The notes under the pieces were generated by a model. The model ran no database searches and was not told the DNA's origin. It worked only from the letters and a program-made list of their open reading frames with translations. A stretch of 64,000 nucleotides of DNA from Clytia hemisphaerica (lineage: Eukaryota > Cnidaria > Hydrozoa > Leptothecata > Clytiidae): contig CACVBU010000681.1 of NCBI GenBank assembly GCA_902728285.1, positions 3,574,413 to 3,638,412 of the forward strand, in the 5' to 3' direction. The translations under genes and the position numbers were made by a program. The first letter of the stretch is position 1. Each line of letters starts with the position of its first letter. This document shows positions 1-64,000 of the stretch, piece by piece.

Positions 1-472
1 TTGTTAATTTCATTCCAGTCAGTTATGATACATTTTTTCTGTTGGATGTAGACAATATCCATATCTGACCAAAGTGTTATCTAGAAATAAATAAGAAAAT
101 TGCCAAAACGTCAGAACCAAAATAAAGATATCCATCAAATATACATAGAAACTGTACTTTTTGTTTTACTTGATAAAACTCCAATAACACTTTAAACTAA
201 CAAGCTACAAACTTTAAGTCACAAAGCGCAAACTCCAGAAAAAACACAATTTGCATCAAAATCTTTGCAAAACGTATTTCATATTTATAACATTTCAACA
301 GGAACTGTATTTTGGTAGACTTGGTCAAATTACAGAAACCATTTGTCAGTTGTCTGCAAGGCCAATGAGGTACGTAAAAACTGACTGCTATTCAGTCAAA
401 GCCAAAATTTGGCAAGGTCAGAAAAACATAATTTACATCCAGTCTTCGTAAATAAATTTTGTAGTTTAGTAC
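1..472. other. AT-rich intergenic DNA, no gene seen
   Basis: No ORF with coding character. It contains a degenerate motif (sequence around gtcaaagccaaaatttggca followed by a short gap and cagaaaaac) that recurs near 970-1010 and, more weakly, near 1500-1560. This suggests decayed tandem or dispersed repeat copies roughly 550 bp apart. Confidence 0.4.
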
Positions 473-843
473 CGTCAAGTTACACAACATGCACACAACC
501 ATCTTGAAGAGTTTGTCGCAAATGATAATCGAAAGTGAAACTTAAAATTCATAATCATGCAGGGAAGCTCATTTTCCCCCATTTTGCTTTAAACTCCCTT
601 TTGATTGGTCTATGAATTTGGGTGATCGCTTTACTGCCTTGGCGGAATAAACACACGACCATAATAAATAAATTCAACAGGGCAGCGGAGTAGCAATTAA
701 TTTCAACTGGGAGTCCTCTCTTCTGTGCCAAGCACTGGTAGTGTTTTTTGAACTTTAAAACAATGTTAAATGAAGATCAGATGGATCTGTTTGTTATGAC
801 TGTGCAAGTTGTGACCAGAGTGTGCATGTTGTGTAACTTGACG
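473..843. mobile_element. 371-bp MITE-like element with about 24-bp TIRs
   Basis: The left end reads cgtcaagttacacaacatgc and continues acac. The right end is its exact reverse complement, finishing gcatgttgtgtaacttgacg. There is no coding capacity inside. I cannot identify a clear target-site duplication at the edges, so the superfamily is not assigned. Confidence 0.7.
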
Positions 844-1154
844 ATATAATTCATTACATTAAATTCTAGAAACCATTTTTCATAACTTTCTGCAGTCCGC
901 TTTCTGCAAGTCTGATAAGAGATATGTATATTATAAACTGTTATCGCCATTCATTCCATTCCATCATTCAGTCAAAACGTGCGCCAAGGTTAGAAAAGGT
1001 TAGAAAAACACAATCTGCGTCCGGAACTGCGTGAAAAATAGTTTGATCAATTTCAACAAGAACTGTATATATTAATATTAATATAATTGATCAAATTCCA
1101 AAGACCATTTGTCATAATTTTGCAAGTCCAATTAAAGGAGTTGTGATGTCATCA

Positions 1155-1479
1155 TTTGGTTCCCGTCATCTGACCGACCCTGATTTACGGTCAGCAGGTA
1201 GAGTTGGAGAGTCGGAAAGCTTTTCCGCTGCTTTGCTGGTTTCCACTGTCGACCTCTGTACGCTCTGTGTTTACAAGTTTTCAAATCGAAGTAGCAAGCT
1301 GCATGCTAATGGAGAGTAAACCGAAAACCAGTTTATCCACGGTTTCTCAATTTCTTAATTCGGATCAGTCCACACGGATTCCCTTTCAACAAAATGTAGC
1401 TGCCTCTTAAAAGAAAAATATTTTCGACCGACTGACCGAATGACCCCCACTTTTTAAAGTAGAAATGACGGGAACCAAA
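1155..1479. mobile_element. 325-bp MITE-like element with 15-bp TIRs
   Basis: The ends are tttggttcccgtcat and atgacgggaaccaaa, a perfect 15-bp inverted repeat. A looser subterminal inverted similarity (ctgaccgaccc versus accgactgaccgaatgac) lies just inside. No gene and no secure target-site duplication. Confidence 0.6.
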
Positions 1480-2062
1480 CAATTTTTTGCGATTCGCCTT
1501 ATCAGACACGTCCAAACCAAGTCCAAAAAAGCACGATTGCATCCAGTCTTTATCAAATTTAGACAGTAGCTGTACTCTTGTAAACTTTATCAAATTCCAA
1601 TAACATTATAACACCATCAACCCCACCTAGAGGCAAAAAAGAAAAATATAAAAAGCAGCAATAAAAGTATCAGAAAATTCAACACAAACAAAAACTTGAG
1701 CAAACGGCTTTAAACCTTCAAAGATGTAAAAAAAGAATCCCCTTGATGAAAATCATGTGTTTGATTTGCCGAGTTAAAAAAATGAATGACAGAAATTGAA
1801 GCTTGCAACAGATTTACACTGGAAATACTTTGGTACAACACTGACTTATCACATCTGAGCCGCCATCTTGAAACACCACATTATGATCTGTAAAAACAAC
1901 GCACGCTAAAAGTACCTAAAAAGTTAACCCGATCAGAAGAAAGTTTAGAAATAAAAGTGAGATCGGGAAATCGGATTTTTTTTTTGCCGTCTTATGGAAG
2001 AAGTAGAAGAAAATTTTACCTATTTGAATGCTCAGCTTAGGCTGACCAATCAGTCATATAAT
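1480..2062. other. intergenic DNA left of the first long repeat block
   Basis: AT-rich sequence without a supportable gene or RNA. Similarity to the downstream block at about 17.24 kb begins only near position 2063, so this stretch is taken as outside flank. Confidence 0.35.
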
Positions 2063-2384
2063 TAAAAAAGTATATTACCCTGTCTCAATTTAAAAAGTGA
2101 CGTAACACAGACTAGCGAAGTCATTCGGGCCACATTTTCTCGGCCTACCGACTTATCAACCTCTCTCAGGCAAATAATCCGGCTAAACAGCCGGTTTAGG
2201 TTCTGGCTTAAGGTCAATTGCGGCTTAACTGAAAAAGGGCGTTAAACTACGGTGGTAAAGGCGCGAATTCCTTTTCTTAAACGTCCTAAAACGAAAGTGA
2301 TGACTTAAAGATAAAAAAAATCAATATGGGCGTGGCTCCAAAAGGGTGTGCTACCTTTATTATAAAATCTTTCTTTAATGGAAT

Positions 2385-2645
2385 AAGGCTTCCTTCTTTA
2401 AGAATAGTGCCAAACGTATGCTTTTAAAGAACAAAATAGTATATGCTTTTGAACAATTCCTCCAAAGTAGTATACTTCGTCCTTTAAGAACAGTACCATT
2501 CTTATGCTTTTAAAGAACGAAGTATTCTGTACTTTTGAACGATTTCTCCAAAGTAGTATAGCAGAACAGTAGTATTAAGAACAGTACAGCAGAACAGTAG
2601 TATTAAGAACAGTACCATTCTTATACTTTTAAAGAACGAAATATC
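2385..2645. repeat. decayed 86-bp minisatellite units (left block)
   Basis: About three degenerate units of the same 86-bp repeat that is cleaner at 17,575-18,005. Each unit holds an inverted pair, a form of cttcgttctttaa and its complement ttaaagaacgaag, so each unit can fold into a hairpin. The middle is disturbed by a short local duplication (agcagaacagtagtattaag, twice). Confidence 0.7.
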
Positions 2646-3218
2646 GACTTATAGAAAAGACCACACCCTAATGACCTGTCTCATTCTCTAAAGATACATT
2701 GCACAGACTAGAATTGAACTGACTAGAATTTCTCTTGTCTTAAAAAAAATAGAATTTGGTCAAAATAGACCTTGCTAGACTGCCGAGTAAATCACACCTT
2801 CTCAAGCTTACAAAATATCAAACCCCAATTCTATTGGCCAACAATATAAAAAAAATTATTTATTCAAAATTTATTTAATGAGATTTTTTATAGAATTTAA
2901 AAAGGTCATTACACATACTATCTAAAAACTATCTAAAAAACTATTATCCCTGTCTCAATTTTAAAAGTGACGTCCACATACAAGCATAGCATCTCAGGCT
3001 CAGAAAATGACGGCTTAACGGCTTACCAACCCATCTCAGGCAGAAAATCCGCCTAAAGGGTCGGTTTGGGTTCTGGCTTAAGTCAATTACGGCTAAACTC
3101 GGAAAGTGCGCTAGACTCCGGTGGAAAAGGCGTGGTTCCTTTTTCATTAAATTTAACAAGTCCCAAATCGAAAGTGATGGCTTAGAAATGTAGAAATAAA
3201 CATGGATGGGGTTCCAAT

Positions 3219-3483
3219 CAATGAAGTATAAGCCCGAAGGACTAGAAGTCAATCTCTTTGGTAGGATTTGAAGCCAACAAATCCTACCAAAGTTGCGCGG
3301 CCTTGAGCGACCCGCCTGGTTTTTACACAAATGACAGATTGAAACTAAAATTTACCGCTTAATTTCGAAAAATATATCACTCGAAAACAAAGGAATTGCT
3401 AGATTCAATCCGTCATCAAAAATACGGCGCATATTTTAAGGCTTCAATTTTTCTTGCCTGAGAAACGGGCTTGAAACTCAATG
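3219..3483. mobile_element. 265-bp hAT-like MITE with 8-bp target-site duplication
   Basis: Flanked by direct 8-bp copies of gttccaat (3211-3218 and 3484-3491). The ends are imperfect inverted repeats, caatgaagtataagcccg at left and cgggcttgaaactcaatg at right. The homologous site in the right block (about 18,860) has no insert, which confirms the boundaries. Eight-bp duplications and ends starting with CA suggest a hAT-type non-autonomous element, by inference. Confidence 0.8.
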
Positions 3484-3649
3484 GTTCCAATAAAGCGTGG
3501 TCCGTTTATGAGAAAAGATTTTTTTATAAGAATCTAGATTATTTTTTAAGAACAGTTAGACTAAGAGTTGTTTATAAAGAACGAAATATTCTCTTTCATG
3601 TGAAATTTTCCAAGTTTGAAAACGAAAGTACTTTGACTCGTCATTTCAC

Positions 3650-4857
3650 AGGGGGGTCGGTAGTAAAATCTCAGACATCATAACGTTTACTACGGTGGTG
3701 GTGTGGTATTGAAATGGGTGGTATCTATGTGTTAAATTTTGAAAATTTTTTACTGCCTGGGTAGTTAAAACTGGTAAAATTAGCAAATTTTAGCTATGTA
3801 TTTTTGTAATTCTGTTAATTTCTTGGATGACTTTTCTGAAAAAATCTGAAATTTTTTATAATTTGAAAAAATTTTCTATAGGAAAGTTGTTTGCTGCAAA
3901 CAAGAAATTCTCTAAATTTTTTGTCAATATAAAAAATATTTTAATTTTAAGGGCAAAACATTAGATTCTGCACTAAGTGAAAAATGTGTCACAGAAATAA
4001 TCATTTTTTAGCTTTTTTTGTAAAATAAGTCCGGAAAGCAACCAAAGAATAGGTGGTCTCCATGACAAATTGTCCCAAAAGTTTTACTATCCGGGTAGTA
4101 AAATACCTCTTCCAAAAGAGTCTGGGCATGAACATATAAACGACTGGACATCTATATTTTATTGTCTCTTTGAAGCGAGCTTCGTTGCCGCCTGTATTTC
4201 AAAATTGGTATGAAAAATCCGACAATATTCCGTCATAATTTTATTTCCTTGAATTATTTAGGTAAAAGGATTGATAGAGCTTGAACATTACTCCCAATCT
4301 ACAAAAAAATTATTTTCGAATTTTTTCACAAGTTTGTAATATATTTTATCAACATTTTTAACTCTAAAATGCAGAATTTCAACTGCGTGTATACTTTTGA
4401 ATCCCTTTTGTCACTTCAATAATTTTTTTTATGACTTGAAAAAAATAGCTTGCCAAAGTTCAGAGCCTGTGTCATAAGAATATCGAAATTAGAATGCGAC
4501 ACTTTCTAAAATTATTAGACACTTTTAAGTCAAATTATTAGTCGAAGTTTTGACAAGCTGACGATTATTTTGCCTCTGTTATCTTTGTTATGATATAGAT
4601 AAAAGACTTGAGAAGAGTAGAACAACAGAGACTTTAGTCGAAGTTTTGACGTTGTTAGCAAGGTACTCCCAAGTGGTATATCATCAAAATCTATTGTTTC
4701 ATTTTATGCTTTTAACGAGGCGGCAACGAAGCTAGCAGCTTTTTCTACAAAAAGACAAAGGAGATGGATGTCCAGTCGTTTATATGTTCATGGTCTGGGT
4801 AATGGTATGTAAAAATTCGGAAAAATATATGTCTGAGATTTTACTACCGACCCCCCT
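3650..4857. mobile_element. 1.2-kb TIR element interrupting the left block
   Basis: The ends are aggggggtcggtagtaaaat plus ctcagacat, and its exact complement finishing attttactaccgacccccct, a TIR of about 29 bp. The right-block homologue near 21,035-21,045 is uninterrupted (catcccacccacc), so this is an insertion. The bases just outside both ends include cac, so a 3-bp duplication is possible. No ORF resembles a transposase. A second MITE (4127-4792) is nested inside. Confidence 0.8.
4127..4792. mobile_element. 666-bp MITE nested inside the 1.2-kb element
   Basis: The 28-bp TIR begins catgaacatataaacgactg and recurs inverted at the right end. Further inverted similarity inside includes cttcgttgccgcct versus aggcggcaacgaag. 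The direct 7-bp gtctggg at 4120-4126 and 4793-4799 is a target-site duplication. Insertion into an already inserted element gives a relative age order. Confidence 0.8.
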
Positions 4858-6668
4858 GCACCCACCAAATTGACGGCTTAACGGCTTACCAATCTCTCTC
4901 AGGCAAAAAGGGTCGGTTTAGTTCTTGGCTTAATTTCAAGTTCGGCTTAACTCAAAAAGGAGTTTGGGTGGCAAAGAGTTGTAACTTTATTTTAATTTAA
5001 AAAAGTGCAAAATTTAAAGCCAATTTATTGAGATGAGCACACCCTAATGACCATGAAAATTTTAATTGTTTTACTTTTCTATTGCTTACAGTAAAAAGTT
5101 TTGAAAATTTTATAAAATTCTCCAGAAGTCACCACATAAACTATTAAAGATTTCCCTGTCTGATCCTCTTAAAGTGACATTAGCAAAGCATCTCAGACTC
5201 AAAAAATTACGGCTTAGCGGCTTAATAACCTTTTTCAGGCATAAAGAATGGCTCACATGACAGTCAAGAGGCTGGCTTAACTCATATAACGGCTCAAAAT
5301 AAGAAGGCTTTAAGAGAATTCATGAGATTTTTATAAAATTTAAAGGTCATTACACAGAGTACTTAATTAAAAGCTAATACACCCCTGTCTCAATTTCAAA
5401 AGTGACGCTGCAGACTAGGGCAGTCATTGTAGACCCACAATTTCTCGGCTTATAATTGTTTGAATCCAATTTGGGTGTTGTCAAAACTGGTGACAAGTAA
5501 ACCACACCTCCAAAGTGTTAAAGAGATGTCTAACCCAAATTTCACTGGTTAAGGTAGACAATTCGTGTAAAAACTTGAATCAAATTTTAAAGGCCACCGC
5601 ACAGACTATAATAAAAAAACCATATTCTCCTGTCTTAATTTTAAAAGTGTCGTTACACAGACTACAATAAGTTTGGGCTCAGCTCATTATGAATAAAACA
5701 TTCATTAAAAAATTACGAAAAATGACTGGCTGTTCAGAAGATTCATTGCACGTCAATTACGGCCATTCGTTTCTTATTTACATAACAATTTAAAATGAAC
5801 CAGCCAAAGGAGCAAGAAAATTAAAACAAACAATTCTCACCATCGACGTCGTTAAAATGTGTCTTGGGAGAGCGTTCACCACTGTCGTGCTGTCAAGTTG
5901 CCGTTTAGGTTTCATTCCCAAAAAAAACAACCACCAAAAAATCAAAAAAACGTGTTCACCGAAAAAAATTCAAAAAAACTAACTTTCTTGCTGTTTTGTT
6001 GTTTACAAAATTGTTAAGCCGGTTGCAGAACCTTATTTTCATCTACCGTTATATACCTTTTCGAATAAAGAGTTCCTTTTTCCCTTGAGGAAGGTCTCTT
6101 TAATTTAAAGTTGAAAAAATTAGAGGGTACCATTTATCCTTTTGGGGACAATTTTTTCGGTACTCACAATACCTTTTGAAAATATTTAGCAATCTATTGT
6201 TTCCAACATTGAAAGGAACACAGTGATTCATGATGATTGAACAAAGGGGAACACATTGTTCTGAATAGGTATCTTGATTAAGAGAGTCAAATGACACTCA
6301 GTGATCCTCATGGGATGACCCAGTCAGTTCCTTTGCAAAATATAATTATAAATGGTAATGATTTATAATTTCCAGAACGTGTTCTGTTTTTATGACAAAA
6401 TTACAGACTTCAGATAGGAATGCTTTTTTTACAATTTTTTAACGAGTTTGCACATAGAAAAATTGTTGTAGGATGGAGTTCTACCATTAGCGAGCTTTAC
6501 ATAACTTTAGATAATTACATAACTTTGAAGTTCAAGAACGTGATATTGTGCTATCAATTTTCAAACATAACATTTAGTGATTACTCCAAATTTTACTTCC
6601 CTCACAAAGGAAAAATTATCATAGTTTCGTGCAATTTCGCCTTTTTTCGATCAACTTTTCACGATAAA

Positions 6669-8617
6669 ATGCCTAGTAACGAAAAGGATCACCCAAGACG
6701 AACAAAAAATGTGCAAGAAAGTAGAAAAAAACTTGACATGTCAAGGGTGACAGAAAAGGACAATCGCCTATAGCAAAGTAAGTGGACAATTAATGCCAGG
6801 AAAATTATTTTCTAAAAAGATATGGAAGAATGCCGTCGGGCCAGTTCGAAGGCAAAAAGGCTACACCTCAAAGAAGATTTGGATGGACTTTTTTATTGCC
6901 CAAATCCAAATTGTGACAGTTTTCTTTTACAACCAAAAGAGGGTGCCGTAAACACGTTTTTACCAGGCATGGATGGTACTACTTTTTCGAAACGAGACCT
7001 GACCCAAAAGTTGTTTTGCCAGAACTTTCGACACGGAGTGAAAAACCAAATAAATCTAGGAGAAGTAGAACAAACAATATGCCAATGTTTTTGAAAGACT
7101 GTAAATTTGATAAGATGCTCAAGCTCTGGCTTTGCAGCCCTGGCGGAGGAATGAAGAGCTTTAGCCAAGCAAGCCAGATTAGTTGCCGTGTCTTAAAATT
7201 CCTCAAATTTTGCTGCCAAGACTGCTGTACGAGCTGGGATATCCCGTTTACGGTAGTAGATTTTTGCTTGGGAAACGTGACCGCTATATCAGATTTTATC
7301 GAATACCTTAAAACCCGCTGGGAAGTTGGCTACGCTGGTATTATTGGATATATGCATTCTTTATCTCATGTTTTAGACTACCGCAGAATTGAAAGAGGAG
7401 ACTCACAAACGACATTTTTATCGTCGGAAATCTATATCGACCGGGTAAAACTTTCACCATCTAAAAAGATGAGATCGGAATGGAATGTTTTGTTAAGTGC
7501 CGAATACCTATCAAAAATTAACTGTTGGGCCACTCTCGACGAAATGCAAAAAGTCGTACCATATCACACGGACAGGTTTTCACAAATTTTACTGAATGCC
7601 TCGGATGAAGCCCTTCCGTTGCCACCACACGACTTATCTTTCTGTACCTCCTTTTTAACGGCCATATTTTTCATCGTGATAAAAGCTACAAGGCCGATGA
7701 CCTTTCAATTTCTTACAGTCGAAATGGTGGAAAATATCAATGAAAGGGGCATGATAGACCAAACTGTTTTTAAAACGCAGGAAAAGTATGGTTTTGACAC
7801 TTTGATATTTTCTTCGGAAATCATAGAAATAGTTCACAGGTATATCAAGTATATTCGCTCAAGGCTCAACCCTAAATGCAATTACGTTCTAGTTACTCGC
7901 AACGGCACACAACTGGCAAGAATCGGAGATGTTTTCGGGAGAATCGTCTTTCAAGCAATAGGAAAATATATCAATCCGACAAGGTATCGTCAAATTATCG
8001 AAACAAAAAGTGCAGAATCCCTTAGCGTCGATGATCAAAAAAATTTGTCCGAAGATCAAAAACACACCTCGTTTGTGGCTAAAATTCACTATCAAAAGCT
8101 TCAATCGCGTGACATAGCCTTAAATGACAAGGCATCCATGAACAAGTTAAGGGATGAACAGCCCTCTTTAAATGCGATGGGGGAGATATGTGAAAGGTTT
8201 TCGAATATAGCACCAATGAATACATCTTTTCAAACGTCAGCCTCGGATTCAAGTACTGGGCACTTTGAAGTTTGGCCGAATTATTCCTTAGATGTGAACA
8301 ATTTTCCTATTGAAACTACCGATACAAGTATAATCCAAGAAGTCCAACTCCTGCCAAATGATACCTCGAGTCTACAACCCAGCAATAAATCGATAGTAGA
8401 CCCTTCAGTTAATTTTGAGAAAACATCAAAAGTAGGAAAACAAACAAGGAGGAAAAAAGTGCCTTTTTCTTCTATAGAGGATAATTTTATAAGAACTGGT
8501 TTTAAAAAGCATGGTTCTGCTTGGACATCCATCTTATCGGACTCAAGTTACAAATTTCACCCTTCAAGGCAGATTGCTACACTTTATGCCAGGGCAAAAA
8601 AATTGAATATTATTTGA
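6669..8617 (+). pseudogene. tyrosine recombinase with C2H2 finger and SANT/Myb-like tail (one frameshift)
   Basis: Two overlapping frames make one gene: 6822-about 6920, then a second frame open from 6917 to 8617. The junction needs one extra base. Across it a C-x4-C (YCPNPNC) and an H-x4-H (RKHVFTRHGW) line up as a C2H2 finger, which places the lesion near 6918-6930. In the long frame (residue 1 at 7016) an integrase-like core shows the first arginine in ATRPMTFQFL (R226), a box II-like TRYRQIIET (R323/R325; the usual His/Lys three residues before R325 is Thr), a downstream KHTSFVAK His, and the candidate nucleophile Tyr359 in KIHYQK. The C-terminus (about 475-533) starts RRKKVPFSSIEDNFIRTG and resembles a SANT/Myb domain. 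An upstream stretch 6669-6777 with donor gtaagt may be a 5' exon, but it holds an in-frame TAG at 6771. Role: DNA cutting and joining for integration or resolution. Likely non-functional as written unless the frame loss is an assembly error. Confidence 0.8.
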
Positions 8618-9040
8618 GTGATAAATTTTAAAATATTGTAAAGATCATTGTTTGATTCTAAAATTTAATGTAAATTTGAGGTAGAACTAGAAATATGCAG
8701 ATTTCATATTCATTTTTCTAGGAAAACCGTGTTTAAAATAATTCACATGAAAAAATTCCAAATTGTTCCATATTTTCTATCTGCATCACTAACTTTAAAT
8801 GTCCAAATAATAGATACAAATTTCCGACTCGAAAAATTTGATTTGGGTTGATTGAAGAAAATTTTTCCGTTTCAAATTTCTTTTTGAAATTTTAATTTCT
8901 TACAAAAAGTGGAGAGAGATAAGCCGTGAGTTAAGCTGTGGGTTTGTGTTCGGAGAATCGATACGGCAGTGGTATGGCCATTAATTTGTCACTATAGGAA
9001 CAATAGTTCTGTATAGTAAATTGTAATAGGGATTGTCTAA
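8618..9040. other. intergenic spacer between recombinase and small acidic gene
   Basis: AT-rich. The first half holds no signal beyond the recombinase 3' flank. A short degenerate fragment of the long repeat block (ataagccgtgagttaagc) lies near 8920. The second half leads into the TATA box of the next gene. Confidence 0.4.
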
Positions 9041-9047
9041 TCTGGAC

Positions 9048-9054
9048 TATAAAT
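9048..9054 (+). promoter_or_regulatory. TATA box of the small acidic gene
   Basis: TATAAAT sits 54 bp before the ATG at 9102. Initiation about 30 bp downstream (near 9080) would give a leader of about 20 nt. Position and context fit a focused RNA polymerase II core promoter. Confidence 0.6.
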
Positions 9055-9101
9055 ACAACGCCCAGATTATCAAACAGCAAATATCACCAATAACCAACAA
9101 T

Positions 9102-9570
9102 ATGTCGAATACTCAACACCAACGAGCAATATCAGCACTTCTAGAAAGAGACGTGCTATGTTTCTCACAAGGAACGCTTGTAGATCAATTAAGAGGTGAG
9201 TTTTATCCATTTTTAACAATTAAACCTCCATTCAATTTGATAATTTTTTGTTAAAACTGAAAAGAGGGGATAGCAAAAATTAGCCACTGAATAACAAAGA
9301 CGAAGATTATTTTCAGAGCATATGAAATATTCTTGTCAAATCTTCTTCCTTTTTTTACCAGCAATCGAGAAACAAGGAAAGTCACAACCACAGCCCGTAA
9401 AGGAAGTGATTGTTGTGAGTGATGACGATAATAAAGAGGAACAAACCGAAAAGAATCTTCGAAAAGAAAAGAAAACTCCGCCAAGCAAGCAAATAATCCA
9501 CGTTCAGGCAAAATTTGTCCAAGAAGGGACTGAAATAACATTTTCTGTGAAAATTATAAATAAAAAATAA
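9102..9570 (+). CDS. small spliced acidic protein with SUMO-interaction-like motif (100 aa)
   Basis: Two exons: 9102-9195 (31 codons plus one base, donor gtgagt) and 9362-9570 (acceptor after ctttttttaccag). The phases agree and give exactly 101 codons including the stop. The N-terminal 31 residues look helical (SNTQHQRAISALLERDVL). The second exon holds EVIVVSDDDNKEE, a hydrophobic run followed by acids that matches SUMO-interaction motifs, then a Lys/Glu-rich linker and a short beta-like tail ending FSVKIINKK. The stop overlaps an AATAAA polyadenylation signal. No enzyme signature. It lies downstream of the recombinase on the same strand but has its own TATA box. A nuclear adaptor role is inferred only from the motif. 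Confidence 0.65.
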
Positions 9571-9760
9571 AACTTTTAAAATTTTAGTTGTTTTTTTAAT
9601 ATTGATGTGCCACTCCCTTTCAAGAACACGCCTCTTTCATAATATTTGTTCAATTTGAAGAAAAGAAATGACTCACGCCTTTCCAACGAAGCCTAACGCC
9701 CTTTTCTAAGTTAAGCTAACGAATTCACGCCTGTCTTCCACCCAAACGCCCATTTTTTAA

Positions 9761-10014
9761 GGGCTACTTAGACTACACAATATATTGACGAACAATATTC
9801 GACAATATGGTTTGCGGACCGTAATGTACGAAGTAAACAACAGGTACTCTATTATAAAAGGAATTTTCTTTCTGTAAACAATCCCCCTTTATTGTTGGAA
9901 TATTGCAAATCGAGCTGACAATATATTGCGGACACCTTTTCAATATATTGCCGACATTCAGCAATATATCATCAATATATTGCCTGACAATATATTGTGT
10001 AGTGTATGTAGCCC
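9761..10014. mobile_element. 254-bp palindromic MITE, first tandem unit
   Basis: The ends are gggctac followed by actacacaatatattg, and the inverted form caatatattgtgtagt ending gtagccc. The interior has several caatatattg palindromes. It sits in the inverted repeat block after ttttttaa; the sister module at about 10,555 reads ttttttaattaagccgg without it. TTAA (left) and TTTA (right) suggest TTAA-type targeting, as in piggyBac-like MITEs, with one mismatch. Confidence 0.75.
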
Positions 10015-10263
10015 TTTAGACTACACAATATATTGACGAACAATATTCGACAATATGGTTTGCGGACCGTAATGTACGAAGTAAACAACAGGTACTCTAT
10101 TATAAAAAGGAATTTTCTTTCTGTAAACAATCCCCCTTTATTGTTGGAATATTGCAAATCGAGCTGACAATATATTGCGGACACCTTTTCAATATATTGC
10201 CGACATTCAGCAATATATCATCAATATATTGCCTGACAATATATTGTGTAGTGTATGTAGCCC
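10015..10263. mobile_element. second tandem unit of the same MITE
   Basis: Nearly identical to 9761-10,014 at an offset of 248 bp, differing by one A in a homopolymer and by its joined left end (tttagactacac in place of the full gggctac end). The near identity shows a recent tandem duplication. The two units share a short junction. Confidence 0.75.
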
Positions 10264-10934
10264 TTTAGTTAAAGCCGGATTTAATTTAAGCCTGAAACTA
10301 AACCGACCCTTAAGCCGGATTTTTTGCCTGAGAAGGGTTGGTAAGCCGTTACAAGCCGTCATTTTGATGGTTGGAATGACAATTCAAAGTACTTTCGTTT
10401 TCAAACTTGATTTCAATAAAGAAAATAGTTTCTAATAAAGGGGCCACGCCTATTTTAGACAACGCCCAATTCGTTTGAAGTTACCACTTTCGTTTTGGGA
10501 CTTGTTCAATTTGAAAAAAATAAAATGAGTTAACGCCTCTCTACCACCCACACGCCCATTTTTTAATTAAGCCGGATTTAATTTAAGCCTGAACCTAAAC
10601 CGACCCTTAAGCCGGATTTTTTGCCTGAGAGGGGTTAGTAAGCCGTTAAGCCGTCATTTTGATGGTTAGAATGACAATTCAAAGTACTTTCGCTTTCAAA
10701 CATGACAATCTTTTAATGGAATACTTCGTTCTTTATAAGAACTCCTTATAGAAACGTTTTTAAAGAACGAAGAATATTAGCATAAAGAAATTATTTAAAG
10801 CCATAGAATATTTCGTTTCTTTATGATCCAAAAGATTTTCCCAGGTGACTCCCTTTTTATTTGGTAAATTTTCGGAACTAAATAAATAGGCGTCTTGGAA
10901 GACTGACAATATCAATTTTCATCTCAATTCTATC

Positions 10935-11538
10935 ATGGAGCGAGTTACAATATTTGATTCTATAACTAAAGAAAAGATAGACGGCTTCACAGCTTACGTT
11001 CAATCTTCGAGCAAAGAAAAATTCACAAAAATACGAAAGGAATTATTTGAATTAATTTCTGATGATCTGTTGCCCAAGATATCTCTTTGGCCTAAGAAAT
11101 ATCGTTTGATGTGTTTTAAGAGACCTTTGGGGGATCGGGATACCGCCACCATGTTCTGGTTTCTACTTGGTAAGTAACTTATTACTGAACCACCTGCACT
11201 TTACGTCAAAGAATTATTCAGTGAACAATTTTGAATAGTGTCAATGAGAGATGGTTGTTTTGCAGTATTCTTTATACTGTCACTTTAAAGTAAATTTTCG
11301 TGTTTTTCATTGTTCGGGTAATGGCGTATCTCCAATTGTTACGGCACAATGGATCATTTCGTCGTATCACACGTTAAAAGACGACAAACGGACGACAAAT
11401 GCCAGAAAAAAACAAATCCAGAGCCTCTTCGAATCGATGGAAATAAAAAAGCATGACCGATTTTATTATTCGTTATTTCACAAAAGGCAATTCTATTTCG
11501 ATGGTAGGTCACGTGATGTAAGACAAGACCTCCATTGA
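10935..11538 (+). CDS. unrecognised spliced gene of the core (about 160 aa)
   Basis: Exon 1 runs from ATG 10,935 to 11,169 (78 codons plus one base, donor gtaagt). The only acceptor that keeps the long downstream frame open is at 11,290 (tttaaag), so exon 2 is 11,291-11,538; together they are 161 codons including the stop. That acceptor has a weak pyrimidine tract, so the junction is uncertain. Exon 1 looks like a real protein (MERVTIFDSITKEKIDG; ISLWPKKYRLMCFKRPLGD; TATMFWFLLG). Exon 2 has GNGVSPIVTAQWIISSYHTL and a basic stretch (NARKKQIQSLFESMEI). A second possible donor (gtaggt, about 11,502) would allow a different C-terminus. I recognise no family. It lies between the inverted repeat block and the convergent helicase gene. 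Confidence 0.55.
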
Positions 11539-12402
11539 CCTCTAGTCTTTAAAGTCGTTCTTCATTGTTAGATAGCATTAAATTTTTCAAGTCTACTAAA
11601 TCTTTTTGTCCATTTTATTTAAGAAGAAAATGTCATAAAACTACTATTGTTTCCCTGTTGTTTGAAACTATTGTCTTTCTAAAGGGCGTGGCAGCTACTG
11701 GGAACGAGTATTGTTACAGCATTACATTTCTTTTTTAAAGAACGAATCAAATGAATGAAACATCTATTGCGTTATTTAAAAACACTAGAGAAAACAATGA
11801 GAACAAAGAAGTTTATTCTATTATGCTCAGCTGATTCAGCAGCCGAGTCAAATCTTTTTCATTTTTCTTTCATTTTTTCCTAGCACAAACTAGGCATTAA
11901 ACACACAAAGTATTGACCTACGATAAATCAAAACTAAAATTCTATGCGATCTACAAAACTCAAATATATTATATTGAAGACCAGTAGAAGGAATATTGGA
12001 AGTGAAATGCATTCAAAACATAACTAAAAAGAAATATTACCATTTTCCCCACATGAAAATAGACACAAACGCAACAGTACACTGTTATAAATTTCTCCTA
12101 ATTTTACAGAAAATATAATTATTTTGAATTTTTAAACTATAAAAAATTAAATCAAACGCAACGGGTAAGATTCCACTAAGAGTTCAGTAACAAATCGTTA
12201 GGTGTTGCTCCACATGTCTTATTTATGGTGTTGTATTACGCACGATGATTTTTATCTGAAGACAAAAGGAAAGATAAGATTCAGATTTTTCTGTAAAACC
12301 AGTAAGTTAACCGAAAAAAATTCAGTATGTCAAATTCATTTTAATGTTGTTGACTTGTTTGATTAGAAAATTGAACAAAAGCTTGATTTCATGAATGGCA
12401 AA
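11539..12402. other. convergent intergenic region
   Basis: Lies between the 3' ends of the + strand gene and the - strand helicase gene. It is AT-rich, with one tttaaagaacgaat motif related to the 86-bp repeat near 11,735. No ORF or RNA gene is supported. It should contain both polyadenylation regions, but I see no clear canonical hexamer for the helicase gene. Confidence 0.4.
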
Positions 12403-15400
12403 CTAACCTGGCGTGGATAACTGGAGCAAGGGCGTGCCTGTGTTAATTTCTCTCAAGGGAAGGACTGGTGAAGACGTCTTTGCTGAAATTGAAAAATAGC
12501 CAAGTTTAAAAGAATGTCAGTAACTTCGTCACGATGACAACATACCATATCACCACAAGTAGTTTGATGGCAAAATGGACGAGTCCAGTCAACTGAAATT
12601 GTTAAAGTAAGATAAGCACAAAAGAAAAGAAAAAAAACACTTACCAGCTGAAAGATTGCTCTGTTTTGATTTGTTACCGACGTGGTGACAGATCTCTTTT
12701 CTGAAAATTTTAAATATAAAATGCTTTAAAACTAAAAGTCAAGTAAATAACCATCAGATCACTGCAATCATACATAAACAAATTCTGAAAAGTTTTTATC
12801 AAGTAGTAAATTGCTTACCAAATTCTGATGGTAGGTCATATTCTGTCAAAGAGTCCAAAGTTGCAATTCTCTTTACTTTTGGAATTGCAATCTCATCAAT
12901 CGTTGCTTCCATTGGCCGTTTTCGATTTTCAGTTTCTAAAAAAAGTGAAGAAAAAAGAAAATAAATCATCGTTTCCAAGGCATACAAAACACCTGTAAAA
13001 TTGGGAAAATAATGGGAAATAAGTGTGGGAAAACAAAAGAAAAGTTACTAGTTAATGTCAAGTGTACACTAAATCTAAAAGAAAATGTCATTGGAAACGC
13101 TTTTTAAACCTGATGCAATATATGCTATAGGATTTCATAGTATTCTCACCAGAAAAATTAATGATGTCAGATAAGTCCAACGTTGATATGTCTGACGGTA
13201 GAATCGATTCAATGTATTGAATGTCGCTCTTGGATTCAACTAAAACAAAAGAAAATTCCCATTTTATTTTCATCAAATAATCCTAGGCGGACGATGGGAA
13301 AGTTAATTCATCAAAAATTGCAGTATTAAAACAAACACATACATATAGTTGGATTGACAGGTTCTTCGTCGTCACTTGAAATACAAACGTGATTGGTCCG
13401 ATTCGACTTCACAAAACGGATTTCAGAATCTGAAAATAAAACATAAAAATTTGCAAAGGAAGAATAAGAAAATGAGATTTCAAGTTGAGACTGTCATACG
13501 GGGAAATGACATAGAATGGTTTACTTGTCAGATTAAGTAGCCAAGAAATAAAGCAAATTGAAAACAATCTTACCGTCACTGTCATTTTCCTCGCCATTTC
13601 CAAGCCTGGAATCTCTGTTCTCATCACAAGAATAGTACTCATCATCTGAAATGTAAAATGAGATGCAATAGAATGACAAAGTACGTATTGACATAATACA
13701 AGCTAGAAAGAAAGATCATCATAGAATCAAATAATAGAGATTTCAGATAGGACGTAAAAGTAGTCTTACCATCCCATAAGGAATCTGGTGTTGTTGGGAT
13801 CGGCGTCACCGGTGTCATTGGCGTCAAAGGGGCGCGCGGTGGACTGAAGGCGAATACAGTGCTCGCAACGTCAGCACTGCTTCTTTCCTCCATACCTTCT
13901 TGACCTTTGAGATGAAAAAAATTGAATCAGATTCATCCTAAAATATTGCATATAGACTAGGTGTCTCAATTTGGTGAAAAATAGAAAGAATTCCAGTCAA
14001 ATGAATAGAAAATGTGAGTTGAATCTTATCGAAAAGGTTACACAAAGACAAACACCATCAAAGAAAGTACCAGTCATCCAATTGATCAATAAAGCAACAT
14101 GTAAAGCTCTCACCTGTAAAGAACGGTGATGCTGTTTCTTGTGAAGATGGTGTTGTCGCTGGTGAAGTTTCATTGGACAAGGTCCCCAATGGACTAAACA
14201 TTTGAACATGGTAGCCTTAAAAGAGAGAAGAAAATAATTTGAAATGCTTTTTAGTTTTGACAGTATTAAACATACCCTTACTTTTGACTCCCTCTTCCTC
14301 TTAATTTGGTCAAAATTAAAAAAAAAGTAACGAGCACTTCTACAGTCCATACGTCTGAAAGCAGAAAGTTTACCTGTTTCAATTTCACCATCTTCCTCGT
14401 CCGTAGACCCGGTGCACTATATCAATTGCCTTGCTTTTTCTTCCGTCATGTCTATATTCAGTCTAGCGCCCGCACTGACGTCATGGGATCGCTCGTAAAA
14501 AAGTTCTTCAGGCTTTATGAGATCTCTATGGATCACCAGCATGTTTACCAGCCACATCAAATACTCAAAAGAGTGTTCCAGCATCCATGCTGGTGCCGTC
14601 ATGTCCTTTGTTTCCAGCTTTCGTGTTGTAAATTCTTGGACACGACAGTCCACGGCACCCACGTCGATCGAATCAAATTTTGGCATAGCCTGGCAGGTGA
14701 TGTAGATGCCACCATTCATCTTTGTTCTTCTTGGCTTTTGGTTTTTCACCGCTTGGCTGAAGTAACCACCTTGTAGAATAGATTTGACCTATAAAATAAG
14801 TTAAAGATAACTAAAATTCCATAATCGTTATCATACAATGACAGATTTTGCTAGATACTTTGGTCTCCTCAGCATATCTAATATAAAAAATTAAACATAA
14901 ATAAGTTGCAAGATATAAAATAATTAGTATTCATTCAGTCAATAGAAAGAATTTACACTAACCTGGTCAGGAGCCATTGTTTCATAGACCCACTCGTCAA
15001 TGAACAAAAGTTCTGTTCTTTTATTTATCATCATGGAACCAAAAGTTTTCTCTTTGCTAAATATGGCAACGTTGTTGTGTGGAATAAGCCCAAGAAGAAC
15101 GTTGGCCCATGATGTTTTTCCGGAGTTATTGCTACCTGAAGAAAAGTAAGAAAAAAAATTCTGAGAACTGTAGTCGAAACAATATGAATAAACAAAACAT
15201 GCAAAATTACATTATCCCCTCCCAAATATTTTTCCAGAATCAAAAATACCTCAATGAAATACAGTTTATCCTCAGAAAGTTAGAAAGTTGGCACAGCTCA
15301 CACCGCTCCAATAGTAAACATATTCATACCACTCGTTACGATTCGTGGTACTTTGTGTGGGAACTGGAAGCACAATAAGCACTGGTAGAACTTGTTCAAA

Positions 15401-16768
15401 AAGTTGACACGCTCCCTCAGTTCTGGAAAACTGTTTTCCACGGACGTTGTAAAGCAGCCACCATCACACTCAGCGTTAGAATCAAAGTTTTTTCGATTTT
15501 CCCAAACTCCTCTTCATGGAATGGCACCTGTACAAAGCTCTCTGTTGAGAATTTGAAGAACCAACCACCATTAACCTCTATATAATCGTAGTCCATCTCG
15601 ATGGAAGGTAACACCTATTAGAAAAATTAAACAGTGCGTTTTATTTCAGAAGTAACCGTTAAACCGATTCCAAATCTTATAACACTCTCAAAATTGAAAT
15701 CTAGGTTCAAGGACGATTTAATAAATCCACTAATTTGATACCTTAACAAATTCTGCCTCCATGTGTGACCTGATCTTCTCTTTGTGTAGGTCAATCTTTT
15801 CACCAAATTTTCGATTGGCACAAAGTGTCTCGAGATATTCGTCAATCGAAGAATGATATTTGAAAGCGTAAGTTGCTAAAAAACGAGAAAATAGAAGAAT
15901 CAGCAAAGTTGAAGATAGAAACAGCAAAGCAAAAACAGACAGCCCCCCCCCCCTCTAAGGTTTGAGCTAGTAAATGACAATCGAAAGGAAAATCACATGA
16001 CATACCGTTTGGCTCCTTTTCAAAAATGGCGCCATTATGAATGCGATGGTTCAATTTCATCATCACTCGCCTTACTCGGTCAATGGTTTTGCCCTGGGAG
16101 GTTTCCTTTTCAGGAACGAAGGATTTTGGAGTTTCACCCAGCAAAGATATGTGTTGATGACAAAATCCTTGCTCCTGAAGATACCGTGATGCCTCTCGAA
16201 TTTTGAAATCCAATTGCGATGAGCAACATACCAATCGTGTGGAAACATATCCTTTTGGAACTTTGTCCTTGACCAGTTGTGAGTTGTAGTCCTAAAGCAA
16301 TGGAAGAATATTAACGGTTAGGTTAACTATTTTTCTATCAGATGCTAAACCGATGTAATTTGTATTAGCATTAAAACAATGAACTCAAACAAAGCTGAAT
16401 TTTCATACCTTTACCACTTGCTTTAGTTTGGCCAAAAGCACATCTGATTCCCCCATCTTTTTGGTGTTTCTTGTCTTGATGGGGTGCTTTGTATGTTGGA
16501 CACGTTTCTCGACATCGTAGACGAGATCATAAATCTTGGTTTCCGTCAAACTGGTTGACTTGTGCGCCACCAAGAAGTACGCAACACCGAAAATGAAATC
16601 GTCTGCTTTCTCTAAAACAGTGGAGACGGCGGTGCAGCTCGAAATAAAAAACTTTACTTCGGGAAGAGCAGCCAAGGCATTGTCTAGCTTACGCTGCACT
16701 GATGTTAAGTCTGTTTGGCTGCTCAGTATTAATGAACGGAACGGGAAAACTTGATCTGTGTCACCAAT
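12403..16768 (-). pseudogene. spliced SF3 helicase gene with long regulatory tail (two lesions, 5' end missing)
   Basis: About 16 exons, read from 16,768 down: 16,768-16,409; 16,291-16,006; 15,875-15,742; 15,614-15,330; 15,135-14,963; 14,788-14,374; 14,299-14,282 (18-nt microexon, doubtful); 14,215-14,114; 13,904-13,770; 13,645-13,574; 13,429-13,343; 13,239-13,150; 12,935-12,819; 12,695-12,645; 12,592-12,554; 12,482-12,403. Reading phase agrees at nearly every junction. Walker A is GSNNSGKTSW, starting at the 15,330/15,135 junction. Walker B is RTELLFIDEW. The SF3 motif C region is GGIYITCQAMPKFD, then CRVQEFTT. The tail after the ATPase has TP/SP-rich segments (APLTPMTPVTPIPTTP), acidic stretches, a VCISSDDEE SIM-like motif, basic ENRKRP and PKVKR, and a Cys/His cluster (ICHHVGNK; FCHQTTC). 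Lesions: one base missing in 15,418-15,513 and an in-frame TAG at 14,417-14,419. No start exon is found before the repeat block at 16.79 kb. The role would be replicative unwinding. Confidence 0.8.
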
Positions 16769-17574
16769 CTAAGGGTTAAATAATGAATGATGTTCTTAAA
16801 GAACGAACCAAGACACTATTAAAAAAGCATACTCTAATCACAATTAGGACTAGATTGTAGACTAGCAATAATTCAAAGACTAATCGTCCTATATCAACAG
16901 GTCATTGCACAGACTATCAAAAACTTATTTCCCTGTCTCCTCAACACCTAAATGAACGTTACACAGACTAGAGCAGCTTTAAGCTGAAATTTAAAAGGTC
17001 ATTACACAGACTATGTAAAAACTTATATACCCCTGTCTCCATTTCAAAAGTGACGTTACACAGACTAGAATTTCTCTGGTCTTGAAAAACAAGTAGAATT
17101 TGGTCAAAATAGGCGTGGCTAGAGTGCTGACGAATAAATCACAACTTTTCAGATCACAAAAAATATCGAAACCTAATTCTATTGGCCAATATAGAAAATT
17201 AATGAGATTTTTTATAGAATTTAAGAGGTCGTTACACAGATTATTAAGAAAGTATATTACCCTGTCTCAATTTAAAAAGTGACGTAACACAGACTAGCGA
17301 AGTCATTCGGGCCACATTTTCTCGGCTTACCGGCTTATCAACCTCTCTCGGGCAAAAAATCCAGCTAAACGACCGGTTTAGGTTCTGGCTTAAGGTCAAT
17401 TACGGCTTAACTAAAAAAGGGCGTTAAACTACGGTGGTAAAGGGTGTGAATTCCCTTTCTTAAACTGAACAAGTCCCAAAACAAAAATAATGACTCAAAG
17501 ATAAAAAAACAATATGGGCGTGACTCCACAAGGGTGTGCTACCTTTATTATAAAATCTTTCTTTAATGGAATGA

Positions 17575-18005
17575 AGTTTCGGTCTTTAAGAACAGTGCCA
17601 TTCGTATACTTTTAAAGAACGAACTATTCTATGTTTTTGAGCAATTCCTCCAAAGTAGTATACTTCGTTCTTTAAGAACAGTGCCATTTGTACGCTTTTA
17701 AAGAACGAAGTATTCCATGATTTTGAACAATTCTTCCAAAGTAGTATACTTCGGTCTTTAAGAACTGTGCCATTCATATGCTTTTAAAGAACAAAGTATT
17801 CTATGTTTTTGAGCAATTCCTCGAAAGTAGTAAACTTCGTTCTTTAAGAACAGTGCCATTCGTATGCTTTTAAAGAACGAAGTATTCTATGCTTTTGAAC
17901 AATTCCTCCAAAGTAGTATACTTCGTTCTTTAAGAACAGTGCCATTCATATGCTTTTAAAGAACGAAGTATCAACTTATCGAAAAGATCACGCCCTAATG
18001 ACCTG
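17575..18005. repeat. five 86-bp minisatellite units with internal hairpins
   Basis: The tacttcg motif recurs at 17,661, 17,747, 17,833 and 17,919 (exact 86-bp steps), with a first diverged unit at 17,575. Each unit contains tacttcgttctttaa and, about 30 nt later, ttaaagaacgaagta: 15-nt arms of a stem-loop. No ORF of interest runs through it. Confidence 0.85.
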
Positions 18006-18166
18006 TATCATTCTCTAAAGAGACAAAAATTTAAAATTTCTCTTGTATTAGAGAACAAATAGAGTTTTGTCAAAATAGGCCTTGCTAGACTGCTGAAGTA
18101 AATCACACCTTCTCAATCTTACAAAATATCGCCTGTCTCAATGTCAAAAGTGACGTTACACAGACT

Positions 18167-18628
18167 AGAATTTCTCTGGTCTTAAAAGACAAGTAGAATT
18201 TAGTCAAAATAGGCGTGGCTAGAGTGCTGACGAATAAATCACAACTTTTCAGATCACAAAAAATATCGAAACCTAATTCTATTGGCCAATATAGGAAATT
18301 AATGAGAGTTTCTATAGATTTAAAAGGTCATTACACAGACTATGTCAAAAAACTAATATACCCCTGTCTCAATTTCAAAAGTGACGTTACACAGACTAGA
18401 ATTTCTCTGGTCTTAAAAAACTAGTAGAATTTGGTCAAAATAGGCGTGGCTAGAGTGCTGACGAATAAATCACACCTTTTCAGATCACAAAAAATACCGA
18501 AACCCAATTCTATTGGCCAATATAGAAAATTAATGAGATTTTTTATAGATTTAAAAGGTCGTTACACAGACTATCTAAAAACTAATATACCCCTGTCTCA
18601 ATTTCAAAAGTGACGTTACACAGACTAG
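18167..18628. repeat. 231-bp tandem units of the 'gttacacagact' module
   Basis: Two units start at 18,167 and 18,398 with agaatttctctggtctt. A third, related unit lies at about 17,067. Each runs through taggcgtggctagagtgctg, attctattggccaatata and cccctgtctcaatttc, ending at tgacgttacacagact. The left block has one diverged unit (about 2710-2970). Confidence 0.75.
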
Positions 18629-18956
18629 CATAGCATCTCAGGCTCAGAAAATGACGGCTTAATGGCTTACCAACCCATCTCAGGCAGAAAATCTGGCTTA
18701 AGGGTCGGTTTAGGTTCTGGCTTAAGTCAATTACGGCTTAACTGAAAAAGTGCATTAGAATCCGGTGGAAAAGGCGTGATTCCTTTTTCATCAAATTTAA
18801 CAAGTCCCAAATCGAAAGTGATGGCTTAGAAATGAAGAATAAGCATGGGCAGGGTCCTAATAAGGTGTGGTCCCTTTATGAAAAAAGTTTTTTTAGAAGA
18901 ATCTAGATTCTGTCTTTAAGAACAGTTAAACTAAAATAAACCATGAACCTTCCGAC

Positions 18957-20623
18957 ATGAACAATTACTATTGTAATCTTGCTTCTAACCTCACAAAAAA
19001 ACCTAATAAACCTGCAAATTATGATAATTTACTGGGTAACCCATCCATCGAAAATGATGAGAATGTTTTTACAATCAAGCATACGAATTATGAAGAGGTC
19101 TTGAGTATACTTAAAAAACTGAAAAATGATTGCTCAAGCGGGTATGACAATATACCGGTACGATACCTAAAGCCAGTCAATGAGTACCTTGTATCTCCTC
19201 TTGTTAACATTATTAACAATTCAATCGATAAGCATTTATTCCCAGATAAGTGGAAGATTGCTCGAGTCAGCCCAGTCCCAAAAATTGACCATCCAACGAA
19301 ATTAAAAGACTACAGACCAATATCAATCCTACCGGTTTTATCGAAAGTCTACGAACGTGTTATTTTAACACAATTATGCGATTTCATTGAAAGGAATTCA
19401 CTTTACCGTCCAAATCAATCTGGATTTCGGAAAGGGCACACCACAACAACGCTACTCTTAAAACTACGTGATGATATAATCAAAGCTATGAATAAAAGTG
19501 AAATTACACTATCAATTCTTATCGACTACTCCAAGGCATTCGATACGATCGACCATTTTACCCTCATTGATAAACTTAAAAAGTTAAACTTTAGTTCCAT
19601 GTCATTGCAAATCATTATAAGCTATCTCACAAACCGTCAGCAATTTGTGCAAGTGAACGATAAAAGATCACCCGTTCAACCCATTCACTTTGGTGTCCCT
19701 CAAGGCAGTATTTTGGGTCCAGTTTTATTTAACCTATATGTTACCGAATTATCTGACCAAATCTCCTCTCTCAGTATCCAATATGCTGATGACACAACGC
19801 TTTATCGTCACTCAAAAATTCGTGATATACTTCAATGCATCCGGGAAATCGAGACTGATATCGAATCACTTTCCACCTGGTCAGCTGATCATAATCTCTT
19901 GTTCAATGCTGATAAACTGCAATACATCATCTTTTCAACCAAACGTCTAGCGTCATATCACAAATTATGTAGTGACTACTCGTATCTTATTTCTTGTTCA
20001 AAAAAATCAATTGAACAAAAAGATGTTGTCAAGCTTCTTGGTCTTCATTTTGATAAAAGTCTATCCTGGTCCGACCATATCAACCAAATTATAAAATCCA
20101 GTCATGGTACCATTCGAGCTCTTCGTAATTTCCAACGTTTCACACCATTTAAAGTTCGGAAATCACTCGCTGAAGCTATAGTGCTATCGAAAATAGCGTA
20201 CTCCATAGTCGTATTCGGACAGATCCCCGATTACTTATTAAATCGTCTGCAACGTATACAGAACATTGCTGCAGGATATGTCCTAAACCGATATGCCACA
20301 CTGAAAGATGTTGTCGATCTGCAATGGTTACCAATAAAAGAGCTTATTGATTTTAATGTTTCCAAACTTGTTTACAAGGCCCTTAATGATAAAAAATGGC
20401 CTTCATATCTTTCTTTGGTGAAAGTAACTCAGCCTCGGAAGCTTCGCTCGCAGGATGATGGTATTAAAATTGATTTTGGCTTATCTAAGACATTTCAGGA
20501 CCAAGCTCAAATTTTTAACGAACTCCCGAAAATATCAGGGAAATCAAAGACCTGAAAGAATTTATTAAAGAATCAAAATTGTTTTTTAAATCTAGGGCAC
20601 ATACTCGTGCAACACAACAATAA
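18957..20623 (+). pseudogene. reverse transcriptase of the non-LTR element (one frameshift)
   Basis: The open frame 18,957-20,555 carries ordered RT motifs: LKDYRPISILPVLSKVYERV, QSGFRKGHTTTTLL, ILIDYSKAFDTIDH (motif A, catalytic Asp), FGVPQGSILGPVLFNLY (motif B), IQYADDTTLY (motif C, YADD) and KLLGLHFDKSLSWSDHI. After NELP the frame runs into an early stop. The neighbouring frame continues with IREIKDLKEFIKES to TAA at 20,621-20,623, so one base is missing near 20,525-20,530. The endonuclease part is lost by 5' truncation. It lacks an RNase H domain, as in CR1/jockey-like elements. Dead copy. Confidence 0.92.
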
Positions 20624-20919
20624 AATTATAAATTTATGAAGATCTATTTTTACTTTATTACTTACTAAATATTTCCACTACTATTATCCACTATCCTTTT
20701 GCTAGTCCCTATTTCGATACAATCTACATTCAGCCTTTGTGTCTTAGTTATCCAACTCCATTTCATGTCTATCTAGTGGTCTAGTTTTAATAAAATTTTA
20801 TCCAGAAAATTTGTAAAAATATTTATATTTATTAATACTATTATTCTTTAGTGCTTTTTATTTTGATATTTATGTTTAGGGGGAAGAACAATTTTGTATG
20901 AAATTGAACCTAATAAATG

Positions 20920-20951
<32 letters not shown>
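20624..20951 (+). repeat. 3' UTR and (AAT)n tail of the non-LTR element
   Basis: About 295 nt of AT-rich untranslated sequence followed by roughly a dozen aat units. It ends immediately before the 3' copy of the target-site duplication. Confidence 0.85.
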
Positions 20952-20954
<3 letters not shown>

Positions 20955-22672
20955 CTAAGGGTTGTTTATAAAGAACGAAGTATTCTGTTTTATGTGAAAA
21001 TTTCCAAGTTTGAAAACGAAAGTACTTTGACTGGTCATCCCACCCACCAAATTGACGGCTTAACGGCTTACCTACCTATCTCAGGCAAAAATCCCGGCTT
21101 AAGGGTCGGTTTAGTTCTTGGCTTAATTTCAAGTTCGGCTTAACTCAAAATGTGCGTTAGACTCCGGTGGAAAATGCGTGATTTCTTTTTCATCAAACTT
21201 AACAAGTCCAAAATCGAAAGTGATGGCTTAGAAATGTAGAAATAAGCATAGGCGTGGTTCCAATAAGGTGTGGTCCCTTCATGAGAAAATTTTTTTTATA
21301 AGAATCAATATTCTTTTTTGAAGAATGTTTAAATTAAGGGTTTTTTATAAAAAAAAAATTATGCTATTTCATGTAAAAACTTCCCAAGTTTGAAAACAAA
21401 AGTACTTTGACTGGTCATTCCACCCACCAAATTGACGGCTTAACGGCTTACCAATCTCTCTCAGGAAAAGATTCCGGCTTAAGGGTCGGTTTAGTTCTTG
21501 GCTTATTTTCAAGTTCGGCTTAACTCAAAAAGGCATTTGGGTGTTAAAGAGGCGTAACTTTTATTTCATTTCAAAAAGTCCAAAATTGAAAACGAATTTA
21601 TTGAGATGACCACACCCTAATGACCATGAAAATTTTAATTGTTTTTTTTTTCTATTGTTTACAGTAAAATGTTTTTGAAAATTTTATAAACCTCTCCAGA
21701 AGTCACCACACAGACTATTAAAGATTTCCCTTTCTGACCCTCTTAAAGTGACATTGCACAGACTGGCAAAGCGTCTCAGACTCAAAAAATGACGGCTTAG
21801 CGGCTTTGTAACCTTTTATCAGGCATAAAGAATCGCTCACATGACGGTCAAGAGGCTGGCTTAACTCATATGACGGCTCAAAATAAGAAGGCTTTAAGAG
21901 AATTCATGAGATTTTTATAAAATTTAAAAGGTCATTACACAGACTATTAAAAGCTAATATACCCCTGTCTCAATTTAAAAAGTGACGCTGCAGACTAGGG
22001 CAGTAATTGCAGACCCACAATTTCTCGGCTTATAATTTGAATCCAATCGGGGTGTGGTCAAAACTGGTGACAAGAAAACCACACCTCCAAAGTGTTGAAG
22101 ATATGTCTAACCCAAATTTCACTGGTCGAAGTAGACTTGAATTAAATTTTGAAGGCCACCGCACAGACTATAATAAAAAAAACCATATTCCCCTGTCTCA
22201 ATTTCAAAAGTGTCGTTACACATACTACAATAAGTTTTGGCTCAGCTCATCATGATTAAAAAAAATTCATTAAAAAGGAGATGACAAGGCCTGGTGACGA
22301 GTAATCCACACCCACGTAAATGGAAAGCAAAATTACGAAAATTGACTGGCAGCTCAGAAGATTCATGGCACGTCAATTACGGCCATTCGTTTCTTATTTA
22401 CAACACATTTTCAAATGAACCATTTAAAGGAGAAAGAAAATTAAAACAAATAATTCTCACCATCGACACGTGTCGTTAAAATGTGTCTTCGGAGAGCGTT
22501 CGCCACCGTCGTGTTGTCAAGCTGCCGTTTAGGTTTCATTTCCAAAAAAACAACCACCAAAAAATCAAAAAAACGTGTTCACCGAAAAAATTTCACAAAA
22601 CTAACTTTCTTGCTGTTCTGTTGTTTACAAAATTGTTAAGCCGTATGAGGAACCGTATTTTCATCTACGGTT

Positions 22673-24108
22673 ATGCATTATGGCAGATAAGTGCATTATT
22701 GTTTTAATGTTTGGAGTTTTTAATTATCCAACATGATATCGCATCTGGCAAAAGGTCTATAGAAAGTCAGGCTATTTTATTGAGCGCTTTCGGTGGATTT
22801 AATCCCCACCAGCAGAGTGGATATCAACCTGAAGACTTTTCGGGAACATAATTTCCGTCGATTTTGCCAATTCTTGACTTTTTGCAGAATCGCCATTAAA
22901 TTTATCGAGCATTTCTTGTCGTCAAACTTTGTGGAAAGCAAATCCATCGACTGTCAAATTTTCTCAAAATATGACGATGCATAATTATTACCAACAACCG
23001 AGAAATTTATTTGAAAAAAAGTGGCAAAACAATTTTCAAAAATTGCGCGACAAACGAACCCCTAGAAAAACGCCGCTGAAAATTGAAACTAATCTTAGGT
23101 TCCAAATAAACGGGGCCCTTCCCCGCTTATTAATTTTTCGACCTTATTAGGACCCCTGTTTATTGATTGTTAAGAATGTTTACTTATTGTGGATTTTTAG
23201 ATATTCTTTTTGAGATGAGAATATTTCAAATTAAATTAAATTCAAATTTAAATTCACTCTATAGACAAGTTGCTTTCTTTCATTTTTAATATTTTCATTA
23301 TCTTTTTATTTTTTATTACTGCAAGACATATGTAAAATATAATGTAATTTATGTGTTTTCAGTTATCAATACCAAAGGAGACTTTGTTTAGTATAAAATA
23401 ATTTGTGACACTTTAACGCTTACTACTGGATTGTTTTTGTTATTTGAAAGTATGACCGAAAACATGTGTATAAGCAAATGCATAAAAAATTGTGGAAGTG
23501 AACTTGTAAAAAACAACTTTGGTAAGGATCTTCAACTTTTTGAATATCAACGTTTGTTATGGACTGCTTCATCCACTACTCCCGATTTAAGTGACTTTTA
23601 AAAAATCCAATTCGTATATCCATTGAATTTTTGTCATTCGTCTAAGTTCAACCAAGTTTGATTAGTTCGGCAAGGCGACCGTCAATAGTGTGTTCTGTTT
23701 GTATCATAGAACACATTAAATTCAGTCTGTCTATCGAGGTTGGTAGTATATTTTGTTGATTTTTAAGATCTCGTAAATACCATAAGAATTAAGTCGGCAA
23801 TCAATAAAATCAACCGGATTAGTTATTATAACAGTTATATAATTATATAATTAGTTATTTTGTATAAGTGTGTATTAATTTATTCTTTTGTTTTATAAAA
23901 CTGCAGGGAGTTTTTAATTATTCAAACAATATGACATCTTAAGTAAGTTTGTGTAATCCTGACATACCTTGACCTTGTCTAATTCCAGCATCGCAAATAT
24001 CTGATCAGCAAAGTAAATAGAGTCAGCTTACTTAGACTGTTTTATTCATATCAGATCATGAAGAACGGTGAAGAAGATAGTGCTCAATAACAAGTAGAGC
24101 TAAATCAT
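22673..24108. other. intergenic DNA right of the repeat block
   Basis: AT-rich flank with several short frames but no recognisable domain, splice-supported exon or RNA gene. A short frame at 22,793-22,984 has mixed composition without clear coding signal. Confidence 0.4.
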
Positions 24109-24232
24109 TTCATATATTTCTCTTCAAAAACTTATACTCAGTGACTAAATGGAATGAGTATTTTTTATCTGATAAAAAATACTCATTCCATTTAGTCACC
24201 GAGTATAAGTTTTTGAAGAAAAATATATGAAA
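24109..24232. repeat. 124-bp near-perfect palindrome
   Basis: Arms of about 60 bp meet at tttttatctgataaaaa with only a few mismatches. The left arm contains cttatactcagtgactaaat and the right arm carries its complement with 'cacc' for 'cagt'. It could form a cruciform or a long RNA hairpin. No flanking duplication was identified. Confidence 0.85.
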
Positions 24233-25985
24233 CTGTTTTATTCATAAACATTTAAAGACTAGATAGTTGTTAAACAGAATTATGTTGAATAGTAAATAGT
24301 TGACTCACCAGATATAGATGTTCTTCTCCAAGATATGGGTCGAAGATCATACGACTAATCAGAAGATACGACGACATGAAGCCAAAACAATCACCTAGAC
24401 CATCCATTTGATCAACAAACGGCGATTCCATTTATCAACTTTTTATCTCTTGTTTTAGTATTTCATTAGTGTCTATAACAAGAGTAATAAGTTAGAGAGT
24501 CAGGACTTTTTGCCTTATTAGGAAAGTCTATCCGAATTAGGAAGGTGGCTATAACTTTGAAAAACTTTCCAAAATAGGAAAGTAAATAAAAATTTGCACT
24601 ATCCAAAACAGTCCAAACAATACAAATTGATAAATACCAATGCAATGAAGGTAAATCCACATTTACATGAGCAAATCAATTTTTATCATTTGACATTAAC
24701 AAAGGAAAAAGCTAACAAAAAGTCGAAAAAAATAAACTTCCAGACCAGGGTTTTTTATACGGACTATGACTTCAAGCATGCACCCATGAAATGTTTTAAC
24801 TTTTGGCGCAAAATACCAGATTTGATCTATCGAAACTTTTAGTCATTGATAGAGCGTGCGACTACGCGTTTGTAACGAAGGAAGGTAAATTTTATAAACT
24901 CCTTCTTATTCTTAACCTCCTACCTTGTGTGCCACAAAAAAGTTTCTCTCTTTAAAAGTAATTTTCTAGAAATTTAAAAATTTTTAAAGAACCATTCCTA
25001 TTTGTACTAGTAATCGTCAGTAAATAATCATTAGTAAATCATAGTTTTTTTTTCTTTTATTTAAAAAGAAAACATTGCAGTGTAATTTTTCTTTGTTTTC
25101 AATTAAAAGAAGCTATTGTAACGTAAAATTTCTTTGTTCTTTTTTATATTGAAAAAAACGTCTTTGTTTTTTATTATATAGTAAAAAAAAGTCTCTGACA
25201 CAGGACTTGGGAGAGAAAAGAATAAGGAAACAAAAGTGTCCCCCCGCCGAAGAGTGCAAAAAGTGGTAATAGTGCAATTAACGATTAATCGCACTCCTCT
25301 AAACCAATCAGATTCGAGTAATTTTGCACGGCTGACGATTACATTGGAAAGAAGAAAAAAAACTTAAATTTTGATGGGTCATTTATTAAATTCGACTCAT
25401 TCATTAAATTAAAAGTTATGCTCAATTAAATGAAAAAGTTACTTTCTGAAAGTGCTCAAAAACGTTAAAAATCAAACCATTCTTTAAATGAAAACATTTA
25501 ATATTTTAAGTTCTTCTTTTATTCAATGATTTTTTATGGCACTTTGTTGACAATCTAACTCTGGTATAAAATTCTCCCTTTCTTCAGAAAGTTTAAGATG
25601 AGAAAAAGCCTAGGCCTTTTTTTTTAAGCCAGCTTCAATATCTAAAGGACTTTTAGTGCGTTCAGTAACAGCTTAACCGGCGTCAACGGTTCTTAACCGG
25701 CGTCGACGGTTATTTTACAAACAAGAGGTAACCATTTTTCTAAAACAAAATAATTTCAAACTTGACTTCACTGACGGTAGGAAAGAGAAAAGAGGAAGGT
25801 CTAAACTAGCCTAATTATCAGCTGTCAGGGGCCCTTAAAAGAATATGAGAGCTTATGAGCTTTATGAGCCCCCCCCTCCCAAGTGGTTTACATGATGATG
25901 TGACACGGACTTTTTTGTAGCGTGATTATGTAATCAAATTTTTTTTCCGTGATTTCCAAAGTTTTTGAGCTGTGATACTTGATTT
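24233..25985. other. AT-rich intergenic DNA
   Basis: No gene seen. A short + strand frame at 24,594-24,842 (MHYPKQSKQYKLINTN...) lies in very AT-rich sequence without splice or family support. Short inverted and direct motifs (ttcttaaccggcgtcaacgg twice, 25,655-25,710) are present. Confidence 0.4.
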
Positions 25986-26455
25986 AGGGGCCCTTGACAA
26001 AAAACTTTTGAATTTTTTATCGGCATTAGGCTGATAAGCTTCAGACCCCCTTCCCACTTGCTCTTATTACCCAAAATTTTTCAACATTTTTACATCTTCG
26101 AAAACACAATTTTTTCCAATCATGTCCGCCATTGCGTTGATCTTGCCTTCCCACCCGTCATCATTGAGTTTGTTCATACAATTGATATTGTTAATCGAAA
26201 TGAAAGTTAAAAAGACGCGATGAAGTCACAACATTTTGAAGGAAAAGGCAGCGCGCTGGTCAATGAAAAAAAGAGTTTTTTATCAAAGCTAATTCAAAAC
26301 TGTACTTTTAAAGTTGCGAATTTGTGCGCGAAGATGAAAGCAAGTGAAGTTGCATGCTTTCAGTGGAGTTTGTGGACGAAATCAGAAAGAAATTGGCGGA
26401 AAAGATTTTTGTCCCAATACTTGTTTTTTTATCGGTATCTAGTTGGACTCCCCCA
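25986..26455. repeat. dispersed repeat, copy 1
   Basis: Matches 27,271-27,775 in the same orientation: cttttgaattttttatcggc, gataagcttcagaccccct, caattttttccaatcatgtc and tttgtgcgcgaagatgaaag are shared. The short frame at 26,220-26,534 lies within it and is repeat sequence, not a gene. Confidence 0.8.
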
Positions 26456-26699
26456 CCCCCTTATCGTCTCAATGCCAATAAAAAATTTGATTTTCAATGG
26501 GGTGCGTGATTATCCAATTTTTTTGCTGGTTTGATTGATCATGATTGAAGACAAAAATTTGCGAGGTATTGTGATCAAAGTTACCGCTGACACGGTAGAT
26601 GAGGTAATCATCACAAGCCAAAATCCATGTTCAACAGATTTTGGAAACGAAAGTGTAAAGAATAAACATAGTTGTAAGCCCGTTTAACACAGGGTAAAA

Positions 26700-26925
26700 A
26701 GTCCGGGGCCGAGTCCTGCATTTGCTCATTCAGCCAGCTGGAGTTTTTACAAGATACTTCAGTGATTGGTCATTTAAAGTGATAGAGATGACACGTTCTT
26801 TAGAAAAAGTAATAAGATTCTTTTATTACATCTTAACGACCAACCAAATCAAATAAGAGCTTGTAAAAACTCCAGCTTGTCCCAATCAGATCACGCAATC
26901 TAGCCGGTTCCGGCTGGGAAGAGCA
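26700..26925. repeat. inverted repeat around ctggagtttttacaag
   Basis: cagctggagtttttacaag (about 26,739) recurs inverted as cttgtaaaaactccagct (about 26,860). It looks like a small degenerate foldback or MITE. The flanks give no clear duplication. Confidence 0.55.
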
Positions 26926-27270
26926 GCTGATTTCAGCAAAATGTTGCTTTTTGCTCTAAAAGTGTATGGTGGAAAAGGTGCTTGTTTTCAAACTAAACAC
27001 TGTGCCTCGTTTAGTTTCGTTTTCAACTGGTTTTTGTTGGATATGCAGATAACAAAATCGAGTCATATGTAAACAAACTTACAACAGGAGTTCTGTTTTC
27101 TCCTTCTAGCTGTGTTTTGGCATCGATGCAGGATTTTTTTACATATCATTTTAGAACTTTTCATATTATTTAGCAATGAAAAATAGAAAAAATCACTTTT
27201 AAAGATCCGAAAAACCTTTCCCTCCATATAATTTTACATTTTTCAGACACTTTTGACATCTTTGCCCTTA

Positions 27271-27775
27271 GGGGTCTTCGACAAAAAACTTTCAAATTTT
27301 TTATCGGCATTGGGCTGATAAGCTTCAGACCCCCTCCCCCCCCTTGCTCTTATCGGGCAAAATTTTTCAAAACCAACTTTTACATCTTCGAAAACACAAT
27401 TTTTTCCAATCATGTCCGCCATTGCATTGATCTCGCCTTTCCACCTGTCATCGTTGAATTTTTGTCTATGTATTTGCACTAACATTGAGTTTGTTCATAC
27501 CCGCATTGACATTGTTAATCAAAACGAAAGTTAAAAAGACGAGATGAAGTCGCAACATTTCGAAAGAAACGGCAGCACGCTGGCCAATGAAAAAAGGGTT
27601 TTTTTATCAAAGCTAATTCAAAACTGTACTTTTAAAGTTGCAAATTTGTGCGCGAAGGTGAAAGCAAGTGAAATTGTATGCTCTCAGTGGAGTTTGTGGA
27701 CGAAATCAGAAAAAAATGGCTGAAAAGATTTTCGTCCCAATACTTGTTTTTTTATTGGTATGTAGTTGAATAATA
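27271..27775. repeat. dispersed repeat, copy 2
   Basis: Direct copy of 25,986-26,455 with small indels, including an extra tttgtctatgtatttgcact segment near 27,460. Confidence 0.8.
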
Positions 27776-28111
27776 CGTTCAAAAAAAGAATCAAATTAAA
27801 TATTTGTTTCCTATCTAGATTATATTAGCGTTAGAATACAGTAAATTTTCACGAAAAATGGCGGTACGCCCAATCGCCCCACGGGAAAGATCCAATTTCT
27901 AATTATCCGGAATGAAAACGTACGGAATTCCGAATGAAACCTGACAGAAGGTTTTCAACCAGATTTATTCAGATAAAGCCATAAGAGGTTCATTACTTGT
28001 GGATTTTAAAACCTACATAACCAAAATCGAAAGTTGTTGGGAAGGAAAGAGTAAATGCAAGACAGAAGGTTTGGTTGTGTTGTTCAGGTATGATTCTATC
28101 CGAACTAATAT

Positions 28112-28493
28112 CCTTATTTTCGCGAAAAACCGCAAAAAACTAAAAAATGCTGACGTCAGCAAAACTTGTTTTTTGAATAACTCCAGTTAGGCCAAAGATA
28201 GAAACATGAAATTTGGACTGAAGTTAGACATCATTAAAAGGATCATTTTGCAAAAAAAAAAATTTTTAATTTTGCTGACATCAGCACTTTATTGCAAAAT
28301 TTCGTATTCTGCTGATTTCTGCTGATGACAGCAAAATTTCGAAAATTTTTTTTTGCAAAATGATCCTTTTAATGATATTCAACGTTGGTCCAAATTTCAT
28401 GTTTCTACCATTAGCCAAACTGGAGATATTTAAAAAACAAGTTTTGCTGACGTCAGCACTTTTTGGTTTTTGCGGTTTTTCGCGAAAATAAGG
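28112..28493. repeat. 382-bp foldback element
   Basis: The ends are ccttattttcgcgaaaaacc and its complement, with arms continuing through gctgacgtcagcaaaacttg and catgaaatttgga. Arms are about 170 bp around a short centre. Typical foldback or MITE structure, no coding capacity. Confidence 0.85.
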
Positions 28494-29544
28494 GCGTAAA
28501 CAATTAGGTAACACCCCTACAGCGAAACTTTATCATGGCATCCTTCGTTGCAAACCATTGGTTTCCTCATTTTCTGCCGGCTAATGGCCTTCAAAAATTA
28601 TGGTAATTTTCAGGTTTTTGAGACATGCCATAACTTACCTGAGATAATGTTAAAAAAGACCAAAGAGGCCCTGACTGAGTTGCAGGAGGCTTTTAGTAGG
28701 CACTTCAGTCACGTGACTAAAAGTTGTCGCAAAAATTTAGCGGGGAAGCGTTTTTATATAAAGACGGGGTTTTGGATTTTTTCAAAAAATAGTATACATT
28801 CTTCTATCAAAATATGGCAGGGGTTTTTACCAGCCTTTCATAAAACAAATGATTGTGTGTAAAGCTCAGATGACTGCCTGAGTTTCTCTCGTGTGTGCTG
28901 GATTTATTGTTTTCCCCAGTAAAATCTACAGAGCTTTGAAAATCTTTTTTAATTATAACTTTTTGTAAACTCAATTTTTAAATATAGCACACCCTAAGTA
29001 TTATAGAGAAAAAAATTAACTTTCCAAAAACTATAAACACTTTATATCCAGTGTATTAGAGACCATGCCAAAATTCAATATTGTGATTTTCAAATTTCCA
29101 ACATGACCCCCGTCCCGAAATCACTTTCGATTTTGCACGGGATTTTTGAGATTCTTTGAGATTCCGGATTAAGAAGCAGGGAAAGAAGAAGGGAAGGGTA
29201 GAGAAAGAAGCTGAAACACATGGAAATCCATTCCTATTTTAATGAATAGAAAAGAAGAATTTCTTTATGATTACTTGTATATTGTCTAGATTTTAATGAT
29301 CGAAACTTAAAAAAGCTTGCACTCTTCTTTGTGCCCCATTTTTAGACTTGATGCCTGATGGTTAAAACTATTAAAAAAACAGCTAAAGTTTAGTTTTGTA
29401 TTCCCTTTTCCTCTTGTTCAGTTGAGTCTTTTCGAGTTTACAACTCCTCTTAGACATAAGAGTAGATATAATTTGAATTATTGTACCTTCTGCTAACTAT
29501 CTCTGTGTACCTACCTTTTCATACGATCCCTGTGTATCTTTTCC
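28494..29544. other. intergenic DNA, no gene seen
   Basis: A + strand frame at 28,548-28,862 has no recognisable domain or splice support. The rest is low-complexity AT-rich DNA. Confidence 0.35.
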
Positions 29545-30375
29545 ATACTTTCCCTGTGTATACAAAAAGGACCATGGGGAGCCTACAAAAGGTACACAAG
29601 GTGCATACATGAAGTACATGGGGAACAAACAATACTGTAAGGTACACACAGGGAATGTATAATAAGGTACACGGGGAATGTACAATAAGGTACACGGGGA
29701 ACGTACAATATGATACACAGGGAACGTACAATAAAGTACACGGGGAACGTACAATAAATAAAGTACCCGGGAGCGTACAATAAGGTGCACGGGGAACTAT
29801 GATAAGGTACACAGGGAACGTATAATAAGGTACACGGGGTAAGGTACACGCGGAACGTATAATAAGTGTACCTTTTTGTACGTTCCTCTTGTACCTTTTT
29901 CTAGTTCCCGTGTACCTTATTGTACGTTCCCTGTGTACCTTATTGTACGTTCCCCGTGTAACTTATTGTACGTTCCCCTTGTACCTTATTGTACGTTCCC
30001 CTTGTACCTTATTGTACGTTCCCCTTGTACTTTATTGTACGCTCCCGAGTACTTTATTTATTGTACGTTCCCCGTGTACCTTATTGCACGTTCCCTGTGT
30101 ACCTTATTATATGTTCCGCGTGTACCTTACCTCGTGTACCTTATTATACGTTCCCCGTGTACCTTATCATAGTTCCCCATGCACCTTATTGTACGCTCCC
30201 GGGTACTTTATTGTACGTTCCCTGTGTATCTTATTGTACGTTTCCCGTGTACCTTATTGTACATTCCCCGTGTTCCTTACAGTATTTTTTGTTCCCCATG
30301 TACTTTATGTATGCACCTCGTTTACCTTTTGTAGGCTCCCCATGGTCCTTTTTGTATGCTCCCTGTGGTCCTTTT
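29545..30375. repeat. 23-bp minisatellite folded into an 830-bp palindrome
   Basis: The unit is gtaccttattgtacgttcc plus ccgt (23 bp). The left part (29,570-29,866) carries it reversed (ggtacacggggaacgtacaa) and the right part (about 29,867-30,375) forward. Variant units are mirrored in order: for example ctcccgggtactttatt, atcatagttcccc and cagtattttttgttcccc occur on the right, with complements at matching distance on the left. This shows one array inverted onto itself, with arms of about 300 bp and a spacer of about 240 bp. Because 23 is not a multiple of 3 and the unit lacks stops, several frames stay open (up to 190 aa, Cys/Tyr/Pro/Val-rich). These are repeat artefacts. Confidence 0.9.
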
Positions 30376-32671
30376 TATACGGTCCTGTAAACTTGTTTAA
30401 TGGCTCAGTATATATGCATGGCAAACATAGCCCTAACCGTCAAGCAGAGTCTCACCCTTAAATAACCACACATCTGACATTGATTCATTTAAAGAGATTA
30501 TTTCCAATTACAGTATGAAATATTGAATTTTTCTTTTCTTTCACATTCAGGTGCTAGGATTTCAAATTCCAAACTTCAACAAAGTTTGATGACCTCTAAA
30601 GCTGACAATGCAATGTAACTTGCTGACAATGCAATGTAACTTGCTGACAATGATGTAATGATAATGTTGCACATAATGAGAATACCAACAAAGACAAACA
30701 TTCTTGCAACAATTCAACCAAGGAACTCTATTGTTCCAAGGTGTGATTTAATGATCAATGATACAAATGTCATGGAGCTTAGTTTATCAAGACACAAATT
30801 TCACAAAAAAGATGGCTGGAAAGTGTTGTAAATATTTAGCAGTAACTAAATGTGACAATTTCAAGGTCGACAATTTGGTAATAATCATGAATACTAATGT
30901 AACAGATGTTATACACTGGAAATCTAAATCTGTAAAGGAGGAGATCCATTTAAGTAATCTTTTATTTTGTGAATGGTATATTATCGTAGTATAAAATATT
31001 GATGACAAGGAAGTTTTTCATATAAAATTAAGGTGTACAGCATATTTCTATATCTCCCAAATTCATTGCCATATTTCCATATTGGTATATATTTCCATAT
31101 CCCTTATTAGACCATCTCAAGATATTTTGGCACTGTATTACTCAGATGAGTCTTAGAATAATATCAACTTGTAAATCTAAGATTTTACTACCTTGATATG
31201 AAGCTAATATTAGTTAAATACATTTATTTTTGTGTTAAAATGATTATCATTTGCATGCAAATTCTTTGCAAGTTTTTACTAGACTTATATCATTTGTGAG
31301 CATGTCTAATTTAAATTGTTATTCATTACAAGAATAAAATCGACTGTGTCATTTTCAGTAAAATATTGTGTTTCATTTGATTTTTTAGATAGTAGATGGA
31401 ATGTGGAATTTTTTTTTCAAACTCTTGTTTATCACAATACCTTTCAGTGTACAAAGTTTTAGCTTTGGAATCAAAGTATTTCAAGAGTTATTGCAAAAAA
31501 ATGGATTTATGACGTCATCTTCCATTTATGACGTCATCGAATCTAAAATCTTCAATATTTGTTGACTGAAACCACTTTAGGCAATAAAATTTGGCACACT
31601 GAAAGATATTCAGGTAAAGAAAATTTTTAAATAAAAAATGACGTCAGCAGGAAAAAGCAAAAATCGAATTTTTCCAATAAAATGCTGAAGTCATCGATTT
31701 TTTCAAAAAACTTTTTTTCAAACTCTAGTTTACCATAATACCTTTCAGTGTGCAAAATTTTAGCTTTGCAATCAAAGTATATCAAGAGTTATTGCAAAAA
31801 ACAATTTTATGACGTCATCAGTTGGCCTAAAATTAAAATTTCTTAATTTTTGGGCCAAAAATTTGAAAAATTATAAATTTCTACATTCAGTATCACGAGA
31901 CACCATTTTTAGCACCGAAATGAATCAAAATGGACATACAATATCGAAATCCTGAATTGTAATTGCGATTTTAGTTACTTTTAACCCCCGGATTTTCTCG
32001 TTTTTACGTTACCTCCCTGTATAAAAGTGGTATTAATTCTGCGAAAAAGTAAAATTTCATCAAAATTATTTTTTCAACCTGTAGTATGATGATCAAAGAT
32101 CACTTGAAAGAAAAAAATAAAAAAAATAAAAAAATAGAAAAAGTGTTCACCTAAACTTGGGTTAGAGCCAAAACTTGCTAAAAATTAAGTTTTTTGACTA
32201 GAAAAATGCCTATTTTTTGCCCACTTTTTGGAAGGCTCCTTGCAGTAAAAATCCGCTAATTTTTGCTCCAATTAGCTTCACAAAAAATCTAATAGCTTTT
32301 TTTCTATAAATGTTACAGAGGTCAGTGACCTCTCGTTGAAACAAGAAAAGATAGAGCTTTCCAATGAACCAAGTTTGACAGGGGTAGTTAAAAGTTCGAA
32401 AATCGGCCTAAAGTGCCTACTTTTAGGCCTATTTTCGCAACTATAGACGCTTTCAATGAGGGCCGGCCCTGTCAGCACCTAGGACTGACCAACCAATTCT
32501 CCTCACATGACATGGGTTGACTCAGCCCAGGCGAAGGTGTATTCACTTGCCAAGTGAGCCGCTGCGAGTGGGAATAGTCGCCTGTGCAGTAACCAAGTTC
32601 AATAACCAGGGCCTAGGTTCTAATCCTGATATTGGAGTTTAAGTCTCTGTTCGATATTAAAAGACAGTGAG
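30376..32671. other. intergenic DNA with degenerate repeats
   Basis: Holds two direct copies of a segment of about 115 bp (31,411-31,525 and 31,713-31,825; shared ataatacctttcagtgt-type and caaagtat-caagagttattgc motifs) and several tgacgtcatc boxes. A short tandem (ttgctgacaatgcaatgtaa) is at 30,600-30,650. No gene is supported. Confidence 0.5.
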
Positions 32672-33417
32672 CTCAGGTGAGTTAAGGCAAGTCTCAAACA
32701 TATTTTGCGTAACGCGCACCGCTTCCCATTGTTCCTTAACTTTCCTATATAGCTCAAAAGAAGCGTATTAATGAGAGGATTTCGGAAAGTGCTGGGCCGA
32801 AAGTTTAAATTAAGCCAATCTCAAGATATCGGCCAAAAACTGATTTTGACGTTATGAAATACATCGAATAAACACGTCATGAGTAAGATTCAAATGACGT
32901 CATTATTGAAAACAGCGATAACTTCAAGTCTATTAATGCAATCAGCACCAAATTTTGACTGGAGACGTAGATTAACGATTCTAAAATATTTGTTTAGAAA
33001 TTTTCAAAATTTTTAGATGACGTCATTAACTGTCGGTGAAAAATAAAATACGTCAAATAATGATGACGTCATCGAAAAATTTCAAATTTTTTTCATGCAT
33101 TATTTCAAAATCAACAATCAACGTCTCCAGTCAAAATTTGGTGTTAATTGTAGTAATGGAATCGAAGTTATCGCTGTTTTAAAAAACGACGTCATTTAAC
33201 TTGTCTTTTTGACGTGTTTTTTCGACGTATTTCATAACGTCAAAATCAGTTTTTGGCCGATATCTTGGGATTGGCTTAATTTAAACTTTCGGCCCAGCAC
33301 TTTCCGAAATTCTCTCCTTGATACGCTTCTTTTGAGCTATATACGAAAGTTAAGGAACAATGGGAAGCGGTGCGCGTCACGCAAAATATGTTTGTGACTT
33401 GCCTTAACTAACCTGAG
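32672..33417. repeat. 746-bp foldback element with about 330-bp arms
   Basis: The ends are ctcaggtgagttaaggcaag and cttgccttaactaacctgag. The arms pair over long stretches, such as ttaaattaagccaatc with gattggcttaatttaa, gcgcaccgcttcccattgtt with its complement, and ccaaattttgactgg with its complement. The centre is rich in tgacgtcat boxes. No ORF of interest. Confidence 0.85.
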
Positions 33418-33771
33418 AGGCTGGAACTTCGATTTTGAGGATTACGATTTTACCAGTTTTTTAGCGATTTTTGCCTCGCTAGCCCAAATCTCGCAACCTC
33501 TTTACCTTAAGGAAGATCGAAATTAGAGTTTTTCAGCGTTCCGAAAAAAACGCATAGCAGAAATTTTTTCATCTTCACAGGATCGATTCTCAACAACAAA
33601 ATACATCTTTTGGTCTTTGGGTTTGTTTCTGACGTTTTTTCTTCAAAGAATACCGATCACTTTCCTTTTCCCCTTGAGCGCGCGAGAAAAAAATGACTAG
33701 CTCGTTTTCGTGCGGGCGAATAAAGATGAGGCGGCAATCTTGCACTGAGGGTGCTACTTAGTTTCTGCCCT

Positions 33772-33956
33772 ATAGACCTTTTTTCAAAGAGGATGTCCTG
33801 TTGAATAATTATGTAGTCCAGCCATAAAAACAATGATAGAGCCATGCATAATTACAGTATCATGCATATTGTATAATTATGCATGGTTTTATCATTGTTT
33901 TTTCTGCTGGACTACATAATTATTCAACAGGGTAGCCTCTTTGAAAAAAGGTCTAT
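33772..33956. mobile_element. 185-bp palindromic MITE, copy 1
   Basis: TIR atagaccttttttcaaagag and complement. Arms run through tgttgaataattatgtagtc to a centre of atgcat motifs. A related copy in opposite orientation lies at 34,136-34,326. Confidence 0.85.
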
Positions 33957-34135
33957 TTTGCACCCACGATAGAATGGTCCAAACACGGGGGTAGTCCAAA
34001 TGATAAACTATGTCGTTCTGTAAGTGTTTATTTTCTGAGAGATACAAATAGTATATTTGAATATTATTAACTTATTTATTAAAGTATTTTTTAAATATAC
34101 GGTTAAATAAAAAACGAATGATAACAGTTCTGTTT

Positions 34136-34326
34136 ATAGCCCTTTTTTCAAAGAGGCCACCCTGTTGAATAATTATGTAGTCCAGCAGAAAAACAATGAT
34201 AAAACCATGCATAATTATTACAATGCATGATACAGTAATTATGCATGGCTCTATCATTGTTTTTATGGCTGGACTACATAATTTGATAATTATTCAACAG
34301 GACGTCCTCTTTGAAAAAAGGTCTAT
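34136..34326. mobile_element. 191-bp palindromic MITE, copy 2 (inverted relative to copy 1)
   Basis: Reverse-complement match to copy 1, shown by asymmetric details: ctgctggac versus atggctggac halves swap sides. A 6-bp internal duplication (tttgat) distinguishes it. The terminus atagacc(t)tttttcaa is also seen singly at 43,154 and, less exactly, elsewhere. Confidence 0.85.
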
Positions 34327-36729
34327 TCCTCAAACCCCCGGGAAAAGTTTTTTTGCTGACTTAGCTATTTTACAAATCTCGGAAGAGAACTCCCATAGGA
34401 ATTCCGATACCTACCCGATTGGTTAATTTCGGAACGGCTTCAAGAAAGTCATAATGCATGGCAGATAATTTTGAAAGTTTCTGAGGGAATGTGTGTAATT
34501 TATCGATGTTGATGGCTTGTTGATTCTTCAAAGAAAAAAGATAACAGGTATAGCTTTTTCTAATCCTGGAATATCGAGGTTCCAGCTACACTGAAAGATA
34601 TAAAAGATATTAAATCAGATTCTACTGTATAAAAAACTGGAATAGGGAAACAGATTAGCTCTTTGGCTTCTACTGTTTTAAAAGAGAAAAGAATGTAATG
34701 AACCTTTACGTTGATTTGGTGATCCCAATCTCACGAGGGGTGAATCTCACACTTCCAGCCTTCCAGCCTTATCCTTCCAAGATTCCAATTTCCAACTTTA
34801 CCACGAGACTAACAGCTTTGGTTACCATTATTAAATCTAGAGATATCTTGCTCCACAACCTGGTCAAAAAGTTTTCTCGCATCACATATCTGATTTTCCG
34901 TCGAGGCTCTAGCCAAGAAACCCTCAGCCGTCGCGGGCCAGCGAAGCTGGCGAGGGAAGGCGGGTATTACCCATTGAGATTTAACTAATTGGACTGATTT
35001 GATTGTTGAGGGATCTTTTGGATCGTTAATGGGTAAGTGCACGGTATTAATGGACTAAAAGTATAGGCTATTTTGAGTTTTTAAATAACAATAAACTAGT
35101 CATAGCTTCCACTAAATGCCCACGCAGAAGATCATGTCATGCACTTAAAGCTTTTAATGCTTTAAAGATTAAAGTAGTAAAAATAATCAGGAATAATTGA
35201 TTGAGGCATATGCTTGATAAAAAAATTATATTCCATTAACACAATACTAAGAATTCATATACAATATAATATAATACAGCTTGATAATTTGATAAAATTT
35301 AAGGAAAAGCTTCTCAAAAATATATTTCAAAAATTATGGTATCATTAGCTTACTGGTTTTCGCATCTCCTGTTTGTTTTTTTCTCCCAGTTTCTTTCTTA
35401 CAACAATATATGTCATGATTATTATTCACAATAGACCTTTTCTGATAATGCCGCAGACATCTTAGATTGTAGGCAAAATATATAGCGGTGAATAAATCAA
35501 CAAGGCAACCAATCAGAAATAGCTTGTTTTTTTTTCATTGGCTGCTATATTTCAACATTTCTCTGTTGCTACTTTGCCTAATAAACAATAGTCAAGAGGA
35601 TACTGCGGATAAAATTCATCAAAAAGTTGCGCCATCTTAAATAGGGCAAAATAGAAACCAATCCTAGCTAAGGCCCGGACTCAACTCGCCTACACTGTGA
35701 TTGCACTTCTCAAGCAAAATCTTTTATGATGTTGGTCAAAAGAAAAATAAAGGAATGCCATTGTGGTCCATTCAGACGTACAGTCGAGAAAAGTTGAAAT
35801 GCGCCTAATTTTTTTTAAAGTGCATAGTACTTTTTCATGATGCAATCTTTTCTCCAGGCTGAAAGGATTGAATCCATTAAGATGATCGCAGCGCAGACAA
35901 TGAAGAGACGTGCCTTCAGGAAGCTAGACTTTTTGAGTTTATAGCTAGCTATATACTTTCACTTTATGGTGTTTCTGTGTGACTATCTGTGTGCCTCGTC
36001 TAACCACCGTTAAATGCCCTCGGGAAGGTCCCTCCTAACTTGGAAAGCCAGAATTGGAGCTATTTCACCAAACTACTGGAGCGCAAGTTATTACGTAGGC
36101 TATCACAACTGAAAAAGTTGAATGTGCGCCTATACAAACTTTTTTCAGGTTTTCCCAATAGATTTACCACACTGAACAAACAGTGAAAACACTCTAAGTG
36201 AGGTAAATCTATTTTGAAGACCAAAAAAAAGTTTGTTTACATTGATTCACATTCAATTTTGGACTCATATGCATACATTCTACTTTTTTGTACTTTGCCA
36301 GAATCTTGTTTTACCAAGTTAAGAAAGACATTCCCGAGTTACGACCATATAATGGTCTTTAAAGCTCAAGAAGCTCTATAAACAATAAAGGTAGTTATTA
36401 ATAAAATTAACAGGCAAAGATAAATTACAGTTTGAACAAAAATATCAACAAATGTACATTTGAAAACTTGGGCAAATTTCTTTAAAGATTCCGGAAAAAG
36501 AATTGAAATCATTGCTGAAATGAACTTCTGACTAAATTACAGTATTTATTCAGTTTTAAAGACAAGAAAAAACAAAATTAGACATACAAAACACTTTTTC
36601 CAGTCAAAGACGAAAGAATCAGCTCATCATCATTATAACCAGTCTGCCATTTTGTTTGTTTTGATTTGCAAAAGTAATATTTTAATTCGTGTTATGGTGT
36701 AATTATATACTTTTTTTATAATTTGTCTC
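34327..36729. other. intergenic DNA, no gene seen
   Basis: Mostly AT-rich. A weak inverted repeat lies at about 36,130-36,240 and another, loose, around 35,440-35,640. The short frames at 34,698-34,988 have no family resemblance. Confidence 0.35.
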
Positions 36730-37244
36730 TGCGCTCCTGCGGGGGCAAATACCCTATTACCCGGTATCTTTTTTTGGACCTACCTCCGGGTACCCCAGTG
36801 CAGGTCCTTTAAATTAACCCATGTCCGTTCGTCCGTTCGTTCGTCCGTTCGTTCGTCAGTTGCCAGCTTTTCTCGGGATTGGCTCATTAGTTTTTTCTGA
36901 TTTTTTGCACAATGATGCAAAATGGCAATGCCCAAAATGTGAAGGAGCCCGATTTTCGGAAAAAAATAACTGATTTTTGAAGCTGGAACTTTCTAAAAAT
37001 CGCCGGAACAGCCGATTTTCGCCGGAAAAACGGAATTTCTTGAATTTCTCGAGCTGTACTTTATATTTTTTTATGAAATTTTGCACACTGATGTAAAATG
37101 ACAATACCTAAAAAGTGACGGAGTCCGATTTTCGAAAAATATTTTTTTTCCGGCCGAAAATGCCGGAAATATGCCGGAAAACTGTTTTTTTGGCATTTTC
37201 TCGAGATTTTATCATTAGTTTTTTCTGATTTTTTGCTCAAAGAT
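36730..37244. repeat. CCGG-rich dispersed repeat with (GTCC/GTTC)n end, left part
   Basis: Starts with tccgttcgtccgttcgttcg microsatellite-like sequence (36,824-36,858) and continues with repeated modules tttcggccgaaaatgccgg, gaatttctcgagctgtac and tttgcacactgatg. It resumes at 38,082 after an inserted element. The same family occurs in opposite orientation at 50,810-51,852 and 52,864-53,100. Confidence 0.8.
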
Positions 37245-38081
37245 ATGGAAGTCGTTTTTACCTAGGTTTACAGTTCTAAACCTAGGTTTACAAGTTCTAA
37301 ACCTAGGTTTACAAGTTCTAAACCTTGGTTTACAACTTGTAATCCTAGGTTAAGATATATAAACCTAGGCTTACGCATAAGAAACTTAGGTTTACAAAAT
37401 AGTTTCAACTGAAACTCCTGCCCTTTAACACCCTTTGATGTAGGTTGTTTTAAAGTATAGCAAAAAAAGCTCTTGACAAAAGTAAATCCCGGACCCGACT
37501 AATATGCAAAATCCATCAACGGAAAAAACTCTTTTCTAATGCTCATTCCGACATTTTAAATTTTCCGGGTGTTTTGTTGTTTGGAATTGCTTAGGTTAGG
37601 GTTGCTAGTAACGGCTCGAATTTCAGTCAGGTTAAAAAAGGGGCAATTTTACCCATATTATAACAACACTACCCCCGTCTTTTAAATTATATCATCATTT
37701 CTCCCAGTCGTTTAGTCTATAAAATGTTTTAAATCAGCGTGTGGTTTCCAGCTATGGAATTTTTTTACACAGTTTCGATTGGATGAAAAAACTAACGCTG
37801 ATTGGCTTAACGAAATTTTGATTCACAGATTTACAAACCTAGGTTTACAGTCTCTAAACCTATGTTTACACATTAACTTAGGTTTGCAGGGCTTCAAACC
37901 AAGGTTTAGAGCTGTAAACATAGGTTTAGAGACTGCAAACCTAAGTTTACAGGCTGCAAACCAAGGTTTAGAGCTGTAAACATAGGTTTAGAGACTGCAA
38001 ACCTAAGTTTACAGGCTGGAAACCTAAGTTTAGAACTGTAAACCTTGGTTTGCAGTCTTTTTTGTGCTAAACGGCTTCCAT
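37245..38081. mobile_element. 837-bp TIR element filled with TAAACCTAGGTTTA minisatellite
   Basis: The TIRs atggaagtcgttt and aaacggcttccat (one mismatch) are flanked by (t/a)caaagat, 8 bp with one mismatch (37,237-37,244 and 38,082-38,089), within the CCGG repeat; an uninterrupted copy of the target reads cagaaagatgcg near 38,755. Two minisatellite arrays lie inside, 37,255-37,400 and 37,830-38,062, with units of about 21 bp built on the self-complementary core taaacctaggttta. The frame 37,779-37,979 is repeat-coded. Confidence 0.8.
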
Positions 38082-38980
38082 ACAAAGATGCGTATTAATA
38101 TTGCCAAAAACATGGCCAAGTCTGATTTTTGAGAAAATTTTTATGCCGTAAATCGCCGTTTTTCTGGATTTTCATTGGGCTTTTTCCTTACAATTGGTTA
38201 TTTTTTCATTCAAAAATATTATTTATAGCAATACCCACCATCAAACATGTTTCAATTTTCAATAAAATTGATTTTTGAAGCCGCAATCAAGGTCATAATA
38301 TTTGAGAAAAAAGGGAAATCCACCGGGAAGTTTTTGAACCACAATCGATTTGTAAGTGCTCTAAAGTAGGTTGGAAGGGTAGAGTTTTAACTCTGAGTTT
38401 TAACATGAGACTTAAGACTTAGGACCTTAGGATCTAGAACTTTAAATCTTGAAAAACGTTAAAATAACCAAAATTCTCAATATATTATGACCTTAATTGT
38501 GGAACTATTTAAAAATCGCCGGAACAACCTATTTTCGACGGAAAGACAATATTTGTTGAATTTCTCGAGCTGTACTTTATTTTTTTTTATGAAATTTTGC
38601 ACACTGATGCAATATGACAATACCTAAAATGTGACGGAGCCCGATTTACGAAAAACATTTTTTCCGGCCGAAAATGTCTGAAATATGCCGGAAAAACCGG
38701 TTTTTTGACATTTTCTCGAATTTTCATTTTTAGTTTTTTCTGATTTTTTTTGCAGAAAGATGCGTATTCGCAATGCTCAAAACATGGCTGAGTTTGATTT
38801 TTGAAAAAAAAAATTTTTCCGGTTGAAAATGCTGGAAATTGCCGTTTTCGCAGATTTTCATTAGATTTTTTTCCTTGTATTTCTATGTTTTTGACACTAT
38901 TGATAACAATGCTCACCATCAAGCATGATTCAATTGTCAACAAAACTGATTTTTGCGACCAGAACTTTCTATTTATTTTT
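38082..38980. repeat. CCGG-rich dispersed repeat, right part
   Basis: Continuation of 36,730-37,244 with at least two module cycles (tttttctggattttcattgg; catgtttcaattttcaataa; tctcgagctgtactttat). The antisense frame at 38,587-39,042 is repeat sequence and has no recognisable domain. Confidence 0.75.
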
Positions 38981-40403
38981 TCCCTACAACCCTTCCCTCT
39001 CCCCTTATCAACAATCAATGATGAATTTATTGCGTTATGCATTTTCGCTAAACGCTATATTTTCTGACTGATTTTTTTCTCCTCGCATTGCTATCTAACT
39101 TTCATCATCAGGTAGGTCCATTCAGCATCTAGCTTGTTTACTCTGCATTTCTCAGAAGCGTGTGTGTCGGAAATGTTCAGGTTTGCATTTTTGAAACAAT
39201 AAATCATACTCTCAGTAATGAAATCTATAATGCACTCTTGGTTGTGATCCTCAAGAGAAATCCAAAAATTTAAATACATTTCTGATTCATGGGCAGGCTA
39301 CAGAAAGAATGTTTTAACAAGCATTTATGTGCAATCTTTTAGAAATTATTTAATACAAGCATTTAAAGCATTGCCAGAACGGCCTCCCTCTCAGCGTGCG
39401 TTCTGCTCGTCATCCAGTGACGTCGAATTTTTTTAAATTGTTTATTTATATATAACTTTTGAAGCAATGAAGGGAAATTAAAAGTAATAATACACCAAAG
39501 TTTACGCCGCAGGCTTAGCTCTAAACCATTCCGACATATTTTTTGAAAAATCTCTTCTCTACTGCCTACAATATCATAAATCAAAGAGGGTAACTTTATT
39601 TATGGCACACTGTTGGGTTAAAGACTGCTAGTATTTTGCACGGGGTTTTGCACTCAGCCAAGCCTGAAACACTAATAGACCTTATCGGAGTTTTTTATTT
39701 TTCTAAAAAAGCGATGCATTGTGGGATTGTTTCGAGTGTATTACAATAGAAATCTCTTAGGAATTCCTCGAGGGTTTTGGTATGAATTTTTTATTTATGA
39801 ATTATGAAAAACTAATTATTTTATCTTGTTATTAATTCCAGACATATTTAAGTGATGGGTTTTAACAATTTCAATTTAATTGAATCGACGTTTTGGGGGC
39901 CACTAACCTCCGTTTTGAGAACCATTTGTATTAAGAGCTCTGACCATGGTCGGGAAATTGATTTTAGTATTTGAACATAAAAGTTATGTTTTATGTTCTT
40001 AACACTGTTAAGAAAGAATTGCCTTTATGAATTGCCTTTTAATCAAATCCCTTAAGAGTATTCAAGAATATAGTTACAAAAATGACGTTATGAACTTTAA
40101 AAAGACGTTAATAATATGTTGCATCACCTTCTTTTATACTGTTTTAGATTTTTTGGAAAAATTTTCTAAATTGATGCATCAAAAGTTATGGTTTAGTTTG
40201 ACAAAAGATACACCATCTACCGCAAATTTTTTTCCAAATTTTTTTTTCTCCGCCGAAACTAAGCTCTTCAAAGTTGAAATACTCTTTGCAAAAGTTTTCA
40301 TTTTCTTCTTCATTAAATTTTTTGGGAAAGAAACTAGACATGTTGAAGCTTAATTCACAAGAAAAAAAATTAACGTTACATATTTTCTGAATTCACTAGA
40401 AAG
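38981..40403. other. intergenic DNA left of the large inverted duplication
   Basis: No supportable gene. The + strand frame 40,027-40,353 is AT-rich and Phe/Lys-rich. The motif cgttttgggggccac occurs here (39,889) as well as at the edge of the duplication (40,421), so it may be part of a dispersed repeat. Confidence 0.35.
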
Positions 40404-41250
40404 ATTTCAATTTGGATAGACGTTTTGGGGGCCACATACTGTAAGTTCAAAATATCTAAGTCCAAAAACCAATGCCAGCAGGTAAATGAGAAAGCTAAAA
40501 ATTTATGTGAACAAAACAATGAACCATGAAATCAAGTCCCAAAATCAATAACGTAGGCAGGAGGCTGAGGCTGAGGCTGAGATGCATGCTCACTGAGTGC
40601 CACATGGAACAGTGGTATTAAATTTATGAAAATTGACTAAGTAGTATGATGCTTACTGTCTAGTGGCATTAGCAAGACTGACTTGAGAACACACCTTTTA
40701 TGTCTAAGTCTACCATGTTACCAATTCCAACATGTGACTACGCATAGTGGTAGCCTGAGAAGTGAGGTCAAGATCAAAGGTCAAATAAATAGTGATGTCA
40801 TGAATAAATTAGTATAAATAATTAGTTAGTGAAATAAATTATGATATGTCATGAATGAATTAAATCAAATTGATAAATTTTACTGAAATTGCATAAATTA
40901 TAAATTTTTTGTTTTCTTCTGATTCTAAAATTTTTTTACAAATTCAAACATAGGCATTAACTTAAAACTCTCCCAAATAAAAATTAAACTTTGGGTAGCA
41001 TGCCAAGTTCATGTAAATAATCACATTCATCTACATGATGAATTATAACAAGTCCACGTACACACGATAGGTTTCACGCATAACAGTTACATTTCCATTT
41101 CTGTATACAATTTTTCCCTTTTGTGGCAACAAGTCATCAGCAAACTTCAATACACCTTTTTGACCGCAGCCGCCAATTGCCGCGGGGGCATTTTTTGTCC
41201 GTTTCACCACCCTAAACGCGATCCAATCCTTTTTTACACCTTCTTCTTAA
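40404..41250. repeat. outer left arm of the large inverted duplication
   Basis: Reverse-complement match to 62,751-63,436: gttttgggggccacatactg, catttacctgctggcattgg (as complement), catgaacttggtatgctacc (as complement) and ccgcagccgccaattgcc (as complement) are shared in mirrored order. The left arm has an extra segment (about 40,555-40,745) starting with a ggctga triplication. Confidence 0.85.
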
Positions 41251-41319
41251 AATATTTTAAGTATAAAAATTCTTTAGAGCTTATTGCCATGTGTTTAATT
41301 GGGAAAATAACAGTGCTGA

Positions 41320-41320
41320 G

Positions 41321-41352
<32 letters not shown>

Positions 41353-41353
41353 C
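41320..41353. repeat. (GAT)n microsatellite
   Basis: About ten consecutive gat units. The surrounding sequence 41,250-41,310 (attgccatgtgtttaattgg) recurs directly at 45,530-45,590. Confidence 0.9.
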
Positions 41354-42259
41354 TGATACTGCGAGTTAAAGAAAAATCAAACCTTTGACTTTCTCATCGC
41401 TCTGTAAAAGCTTCATATCATTTTCTGTAACCGATTTTAGCCTTTCAATCGCTAAATAGTAATAAATGATTTAAAAAATTTAATTTAACATGGGATGTTC
41501 GTTTGGGTTCTAACAATACGTTGTCTACCACTCCTTCTCTTATTCAAGTTATGACAAGTCCCCTCACCTTAAAATTTTTCAAAGTTTTCCAGAATTGTTC
41601 TAACCGTAGAGGGTTGATATTTTGCCAACGGTCTCTCCATCTTCTTTGCACCTTGTGCGAGTTTCCAATACGAGCAAACTCAGTGCAGACTCGTGTCCTT
41701 TGAGCTAACTTTTGTCGAGGCATAATAAACTGTTTTTCCAAAAGTTTTTTCACGCAAAACACACGTAACATCAGTTGTTGGCCCAGCGCTAGCGATAGTT
41801 GGCCCAGCGCTAGCGATAGGGCCTTTCATTTGCAACTTTCCGTCCTTCCGCTGTCTGTCCGTCCGTTTTGGTAGAAACGGCGCTTGAAACCATAGTAACA
41901 CACTTTTTAATTTTGCCGTTTGGAGAGGGAAAAGGTTGCTAAAGTCGGATACTGGCTATAAAAGATATATTTTCGGATTTCCTTCAAAAACAAATTTCAA
42001 AACAAAACAAGATGGCGGTCGAAGCGAGGAGGTTGATTCATACTTTCTTGAACATTTTCTTTGCTTTAGTGGTCAAGAGACTTTCAAACCAAAGATATTT
42101 TGTAATGATTTTCTTTTATAAACCTTTTTCAACATTCTGCCATATCTTATGGTCTTTGCTCAAGTTTTCATAATGTTTTATGAGTGAAAATTCTACCTTA
42201 AAAATCACTTTTATTTTTAGTTTATTGCTTTCGAAAAGACTTTATTTTTAGGAAATAAT

Positions 42260-43160
42260 GGCTTCTGATATAGAAATAAATAAACTGAAATGCAGCTCAT
42301 GTGTAAATTTGAATAAGATTGGAACTTTTTCCTTGATGCTACACAAGAAAACAGTCACTTCTGGATCTGTCGCTAACAACGGTCAGTGGCTGGTGGGACG
42401 TGGTATGATGATGTTTTCAAACTCAACACATGATTATTAAAAGTAAACTGATTCTGGAATTTGGTAATGGACACTAAAATTGGAACAAGATCGGTACTTT
42501 TTCCATGAGGCTACGCGTGAAAATGGTTATTTCTGGATCTGTCTCGTTTGACGCACGATTGGTGCGGTGGCTTGATTTTTCAAACTCGACACAGAATTAT
42601 TTCAAATCTGATTATTGGAATATGTTAGCGGAGACTAAAATACAGCTCATGTTTAAACTTTAACAAGATTGGGACTTTTTTCATGATTCTACACATTAAA
42701 TAAAATGGTCAATTCTGGATCTGTCGCATTAAACAGTTGGTGGCTTGATTTTTCAAACTCGACTCACATACCGTCAACCGTCTCTAACTTAGGACGATTG
42801 GTCGAAACATGGGACTGTTGCATATCTGGTCTGTATTTTCACTTACTGTAAAATCGAAAGAGAAATCGTGTATTTTTAAATACGCCTTTCCTTAACTCAA
42901 ATCAAATGACTTTGGAAGTTCGGTGAAATGGTGGCCGAATTGCCGTCCTATGTTTTTTCAGATGGTCCCAAGTTGGAGCAGTTGATGGTAATTATTCAAA
43001 GTATATAAACTGATTCTGGAATCTGTTAATGGCACTAAAATGCAGCTCATGGGTAAATTCAAACTAGATTGACAGATTGAACATTTCTCATGGTTGCAAG
43101 GCATGAACAGTGAAAATGGTAATTTCTGGATCTTCGCATTAACTGTTAACTCACATAGAC
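42260..43160. repeat. diverged tandem repeat, about 175-185 bp period
   Basis: The modules aatgcagctcatgtgtaaa, aagattgg(g)actttttcc, tcacttctggatctgtcgc and tttttcaaactcgacaca recur about four or five times with drift. No coding character. The unit may be a satellite fragment. Confidence 0.7.
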
Positions 43161-44199
43161 CTTTTTTCAACTAACATGCCTGCAGGGATATTTCTCCCTG
43201 CATATGTGAGTGCACCTAATTCGTTAAAAAGCGCCCACTCACTAAGCAGAATATTCGGGGGATTTTTTTATATTTTTCTATGGGCGCGCATAATTTATGG
43301 AAAAAGCTGACCTTGTGAAAAAAGATGAACAAATGAAAATGAAAACACAGGTTCATTTCTAAACAAAATGGAAAGGAGTCTTTTTAAAATGTGGCCTGAT
43401 GTGGCTGATGTTTTGATGTAGTTTAAAGTAGTTTTGAAAGCTTTTTGAGTTTGTAAAAGAGGTTATATGGTAAGTTAATTATGTGTGTCTGCCTGGGTTT
43501 TGATAGTCTGTCAACAAGGGTTCACTCACAGGCAGTATCAAACAAACTGTACCCGACATTTTTAGTTGCACCAGATAAGATTTTTTTTTCTGAAATTTTG
43601 AGTCTGGATACACAGGCTAGAATTTTATTGGAAAGTTGAACCTGCGCCTGTGTAGGCCCGGTTGGTAGGAGACCATTCAAAAAAATTTCAAGCGTCTAAC
43701 CAATGAGAAGTACCGCGGTGATTTTGAAATTTTTTTTCCTGTCTTCACTTTGATCCATGTCAACGGGGTCATGTATTTGCTGTTTTGCACGCTCGTTTTC
43801 AACACGTTACTTTTCGCTGGGCCTTCACGCCCAACGGGCTTCTTGTTTTTCAATTTAAAAAAAATAGTTTTGCAATCACATAGTTGATTGGAGTGCAGAC
43901 AAGGGCGGAATAAATGCTTATTTAAATTTGTTAGCATCGTTTGTAAATCTTGCCTGGTTTGTATGTCTTAGCATTACTTTTGGAAGCAAATTTAATCATA
44001 TGTAGTTAATCGTTGTAATAAACAGAGAGGACTCAAAACATTGATTGGATTTGAAAAATATCTTGGATGGCAGAATTTGTCTAATTTTAGTAAATGTATG
44101 ATTCTTTAGATGAACTCACAATGGTAATCAAAGGAAGTGAAAGAAAGAAAAAAAAGAAATTCCTCTGCGGATAATGTATTTTTAAATAATAGATAGAAT
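43161..44199. other. intergenic DNA between outer and inner left arms
   Basis: Part of a segment of about 2.95 kb (41,251-44,199) with no counterpart between the matching right arms, where only about 50 bp lie. It is either an insertion on the left or a deletion on the right. It contains a single atagaccttttttcaa terminus at 43,154 and a short inverted repeat, but no gene. Confidence 0.45.
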
Positions 44200-45157
44200 T
44201 TAATTATCATCAGGTCTCCCTTGTTCGAAGCAATCCTTGTCATCTGAAAAATAAAAGTAGTGATGAGTACCTCTTGACGTATTCTCTCTTACGAATGCAG
44301 AAAGTAGAACAGCGTTTTTGATGATTTAAACCATGGAAAGGACCTATAAGGCTGTATAAATTCGCATTTTTATTAATGGGTATTAACACTAAGTAATATA
44401 ATTAATGTTTCATAAAAACCTTAAGGGATACTGCGTCAAGAGTGCAACTCCGGTGGAAGAACCAGTAGCCTTTTATTTTATTTACGCATGATTTCAGCTT
44501 TAAAATTACGGTCATACTTACAAACAATTTTTAGCCTGTGGTCGTGGCCATCAGGGCACTTAATTGAAACAACCTCCGAGTATTCGTCCCACTCATCTAC
44601 AAAAAAGTGATTTGAACGCCATAATTTCACTTCCTTTACTTCGAACACCATTAAAGGAGAAATTAAAAACTATAATTCGTTACCCTAAATTTAAGTTTCT
44701 GGTGGTTTTGTACTCATCAAAGTTGAAATAAGAAGAGAAATAAGTGGCTTTATTTAAGAATTTTGCTTTTACCTAGACCCTTTTGTGCTTTGAATTCAAT
44801 GGCTTGTATAATGTAGTTATCGAGAGCATCCAATTCTACAAGATAAAACGAATACACTCCTTTTATACATATTATATATGCCATTAGATGCTAGGAATTT
44901 CAAACATGTAAAACGTTTTTTCACATGCACGTAAAATCTTACTTAAGACCTATTGCCGTTTCCTTTTGTTCAAAACGCTTTGAACGTAAGCAAACTTCAC
45001 TTAAAACAATATGCAAGCTTGGGAAATTCCAAATATCAATACCCAATCACCGGGGATAGATATAACGAATTTCAGAACCCATGCTCCGGTGTATGTATTT
45101 ATATCAACGTGTATTTTACAGACCGGTCATAAAGAACCAAATAGCAGCGTGATTCGT
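44200..45157. repeat. inner left arm of the large inverted duplication
   Basis: Mirrored in 61,660-62,700, including the three small 3' exons and non-coding flanks (caccggggatagatataac, atctaatggcatatataata as complement, tttacgcatgatttcagct). It shows that the duplication includes intron sequence, so it arose at the DNA level. Confidence 0.85.
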
Positions 45158-46640
45158 TTGGAATCTTACTTAATTTTAATAATATCATTCTTAAATTTTG
45201 AAAATTATACTTCTATCGTTGGTTTTAAAGTCATTAGTACATTAGATTTCGGAATCTCAAGGCAAGATAAATGAGGCAAATGCTCAAAGGGTTAAAATTC
45301 TTGTCATGCTAAAACCCATCACAACAAATTTTGACGTCAACGATTGTAAATTTTACTGAGAAGTTAAAATTATGCCTGCTTGCAGGCTTTCTTTTTTAGC
45401 CCTTAAATTTTTGAAAGTTTCTTTCTTTGCTGAAAAGAATTCAAGTGTAAAATTACAAACTACTACAACCACTGCATAGTGACGAATGCTTTCGAAATGA
45501 ACATACTTTTTTCAAACAATAAAACTAAACATTTTAAGTATAAAAAATCTTTAGAGTTTATTGCCATGTGTTTAATTGGGGGAAATAACCTGATAACAGA
45601 TGCTCTAAACCATCTGAGAAAAATAGCCAATATGTAACAAGAATGTCTTTAACATATCTCTTGCAAGTTTGTTGTCGGTCTCAAGAAAGAGGCAAGCTAT
45701 GTTCGTGACGTAATTTATGAAAAGGTCTATTTAAAATTTACTGTCATCTAAAAATTCAATAACGGAGGTCAAAGATTTACAAATGCTAAAAATAAGAAAA
45801 ACATCAAGGTTACCAAGGAAGTTTGAGAACTCAGGGCAAAATTTCAGAATATTTCGTTTTTCATTTTCGATGGCCACAATTTTTCAATAAGGTTTACGAA
45901 ATGTACTTACAAAGGAGGCAGGTGTTGATACTGTCTTAGGTTTTAAATTTTTTCCCATCGTGGTTTTTCAAAGTCTTTTTTATGTAATGGTTTCAAAAGG
46001 GATTAAACCTTAGGGAAGATTGGTTAAAAAAATCATAATTCCGACCCACGTCCCTTACGTACAATAGTCTCTATATCTCTATATCTATCCAACACTGTCT
46101 CTATTGGACTTTTTCAAACTTTGATGTGCAAATACAGCCGTATAAATATGCTGTGAAAAGGACTATTTACCAACCCAACCTTATTTTCAGTGAAATGCAA
46201 GTGAAATGCAAACCTGAATGAAAACCCACCCCTTATTATCAAAGGAAGGGGCATTGGGCGATCAGTCCAACGGGTGCGCCAAAAAGTAGACAGCCTTGTC
46301 AAAAATATCTTGAGCTTAAGGATTTGAAGAGATTTCATATGCGTCAAATTGTTATGTTTTCACCCACCCCTTTAGAGCTTCAGCGTGCTGGGCAGAAAAT
46401 ATTCACAATCTGATATCAGGTTAGTTATTTCTGAATCGCAACCTTAGAATAAAAGGGTTCTATTTTTTAGTAAAATTTCAGCCTAAATGTTCCTATAAAC
46501 TGGGTTCTAATGAAGAAAAAATATGTAAAAAATTCGTACAAAAAAGTCAATATTTCTAATTCCTAACAATGAATTCGTTCGAAAAAGTCACATTAGTAGA
46601 GGTGATTTTAAATAATGAATAAAACATGGCATCAGCTCAC
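45158..46640. other. intron or lost-exon interval of the topoisomerase-like gene
   Basis: I find no convincing counterpart here of the two exons seen on the right arm (58,775-58,928 and 61,105-61,212). A possible minus-strand short exon ending at 45,911 (donor gtaagt after CCTCCTTT) cannot be fitted to the family. Confidence 0.35.
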
Positions 46641-47736
46641 CTTGGTCTTGAATGTATTGGATGGAGGCTCGTCTGCCTCCGGAAATAATAATCTTAATAA
46701 CGGGTTGATGGTGTTATCCGGTGTAAAAATTGAGAAATTATTTTGGCAATCGCCCATACGTCTTATCACGTTTCCGATTTTGTTCTAAAAGATAAAGAAA
46801 TAATATGTGTTAGTGTTTAATATGAATTGAATCTTAGAATTGAATATTCTATGGAAATAAATCTGGTATGTTATTGTACTATATCGAAACTAAAACCGGT
46901 ATGTATGCTGACCTATATTACTCCAGGAATTATTAATTTGTTCACTTTTTTCATTACATTATGATGTTTGGTGTCAAAGTGTGGCCCTCAGATTTCTGAC
47001 CAAAAAGAGACTTTGCTCAAGTTTAGAAATTTATTCGTTGGAAATTAGTATTTTGGATAAAAACAAATTAACAAATGATAACACATCTTACGTCACTGTG
47101 TTGATAGCCCGTTTTATAAATGACGGCCCCTGCCAACCGCTCGACGGTAATCTTTTCCAAATCCATCGACTTGATGGTATGGATGACCTTTCGTTGTCCT
47201 GAGCTCAATCCTAAATGGAATTATTAAAATTCAATGTTAAGTATATTGGTATTACAACTGGACAAGTTGAATAGCAAATGTGAATAACCCGATTCTTAAA
47301 TTCTACATTCCATGGGGAGGGGCGGTTGATTCAAAAACGACCGTATGTGTGGCACAAAATTAGACCTTTGATTTGAAATCGGACCCTTACAGTGAAGAGA
47401 GAATATAGCCAAATTTGAGTAAAATTTAGGCAAAAAATTGACCCTTATGGTGATTTATTTATTTATTTATTTATTTTTGATCATTTTAAGGCAAAATATA
47501 GTCAAATTTTCTAATTTTACACCCTTAGAGTGCAACTGTTCTTATTTTTTTTCTCATTTCCACACAGTGTACTCTGGGAAGCTTGGAAGAGGGACCCTCA
47601 AGGTCTTATGTATTTTCAACGTATAAAAGGCCATAAAAACCTATAAAACTTTTGTTTCCAGCTCAAAGTTTAGTTACTTACCATCGGCTCAGAGGGTATC
47701 TCGTGTTGATTAACCATCTTTTTTGCGTTCGAAAAT

Positions 47737-49604
47737 CTGCAGTCGAAATTAAAAAATTGTAAAAATTGAGGGACTGAATTGTGCCCTTAGCGCAGAGAAG
47801 GGCTGTGTTTGGAACTCCGAGGATAATTGATTATTAGGTACCCGAGAGTATGACCTGAATGAAAGGCACAAAAAGACCAAAAGAAAAGGCAAAAACAGAA
47901 AACAAGAAACAAAAAACCTACCAGCTGGCCAAAAGTGAATGCTGAAAAAATGCTGCTACAAAAACATGGCCAAATGAAAACAAGATGGAGCTCGATGCAA
48001 AAATGATAAAATCAAAACACGATTTAAATCTTTGAAAATTGATGTTGACTCTACTCAAAGCAGCCCATACATACTGTGGACTGATGTGCAAAAAAGAAAA
48101 CGCAGGTCTTTTTTATCAAACAAAAATTAATAACTAGTTAAATTGATATTACTATAAAAATGTCATTTGAGAATTCGTACATAATTACTTGAAAATTAGA
48201 GACAAAAGATAATGATAGATACTAATTAATACGGGAAACAAAAACTGAAACGAGAATGCACAAGAGACACTGAACAAAAGAAACAGAACGCGCAAGGGAG
48301 ACAAGACGCAGTAAAACAAAGACGCTGACAAACAAAATGACACTGAAAGAGAAAATGCCAAAATTGAAATAAATATTTTTGTTTATTATTTAACTCGTTA
48401 ACTTTACATGAATGAAATTGTGAAGATATTTCTTGATTGAAATATGAAAACCGTGCATATTTTGAACCAAGCACCAAATTTAGCTAATAAAGACCCTAAC
48501 CTTTAACAAAATGATAAATGGAGCCTTGGAGAATTCTCTGAAATTGTGAAAATGAAGAAAGATAAAAAAAATAAAAACTTTTCCTACGTATCTCCCGGGG
48601 GGGGGGGGGTACTTAGGCAAAATGGACAAAAATCGAGTAAAAAACGACCAAAAATTTTGAGAAAAGTCTCTTGTCCCCAAAACGTCATTTTTTTTCTCTC
48701 TGAGGGCCCCGTCACCTCAAACCGTAAACCTAGTACCACTAGTACCCCCCCACCTACCCCCCCCCGGGACGTATCTTCAACTATGAACCTTATTGATCGC
48801 AAATATTTATAGAAATCTCTTCAGATCTATAGTTATAAACCCCTGACAATAAATCCATTTCGAGCATTTTTTGACATTCATCGTCGGTTTGAACCTTTTC
48901 AACAGGTATTTGAAATCAGCGATATTCATAATTCATCCACTTTTTCCTAACATTTGACAAATCTTTATTATGATGAATTTTTTCTTGTGTTGGTGGGATA
49001 GATCCAACGTTCCAACGTTAAAAAAACTTCTCGTTTCGCCAACCTTTTATCATAGAATAACCAAACATGTCTATTTTTCTGAAAAAATGTCGCGCACGCA
49101 TGTTTCCTAATTAAGAAAGCTGTGGCTCTCAAGTACTATTTCCGGTCTCTTTACCTTTAACCAAAGTATATATTTGTAATTTTTTATGAATGATATAAAA
49201 TGTCCTTTATTTTTCGTGTTTTTTTAAACCTATTTCAATAGCCTACCAAAAAGTGTTCTGGTGTGTATAAAAGCATTGCCCATAAAAAAAAGTGTGTGGA
49301 AACATTGCTCGATCACCAAAGTAGTGAGGGGTCTATTTAACAAATCCTGTATTACTAAAAATAGACAAAAAGAACGACAAATTACACATGCGTGTTAATA
49401 ATGCAGGAATTGAAAGACACACTGTAATCATAGAGGTATAAATATACCTCTATGCTGTAATACACTGCAAAATATCAATAAAGAATTTAGTAAAAATGCA
49501 CATTATTTTGGTCATAGTTAACCATTAAACCTTTATACTTTTCTGGGTCACCCGGTAGATGGAGATAAGCCTTTAGATGGTGATATTCTTAGCATAGGTC
49601 CTCA
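47737..49604. other. intergenic DNA with G-run
   Basis: No gene. A run of 13 G follows tatctccc at 48,597-48,609 and is mirrored by a C-run then gggacgtatct at about 48,755-48,775, an imperfect inverted pair that may mark a degenerate TIR element. A short perfect hairpin (catagaggtata/tatacctctatg) is at about 49,430-49,457. Confidence 0.45.
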
Positions 49605-49795
49605 TATAGACATAGATTTATAAATCCCGAAGGGCTAGATAGAGCGTAATTTTGCTGGAAAGTGTGCCGTGGTTATAGGTAGGATATCCTACGAAAACAA
49701 TAGCAACAATATTTTTCCCGATATTCACTTTTTTTGCCTGTGATGGCTTAAAGCACGACATCTAGCCCTTCGGGCTTTATAGATCTATGTTTATA
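49605..49795. mobile_element. 191-bp MITE with 36-bp TIRs
   Basis: The ends tatagacatagatttataaa plus tcccgaagggctagat, and the complement with two mismatches. The cccgaagg(g/a)ctag core also occurs near the left end of the MITE at 3219, so the two may be related. Confidence 0.8.
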
Positions 49796-50434
49796 GACAA
49801 TGATAGTGATACTAAAGATGGAGTTATTGTATTTGACAATGAATCAATTCTAAAAATAGACAAAATTACTGTTTGTCGAGTTTTAATCCCATCATCCTTT
49901 GCATTAATTGCTTTTGCAAGTCAATTAAACTTATTGACGATACAAAAGTGCAAAAAAAAGTAAAAGAAAAAACAATAAAAATACAAAATCATTCTGATGG
50001 CACCGACTAACCACTGCCAAATTTTTTTGAAAAAAATTCTGTGTTCAGGAATTTTCAGTCGCAATTTTGTGAATCTTTTTTTTTATAGAATCATCAATAA
50101 TTATTCGAAACATGTTCTCATTTTCATCATTTTACGCGCATCGATGTTAATATGTCAATGACATGCTTTGGAAATGAAACATAAATCCAATGATTAATGT
50201 GAATAATTTTCTTTGTTGCCTCAGGAGATGCCCTGAATGAATCAACATTTATATCATCAATACCTAACACTTGTCAAAATAGTTAATAGTCAAAAAAAGT
50301 CAATAGCATTTTGGAATCACTAGATGCAGTATTCTAGGGCTGTTTAGGCGAAAAAGGGCAGTAAAGAATCTGCGGAAACATGCTCATTATTTTTGGATCT
50401 TGAGGTGAATAGCCCGGGAGTCAAACCTGAAAAA

Positions 50435-50720
50435 TGGCATTTTGCTTAACCCAAGATTCTACAGTGTAAACTATACACTTTTGGAATCATCAACTATCCT
50501 AGTTTAAGAAATGGTCGGTTCCCAACCCTAATTCCTGGTCAAATTTTCATACTGGGCCTAAGTTTAGGAGGTACTTTTTACCCTTTGTAAGGATTAGTTA
50601 AGGAAAACATCTTTCCATGTATGATATAATTTGCTATATCTCATGAATGAATTGACCAATTGCTTTGAAACTTTCAAGATAGATTGGTGATCATCATTAA
50701 AACAAGCTACATGCTGAATG
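50435..50720. repeat. outer left arm of the central palindrome
   Basis: Mirrored at about 54,910-55,190: cttaacccaagattctacag, aactatcctagtttaagaaa, cctggtcaaattttcatact and ttgaccaattgctttgaaa all recur as complements in reverse order. The frame 50,594-50,800 is repeat-derived. Confidence 0.85.
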
Positions 50721-50809
50721 GACCTACCTGAAGATTGATGTGATAAGACAATTGAAAAATGACAACAATAGTATGAAAATACAGAATAATACAAGATCAA
50801 CTCGAGAAA

Positions 50810-51852
50810 TTCAAGAAATCCGGCGATTCTCGGCGATTGTTCTGGCTATTTTTAGAAAGTGCCTGTACCAAAATCAGTTTCATTGAAAATTGAACTATGC
50901 TTAATCGTGGAAATTCTTATAAATAATTTTTTTTTGAAAAAAAACAAAGACATAAAACGAAAAAATCCAATGAAAATCTGAAAAAACGGAGATTTCCGGC
51001 ATTTTTGGCCGGAAAAATTTTTTCTCAAAAATCGAACTCGGTCATGTTTTGAGCATTGCGAATACGTATCTTTCTGCAAAAAATCAGAGAAAACTAAGGA
51101 TGAAAATTCGAGAAAATGTCAAAAAACCGGTTTTCCGGCATATTTCTGGCATTTTCGGCCGGAAAGAAATGTTTTTTGAAAATCAGGCTCCGTCACATTT
51201 TAGGTATTGTCATTTTGCATCAGTGTGCAAAATTTCATAAAAAATATTAAGTACAGCTCGAGAAATTCAAGCAATACTGTCTTTCCGGCGAAAATAGTTT
51301 GTTCCGGCGATTTTTGAATAGTTCCGGCTTCAAAAATCAATTTTATTGAAAATTGAAACATGCTTGATGGTGGGCATTGCTATTAATAGTATTTTTGAAT
51401 GAAAAAACAACCAATTATAAGGAAAAAGTCCAATGAAAATCCAGAAAAACGGCGATTTCCGGCATTTTCAGCCGGAAAAAAATTGTTCTCAAAAGTCAGA
51501 CTCGGCCATGTTTTGTATTGTTAATACGCATCTTTGAGCAAAAAATCAGAAAAAACTAAGGATGAAAATTCGAGAAAATGTCAAAAAACCGGTTTTCCGG
51601 CATATTTCTGGCATTTTCGGCCGGAAAGAAATGTTTTTTGAAAATCAGGCTCCGTCACATTTTAGGTATTGTCATTTTGCATCAGTGTGCAAAATTTCAT
51701 AAAAAATATTAAGTACAGCTCGAGAAATTCAAGCAATACTGTCTTTCCGGCGAAAATAGTTTGTTCCGGCGATTTTTGAATAGTTCCGGCTTCAAAAATC
51801 AATTTTATTGAAAATTGAAACATGCTTGATGGTGGGCATTGCTATTAAAAAA
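50810..51852. repeat. CCGG-rich repeat with a 462-bp tandem duplication
   Basis: Same family as 36,730-38,980 but reversed. A segment from aactaaggatgaaaattcga to catgcttgatggtgggcatt is duplicated almost perfectly at an offset of 462 bp (ggaaagaaatg at 51,161 and 51,623). Such near identity implies a recent event. Confidence 0.85.
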
Positions 51853-52863
51853 AAGTCTGTCCAGATATAATTGGCAGTGGAAACAAGAATGCCTGTAACT
51901 TTTGATAGTCAAATATAATTATGGAAATTTTTTTTGCTTGTTTTAGAGAATCAAAAGTGCTATATTTGAATGTATTTTTGGTTGAAAAATTCGCGATTTT
52001 TAGTGGTTAAATTTGCGATTGCAAAAATTGAGCTTTTTTTTCTACTTATGCTATAACGTTCATTTTTACACCAGTGGTAGTTCAACCTTAGGTTAAGAAG
52101 TTTGTTAAATTTCAAGGCAAACAGGAAAGTCCTTCGGAAGATATGGGACCCGAATACCCCTTTGTAGCTTTTCTGTGAAATATCAAAATCTCCAACTTAT
52201 ACTAAAAACGGGGTTATATGTTATCTTTTTTTTGAACAGTGCAATTAAAAGTTGGAAAATGTTAAGTGTTGGTTCATTGGTATTATTGGTATCATTGATT
52301 ATTTCGAAACGAAGTGAAATCACAGTATAATTGCTTTTATTGAAAAGATAGGCATGAACTTATATTGTCTTTGTTATTTTTAAGTCATTAAAGAACTTTG
52401 CTAATTCCCAAAACACTAAACACAGTTTGGCTATGAGGTCATTAAAAATATCGTAAAATGTGTTATGATCGAAAAACTGTTTTATCAATCATATCACTAC
52501 CCCCGTTTTTAGTAATAAGTTGGAGATTTGATATTTCACAGAAAAGTGCTACCAAGGGGTATTTCGGGTCCCATATCTTCCGAAGGACTTTCCTGTTTGC
52601 CTTGAAATTTAACAAACTTCTTAACCTAAGGTTGAACTACCACTGGTGTAAAAATGAACGTTATAGCATAAGTAGAAAAAAAGCTCAATTTTTGCAATCG
52701 CAAATTTAACCGCTAAAAATTACCAATTTTTCAACCAAAAATACATTCAAATATAGCACTTTTGATTCTCTAAAACAAGCAAAAAACATTTCCATAATTA
52801 TATTTGACTATCAAAAGTTACAGGCATTCTTGTTTCCACTTCCAATTATATCTGGACAGACTT
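51853..52863. mobile_element. 1.0-kb element with about 360-bp terminal inverted repeats
   Basis: The ends are aagtctgtccagatataatt and its complement. The arms continue through tttttacaccagtggtagtt, aaccttaggttaagaagttt and gaagatatgggacccgaa and complements, meeting around a spacer of about 280 bp (52,215-52,490). It interrupts the CCGG repeat, which resumes at 52,864. No transposase ORF, so a long-TIR non-autonomous or foldback element. Confidence 0.9.
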
Positions 52864-53105
52864 TAATAATACAATCTCGAGAAAATGCTAAAAAAACAGT
52901 TTTTCCGGCTTATTTCCGCCATTTTTTGCCGGAGAAATTTTTTTTCGAAAATCAGGATCCGTCATATATTGGGCATTGCCATTTTGCATCATTGTGCCAA
53001 AAATCAGAAGAAAATTATGAACCAATCCTGAGAAAAGCTGGTAACAGACGGACGGACAGACGGACAGACATCGGTTAATTTATAGGACCTCCGAGGAAGG
53101 TCTAA
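52864..53105. repeat. CCGG-rich repeat end with (ACGG/ACAG)n tract
   Basis: Resumes the reversed CCGG repeat and ends in acggacggacagacggacag, then ataggacctccgaggaagg, the mirror of 36,780-36,858. This fixes the terminal structure of the family. Confidence 0.8.
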
Positions 53106-53109
53106 AAAA

Positions 53110-54900
53110 CTTTTGCGAAAAATTATTTTTGGGGGTTTACCTGAGGGAAAATAGGGAAATTTGGGTATTTTCACTGCTTATCTCGCCTAAAATATCTTCG
53201 AAAAAAGTTTTAACTTAATCTTTATGTAATATGCACTAGAAAATTACAATGCTGACTTGAAACTTTCACATACAGGGTGCAGTTGGAGAAACCAGGGGCT
53301 TAAACTGCCAATTTTAGACGATTTCTATCGTTTTTATTGATTTTTGGGCCCATTTGACCCATAGAACAGTATTAGGGTGCACAAAGTTTGATTTCTAATT
53401 ACTGGAAACATTGATATTTTTGGTAGGTAATAGATGAATGTAATTTGTGGTTTTCACTGTCCGTCATCAAGGATACAGGTGGTAAATCAGGGGAAAATAT
53501 ATTCACATATATTTCTAGTTTGTAGTCGCCTGAGTTTGGAGGTTTTTCTTGAGAAGTTTCCTCAAAAACCTAAATTTTTAGGATGGAAACCAACTCTAAC
53601 AAACTTTAAATTATCATTCCATCATTTCTTAGTCCTTTTGATAACAGTTGCAAAACATTTTGATGCTTTTAACTGAAGTTATGGCTACATAGTCACAGTG
53701 ATTTAGTGTAACTTTGTTAACTTTTGCTCTGAAATTTCTTGTATTGCTTCTCACGACCTCCCGAAAAGGTCCCTACTAGCAGAGTTTTAAGTACAATTAT
53801 TATCTGGAGGATGGTACTTGATAAATAATTGCTAGGAGGCGTATAAATAAAAGTGATATTTTGCGGATTAAGGGGTACGGCCTGCCTGACGAAGAATGCC
53901 AAACCATCTTCGATGAAAGTAGAACTTGATGTCCTCTATAAGGTCATGCTTTGAGGTGACTTCTTTCTTTCCGCCATTTTACTTTCCTTTTAACAGTAGC
54001 TTGCCTCAAAATAAGAAGTTCTACTTAAAAACCGGCAATAGTGACCGTTTCGGGAAGTAAAGGCTGACAAAATTACGTTAAATCACTGTGACTATGTAGC
54101 CATAACTTCAGTTAAAAGCATGAAAATGTTGTGTAGTTGTCTTTAAAGGACTAAGAAATGATTGAGTGATAATAGTGAGGTTAAGTATACCGGGATAATC
54201 ACGACGACGGACGAAAAATGTAATAGGCTAGTGGAAATACGAAATTTGATTGGTTGAAACTCACTAGCCTGTTAAATTTTCGTTCGTCGTCGTGATTTTA
54301 CCGATTTACTTAACCTCACTAATTTAAAGTTTGTTAGAGCTGGTCTCCATCCTAAAAATTTAAGTTTTTGAGGAAACTTCTCAAGAAGAACATCCAAATT
54401 CAGGCGACTGCGAACTAGAAAGTGGTATTTTTACCCCCTGATTTGCTAACTGTATCCCTGATACTAGCTAATGAAAACCACAGATTGCTTTCCTCTATTT
54501 GTTTTAGGGGTCCAATGGGCCCCAAATTAAAAAAAAAATCGATAAAAATCCACTAAAATGGGCAATTTTACCGGCTGGTTTGTCCAGTTACACTCTCAAT
54601 GAAATCAAATAAAACTATATTTAAAAACATTTTAGGCGAGATAAGCAGTGAAAATTGCTCAATTTAGGAAAAATTCAATAAAAATGGGCATTTTTATCCC
54701 CTTAAGCGTCGAATATGATACTAAATACAGTTGACAAGAGATTTTTCTGGTGTATCGCATCAAATTTTATCATAACACAAAGTTTGTGCTTCTTTAAAAG
54801 TTGTTTTGGTAGGTCCCAGTCTTATAAAGTGTCAAAATCAGTGAAAATAATTTTCCCTATTTTCCCCCAGGTAAACCCCCAAGAATAATTTTTCGCAAAA
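53110..54900. repeat. central palindrome, about 0.6-0.85 kb arms
   Basis: The left arm 53,110-53,710 and right arm 54,060-54,900 pair in mirrored order: gggggtttacctgaggg, gcttatctcgcctaaaat, ctcaaaaacctaaattttta, aactctaacaaactttaaat and acttcagttaaaagcat-type sequences all recur as complements. The centre is about 53.9 kb. With the outer arm 50,435-50,720 it forms a larger structure interrupted by the CCGG repeat and the long-TIR element. Confidence 0.85.
54174..54320. mobile_element. 147-bp MITE inserted in one arm only
   Basis: The TIR agtgaggttaagta continues with cggataatcacgacgacg-like sequence and is mirrored at the right end. aat flanks both sides (54,171-54,173 and 54,321-54,323). 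The opposite palindrome arm at 53,605-53,618 has the empty site (complement of gataatttaaag), so the insertion postdates the palindrome and the duplication is 3 bp. Confidence 0.88.
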
Positions 54901-55190
54901 AAATTTTTCCAATGATGATCACCAATCTATCTTGAAACTTTTGGCAAAATTTCAAAGCAATTGGTCAATTCATTCATGAGATATAGAAAATTATATCATA
55001 CATGGAAAGATGTTTTCCTTAGCAAATCCTTACAAAGGGTAAAACGTACCCCCTAAACTCGGGCCCAGTATGAAAAATTGACCAGGAGTTGGCTTTGGGG
55101 ACCAACCATTTCTTAAACTAGGATAGTTGAGGATTCCAAAAATATATAGTTTAAATCCTGTAGAATCTTGGGTTAAGCAAAAGTGCTTAC

Positions 55191-55989
55191 TTAAGGAGAT
55201 ATAGGATTTGGCTCCTGGACTAGAAAGTCACATGAAAAAAAGAGAAAAGGTAAATTTTACATTTTTCATCATAAATATTCGAAGTACAAAAGATTTCTAA
55301 ATGAAACTTTTCACAAATGTAAAACAACTATAGAGGTTGTGAAAAATTTAAAAAACTTTAAAAATTGCTAAGATGGGGGTAATATCTCAAAGGAAGAGGA
55401 GACTCTAAGCTATCCAACGAACTATAAACGAGCTTCTAACTCCTTCTAGATCCGGAGATATAAGCCTTTAAAGTTTGAACTAGCGATTTTCTTTAAAAAA
55501 CTTAGAAAAAATGACCGTGGCACTTAAAGGGTTAATAATGTTCAAATTAAACTATATTTTGTATCGATTGTACCAAAATGCTTTAAATAATTCGGACAGC
55601 ATTTTCTCAAGAAATTTCTTTCAAATTCTAGTGAAAAATTGAAGGATATTAAAAGAATTATTCGTAGTTTTTTCACTTGAATGTAAAATTAATATAAAAT
55701 TAGCAAAATTATATAACATATGGCCTTCCTAATATCCTAAACTGTCATCTACATTTTAAACTGAAAACTGTCATCTAAATTTTAACACTCTAAACTGTCT
55801 TCTACATTTTACGTTTTCTAAACTGTCATAGATATTGTCAAAATGTTAATAAATATAATATAGAGTAAAGTACTACACTAAAAATATTTTATGAGTGAAT
55901 TTAACGATTGAATTTTTTAAAAGTATAACTTTAAAGTTTCAAACAGATTCCTTTGACCATCAAGCCCCTAAGTTTGTTTTATTTTCTGT
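55191..55989. other. intergenic DNA, no gene seen
   Basis: AT-rich. A small tandem (ctaaactgtcatctacatttt, about three diverged copies) is at 55,738-55,830. Confidence 0.4.
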
Positions 55990-57060
55990 TTCATAATGAC
56001 ATCCGTCGAAAGAGCAATAAAGATTACTTACTACCTGAGATTAAAATCCACTGATTACTCTGGAGGAACAGATGAATGAAGAGCAGTTGACGATAGAACC
56101 AATAAACCAATTTCTTCTAATACAAAGGGAACAAAATAGATCAGGAAACAAAGAAATGGAGGGGAGAAAACGCCCCGGTCAAAGGCAGAAAAAGAAATTA
56201 AGGGGCAGAAAGAAAGAACAACAAAATTCTTCAAAAATGAATGAAAAAATAAGGAATAGAAAAGTAAAGACATGACAAGACACTGGAAAGTGATATCCTA
56301 AACGACAGTCCAGTTTCCCTAACGAGCAGTGGGTCAAAGGCGGAGATTATCAAAAGATTGCTGACCTACTGGAGAAAACGAGATGAACGAGGAAGAACAT
56401 GGGCAAAGGAAAAAGAGAAGAAGAAATGAAAGCTGAATTAAGGTTTGTTCTGAAAGTAGTAAGTAGTAATTTGGCTTTTTAAAGGGGAGATTTTAGAAGA
56501 AGGTGCATTTAATGCAAAGAGACCGTAGCGACCGTAGTACAGTGGTAGAGCATCCGGCTACGGTTCGCAAGGTTGTGGGTACAACCCCCAGCCGGGTCAT
56601 ACCAAAGATTCCCAAAATGGTACTTGATGCTTCTCTGCTTGATGCTCAGCAACTAAGAGAAGGATCAAGGGTAAGTGGAGAAATCCAGGGAGAAAGAGTG
56701 GCGCCCTCCCCTTCCTTCGGGTAGATAGCTATCGAAAGAGGAGCCTTCGGGTCGCCTCCGACTGCGGTCGCATACTTACTTACTTAATGCAAAGAAGTTA
56801 CTTCAATTGAATATGATTCATGCGCTTTCTAAAGCAATTTTATAAACCAATATGCAGTGGAGGCAAGGTGGTCGACGACTTTTGACATGGATTGAATTGG
56901 GCTGGTCCGACAAAGGGATGAGGAGAGGAGATTTTCGGGGCAGCTGTAAGAACAACATCAGGAGAGAGAAGAAGAAAAATATGTTAACGATTCGAGTTCA
57001 CCGCCAGAAAAAAGACCTGGAGGCAAAGAATAGGACGAAAACCTATGTCAGATAAAACTT
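55990..57060 (+). pseudogene. decayed coding remnant with SAP-like helix, interrupted by a SINE
   Basis: Higher GC and purine-rich sequence. One frame near 56,303-56,430 reads SPVSLTSSGSKAEIIKRLLT followed by YWRKRDERG and a Lys-rich end, resembling the second half of a SAP DNA-binding motif. A neighbouring frame (56,072-56,275) is Arg/Lys/Gln-rich. Stops and frame changes separate the pieces, so this is at best a relic. Parent family unknown. The SINE at 56,521-56,783 sits within it. Confidence 0.35.
56521..56783 (+). mobile_element. tRNA-derived SINE with 12-bp target-site duplication
   Basis: Direct repeats ttaatgcaaaga lie at 56,509-56,520 and 56,784-56,795. The head holds an A-box-like tagtacagtggtagagca and a B-box-like gtgggtacaaccccc at RNA polymerase III promoter spacing. 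The body includes ttcgggtagatagctatcga and ends in a (CTTA)n tail. A tRNA-like head, a short repeat tail and a 12-bp duplication together define a SINE. It is 263 bp long and looks intact. Confidence 0.88.
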
Positions 57061-57072
57061 TCTTTGCGTTAC

Positions 57073-58588
57073 ATCTTTCTTTCTTAACCTATTTGAAAAA
57101 AATACATTTCGATAAAAACATGAAGAAAGTCAATGATAAGGCCTGATTCAAAAAAATTCAATGTATAGAATCTTAACCTAAAGAACCATATCAAAAGCTA
57201 ACAGCTCACTGGAAAGATATTTCTGAGTGAGTGAATTTAGCAATTAAAAATTCCCGCTATAGAGATTTTCAGCCTCCCGCCTCCTTTTCGATTTCAGCCT
57301 CCCGCCTTCCACTTTCGATTTCAGCCTCCCGCCTTCCACTTTCGATTTCAGCCTCCCGGCTCCCGGTTCAGCCTCCCGCCTCCCACTTTTCCGATTATGG
57401 GAGTGTTTTATGTGAAACGTTCGTGTATTGCTAATGTTTTGTTTTTGCCTCTAGGTATATAATAAAACAGATATTCAATAGATTTTCGTTGGTTATTGGA
57501 TTTATTAACCCTTGGTGATGTATATTCAACTCTGCTTTGCGTCGTTGAATATTACATCACCTCGGGTTAATAAATCTCATTATAGCCCTGCAATACAACT
57601 GTCAATCATTTTTGAGAAAACTGATTGGATAATTGATGTCACGTGGCCGTTTAATATTTCCCCATAGTGACCAGTTATGAAATTGACATCTTTAGAATGT
57701 TAATTTTTACGAAGTAGAACAATAGAATACACTTGTTAATTATTTTTATTACTTTATTATTACTTTATTTTGCATGGCTATAAATGGGTTATTAACCTCA
57801 GTAATCTTTCTTTCTTAACCTATTTGAAAAAAATACATTTCGATAAAAACATGAAGAAAGTCAATGATAAGGCCTGATTCAAAAAAATTCAATGTATAGA
57901 ATCTTAACCTAAAGAACCATATCAAAAGCTAACAGCTCACTGGAAAGATATTTCTGAGTGAGTGAATTTAGCAATTAAAAATTCCCGCTATAGAGATTTT
58001 CAGCCTCCCGCCTCCTATTTTCGATTTCAGCCTCCCGCCTTCCACTTTCGATTTCAGCCTCCCGCCTTCCACTTTCGATTTCAGCCTCCCGCCTTCCACT
58101 TTCGATTTCAGCCTCCCGCCTTCCACTTTCGATTTCAGCCTCCCGGCTCCCGGTTCAGCCTCCCGCCTCCCACTTTTCCGATTATGGGAGTGTTTTATGT
58201 GAAACGTTCGTGTATTGCTAATGTTTTGTTTTTGCCTCTAGGTATATAATAAAACAGATATTCAATAGATTTTCGTTGGTTATTGGATTTATTAACCCTT
58301 GGTGATGTATATTCAACTCTGCTTTGCGTCGTTGAATATTACATCACCTCGGGTTAATAAATCTCATTATAGCCCTGCAATACAACTGTCAATCATTTTT
58401 GAGAAAACTGATTGGATAATTGATGTCACGTGGCCGTTTAATATTTCCCCATAGTGACCAGTTATGAAATTGACATCTTTAGAATGTTAATTTTTACGAA
58501 GTAGAACAATAGAATACACTTGTTAATTACTTTTATTACTTTATTATTACTTTATTTTGCATGGCTATAAATGGGTTATTAACCTCAG
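57073..58588. repeat. 731-bp tandem duplication with variable 27-bp minisatellite
   Basis: 57,073-57,803 and 57,804-58,588 are nearly identical. The second is longer by about 54 bp because it carries two more 27-bp units (ttccactttcgatttcagcc plus tcccgcc). The frames 57,231-57,434 and 57,962-58,249 are repeat-coded (FQPPAFHFR-type). Each unit also has one hairpin (57,501-57,574; 58,288-58,361). Confidence 0.92.
57501..57574. repeat. hairpin (TTTATTAACCC...GGGTTAATAAA), duplicated at 58,288-58,361
   Basis: The arms tttattaaccc..ggtgatgta..attcaac and complement pair around tctgctttgcgtc. The same hairpin occurs in both tandem units. Confidence 0.85.
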
Positions 58589-58679
58589 TAAGCCTGTCTC
58601 TCTGGAAAATATTGACCTCGGGCACACGTGCCCTCGGTCAATATTTCCTCAGAGACACCGGCTTTTCGGTTAATAATCC
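58573..58679. repeat. 107-bp hairpin with GGCACACGTGCC centre
   Basis: Arms run from gggttattaacc through aatattgacctcgggcac to a centre acacgtgc and back to ggttaataatcc, with small bulges. Its outer ends (ttattaacc) match those of the 57,501 hairpin, suggesting the same family. Confidence 0.8.
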
Positions 58680-58981
58680 ATAAATAACCAACTTTTACCC
58701 ATTGAACATCTGCTTAATGTACACAAATTTCTCATCACATTATAATCAAATTACATTCTCTTTATTTATCATAGATCACACGAACGAACCTTTTTCCTAC
58801 GTACCAATATTCCCTCTCGCATTGGTGAATGAGGCAATGGTGACTTCAAAGAACGGGTTCTTTTTCGAAATCCCACCCTACAACCCCGAAGAAGTCGTTG
58901 GCAATCTAAGAGGCAATCACTACAAATGGTAAGTACTCTTTTGTTGACCTGGTCGTTTACGAAAAATTATATAACTCTATT

Positions 58982-59741
58982 ACCCTATTAGCCCCAAGCT
59001 TTTTTGACTTTTGTATCCCCAGGGGGGGGGGTAGAATCTACCACCCTCGATTATTTCCGATCTAGAAGAGCTATGGCCATGAAATTTGGTAAAGATGTTC
59101 TCCATCATGATACAATTTTCCCGGAAGAAAAAAAAATTGATGACGTCATCTAAAAACCGATGACGTCATCACAAAATTTCCACCTGTCAGATAAAAGCCG
59201 AAATATATGGTTTACAAAAGTGTCTATTACAGTCGAACCAATAAAGATATTTAGATTCTGTTTAAAGATTCTGAAAGGTAAAAGGCTGTTCTTTAACATA
59301 ATTGCCGGTTTTGCAATTTCCATGAAAATTATTTCTTAAAATCTATGCTGAAGATGAGTAAAATTTTCAAAATATGATGACGTCATAAATGATGACGTCA
59401 TTATTTTCAAATTTTTTTTTTTAATTTTTCAAATTTGTATTATCAATGTCTATCACGTGTCAAAATTTGAAAATGATTGAATAAATAGTTTAGAAGTTAT
59501 CAGCACTTTAAAATTTTGAGTTTTAAGCGATTTTAGCTGGGTTTTATGTTATGTTTCACAATAAAGTCATAAAACCTGATCTGGACAACCTATGACCCTA
59601 AAATTTTGCACAAGTACTCTTAATAAGTTTTATTAAAAGTCAGAAAGTTTCAAGTCGTTTAAAAAATTTTCCTCCGAGATATAAACAAAAGAACTCCAGC
59701 GTGGTAGATTCTACCCCCCCCCCCCCTGGGGCTAATAGGGT
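58982..59741. mobile_element. 760-bp inverted-repeat element with C/G runs
   Basis: The left end accctattagcccca and right end tggggctaatagggt are inverted. Just inside, gtagaatctaccac and gtggtagattctac pair, each next to a run of G or C. The left end carries an extra segment of about 25 bp. Several tgacgtcatc boxes lie inside. A partial direct copy follows (59,742-60,010). Confidence 0.75.
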
Positions 59742-60010
59742 TTTTAAGCCCTAGCTTTTTTGATTTTTGTAGCCCCAAGATTATTTTTGATCAAGAGGGC
59801 CCCAAGAGGAGTAAAAAAAATTGGTACAGATGATCTCAATCATATACAAAAACTTCCAGGAAGAAAAAGATTTTGATGACGTCATCCAAAAAGCCATGAC
59901 GTCATCACAAAATTTCTACCTGCAGGAAAAAAGCCAAAATATATGGTATACAAAATTGTCTCTAACACAGTCGAACCAATAAAGATATTGAGATTCTGTG
60001 TGAAGATTCT
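59742..60010. repeat. partial diverged copy of the preceding element
   Basis: Repeats agcttttttgatttttgtag, gatgacgtcatcc, catgacgtcatcacaaaatt and gtcgaaccaataaagatat at an offset of about 736 bp from the first copy. The right end is missing. Confidence 0.75.
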
Positions 60011-60404
60011 AAATGTTTTACAAGTTTCACGTAAGTTTTCCTTCAAAATAATTAAAATAATAATTATATTTTATTTGTGTAGCATTAGTATATTAGATTT
60101 CAGCTTCGTTTTTGTTTTTCTGAGTGCCTTTTTTCTGTTGTACAGTACCTGGTCTTACTGGATTAGAGATTTTCTATAGTTTTGTACATTTTTTCTAAAA
60201 TAGCTTTGTATTTTTTTTGTTCTAGCCTATTGTTTCAATATACCGTTTTATCGGAGCGATTTAGTCCATTTCCTGATTTCCTGAGATAAGTTTCTTCGGC
60301 ATCAACAACAAGTTCTCAGTCCCCACTTTGTAAGAGGCAGATTGGATTAAAGGAGTATCTACGAATAATCTGATATCGTGTAATCCAAGGAGATTTTGGA
60401 TTGG

Positions 60405-60770
60405 GATCCAAAGAAACAACATGTGGTAGCAGGAAGGCACAGTTCTGCACACCAGCATTTGAGCAATAAACTACCTGACTGGTCAATTTCCTGGTAGAGT
60501 TTTAATGGCCGAGGAGATCAAGATTGGCCTGCAATATCACCAGACCTTACAGTGTGTGATTTTCTTCTATGGGGATACTTAAAACACCAGATTTGGAATC
60601 GGGATATTGCATCACAACCCCAAAGAATTTGAGACAGCTAAAAGCAGCAATCACAACCGAATACCAGATCCTCAACCCTGTCATGATCAGAGATGCTTTT
60701 CGAGGAATGGTTTACCGTGTTCAGAAGTGTTTAAACTGGACTTACTAGGTTTGCATTTCACTTGCATTTC
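60405..60770 (+). pseudogene. mariner/Tc1-superfamily transposase relic
   Basis: In shifting frames the sequence reads QEGTVLHTS (second catalytic block, Asp replaced by Glu), a FPGR-like segment, then WPAISPDLTVCDFLLWGYLK, the conserved block with the third acidic residue. This is followed by QLKAAI-, AFRGMVYRVQKC-like pieces. In-frame stops and at least two frame changes show that it is dead. The N-terminal DNA-binding part is not recognisable. Confidence 0.75.
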
Positions 60771-61659
60771 ACTGAAAATAAGGTTGTTGAAGCTGGGTCG
60801 GTAATAGTCCTTTTCACAGCATATTTTATACGGCTGTATTTGCACCTGTACGGTAAGTCTGAAAAAATACAATGGAGACGGTGTCAAATAGATATCGAGA
60901 TATAGAGACTATATTGTAAGTAAGGGCCGTGGGTCGAAATTATGATTTTTTTACCAATTTTCGCTAAATTTTGAACCCTTTTACCTCCACACTTAGGTGT
61001 ATTTAATGTACACAAAGTTCTAGATACTGCTCTCTCATTTAAAAAAAAGGGAAAAACCGCTGAAAAGATAATTGAGGCACGTAATATCAGCATTTCTTTC
61101 ACAGTACCTTATAGATGATGGTAAAGTCACTAAATATACCACCTCAACGGAAGTGCTGGAGGATTTCTTCACCTTCCGTTTAAAGAAATATCAAGATCGC
61201 CTCAAAATTCTAGTAAGTTAATTTCTTTTACTAGTACATGATAGACAACGAAAAAGACAACAAAATATACCACCGCAACGGAAGTGCTGGAGAAATTTCG
61301 TTTGAAGAAATTTCGTTTGGAGATATTCTAGTTAATTGTAAGTTAATAATTGTGGAGACTCTTTAAAGAAATTTTGTTAAATTAATACTTGGCAATTTCC
61401 ACCGGAGTATCAATAATTCAAGCAATTCGACTGGTTTACCAACAGAAAGAGGAAAACGAATAGTCCTATAACGAGAACAAATTCATCCGATTTCTTGGTA
61501 ATTTTTAAGCATTTTTAGCAAACTCATGTCATCTGTCTGGTTGGTATTTTACAGACCACAACCTCAAATGGAACTGAAGCCCGAATGATGGATTTGTGTG
61601 ATTTGGCTCATTCGATTTATATTAAAACTTATTAAATTTAGTAAAATTTCAAAAACGAA

Positions 61660-62700
61660 TGTCGCTGTTATTTGGTTCTTTATGACCGGCCTGTAAAATA
61701 CAGGTTGATATAAATACATAAACCGGAGCATGGGTTCTGCAATTTGTTATGTCTATCCCCAGTGATTGGGTATTGATATTTGGAATTTCCCAAGCTTGCA
61801 TATTGTTTTAAGTGAAGTTTGCTAACGTTCAAAGCGTTTTGAACAAAAGGAAACGGCAATAGGTCTTTAGTAAGATTAGACGTGCATGTGAAAAAACGTT
61901 TACATGTTTGAAATTCCTAGCATCTAATGGCATATATAATATGTATAAAAGGAGTGTATTCGTTTTATCTTGTAGAATTGGATGCTCTCGATAACTACAT
62001 CGGTAAGTACAAGCCATTGAATTCAAAGCCCCAAATGGTCTAGGTAAAAGCAAAATTCTTAAATATAGCCACTGATTGCTCTTCTTATTTCAACTTTGAT
62101 GACTACAAAACCACCAGAACATTAAATTTAGAGGGTAACGAATTATAATTTTTAATTTCTCCCTTATTTGTGTTCGAAGTAGAGGAAGTGAAATTATGGC
62201 GTTCAAATCACTTTTTTGTAGATCAGTGGGACGAATACTCGGAAGTTGTTAAATTTAAATGCCCTGATTGCAATGACCACAGGCTGAAAATTGTTTGTAA
62301 GTATGACCGTAATTTTAAAGCTGAAATCATGCGTAAATAAAATAAATGGCTGCTGGTTCTTCCACCGGAGTTGCACTCTTGATGCAGTATCCCTTAAGGT
62401 TTTTATTAAACATTAATTATATCAAATAGAAAGCACTTGCTAATGTGCTAATGCCCATTAATAAAGATGGATTTATACAGTCAGAAATTTGCTCGCTTCC
62501 AATGGTTGGAAACAATTTTAGCGATTGCAAAAATAACTTTTTCGCTTCACTGATCAATGACGCCATTTCAAGGTTGTCATGCCAACTTGAGTGTGTTCAC
62601 CAAAAATCGTTGAACTACTTTCTGCATTCGTAAGAGAGAATACGTCAAGAGGTACTCATCACTACTTTTATTTTTGACAAGGATGGCTTCGAACAAGGGA
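61660..62700. repeat. inner right arm of the large inverted duplication
   Basis: Reverse complement of 44,200-45,157, in the same mirrored order. It is more decayed than the left arm (frame-disrupting indels in two of three exons). Confidence 0.85.
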
Positions 62701-62750
62701 GAAATGGAGACAATTAAATATAATATATATGAAAATACATCATTTCGCTC

Positions 62751-63436
62751 CTAAAGACAATAGAAGAAGGTGTAAAAAAAGATTGGATCGAGTTTAGGGT
62801 GGTGAAACGAACAAAAAATGCCCGCACGGCAATTGGCGGCTGCGGTCGAAAAGGTGTATTGGAGTTTGCTGATGACTTGTTGCCATAAAAGGCAAAAATT
62901 GTATACAGAAATGAATATGTAACTGTTATGCGTGAAACCTATCGTGCCGTACGTCGACTTGTTATAATTCATCATGTAGATGAGTGTGATTATTTACATG
63001 AACTTGGTATGCTACCCAAAGTTTAATTTTCATTTGGGAGAGTTTCAAGTTAATGCCTATGTTTGAATCTGTAAAAAAATTTCAGAATTAGAACAAAACA
63101 AAAAATTTATAATTTATGCAATTTCAGTTAAATTTATCAATTTGATTTAATTCATTCATAACATCATAATTTATTTCACTATCTAATTATTTATACTAAT
63201 TTATTCATGACATCACTATTTATTTGACCTTTGACCTTGACCTCACTTCTCAGGCTACCACTCCTCCAGACTCTCCTGCTTACGTTATGGTTCATGGTTT
63301 ACGGTTCATGGTTCATTTTGTTTTGTTCACATAAATTTTTAGCTTTCTCATTTACCTGCTGGCATTGGTTTTTGGACTTAGATATTTTGAACTTACAGTA
63401 TGTGGCCCCCAAAACTTCTATTCAAATTGAAATCTC
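62751..63436. repeat. outer right arm of the large inverted duplication
   Basis: Reverse complement of 40,404-41,250, ending at gtggcccccaaaacttctat then tcaaattgaaatctct. The short frames inside are repeat-derived. Confidence 0.85.
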
Positions 63437-63782
63437 TTTGCACGGTATTTTTTCTCAGTTACGAAATTTTTAGTTTTGGAAAACGATTGATATTTACAAA
63501 TCTATTTTAGCTTACAATCCGGAATTTTAGGATCTGAAATTTAGTGATTCCATCGATTTTAACTCCTAAAATTAAAAAATCAACTTTAGTCTATACGGAA
63601 AGAATACCGTAATTTCTCTAATTTAATACGACCAAAAAAATAATTATTTTGGAGGTGTCGCACTAATAATAGGAGGATATAAATTGCTCTGAATCTGGAA
63701 TCTTTTTATCGTACTAATAATTAGAGGAAAAACTTTGTAAAGGCGCGCTAAATTGGAGGAAAAATAAAAAAGACAATTTTTT
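63437..63782. other. intergenic DNA right of the duplication
   Basis: AT-rich, no gene. The stretch just before 63,783 on the minus strand is A-rich and may be the 3' flank of the next gene. Confidence 0.35.
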
Positions 63783-63998
63783 TTATTTTCTGTTTTTTGT
63801 TTCTTTCTTTTTTAAGCTTTTTTCTAACCCATATTTTCTTCTCTTTTCAAACTCTTCCAACTTTTCACGTGTCATCTGCCTCATTTGGGCGAAAAGATCA
63901 GCGTTCTCAGTCTTAAAAATAAAGCTTGCGGGAATTTCCATTCCTCCTTTAGGCAGGTCATGAGAGTATCTCCTTTCTCCTGTAATTTTCACCGACAA
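63783..63998 (-). CDS. possible 3'-terminal exon of an unrecognised gene, cut by the window edge
   Basis: A minus-strand frame, open to the window end, reads GMEIPASFIFKTENADLF, then AQMRQMTREKLEEFEKRRKY and a Lys-rich C-terminus. Charged-helix composition differs from the surrounding AT-rich noise. The first codon in view is TTG, so the true start lies outside. I recognise no family; it could also be part of another mobile element. Confidence 0.35.
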   Translation of the reverse strand: MSVKITGERRYSHDLPKGGMEIPASFIFKTENADLFAQMRQMTREKLEEFEKRRKYGLEKSLKKKETKNRK

Positions 63999-64000
63999 TC

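Follow-up and report, generated by a model that had tools for sequence, protein, structure and literature searches.

The YR retrotransposons DIRS, Ngaro and VIPER combine a tyrosine recombinase (YR) with long repeats and encode a reverse transcriptase, and Helitrons use an HUH Rep protein together with an SF1 helicase. An SF3 helicase that has no polymerase beside it would draw in the replication machinery of the host, in the manner of papillomavirus E1. To our knowledge, it has yet to be settled how YR elements multiply in copy number. In the passages of one study that deal with Cryptons, the DNA-only YR transposons described from animals are simple Cryptons. There, Cryptons are said to lack terminal inverted repeats as well as long direct repeats and to have just short direct repeats at their ends, and those of animals are without a C-terminal domain; circle-based excision and integration is proposed by analogy to prokaryotic YR elements, and the word helicase is absent (PMC3212892).

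In the 64-kb stretch of Clytia hemisphaerica DNA analysed here (the window), a recombinase gene, two small genes (A and B) and, convergent to them, an SF3 helicase gene follow one another in that order, enclosed by two colinear ~3-kb direct repeats (LRs; Table 1). The whole spans positions 2056-22674, or ~20 kb (~17 kb after subtracting nested insertions), and intergenic gaps inside it are at most 1.4 kb. We consider it probable that this locus is a single ~20-kb DNA-only mobile element that exits as a circle, is copied by its helicase with a host polymerase and is re-integrated by its YR. The present copy is damaged, with reading-frame breaks in the recombinase and in the helicase gene. An earlier, sequence-only reading had described a YR open frame, two small spliced plus-strand genes and a many-exon SF3 helicase gene convergent to them, an arrangement now confirmed by residues, predicted folds and exon joints.

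Table 1. Features of the putative element, in window coordinates
Feature	Position	Strand	Remarks
Left LR	2056..6052	+	Homology to right LR begins ~2056, stops abruptly at 6052
Nested ~1.2-kb DNA transposon	3650..4858	.	In left LR; identical 30-bp terminal inverted repeats beginning CAGGGGGGTCGG
Tyrosine recombinase gene	6793..8617	+	C2H2-like finger at N-terminus, YR domains, TRF-like Myb domain at C-terminus; frame free of interruptions from 6917
Small gene A	9102..9570	+	100 aa; two exons, 9102-9195, 9362-9570; acidic stretch after VIVV
Two 249-bp tandem copies	9768..10268	.	AT-rich unit with inverted ends; probably nested MITE-like insertion
Inverted LR-like block	10264..10778	-	Between genes A and B; TTAAGCCG and AAAGAACGAA motifs
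Small gene B	10935..11538	+	160 aa; two exons, 10935-11169, 11291-11538; weak SPOC-like match
Candidate helicase 3' exons	12440..14416	-	Acidic, Ser/Thr-rich; splice signals only, placed by eye
SF3 helicase gene	14420..16768	-	Six exons: 16768-16409, 16291-16006, 15875-15742, 15614-15330, 15135-14963, 14788-14420
Extra LR-type sub-repeat	16989..17236	+	Just inside right LR
Right LR	17237..22674	+	End at 22674 corresponds to left LR end at 6052
Nested LINE	18935..20950	+	In right LR; (TAA)n tail; target duplication of ~8 bp, in part ambiguous with tail

The two LRs align in four blocks: 2055-2560 with 17237-17748 (88.5% identity), 2718-3218 with 18391-18861 (82.5%), 3557-3649 with 20951-21043, and 4859-6052 with 21421-22674 (84.6%). 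Substitution divergence is at one level in all four (7-10%; K2P 0.074-0.101). The left LR ends 0.74 kb before the recombinase start. Each LR is interrupted once, by one transposon that the opposite LR does not have, and the LINE among these insertions carries an RVT_1 domain (E 9e-33). The 249-bp tandem copies in the interior are 99% alike and thus probably of much more recent date than the element in which they lie. The direct repeats had gone unmentioned in the sequence-only reading.

LR matches of at least 150 bp were not found in the 22.7-64 kb part of the window, where repeats of other kinds occur. A large inverted repeat (40402-46215 and 60747-63435, in blocks 83-94% identical, e.g., 40746-41247 vs 63262-62762) encloses ~14.5 kb and may represent a second large element, one with inverted termini. 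A 23-bp unit forms arrays of either orientation at 29646-30385, where each strand also holds open frames of 142-210 codons, and at 57073-58591 two ~730-bp tandem units, 93% alike, adjoin tracts in which GC and AT skew are strong.

Short motifs are common to the LRs and the interior. TAAGCCG occurs 33 times within 2056-22674 and once in the remaining 43.4 kb, whereas TTAAGCCG, AAAGAACGAA and ACACAGACTA occur 20, 15 and 13 times within the element and never in those 43.4 kb; these motifs were selected post hoc on the basis of an 8-mer scan, and copies in tandem do not count as independent. Interior sites lie at 8920 (before gene A), at 10311-10762 in the inverted LR-like block of the A-B interval, at 11737 (after gene B) and at 16798, just upstream of the first helicase exon found. 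It is these scattered interior copies that weigh most in the motif evidence for unity. They bear directly on the possibility that two mobile elements, a YR-only transposon and an SF3-carrying endogenous element, lie adjacent to one another and that the repeats belong to just one of them. LR-type motifs between, beside and outside both genes argue against this arrangement, as do direct repeats that enclose both and a probable contig elsewhere that carries both. In its favor, helicase relatives with PPV_E1_C or DUF5906 matches make up a broad family by themselves, and no other believable shared contig appears in the lists compared, though on most recombinase contigs there is no room for both genes. 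We regard two neighboring elements as unlikely.

The contig in question is 27,871 bp long and would hold recombinase homologue P0099 and helicase homologue P0127, their placement on the same contig being taken from equal size. This is the sole size of at least 10 kb common to the 22 and 31 distinct sizes compared (jitter control 0.0021), and a second helicase list added no further size of this kind. Agreements below 10 kb were set aside, since the probability that at least one arises by chance is 0.36. One second contig with both gene families is thus probable.

The recombinase has both the R-K-HxxR-H-Y catalytic set, with five of the six residues invariant in an alignment of 23 sequences, and a YR fold, predicted to be like those of XerA and Cre. 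Its C-terminal tail is a TRF-type Myb domain resembling TRF1 and TRF2, which suggests a site preference. Since the window is without (TTAGGG)2 or (CCCTAA)2, the TRF-like Myb domain does not imply that this copy sits in telomere repeats; neither was a tRNA or other RNA gene found there as an insertion target. The family comprises 509 proteins at E<=1e-3. Four Pfam families match the recombinase at E<=0.01, all of Myb/SANT type; neither the Crypton families DUF3504 and GCR1_C nor any other YR family is among them, and for that reason the absence of DUF3504 says little. In PHROGs the window recombinase has no match, and other family members match unnamed families only.

In this copy the N-terminal recombinase segments sit in two other frames, and the C2H2-like finger is not in register with the remainder of the protein. 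The open stretch of 551 codons has no indels, vs 11-17 predicted from LR divergence (P about 1e-5 or less), and no stops, vs 2.5-2.9 expected (P 0.06-0.09). Both shortfalls may be due to selection, to LRs that already differed when the element inserted, or to an open stretch having been chosen for the comparison.

The helicase has Walker A (GSNNSGKT) and Walker B (LLFIDEW) motifs, motif C, and a D5/Rep/E1-type fold, the last read on homologue P0190, whose predicted structure is like those of viral D5, Rep and E1 helicases. The window copy is represented by the NCBI Clytia hemisphaerica protein P0121, with which four exon joints agree. A frame change lies within the fourth exon (15330-15614), and P0121 omits the residues around it; because relatives retain those residues, this gene model is probably an artefact. 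The motif C Asn is replaced by Gln in P0121 and P0129. An in-frame TAG (14417-14419) follows exon 6, ahead of the candidate 3' exons, and the 5' end was not found. Comparisons of sequence profiles with PDB pointed to SF3 helicases weakly or not at all (profile A2 matched papillomavirus E1 weakly, 1tue, E 0.066; profile A4 matched no SF3 helicase), so a fold search was required. DNA primase families are among the PHROGs matches. The N-terminal ~130 residues of P0190 form alternating strands and helices, covered by one AAV Rep68 match with an rmsd of 19.6. Since no HxH (HUH) motif was seen by eye in this domain, rolling-circle replication is not favored.

The helicase family comprises 202 proteins at E<=1e-3. 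That the helicase might be a single-copy host gene was the case named in the sequence-only reading as fatal to a mobile element, and it did not arise: three further Clytia proteins belong to the family (P0156, P0237 and P0274, on contigs of other sizes), two of them nearly identical in overlap (244/246). These copies, and the reading-frame breaks in both genes, also weigh against a domesticated recombinase and a helicase gene of the host that lie together in DNA rich in repeats. Such a pair of host genes would fit the presence of the helicase as an NCBI Clytia protein and an open recombinase part with fewer indels than neutral decay at LR divergence predicts, and we nevertheless hold it to be highly improbable.

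Gene A has VIVV followed by an acidic stretch, which we take to be like a SUMO-interacting motif, and all its Pfam matches fall below the cut-off, as does the SPOC-like match of gene B (E 6.5e-4). Ceramide-kinase PH, RloB and SPOC_AIPP2 were set aside as assignments for the two genes, their matches being below the cut-off.

Open frames overlapping 6053-17236 were scanned where they reach at least 80 aa (27 of 32), a threshold that spliced exons below 80 aa may escape, and no capsid, packaging ATPase or polymerase family was found. This argues against a relic of an integrated DNA virus (a Polinton-like virus, a virophage, or one of parvo- or papilloma-like type) that has lost its capsid genes. 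The likeness of the helicase homologue to viral helicases speaks for such a relic, and so does the occurrence of both YR and SF3 helicase domains in Polinton-like viruses, as far as the relevant part of a recent account goes (PMC12220804). Pattern scans of IMG/VR viral contigs (with the recombinase, its alignment and the helicase alignment) and of GTDB genomes confirmed no viral or prokaryotic relatives of either protein; because they depend on short conserved words, these scans are no proof of absence. A viral relic seems to us decidedly unlikely.

For the single mobile element that we prefer, the following cycle seems the most likely. The YR, brought to the iterated repeat motifs by the Myb tail and the zinc finger, would excise or resolve the element as a circle; the DNA recognized by the Myb tail might be the TTAAGCCG iterons or telomere-like DNA. 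The SF3 helicase would then assemble on the repeat array as origin and recruit a host polymerase for theta-type copying, and the YR would rejoin the circle to the chromosome with no target duplication. The repeat arrays would thus be candidate origins and recombination sites, and a one-repeat circle integrating into a copy of the repeat would yield the repeat-genes-repeat arrangement. The sequence-only reading had proposed one integrating, self-replicating element. Its unity is upheld by the bracketing repeats, the motifs common to repeats and interior, and one probable second contig; self-replication fared less well, with no polymerase found in the scanned frames and no HUH motif seen by eye.

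It is close to an even call, leaning slightly to the negative, whether the locus stands for a new superfamily of animal DNA transposons. These would be self-replicating circles free of reverse transcriptase, with a TRF-like Myb YR, an SF3 helicase of D5/E1 type and direct repeats resembling LTRs that act both as recombination sites and as replication origin, that is, plasmid- or virus-like replicons in hydrozoans and perhaps beyond. A full-text literature search, covering titles and abstract openings among the matches listed, with most subscription papers and all bioRxiv preprints outside its scope, found no report of such an element. If the proposal is true, an element in which a YR is joined by a replicative helicase and by long direct repeats offers a testable copy-out route through circle, replication and integration, and would tie transposons to the small DNA viruses that use SF3 helicases. 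In this regard, a 2017 study, in the part that concerns papillomavirus proteins, describes their origin as unresolved and directs attention to marine mobile elements that are still unexplored (PMC5618006).

The pairing of a YR with an SF3 helicase fits no animal transposon family that we can name, on the membership tests run; the same claim in the sequence-only reading withstands comparison with the features of Cryptons, DIRS/Ngaro, LTR retrotransposons and Polinton-like viruses. DIRS, Ngaro and VIPER are alike in having a YR and long repeats, but here no reverse transcriptase was found in the scanned frames (27 of 32, at least 80 aa), the only one being that of the nested LINE. LTR retrotransposons differ in that no gag-pol with reverse transcriptase lies between the repeats in the same 27 of 32 frames. 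Polinton-like viruses and Sputnik-type virophages share YR integrases and SF3 helicase domains, in the passages that describe them (PMC12220804), whereas this locus has no capsid, packaging or polymerase gene among the frames scanned, and has many introns and long direct repeats. Helitrons, too, are DNA transposons of eukaryotes that move replicatively and have a replication protein, but here the enzymes are an SF3 helicase and a YR. A link to CryptonS through TTATGG near both outer ends (seen by eye; cf. TATGG termini) was dropped as easily due to chance. Cryptons, and CryptonA of animals in particular, are DNA-only eukaryotic elements with a tyrosine recombinase that are thought to move as circles; unlike them, this locus has ~3-kb direct repeats, where Cryptons have no long direct repeats, and it further carries a gene for a helicase and, on its YR, a TRF-like Myb tail. 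The element would work most like a Crypton to which a plasmid-type replication module has been added.
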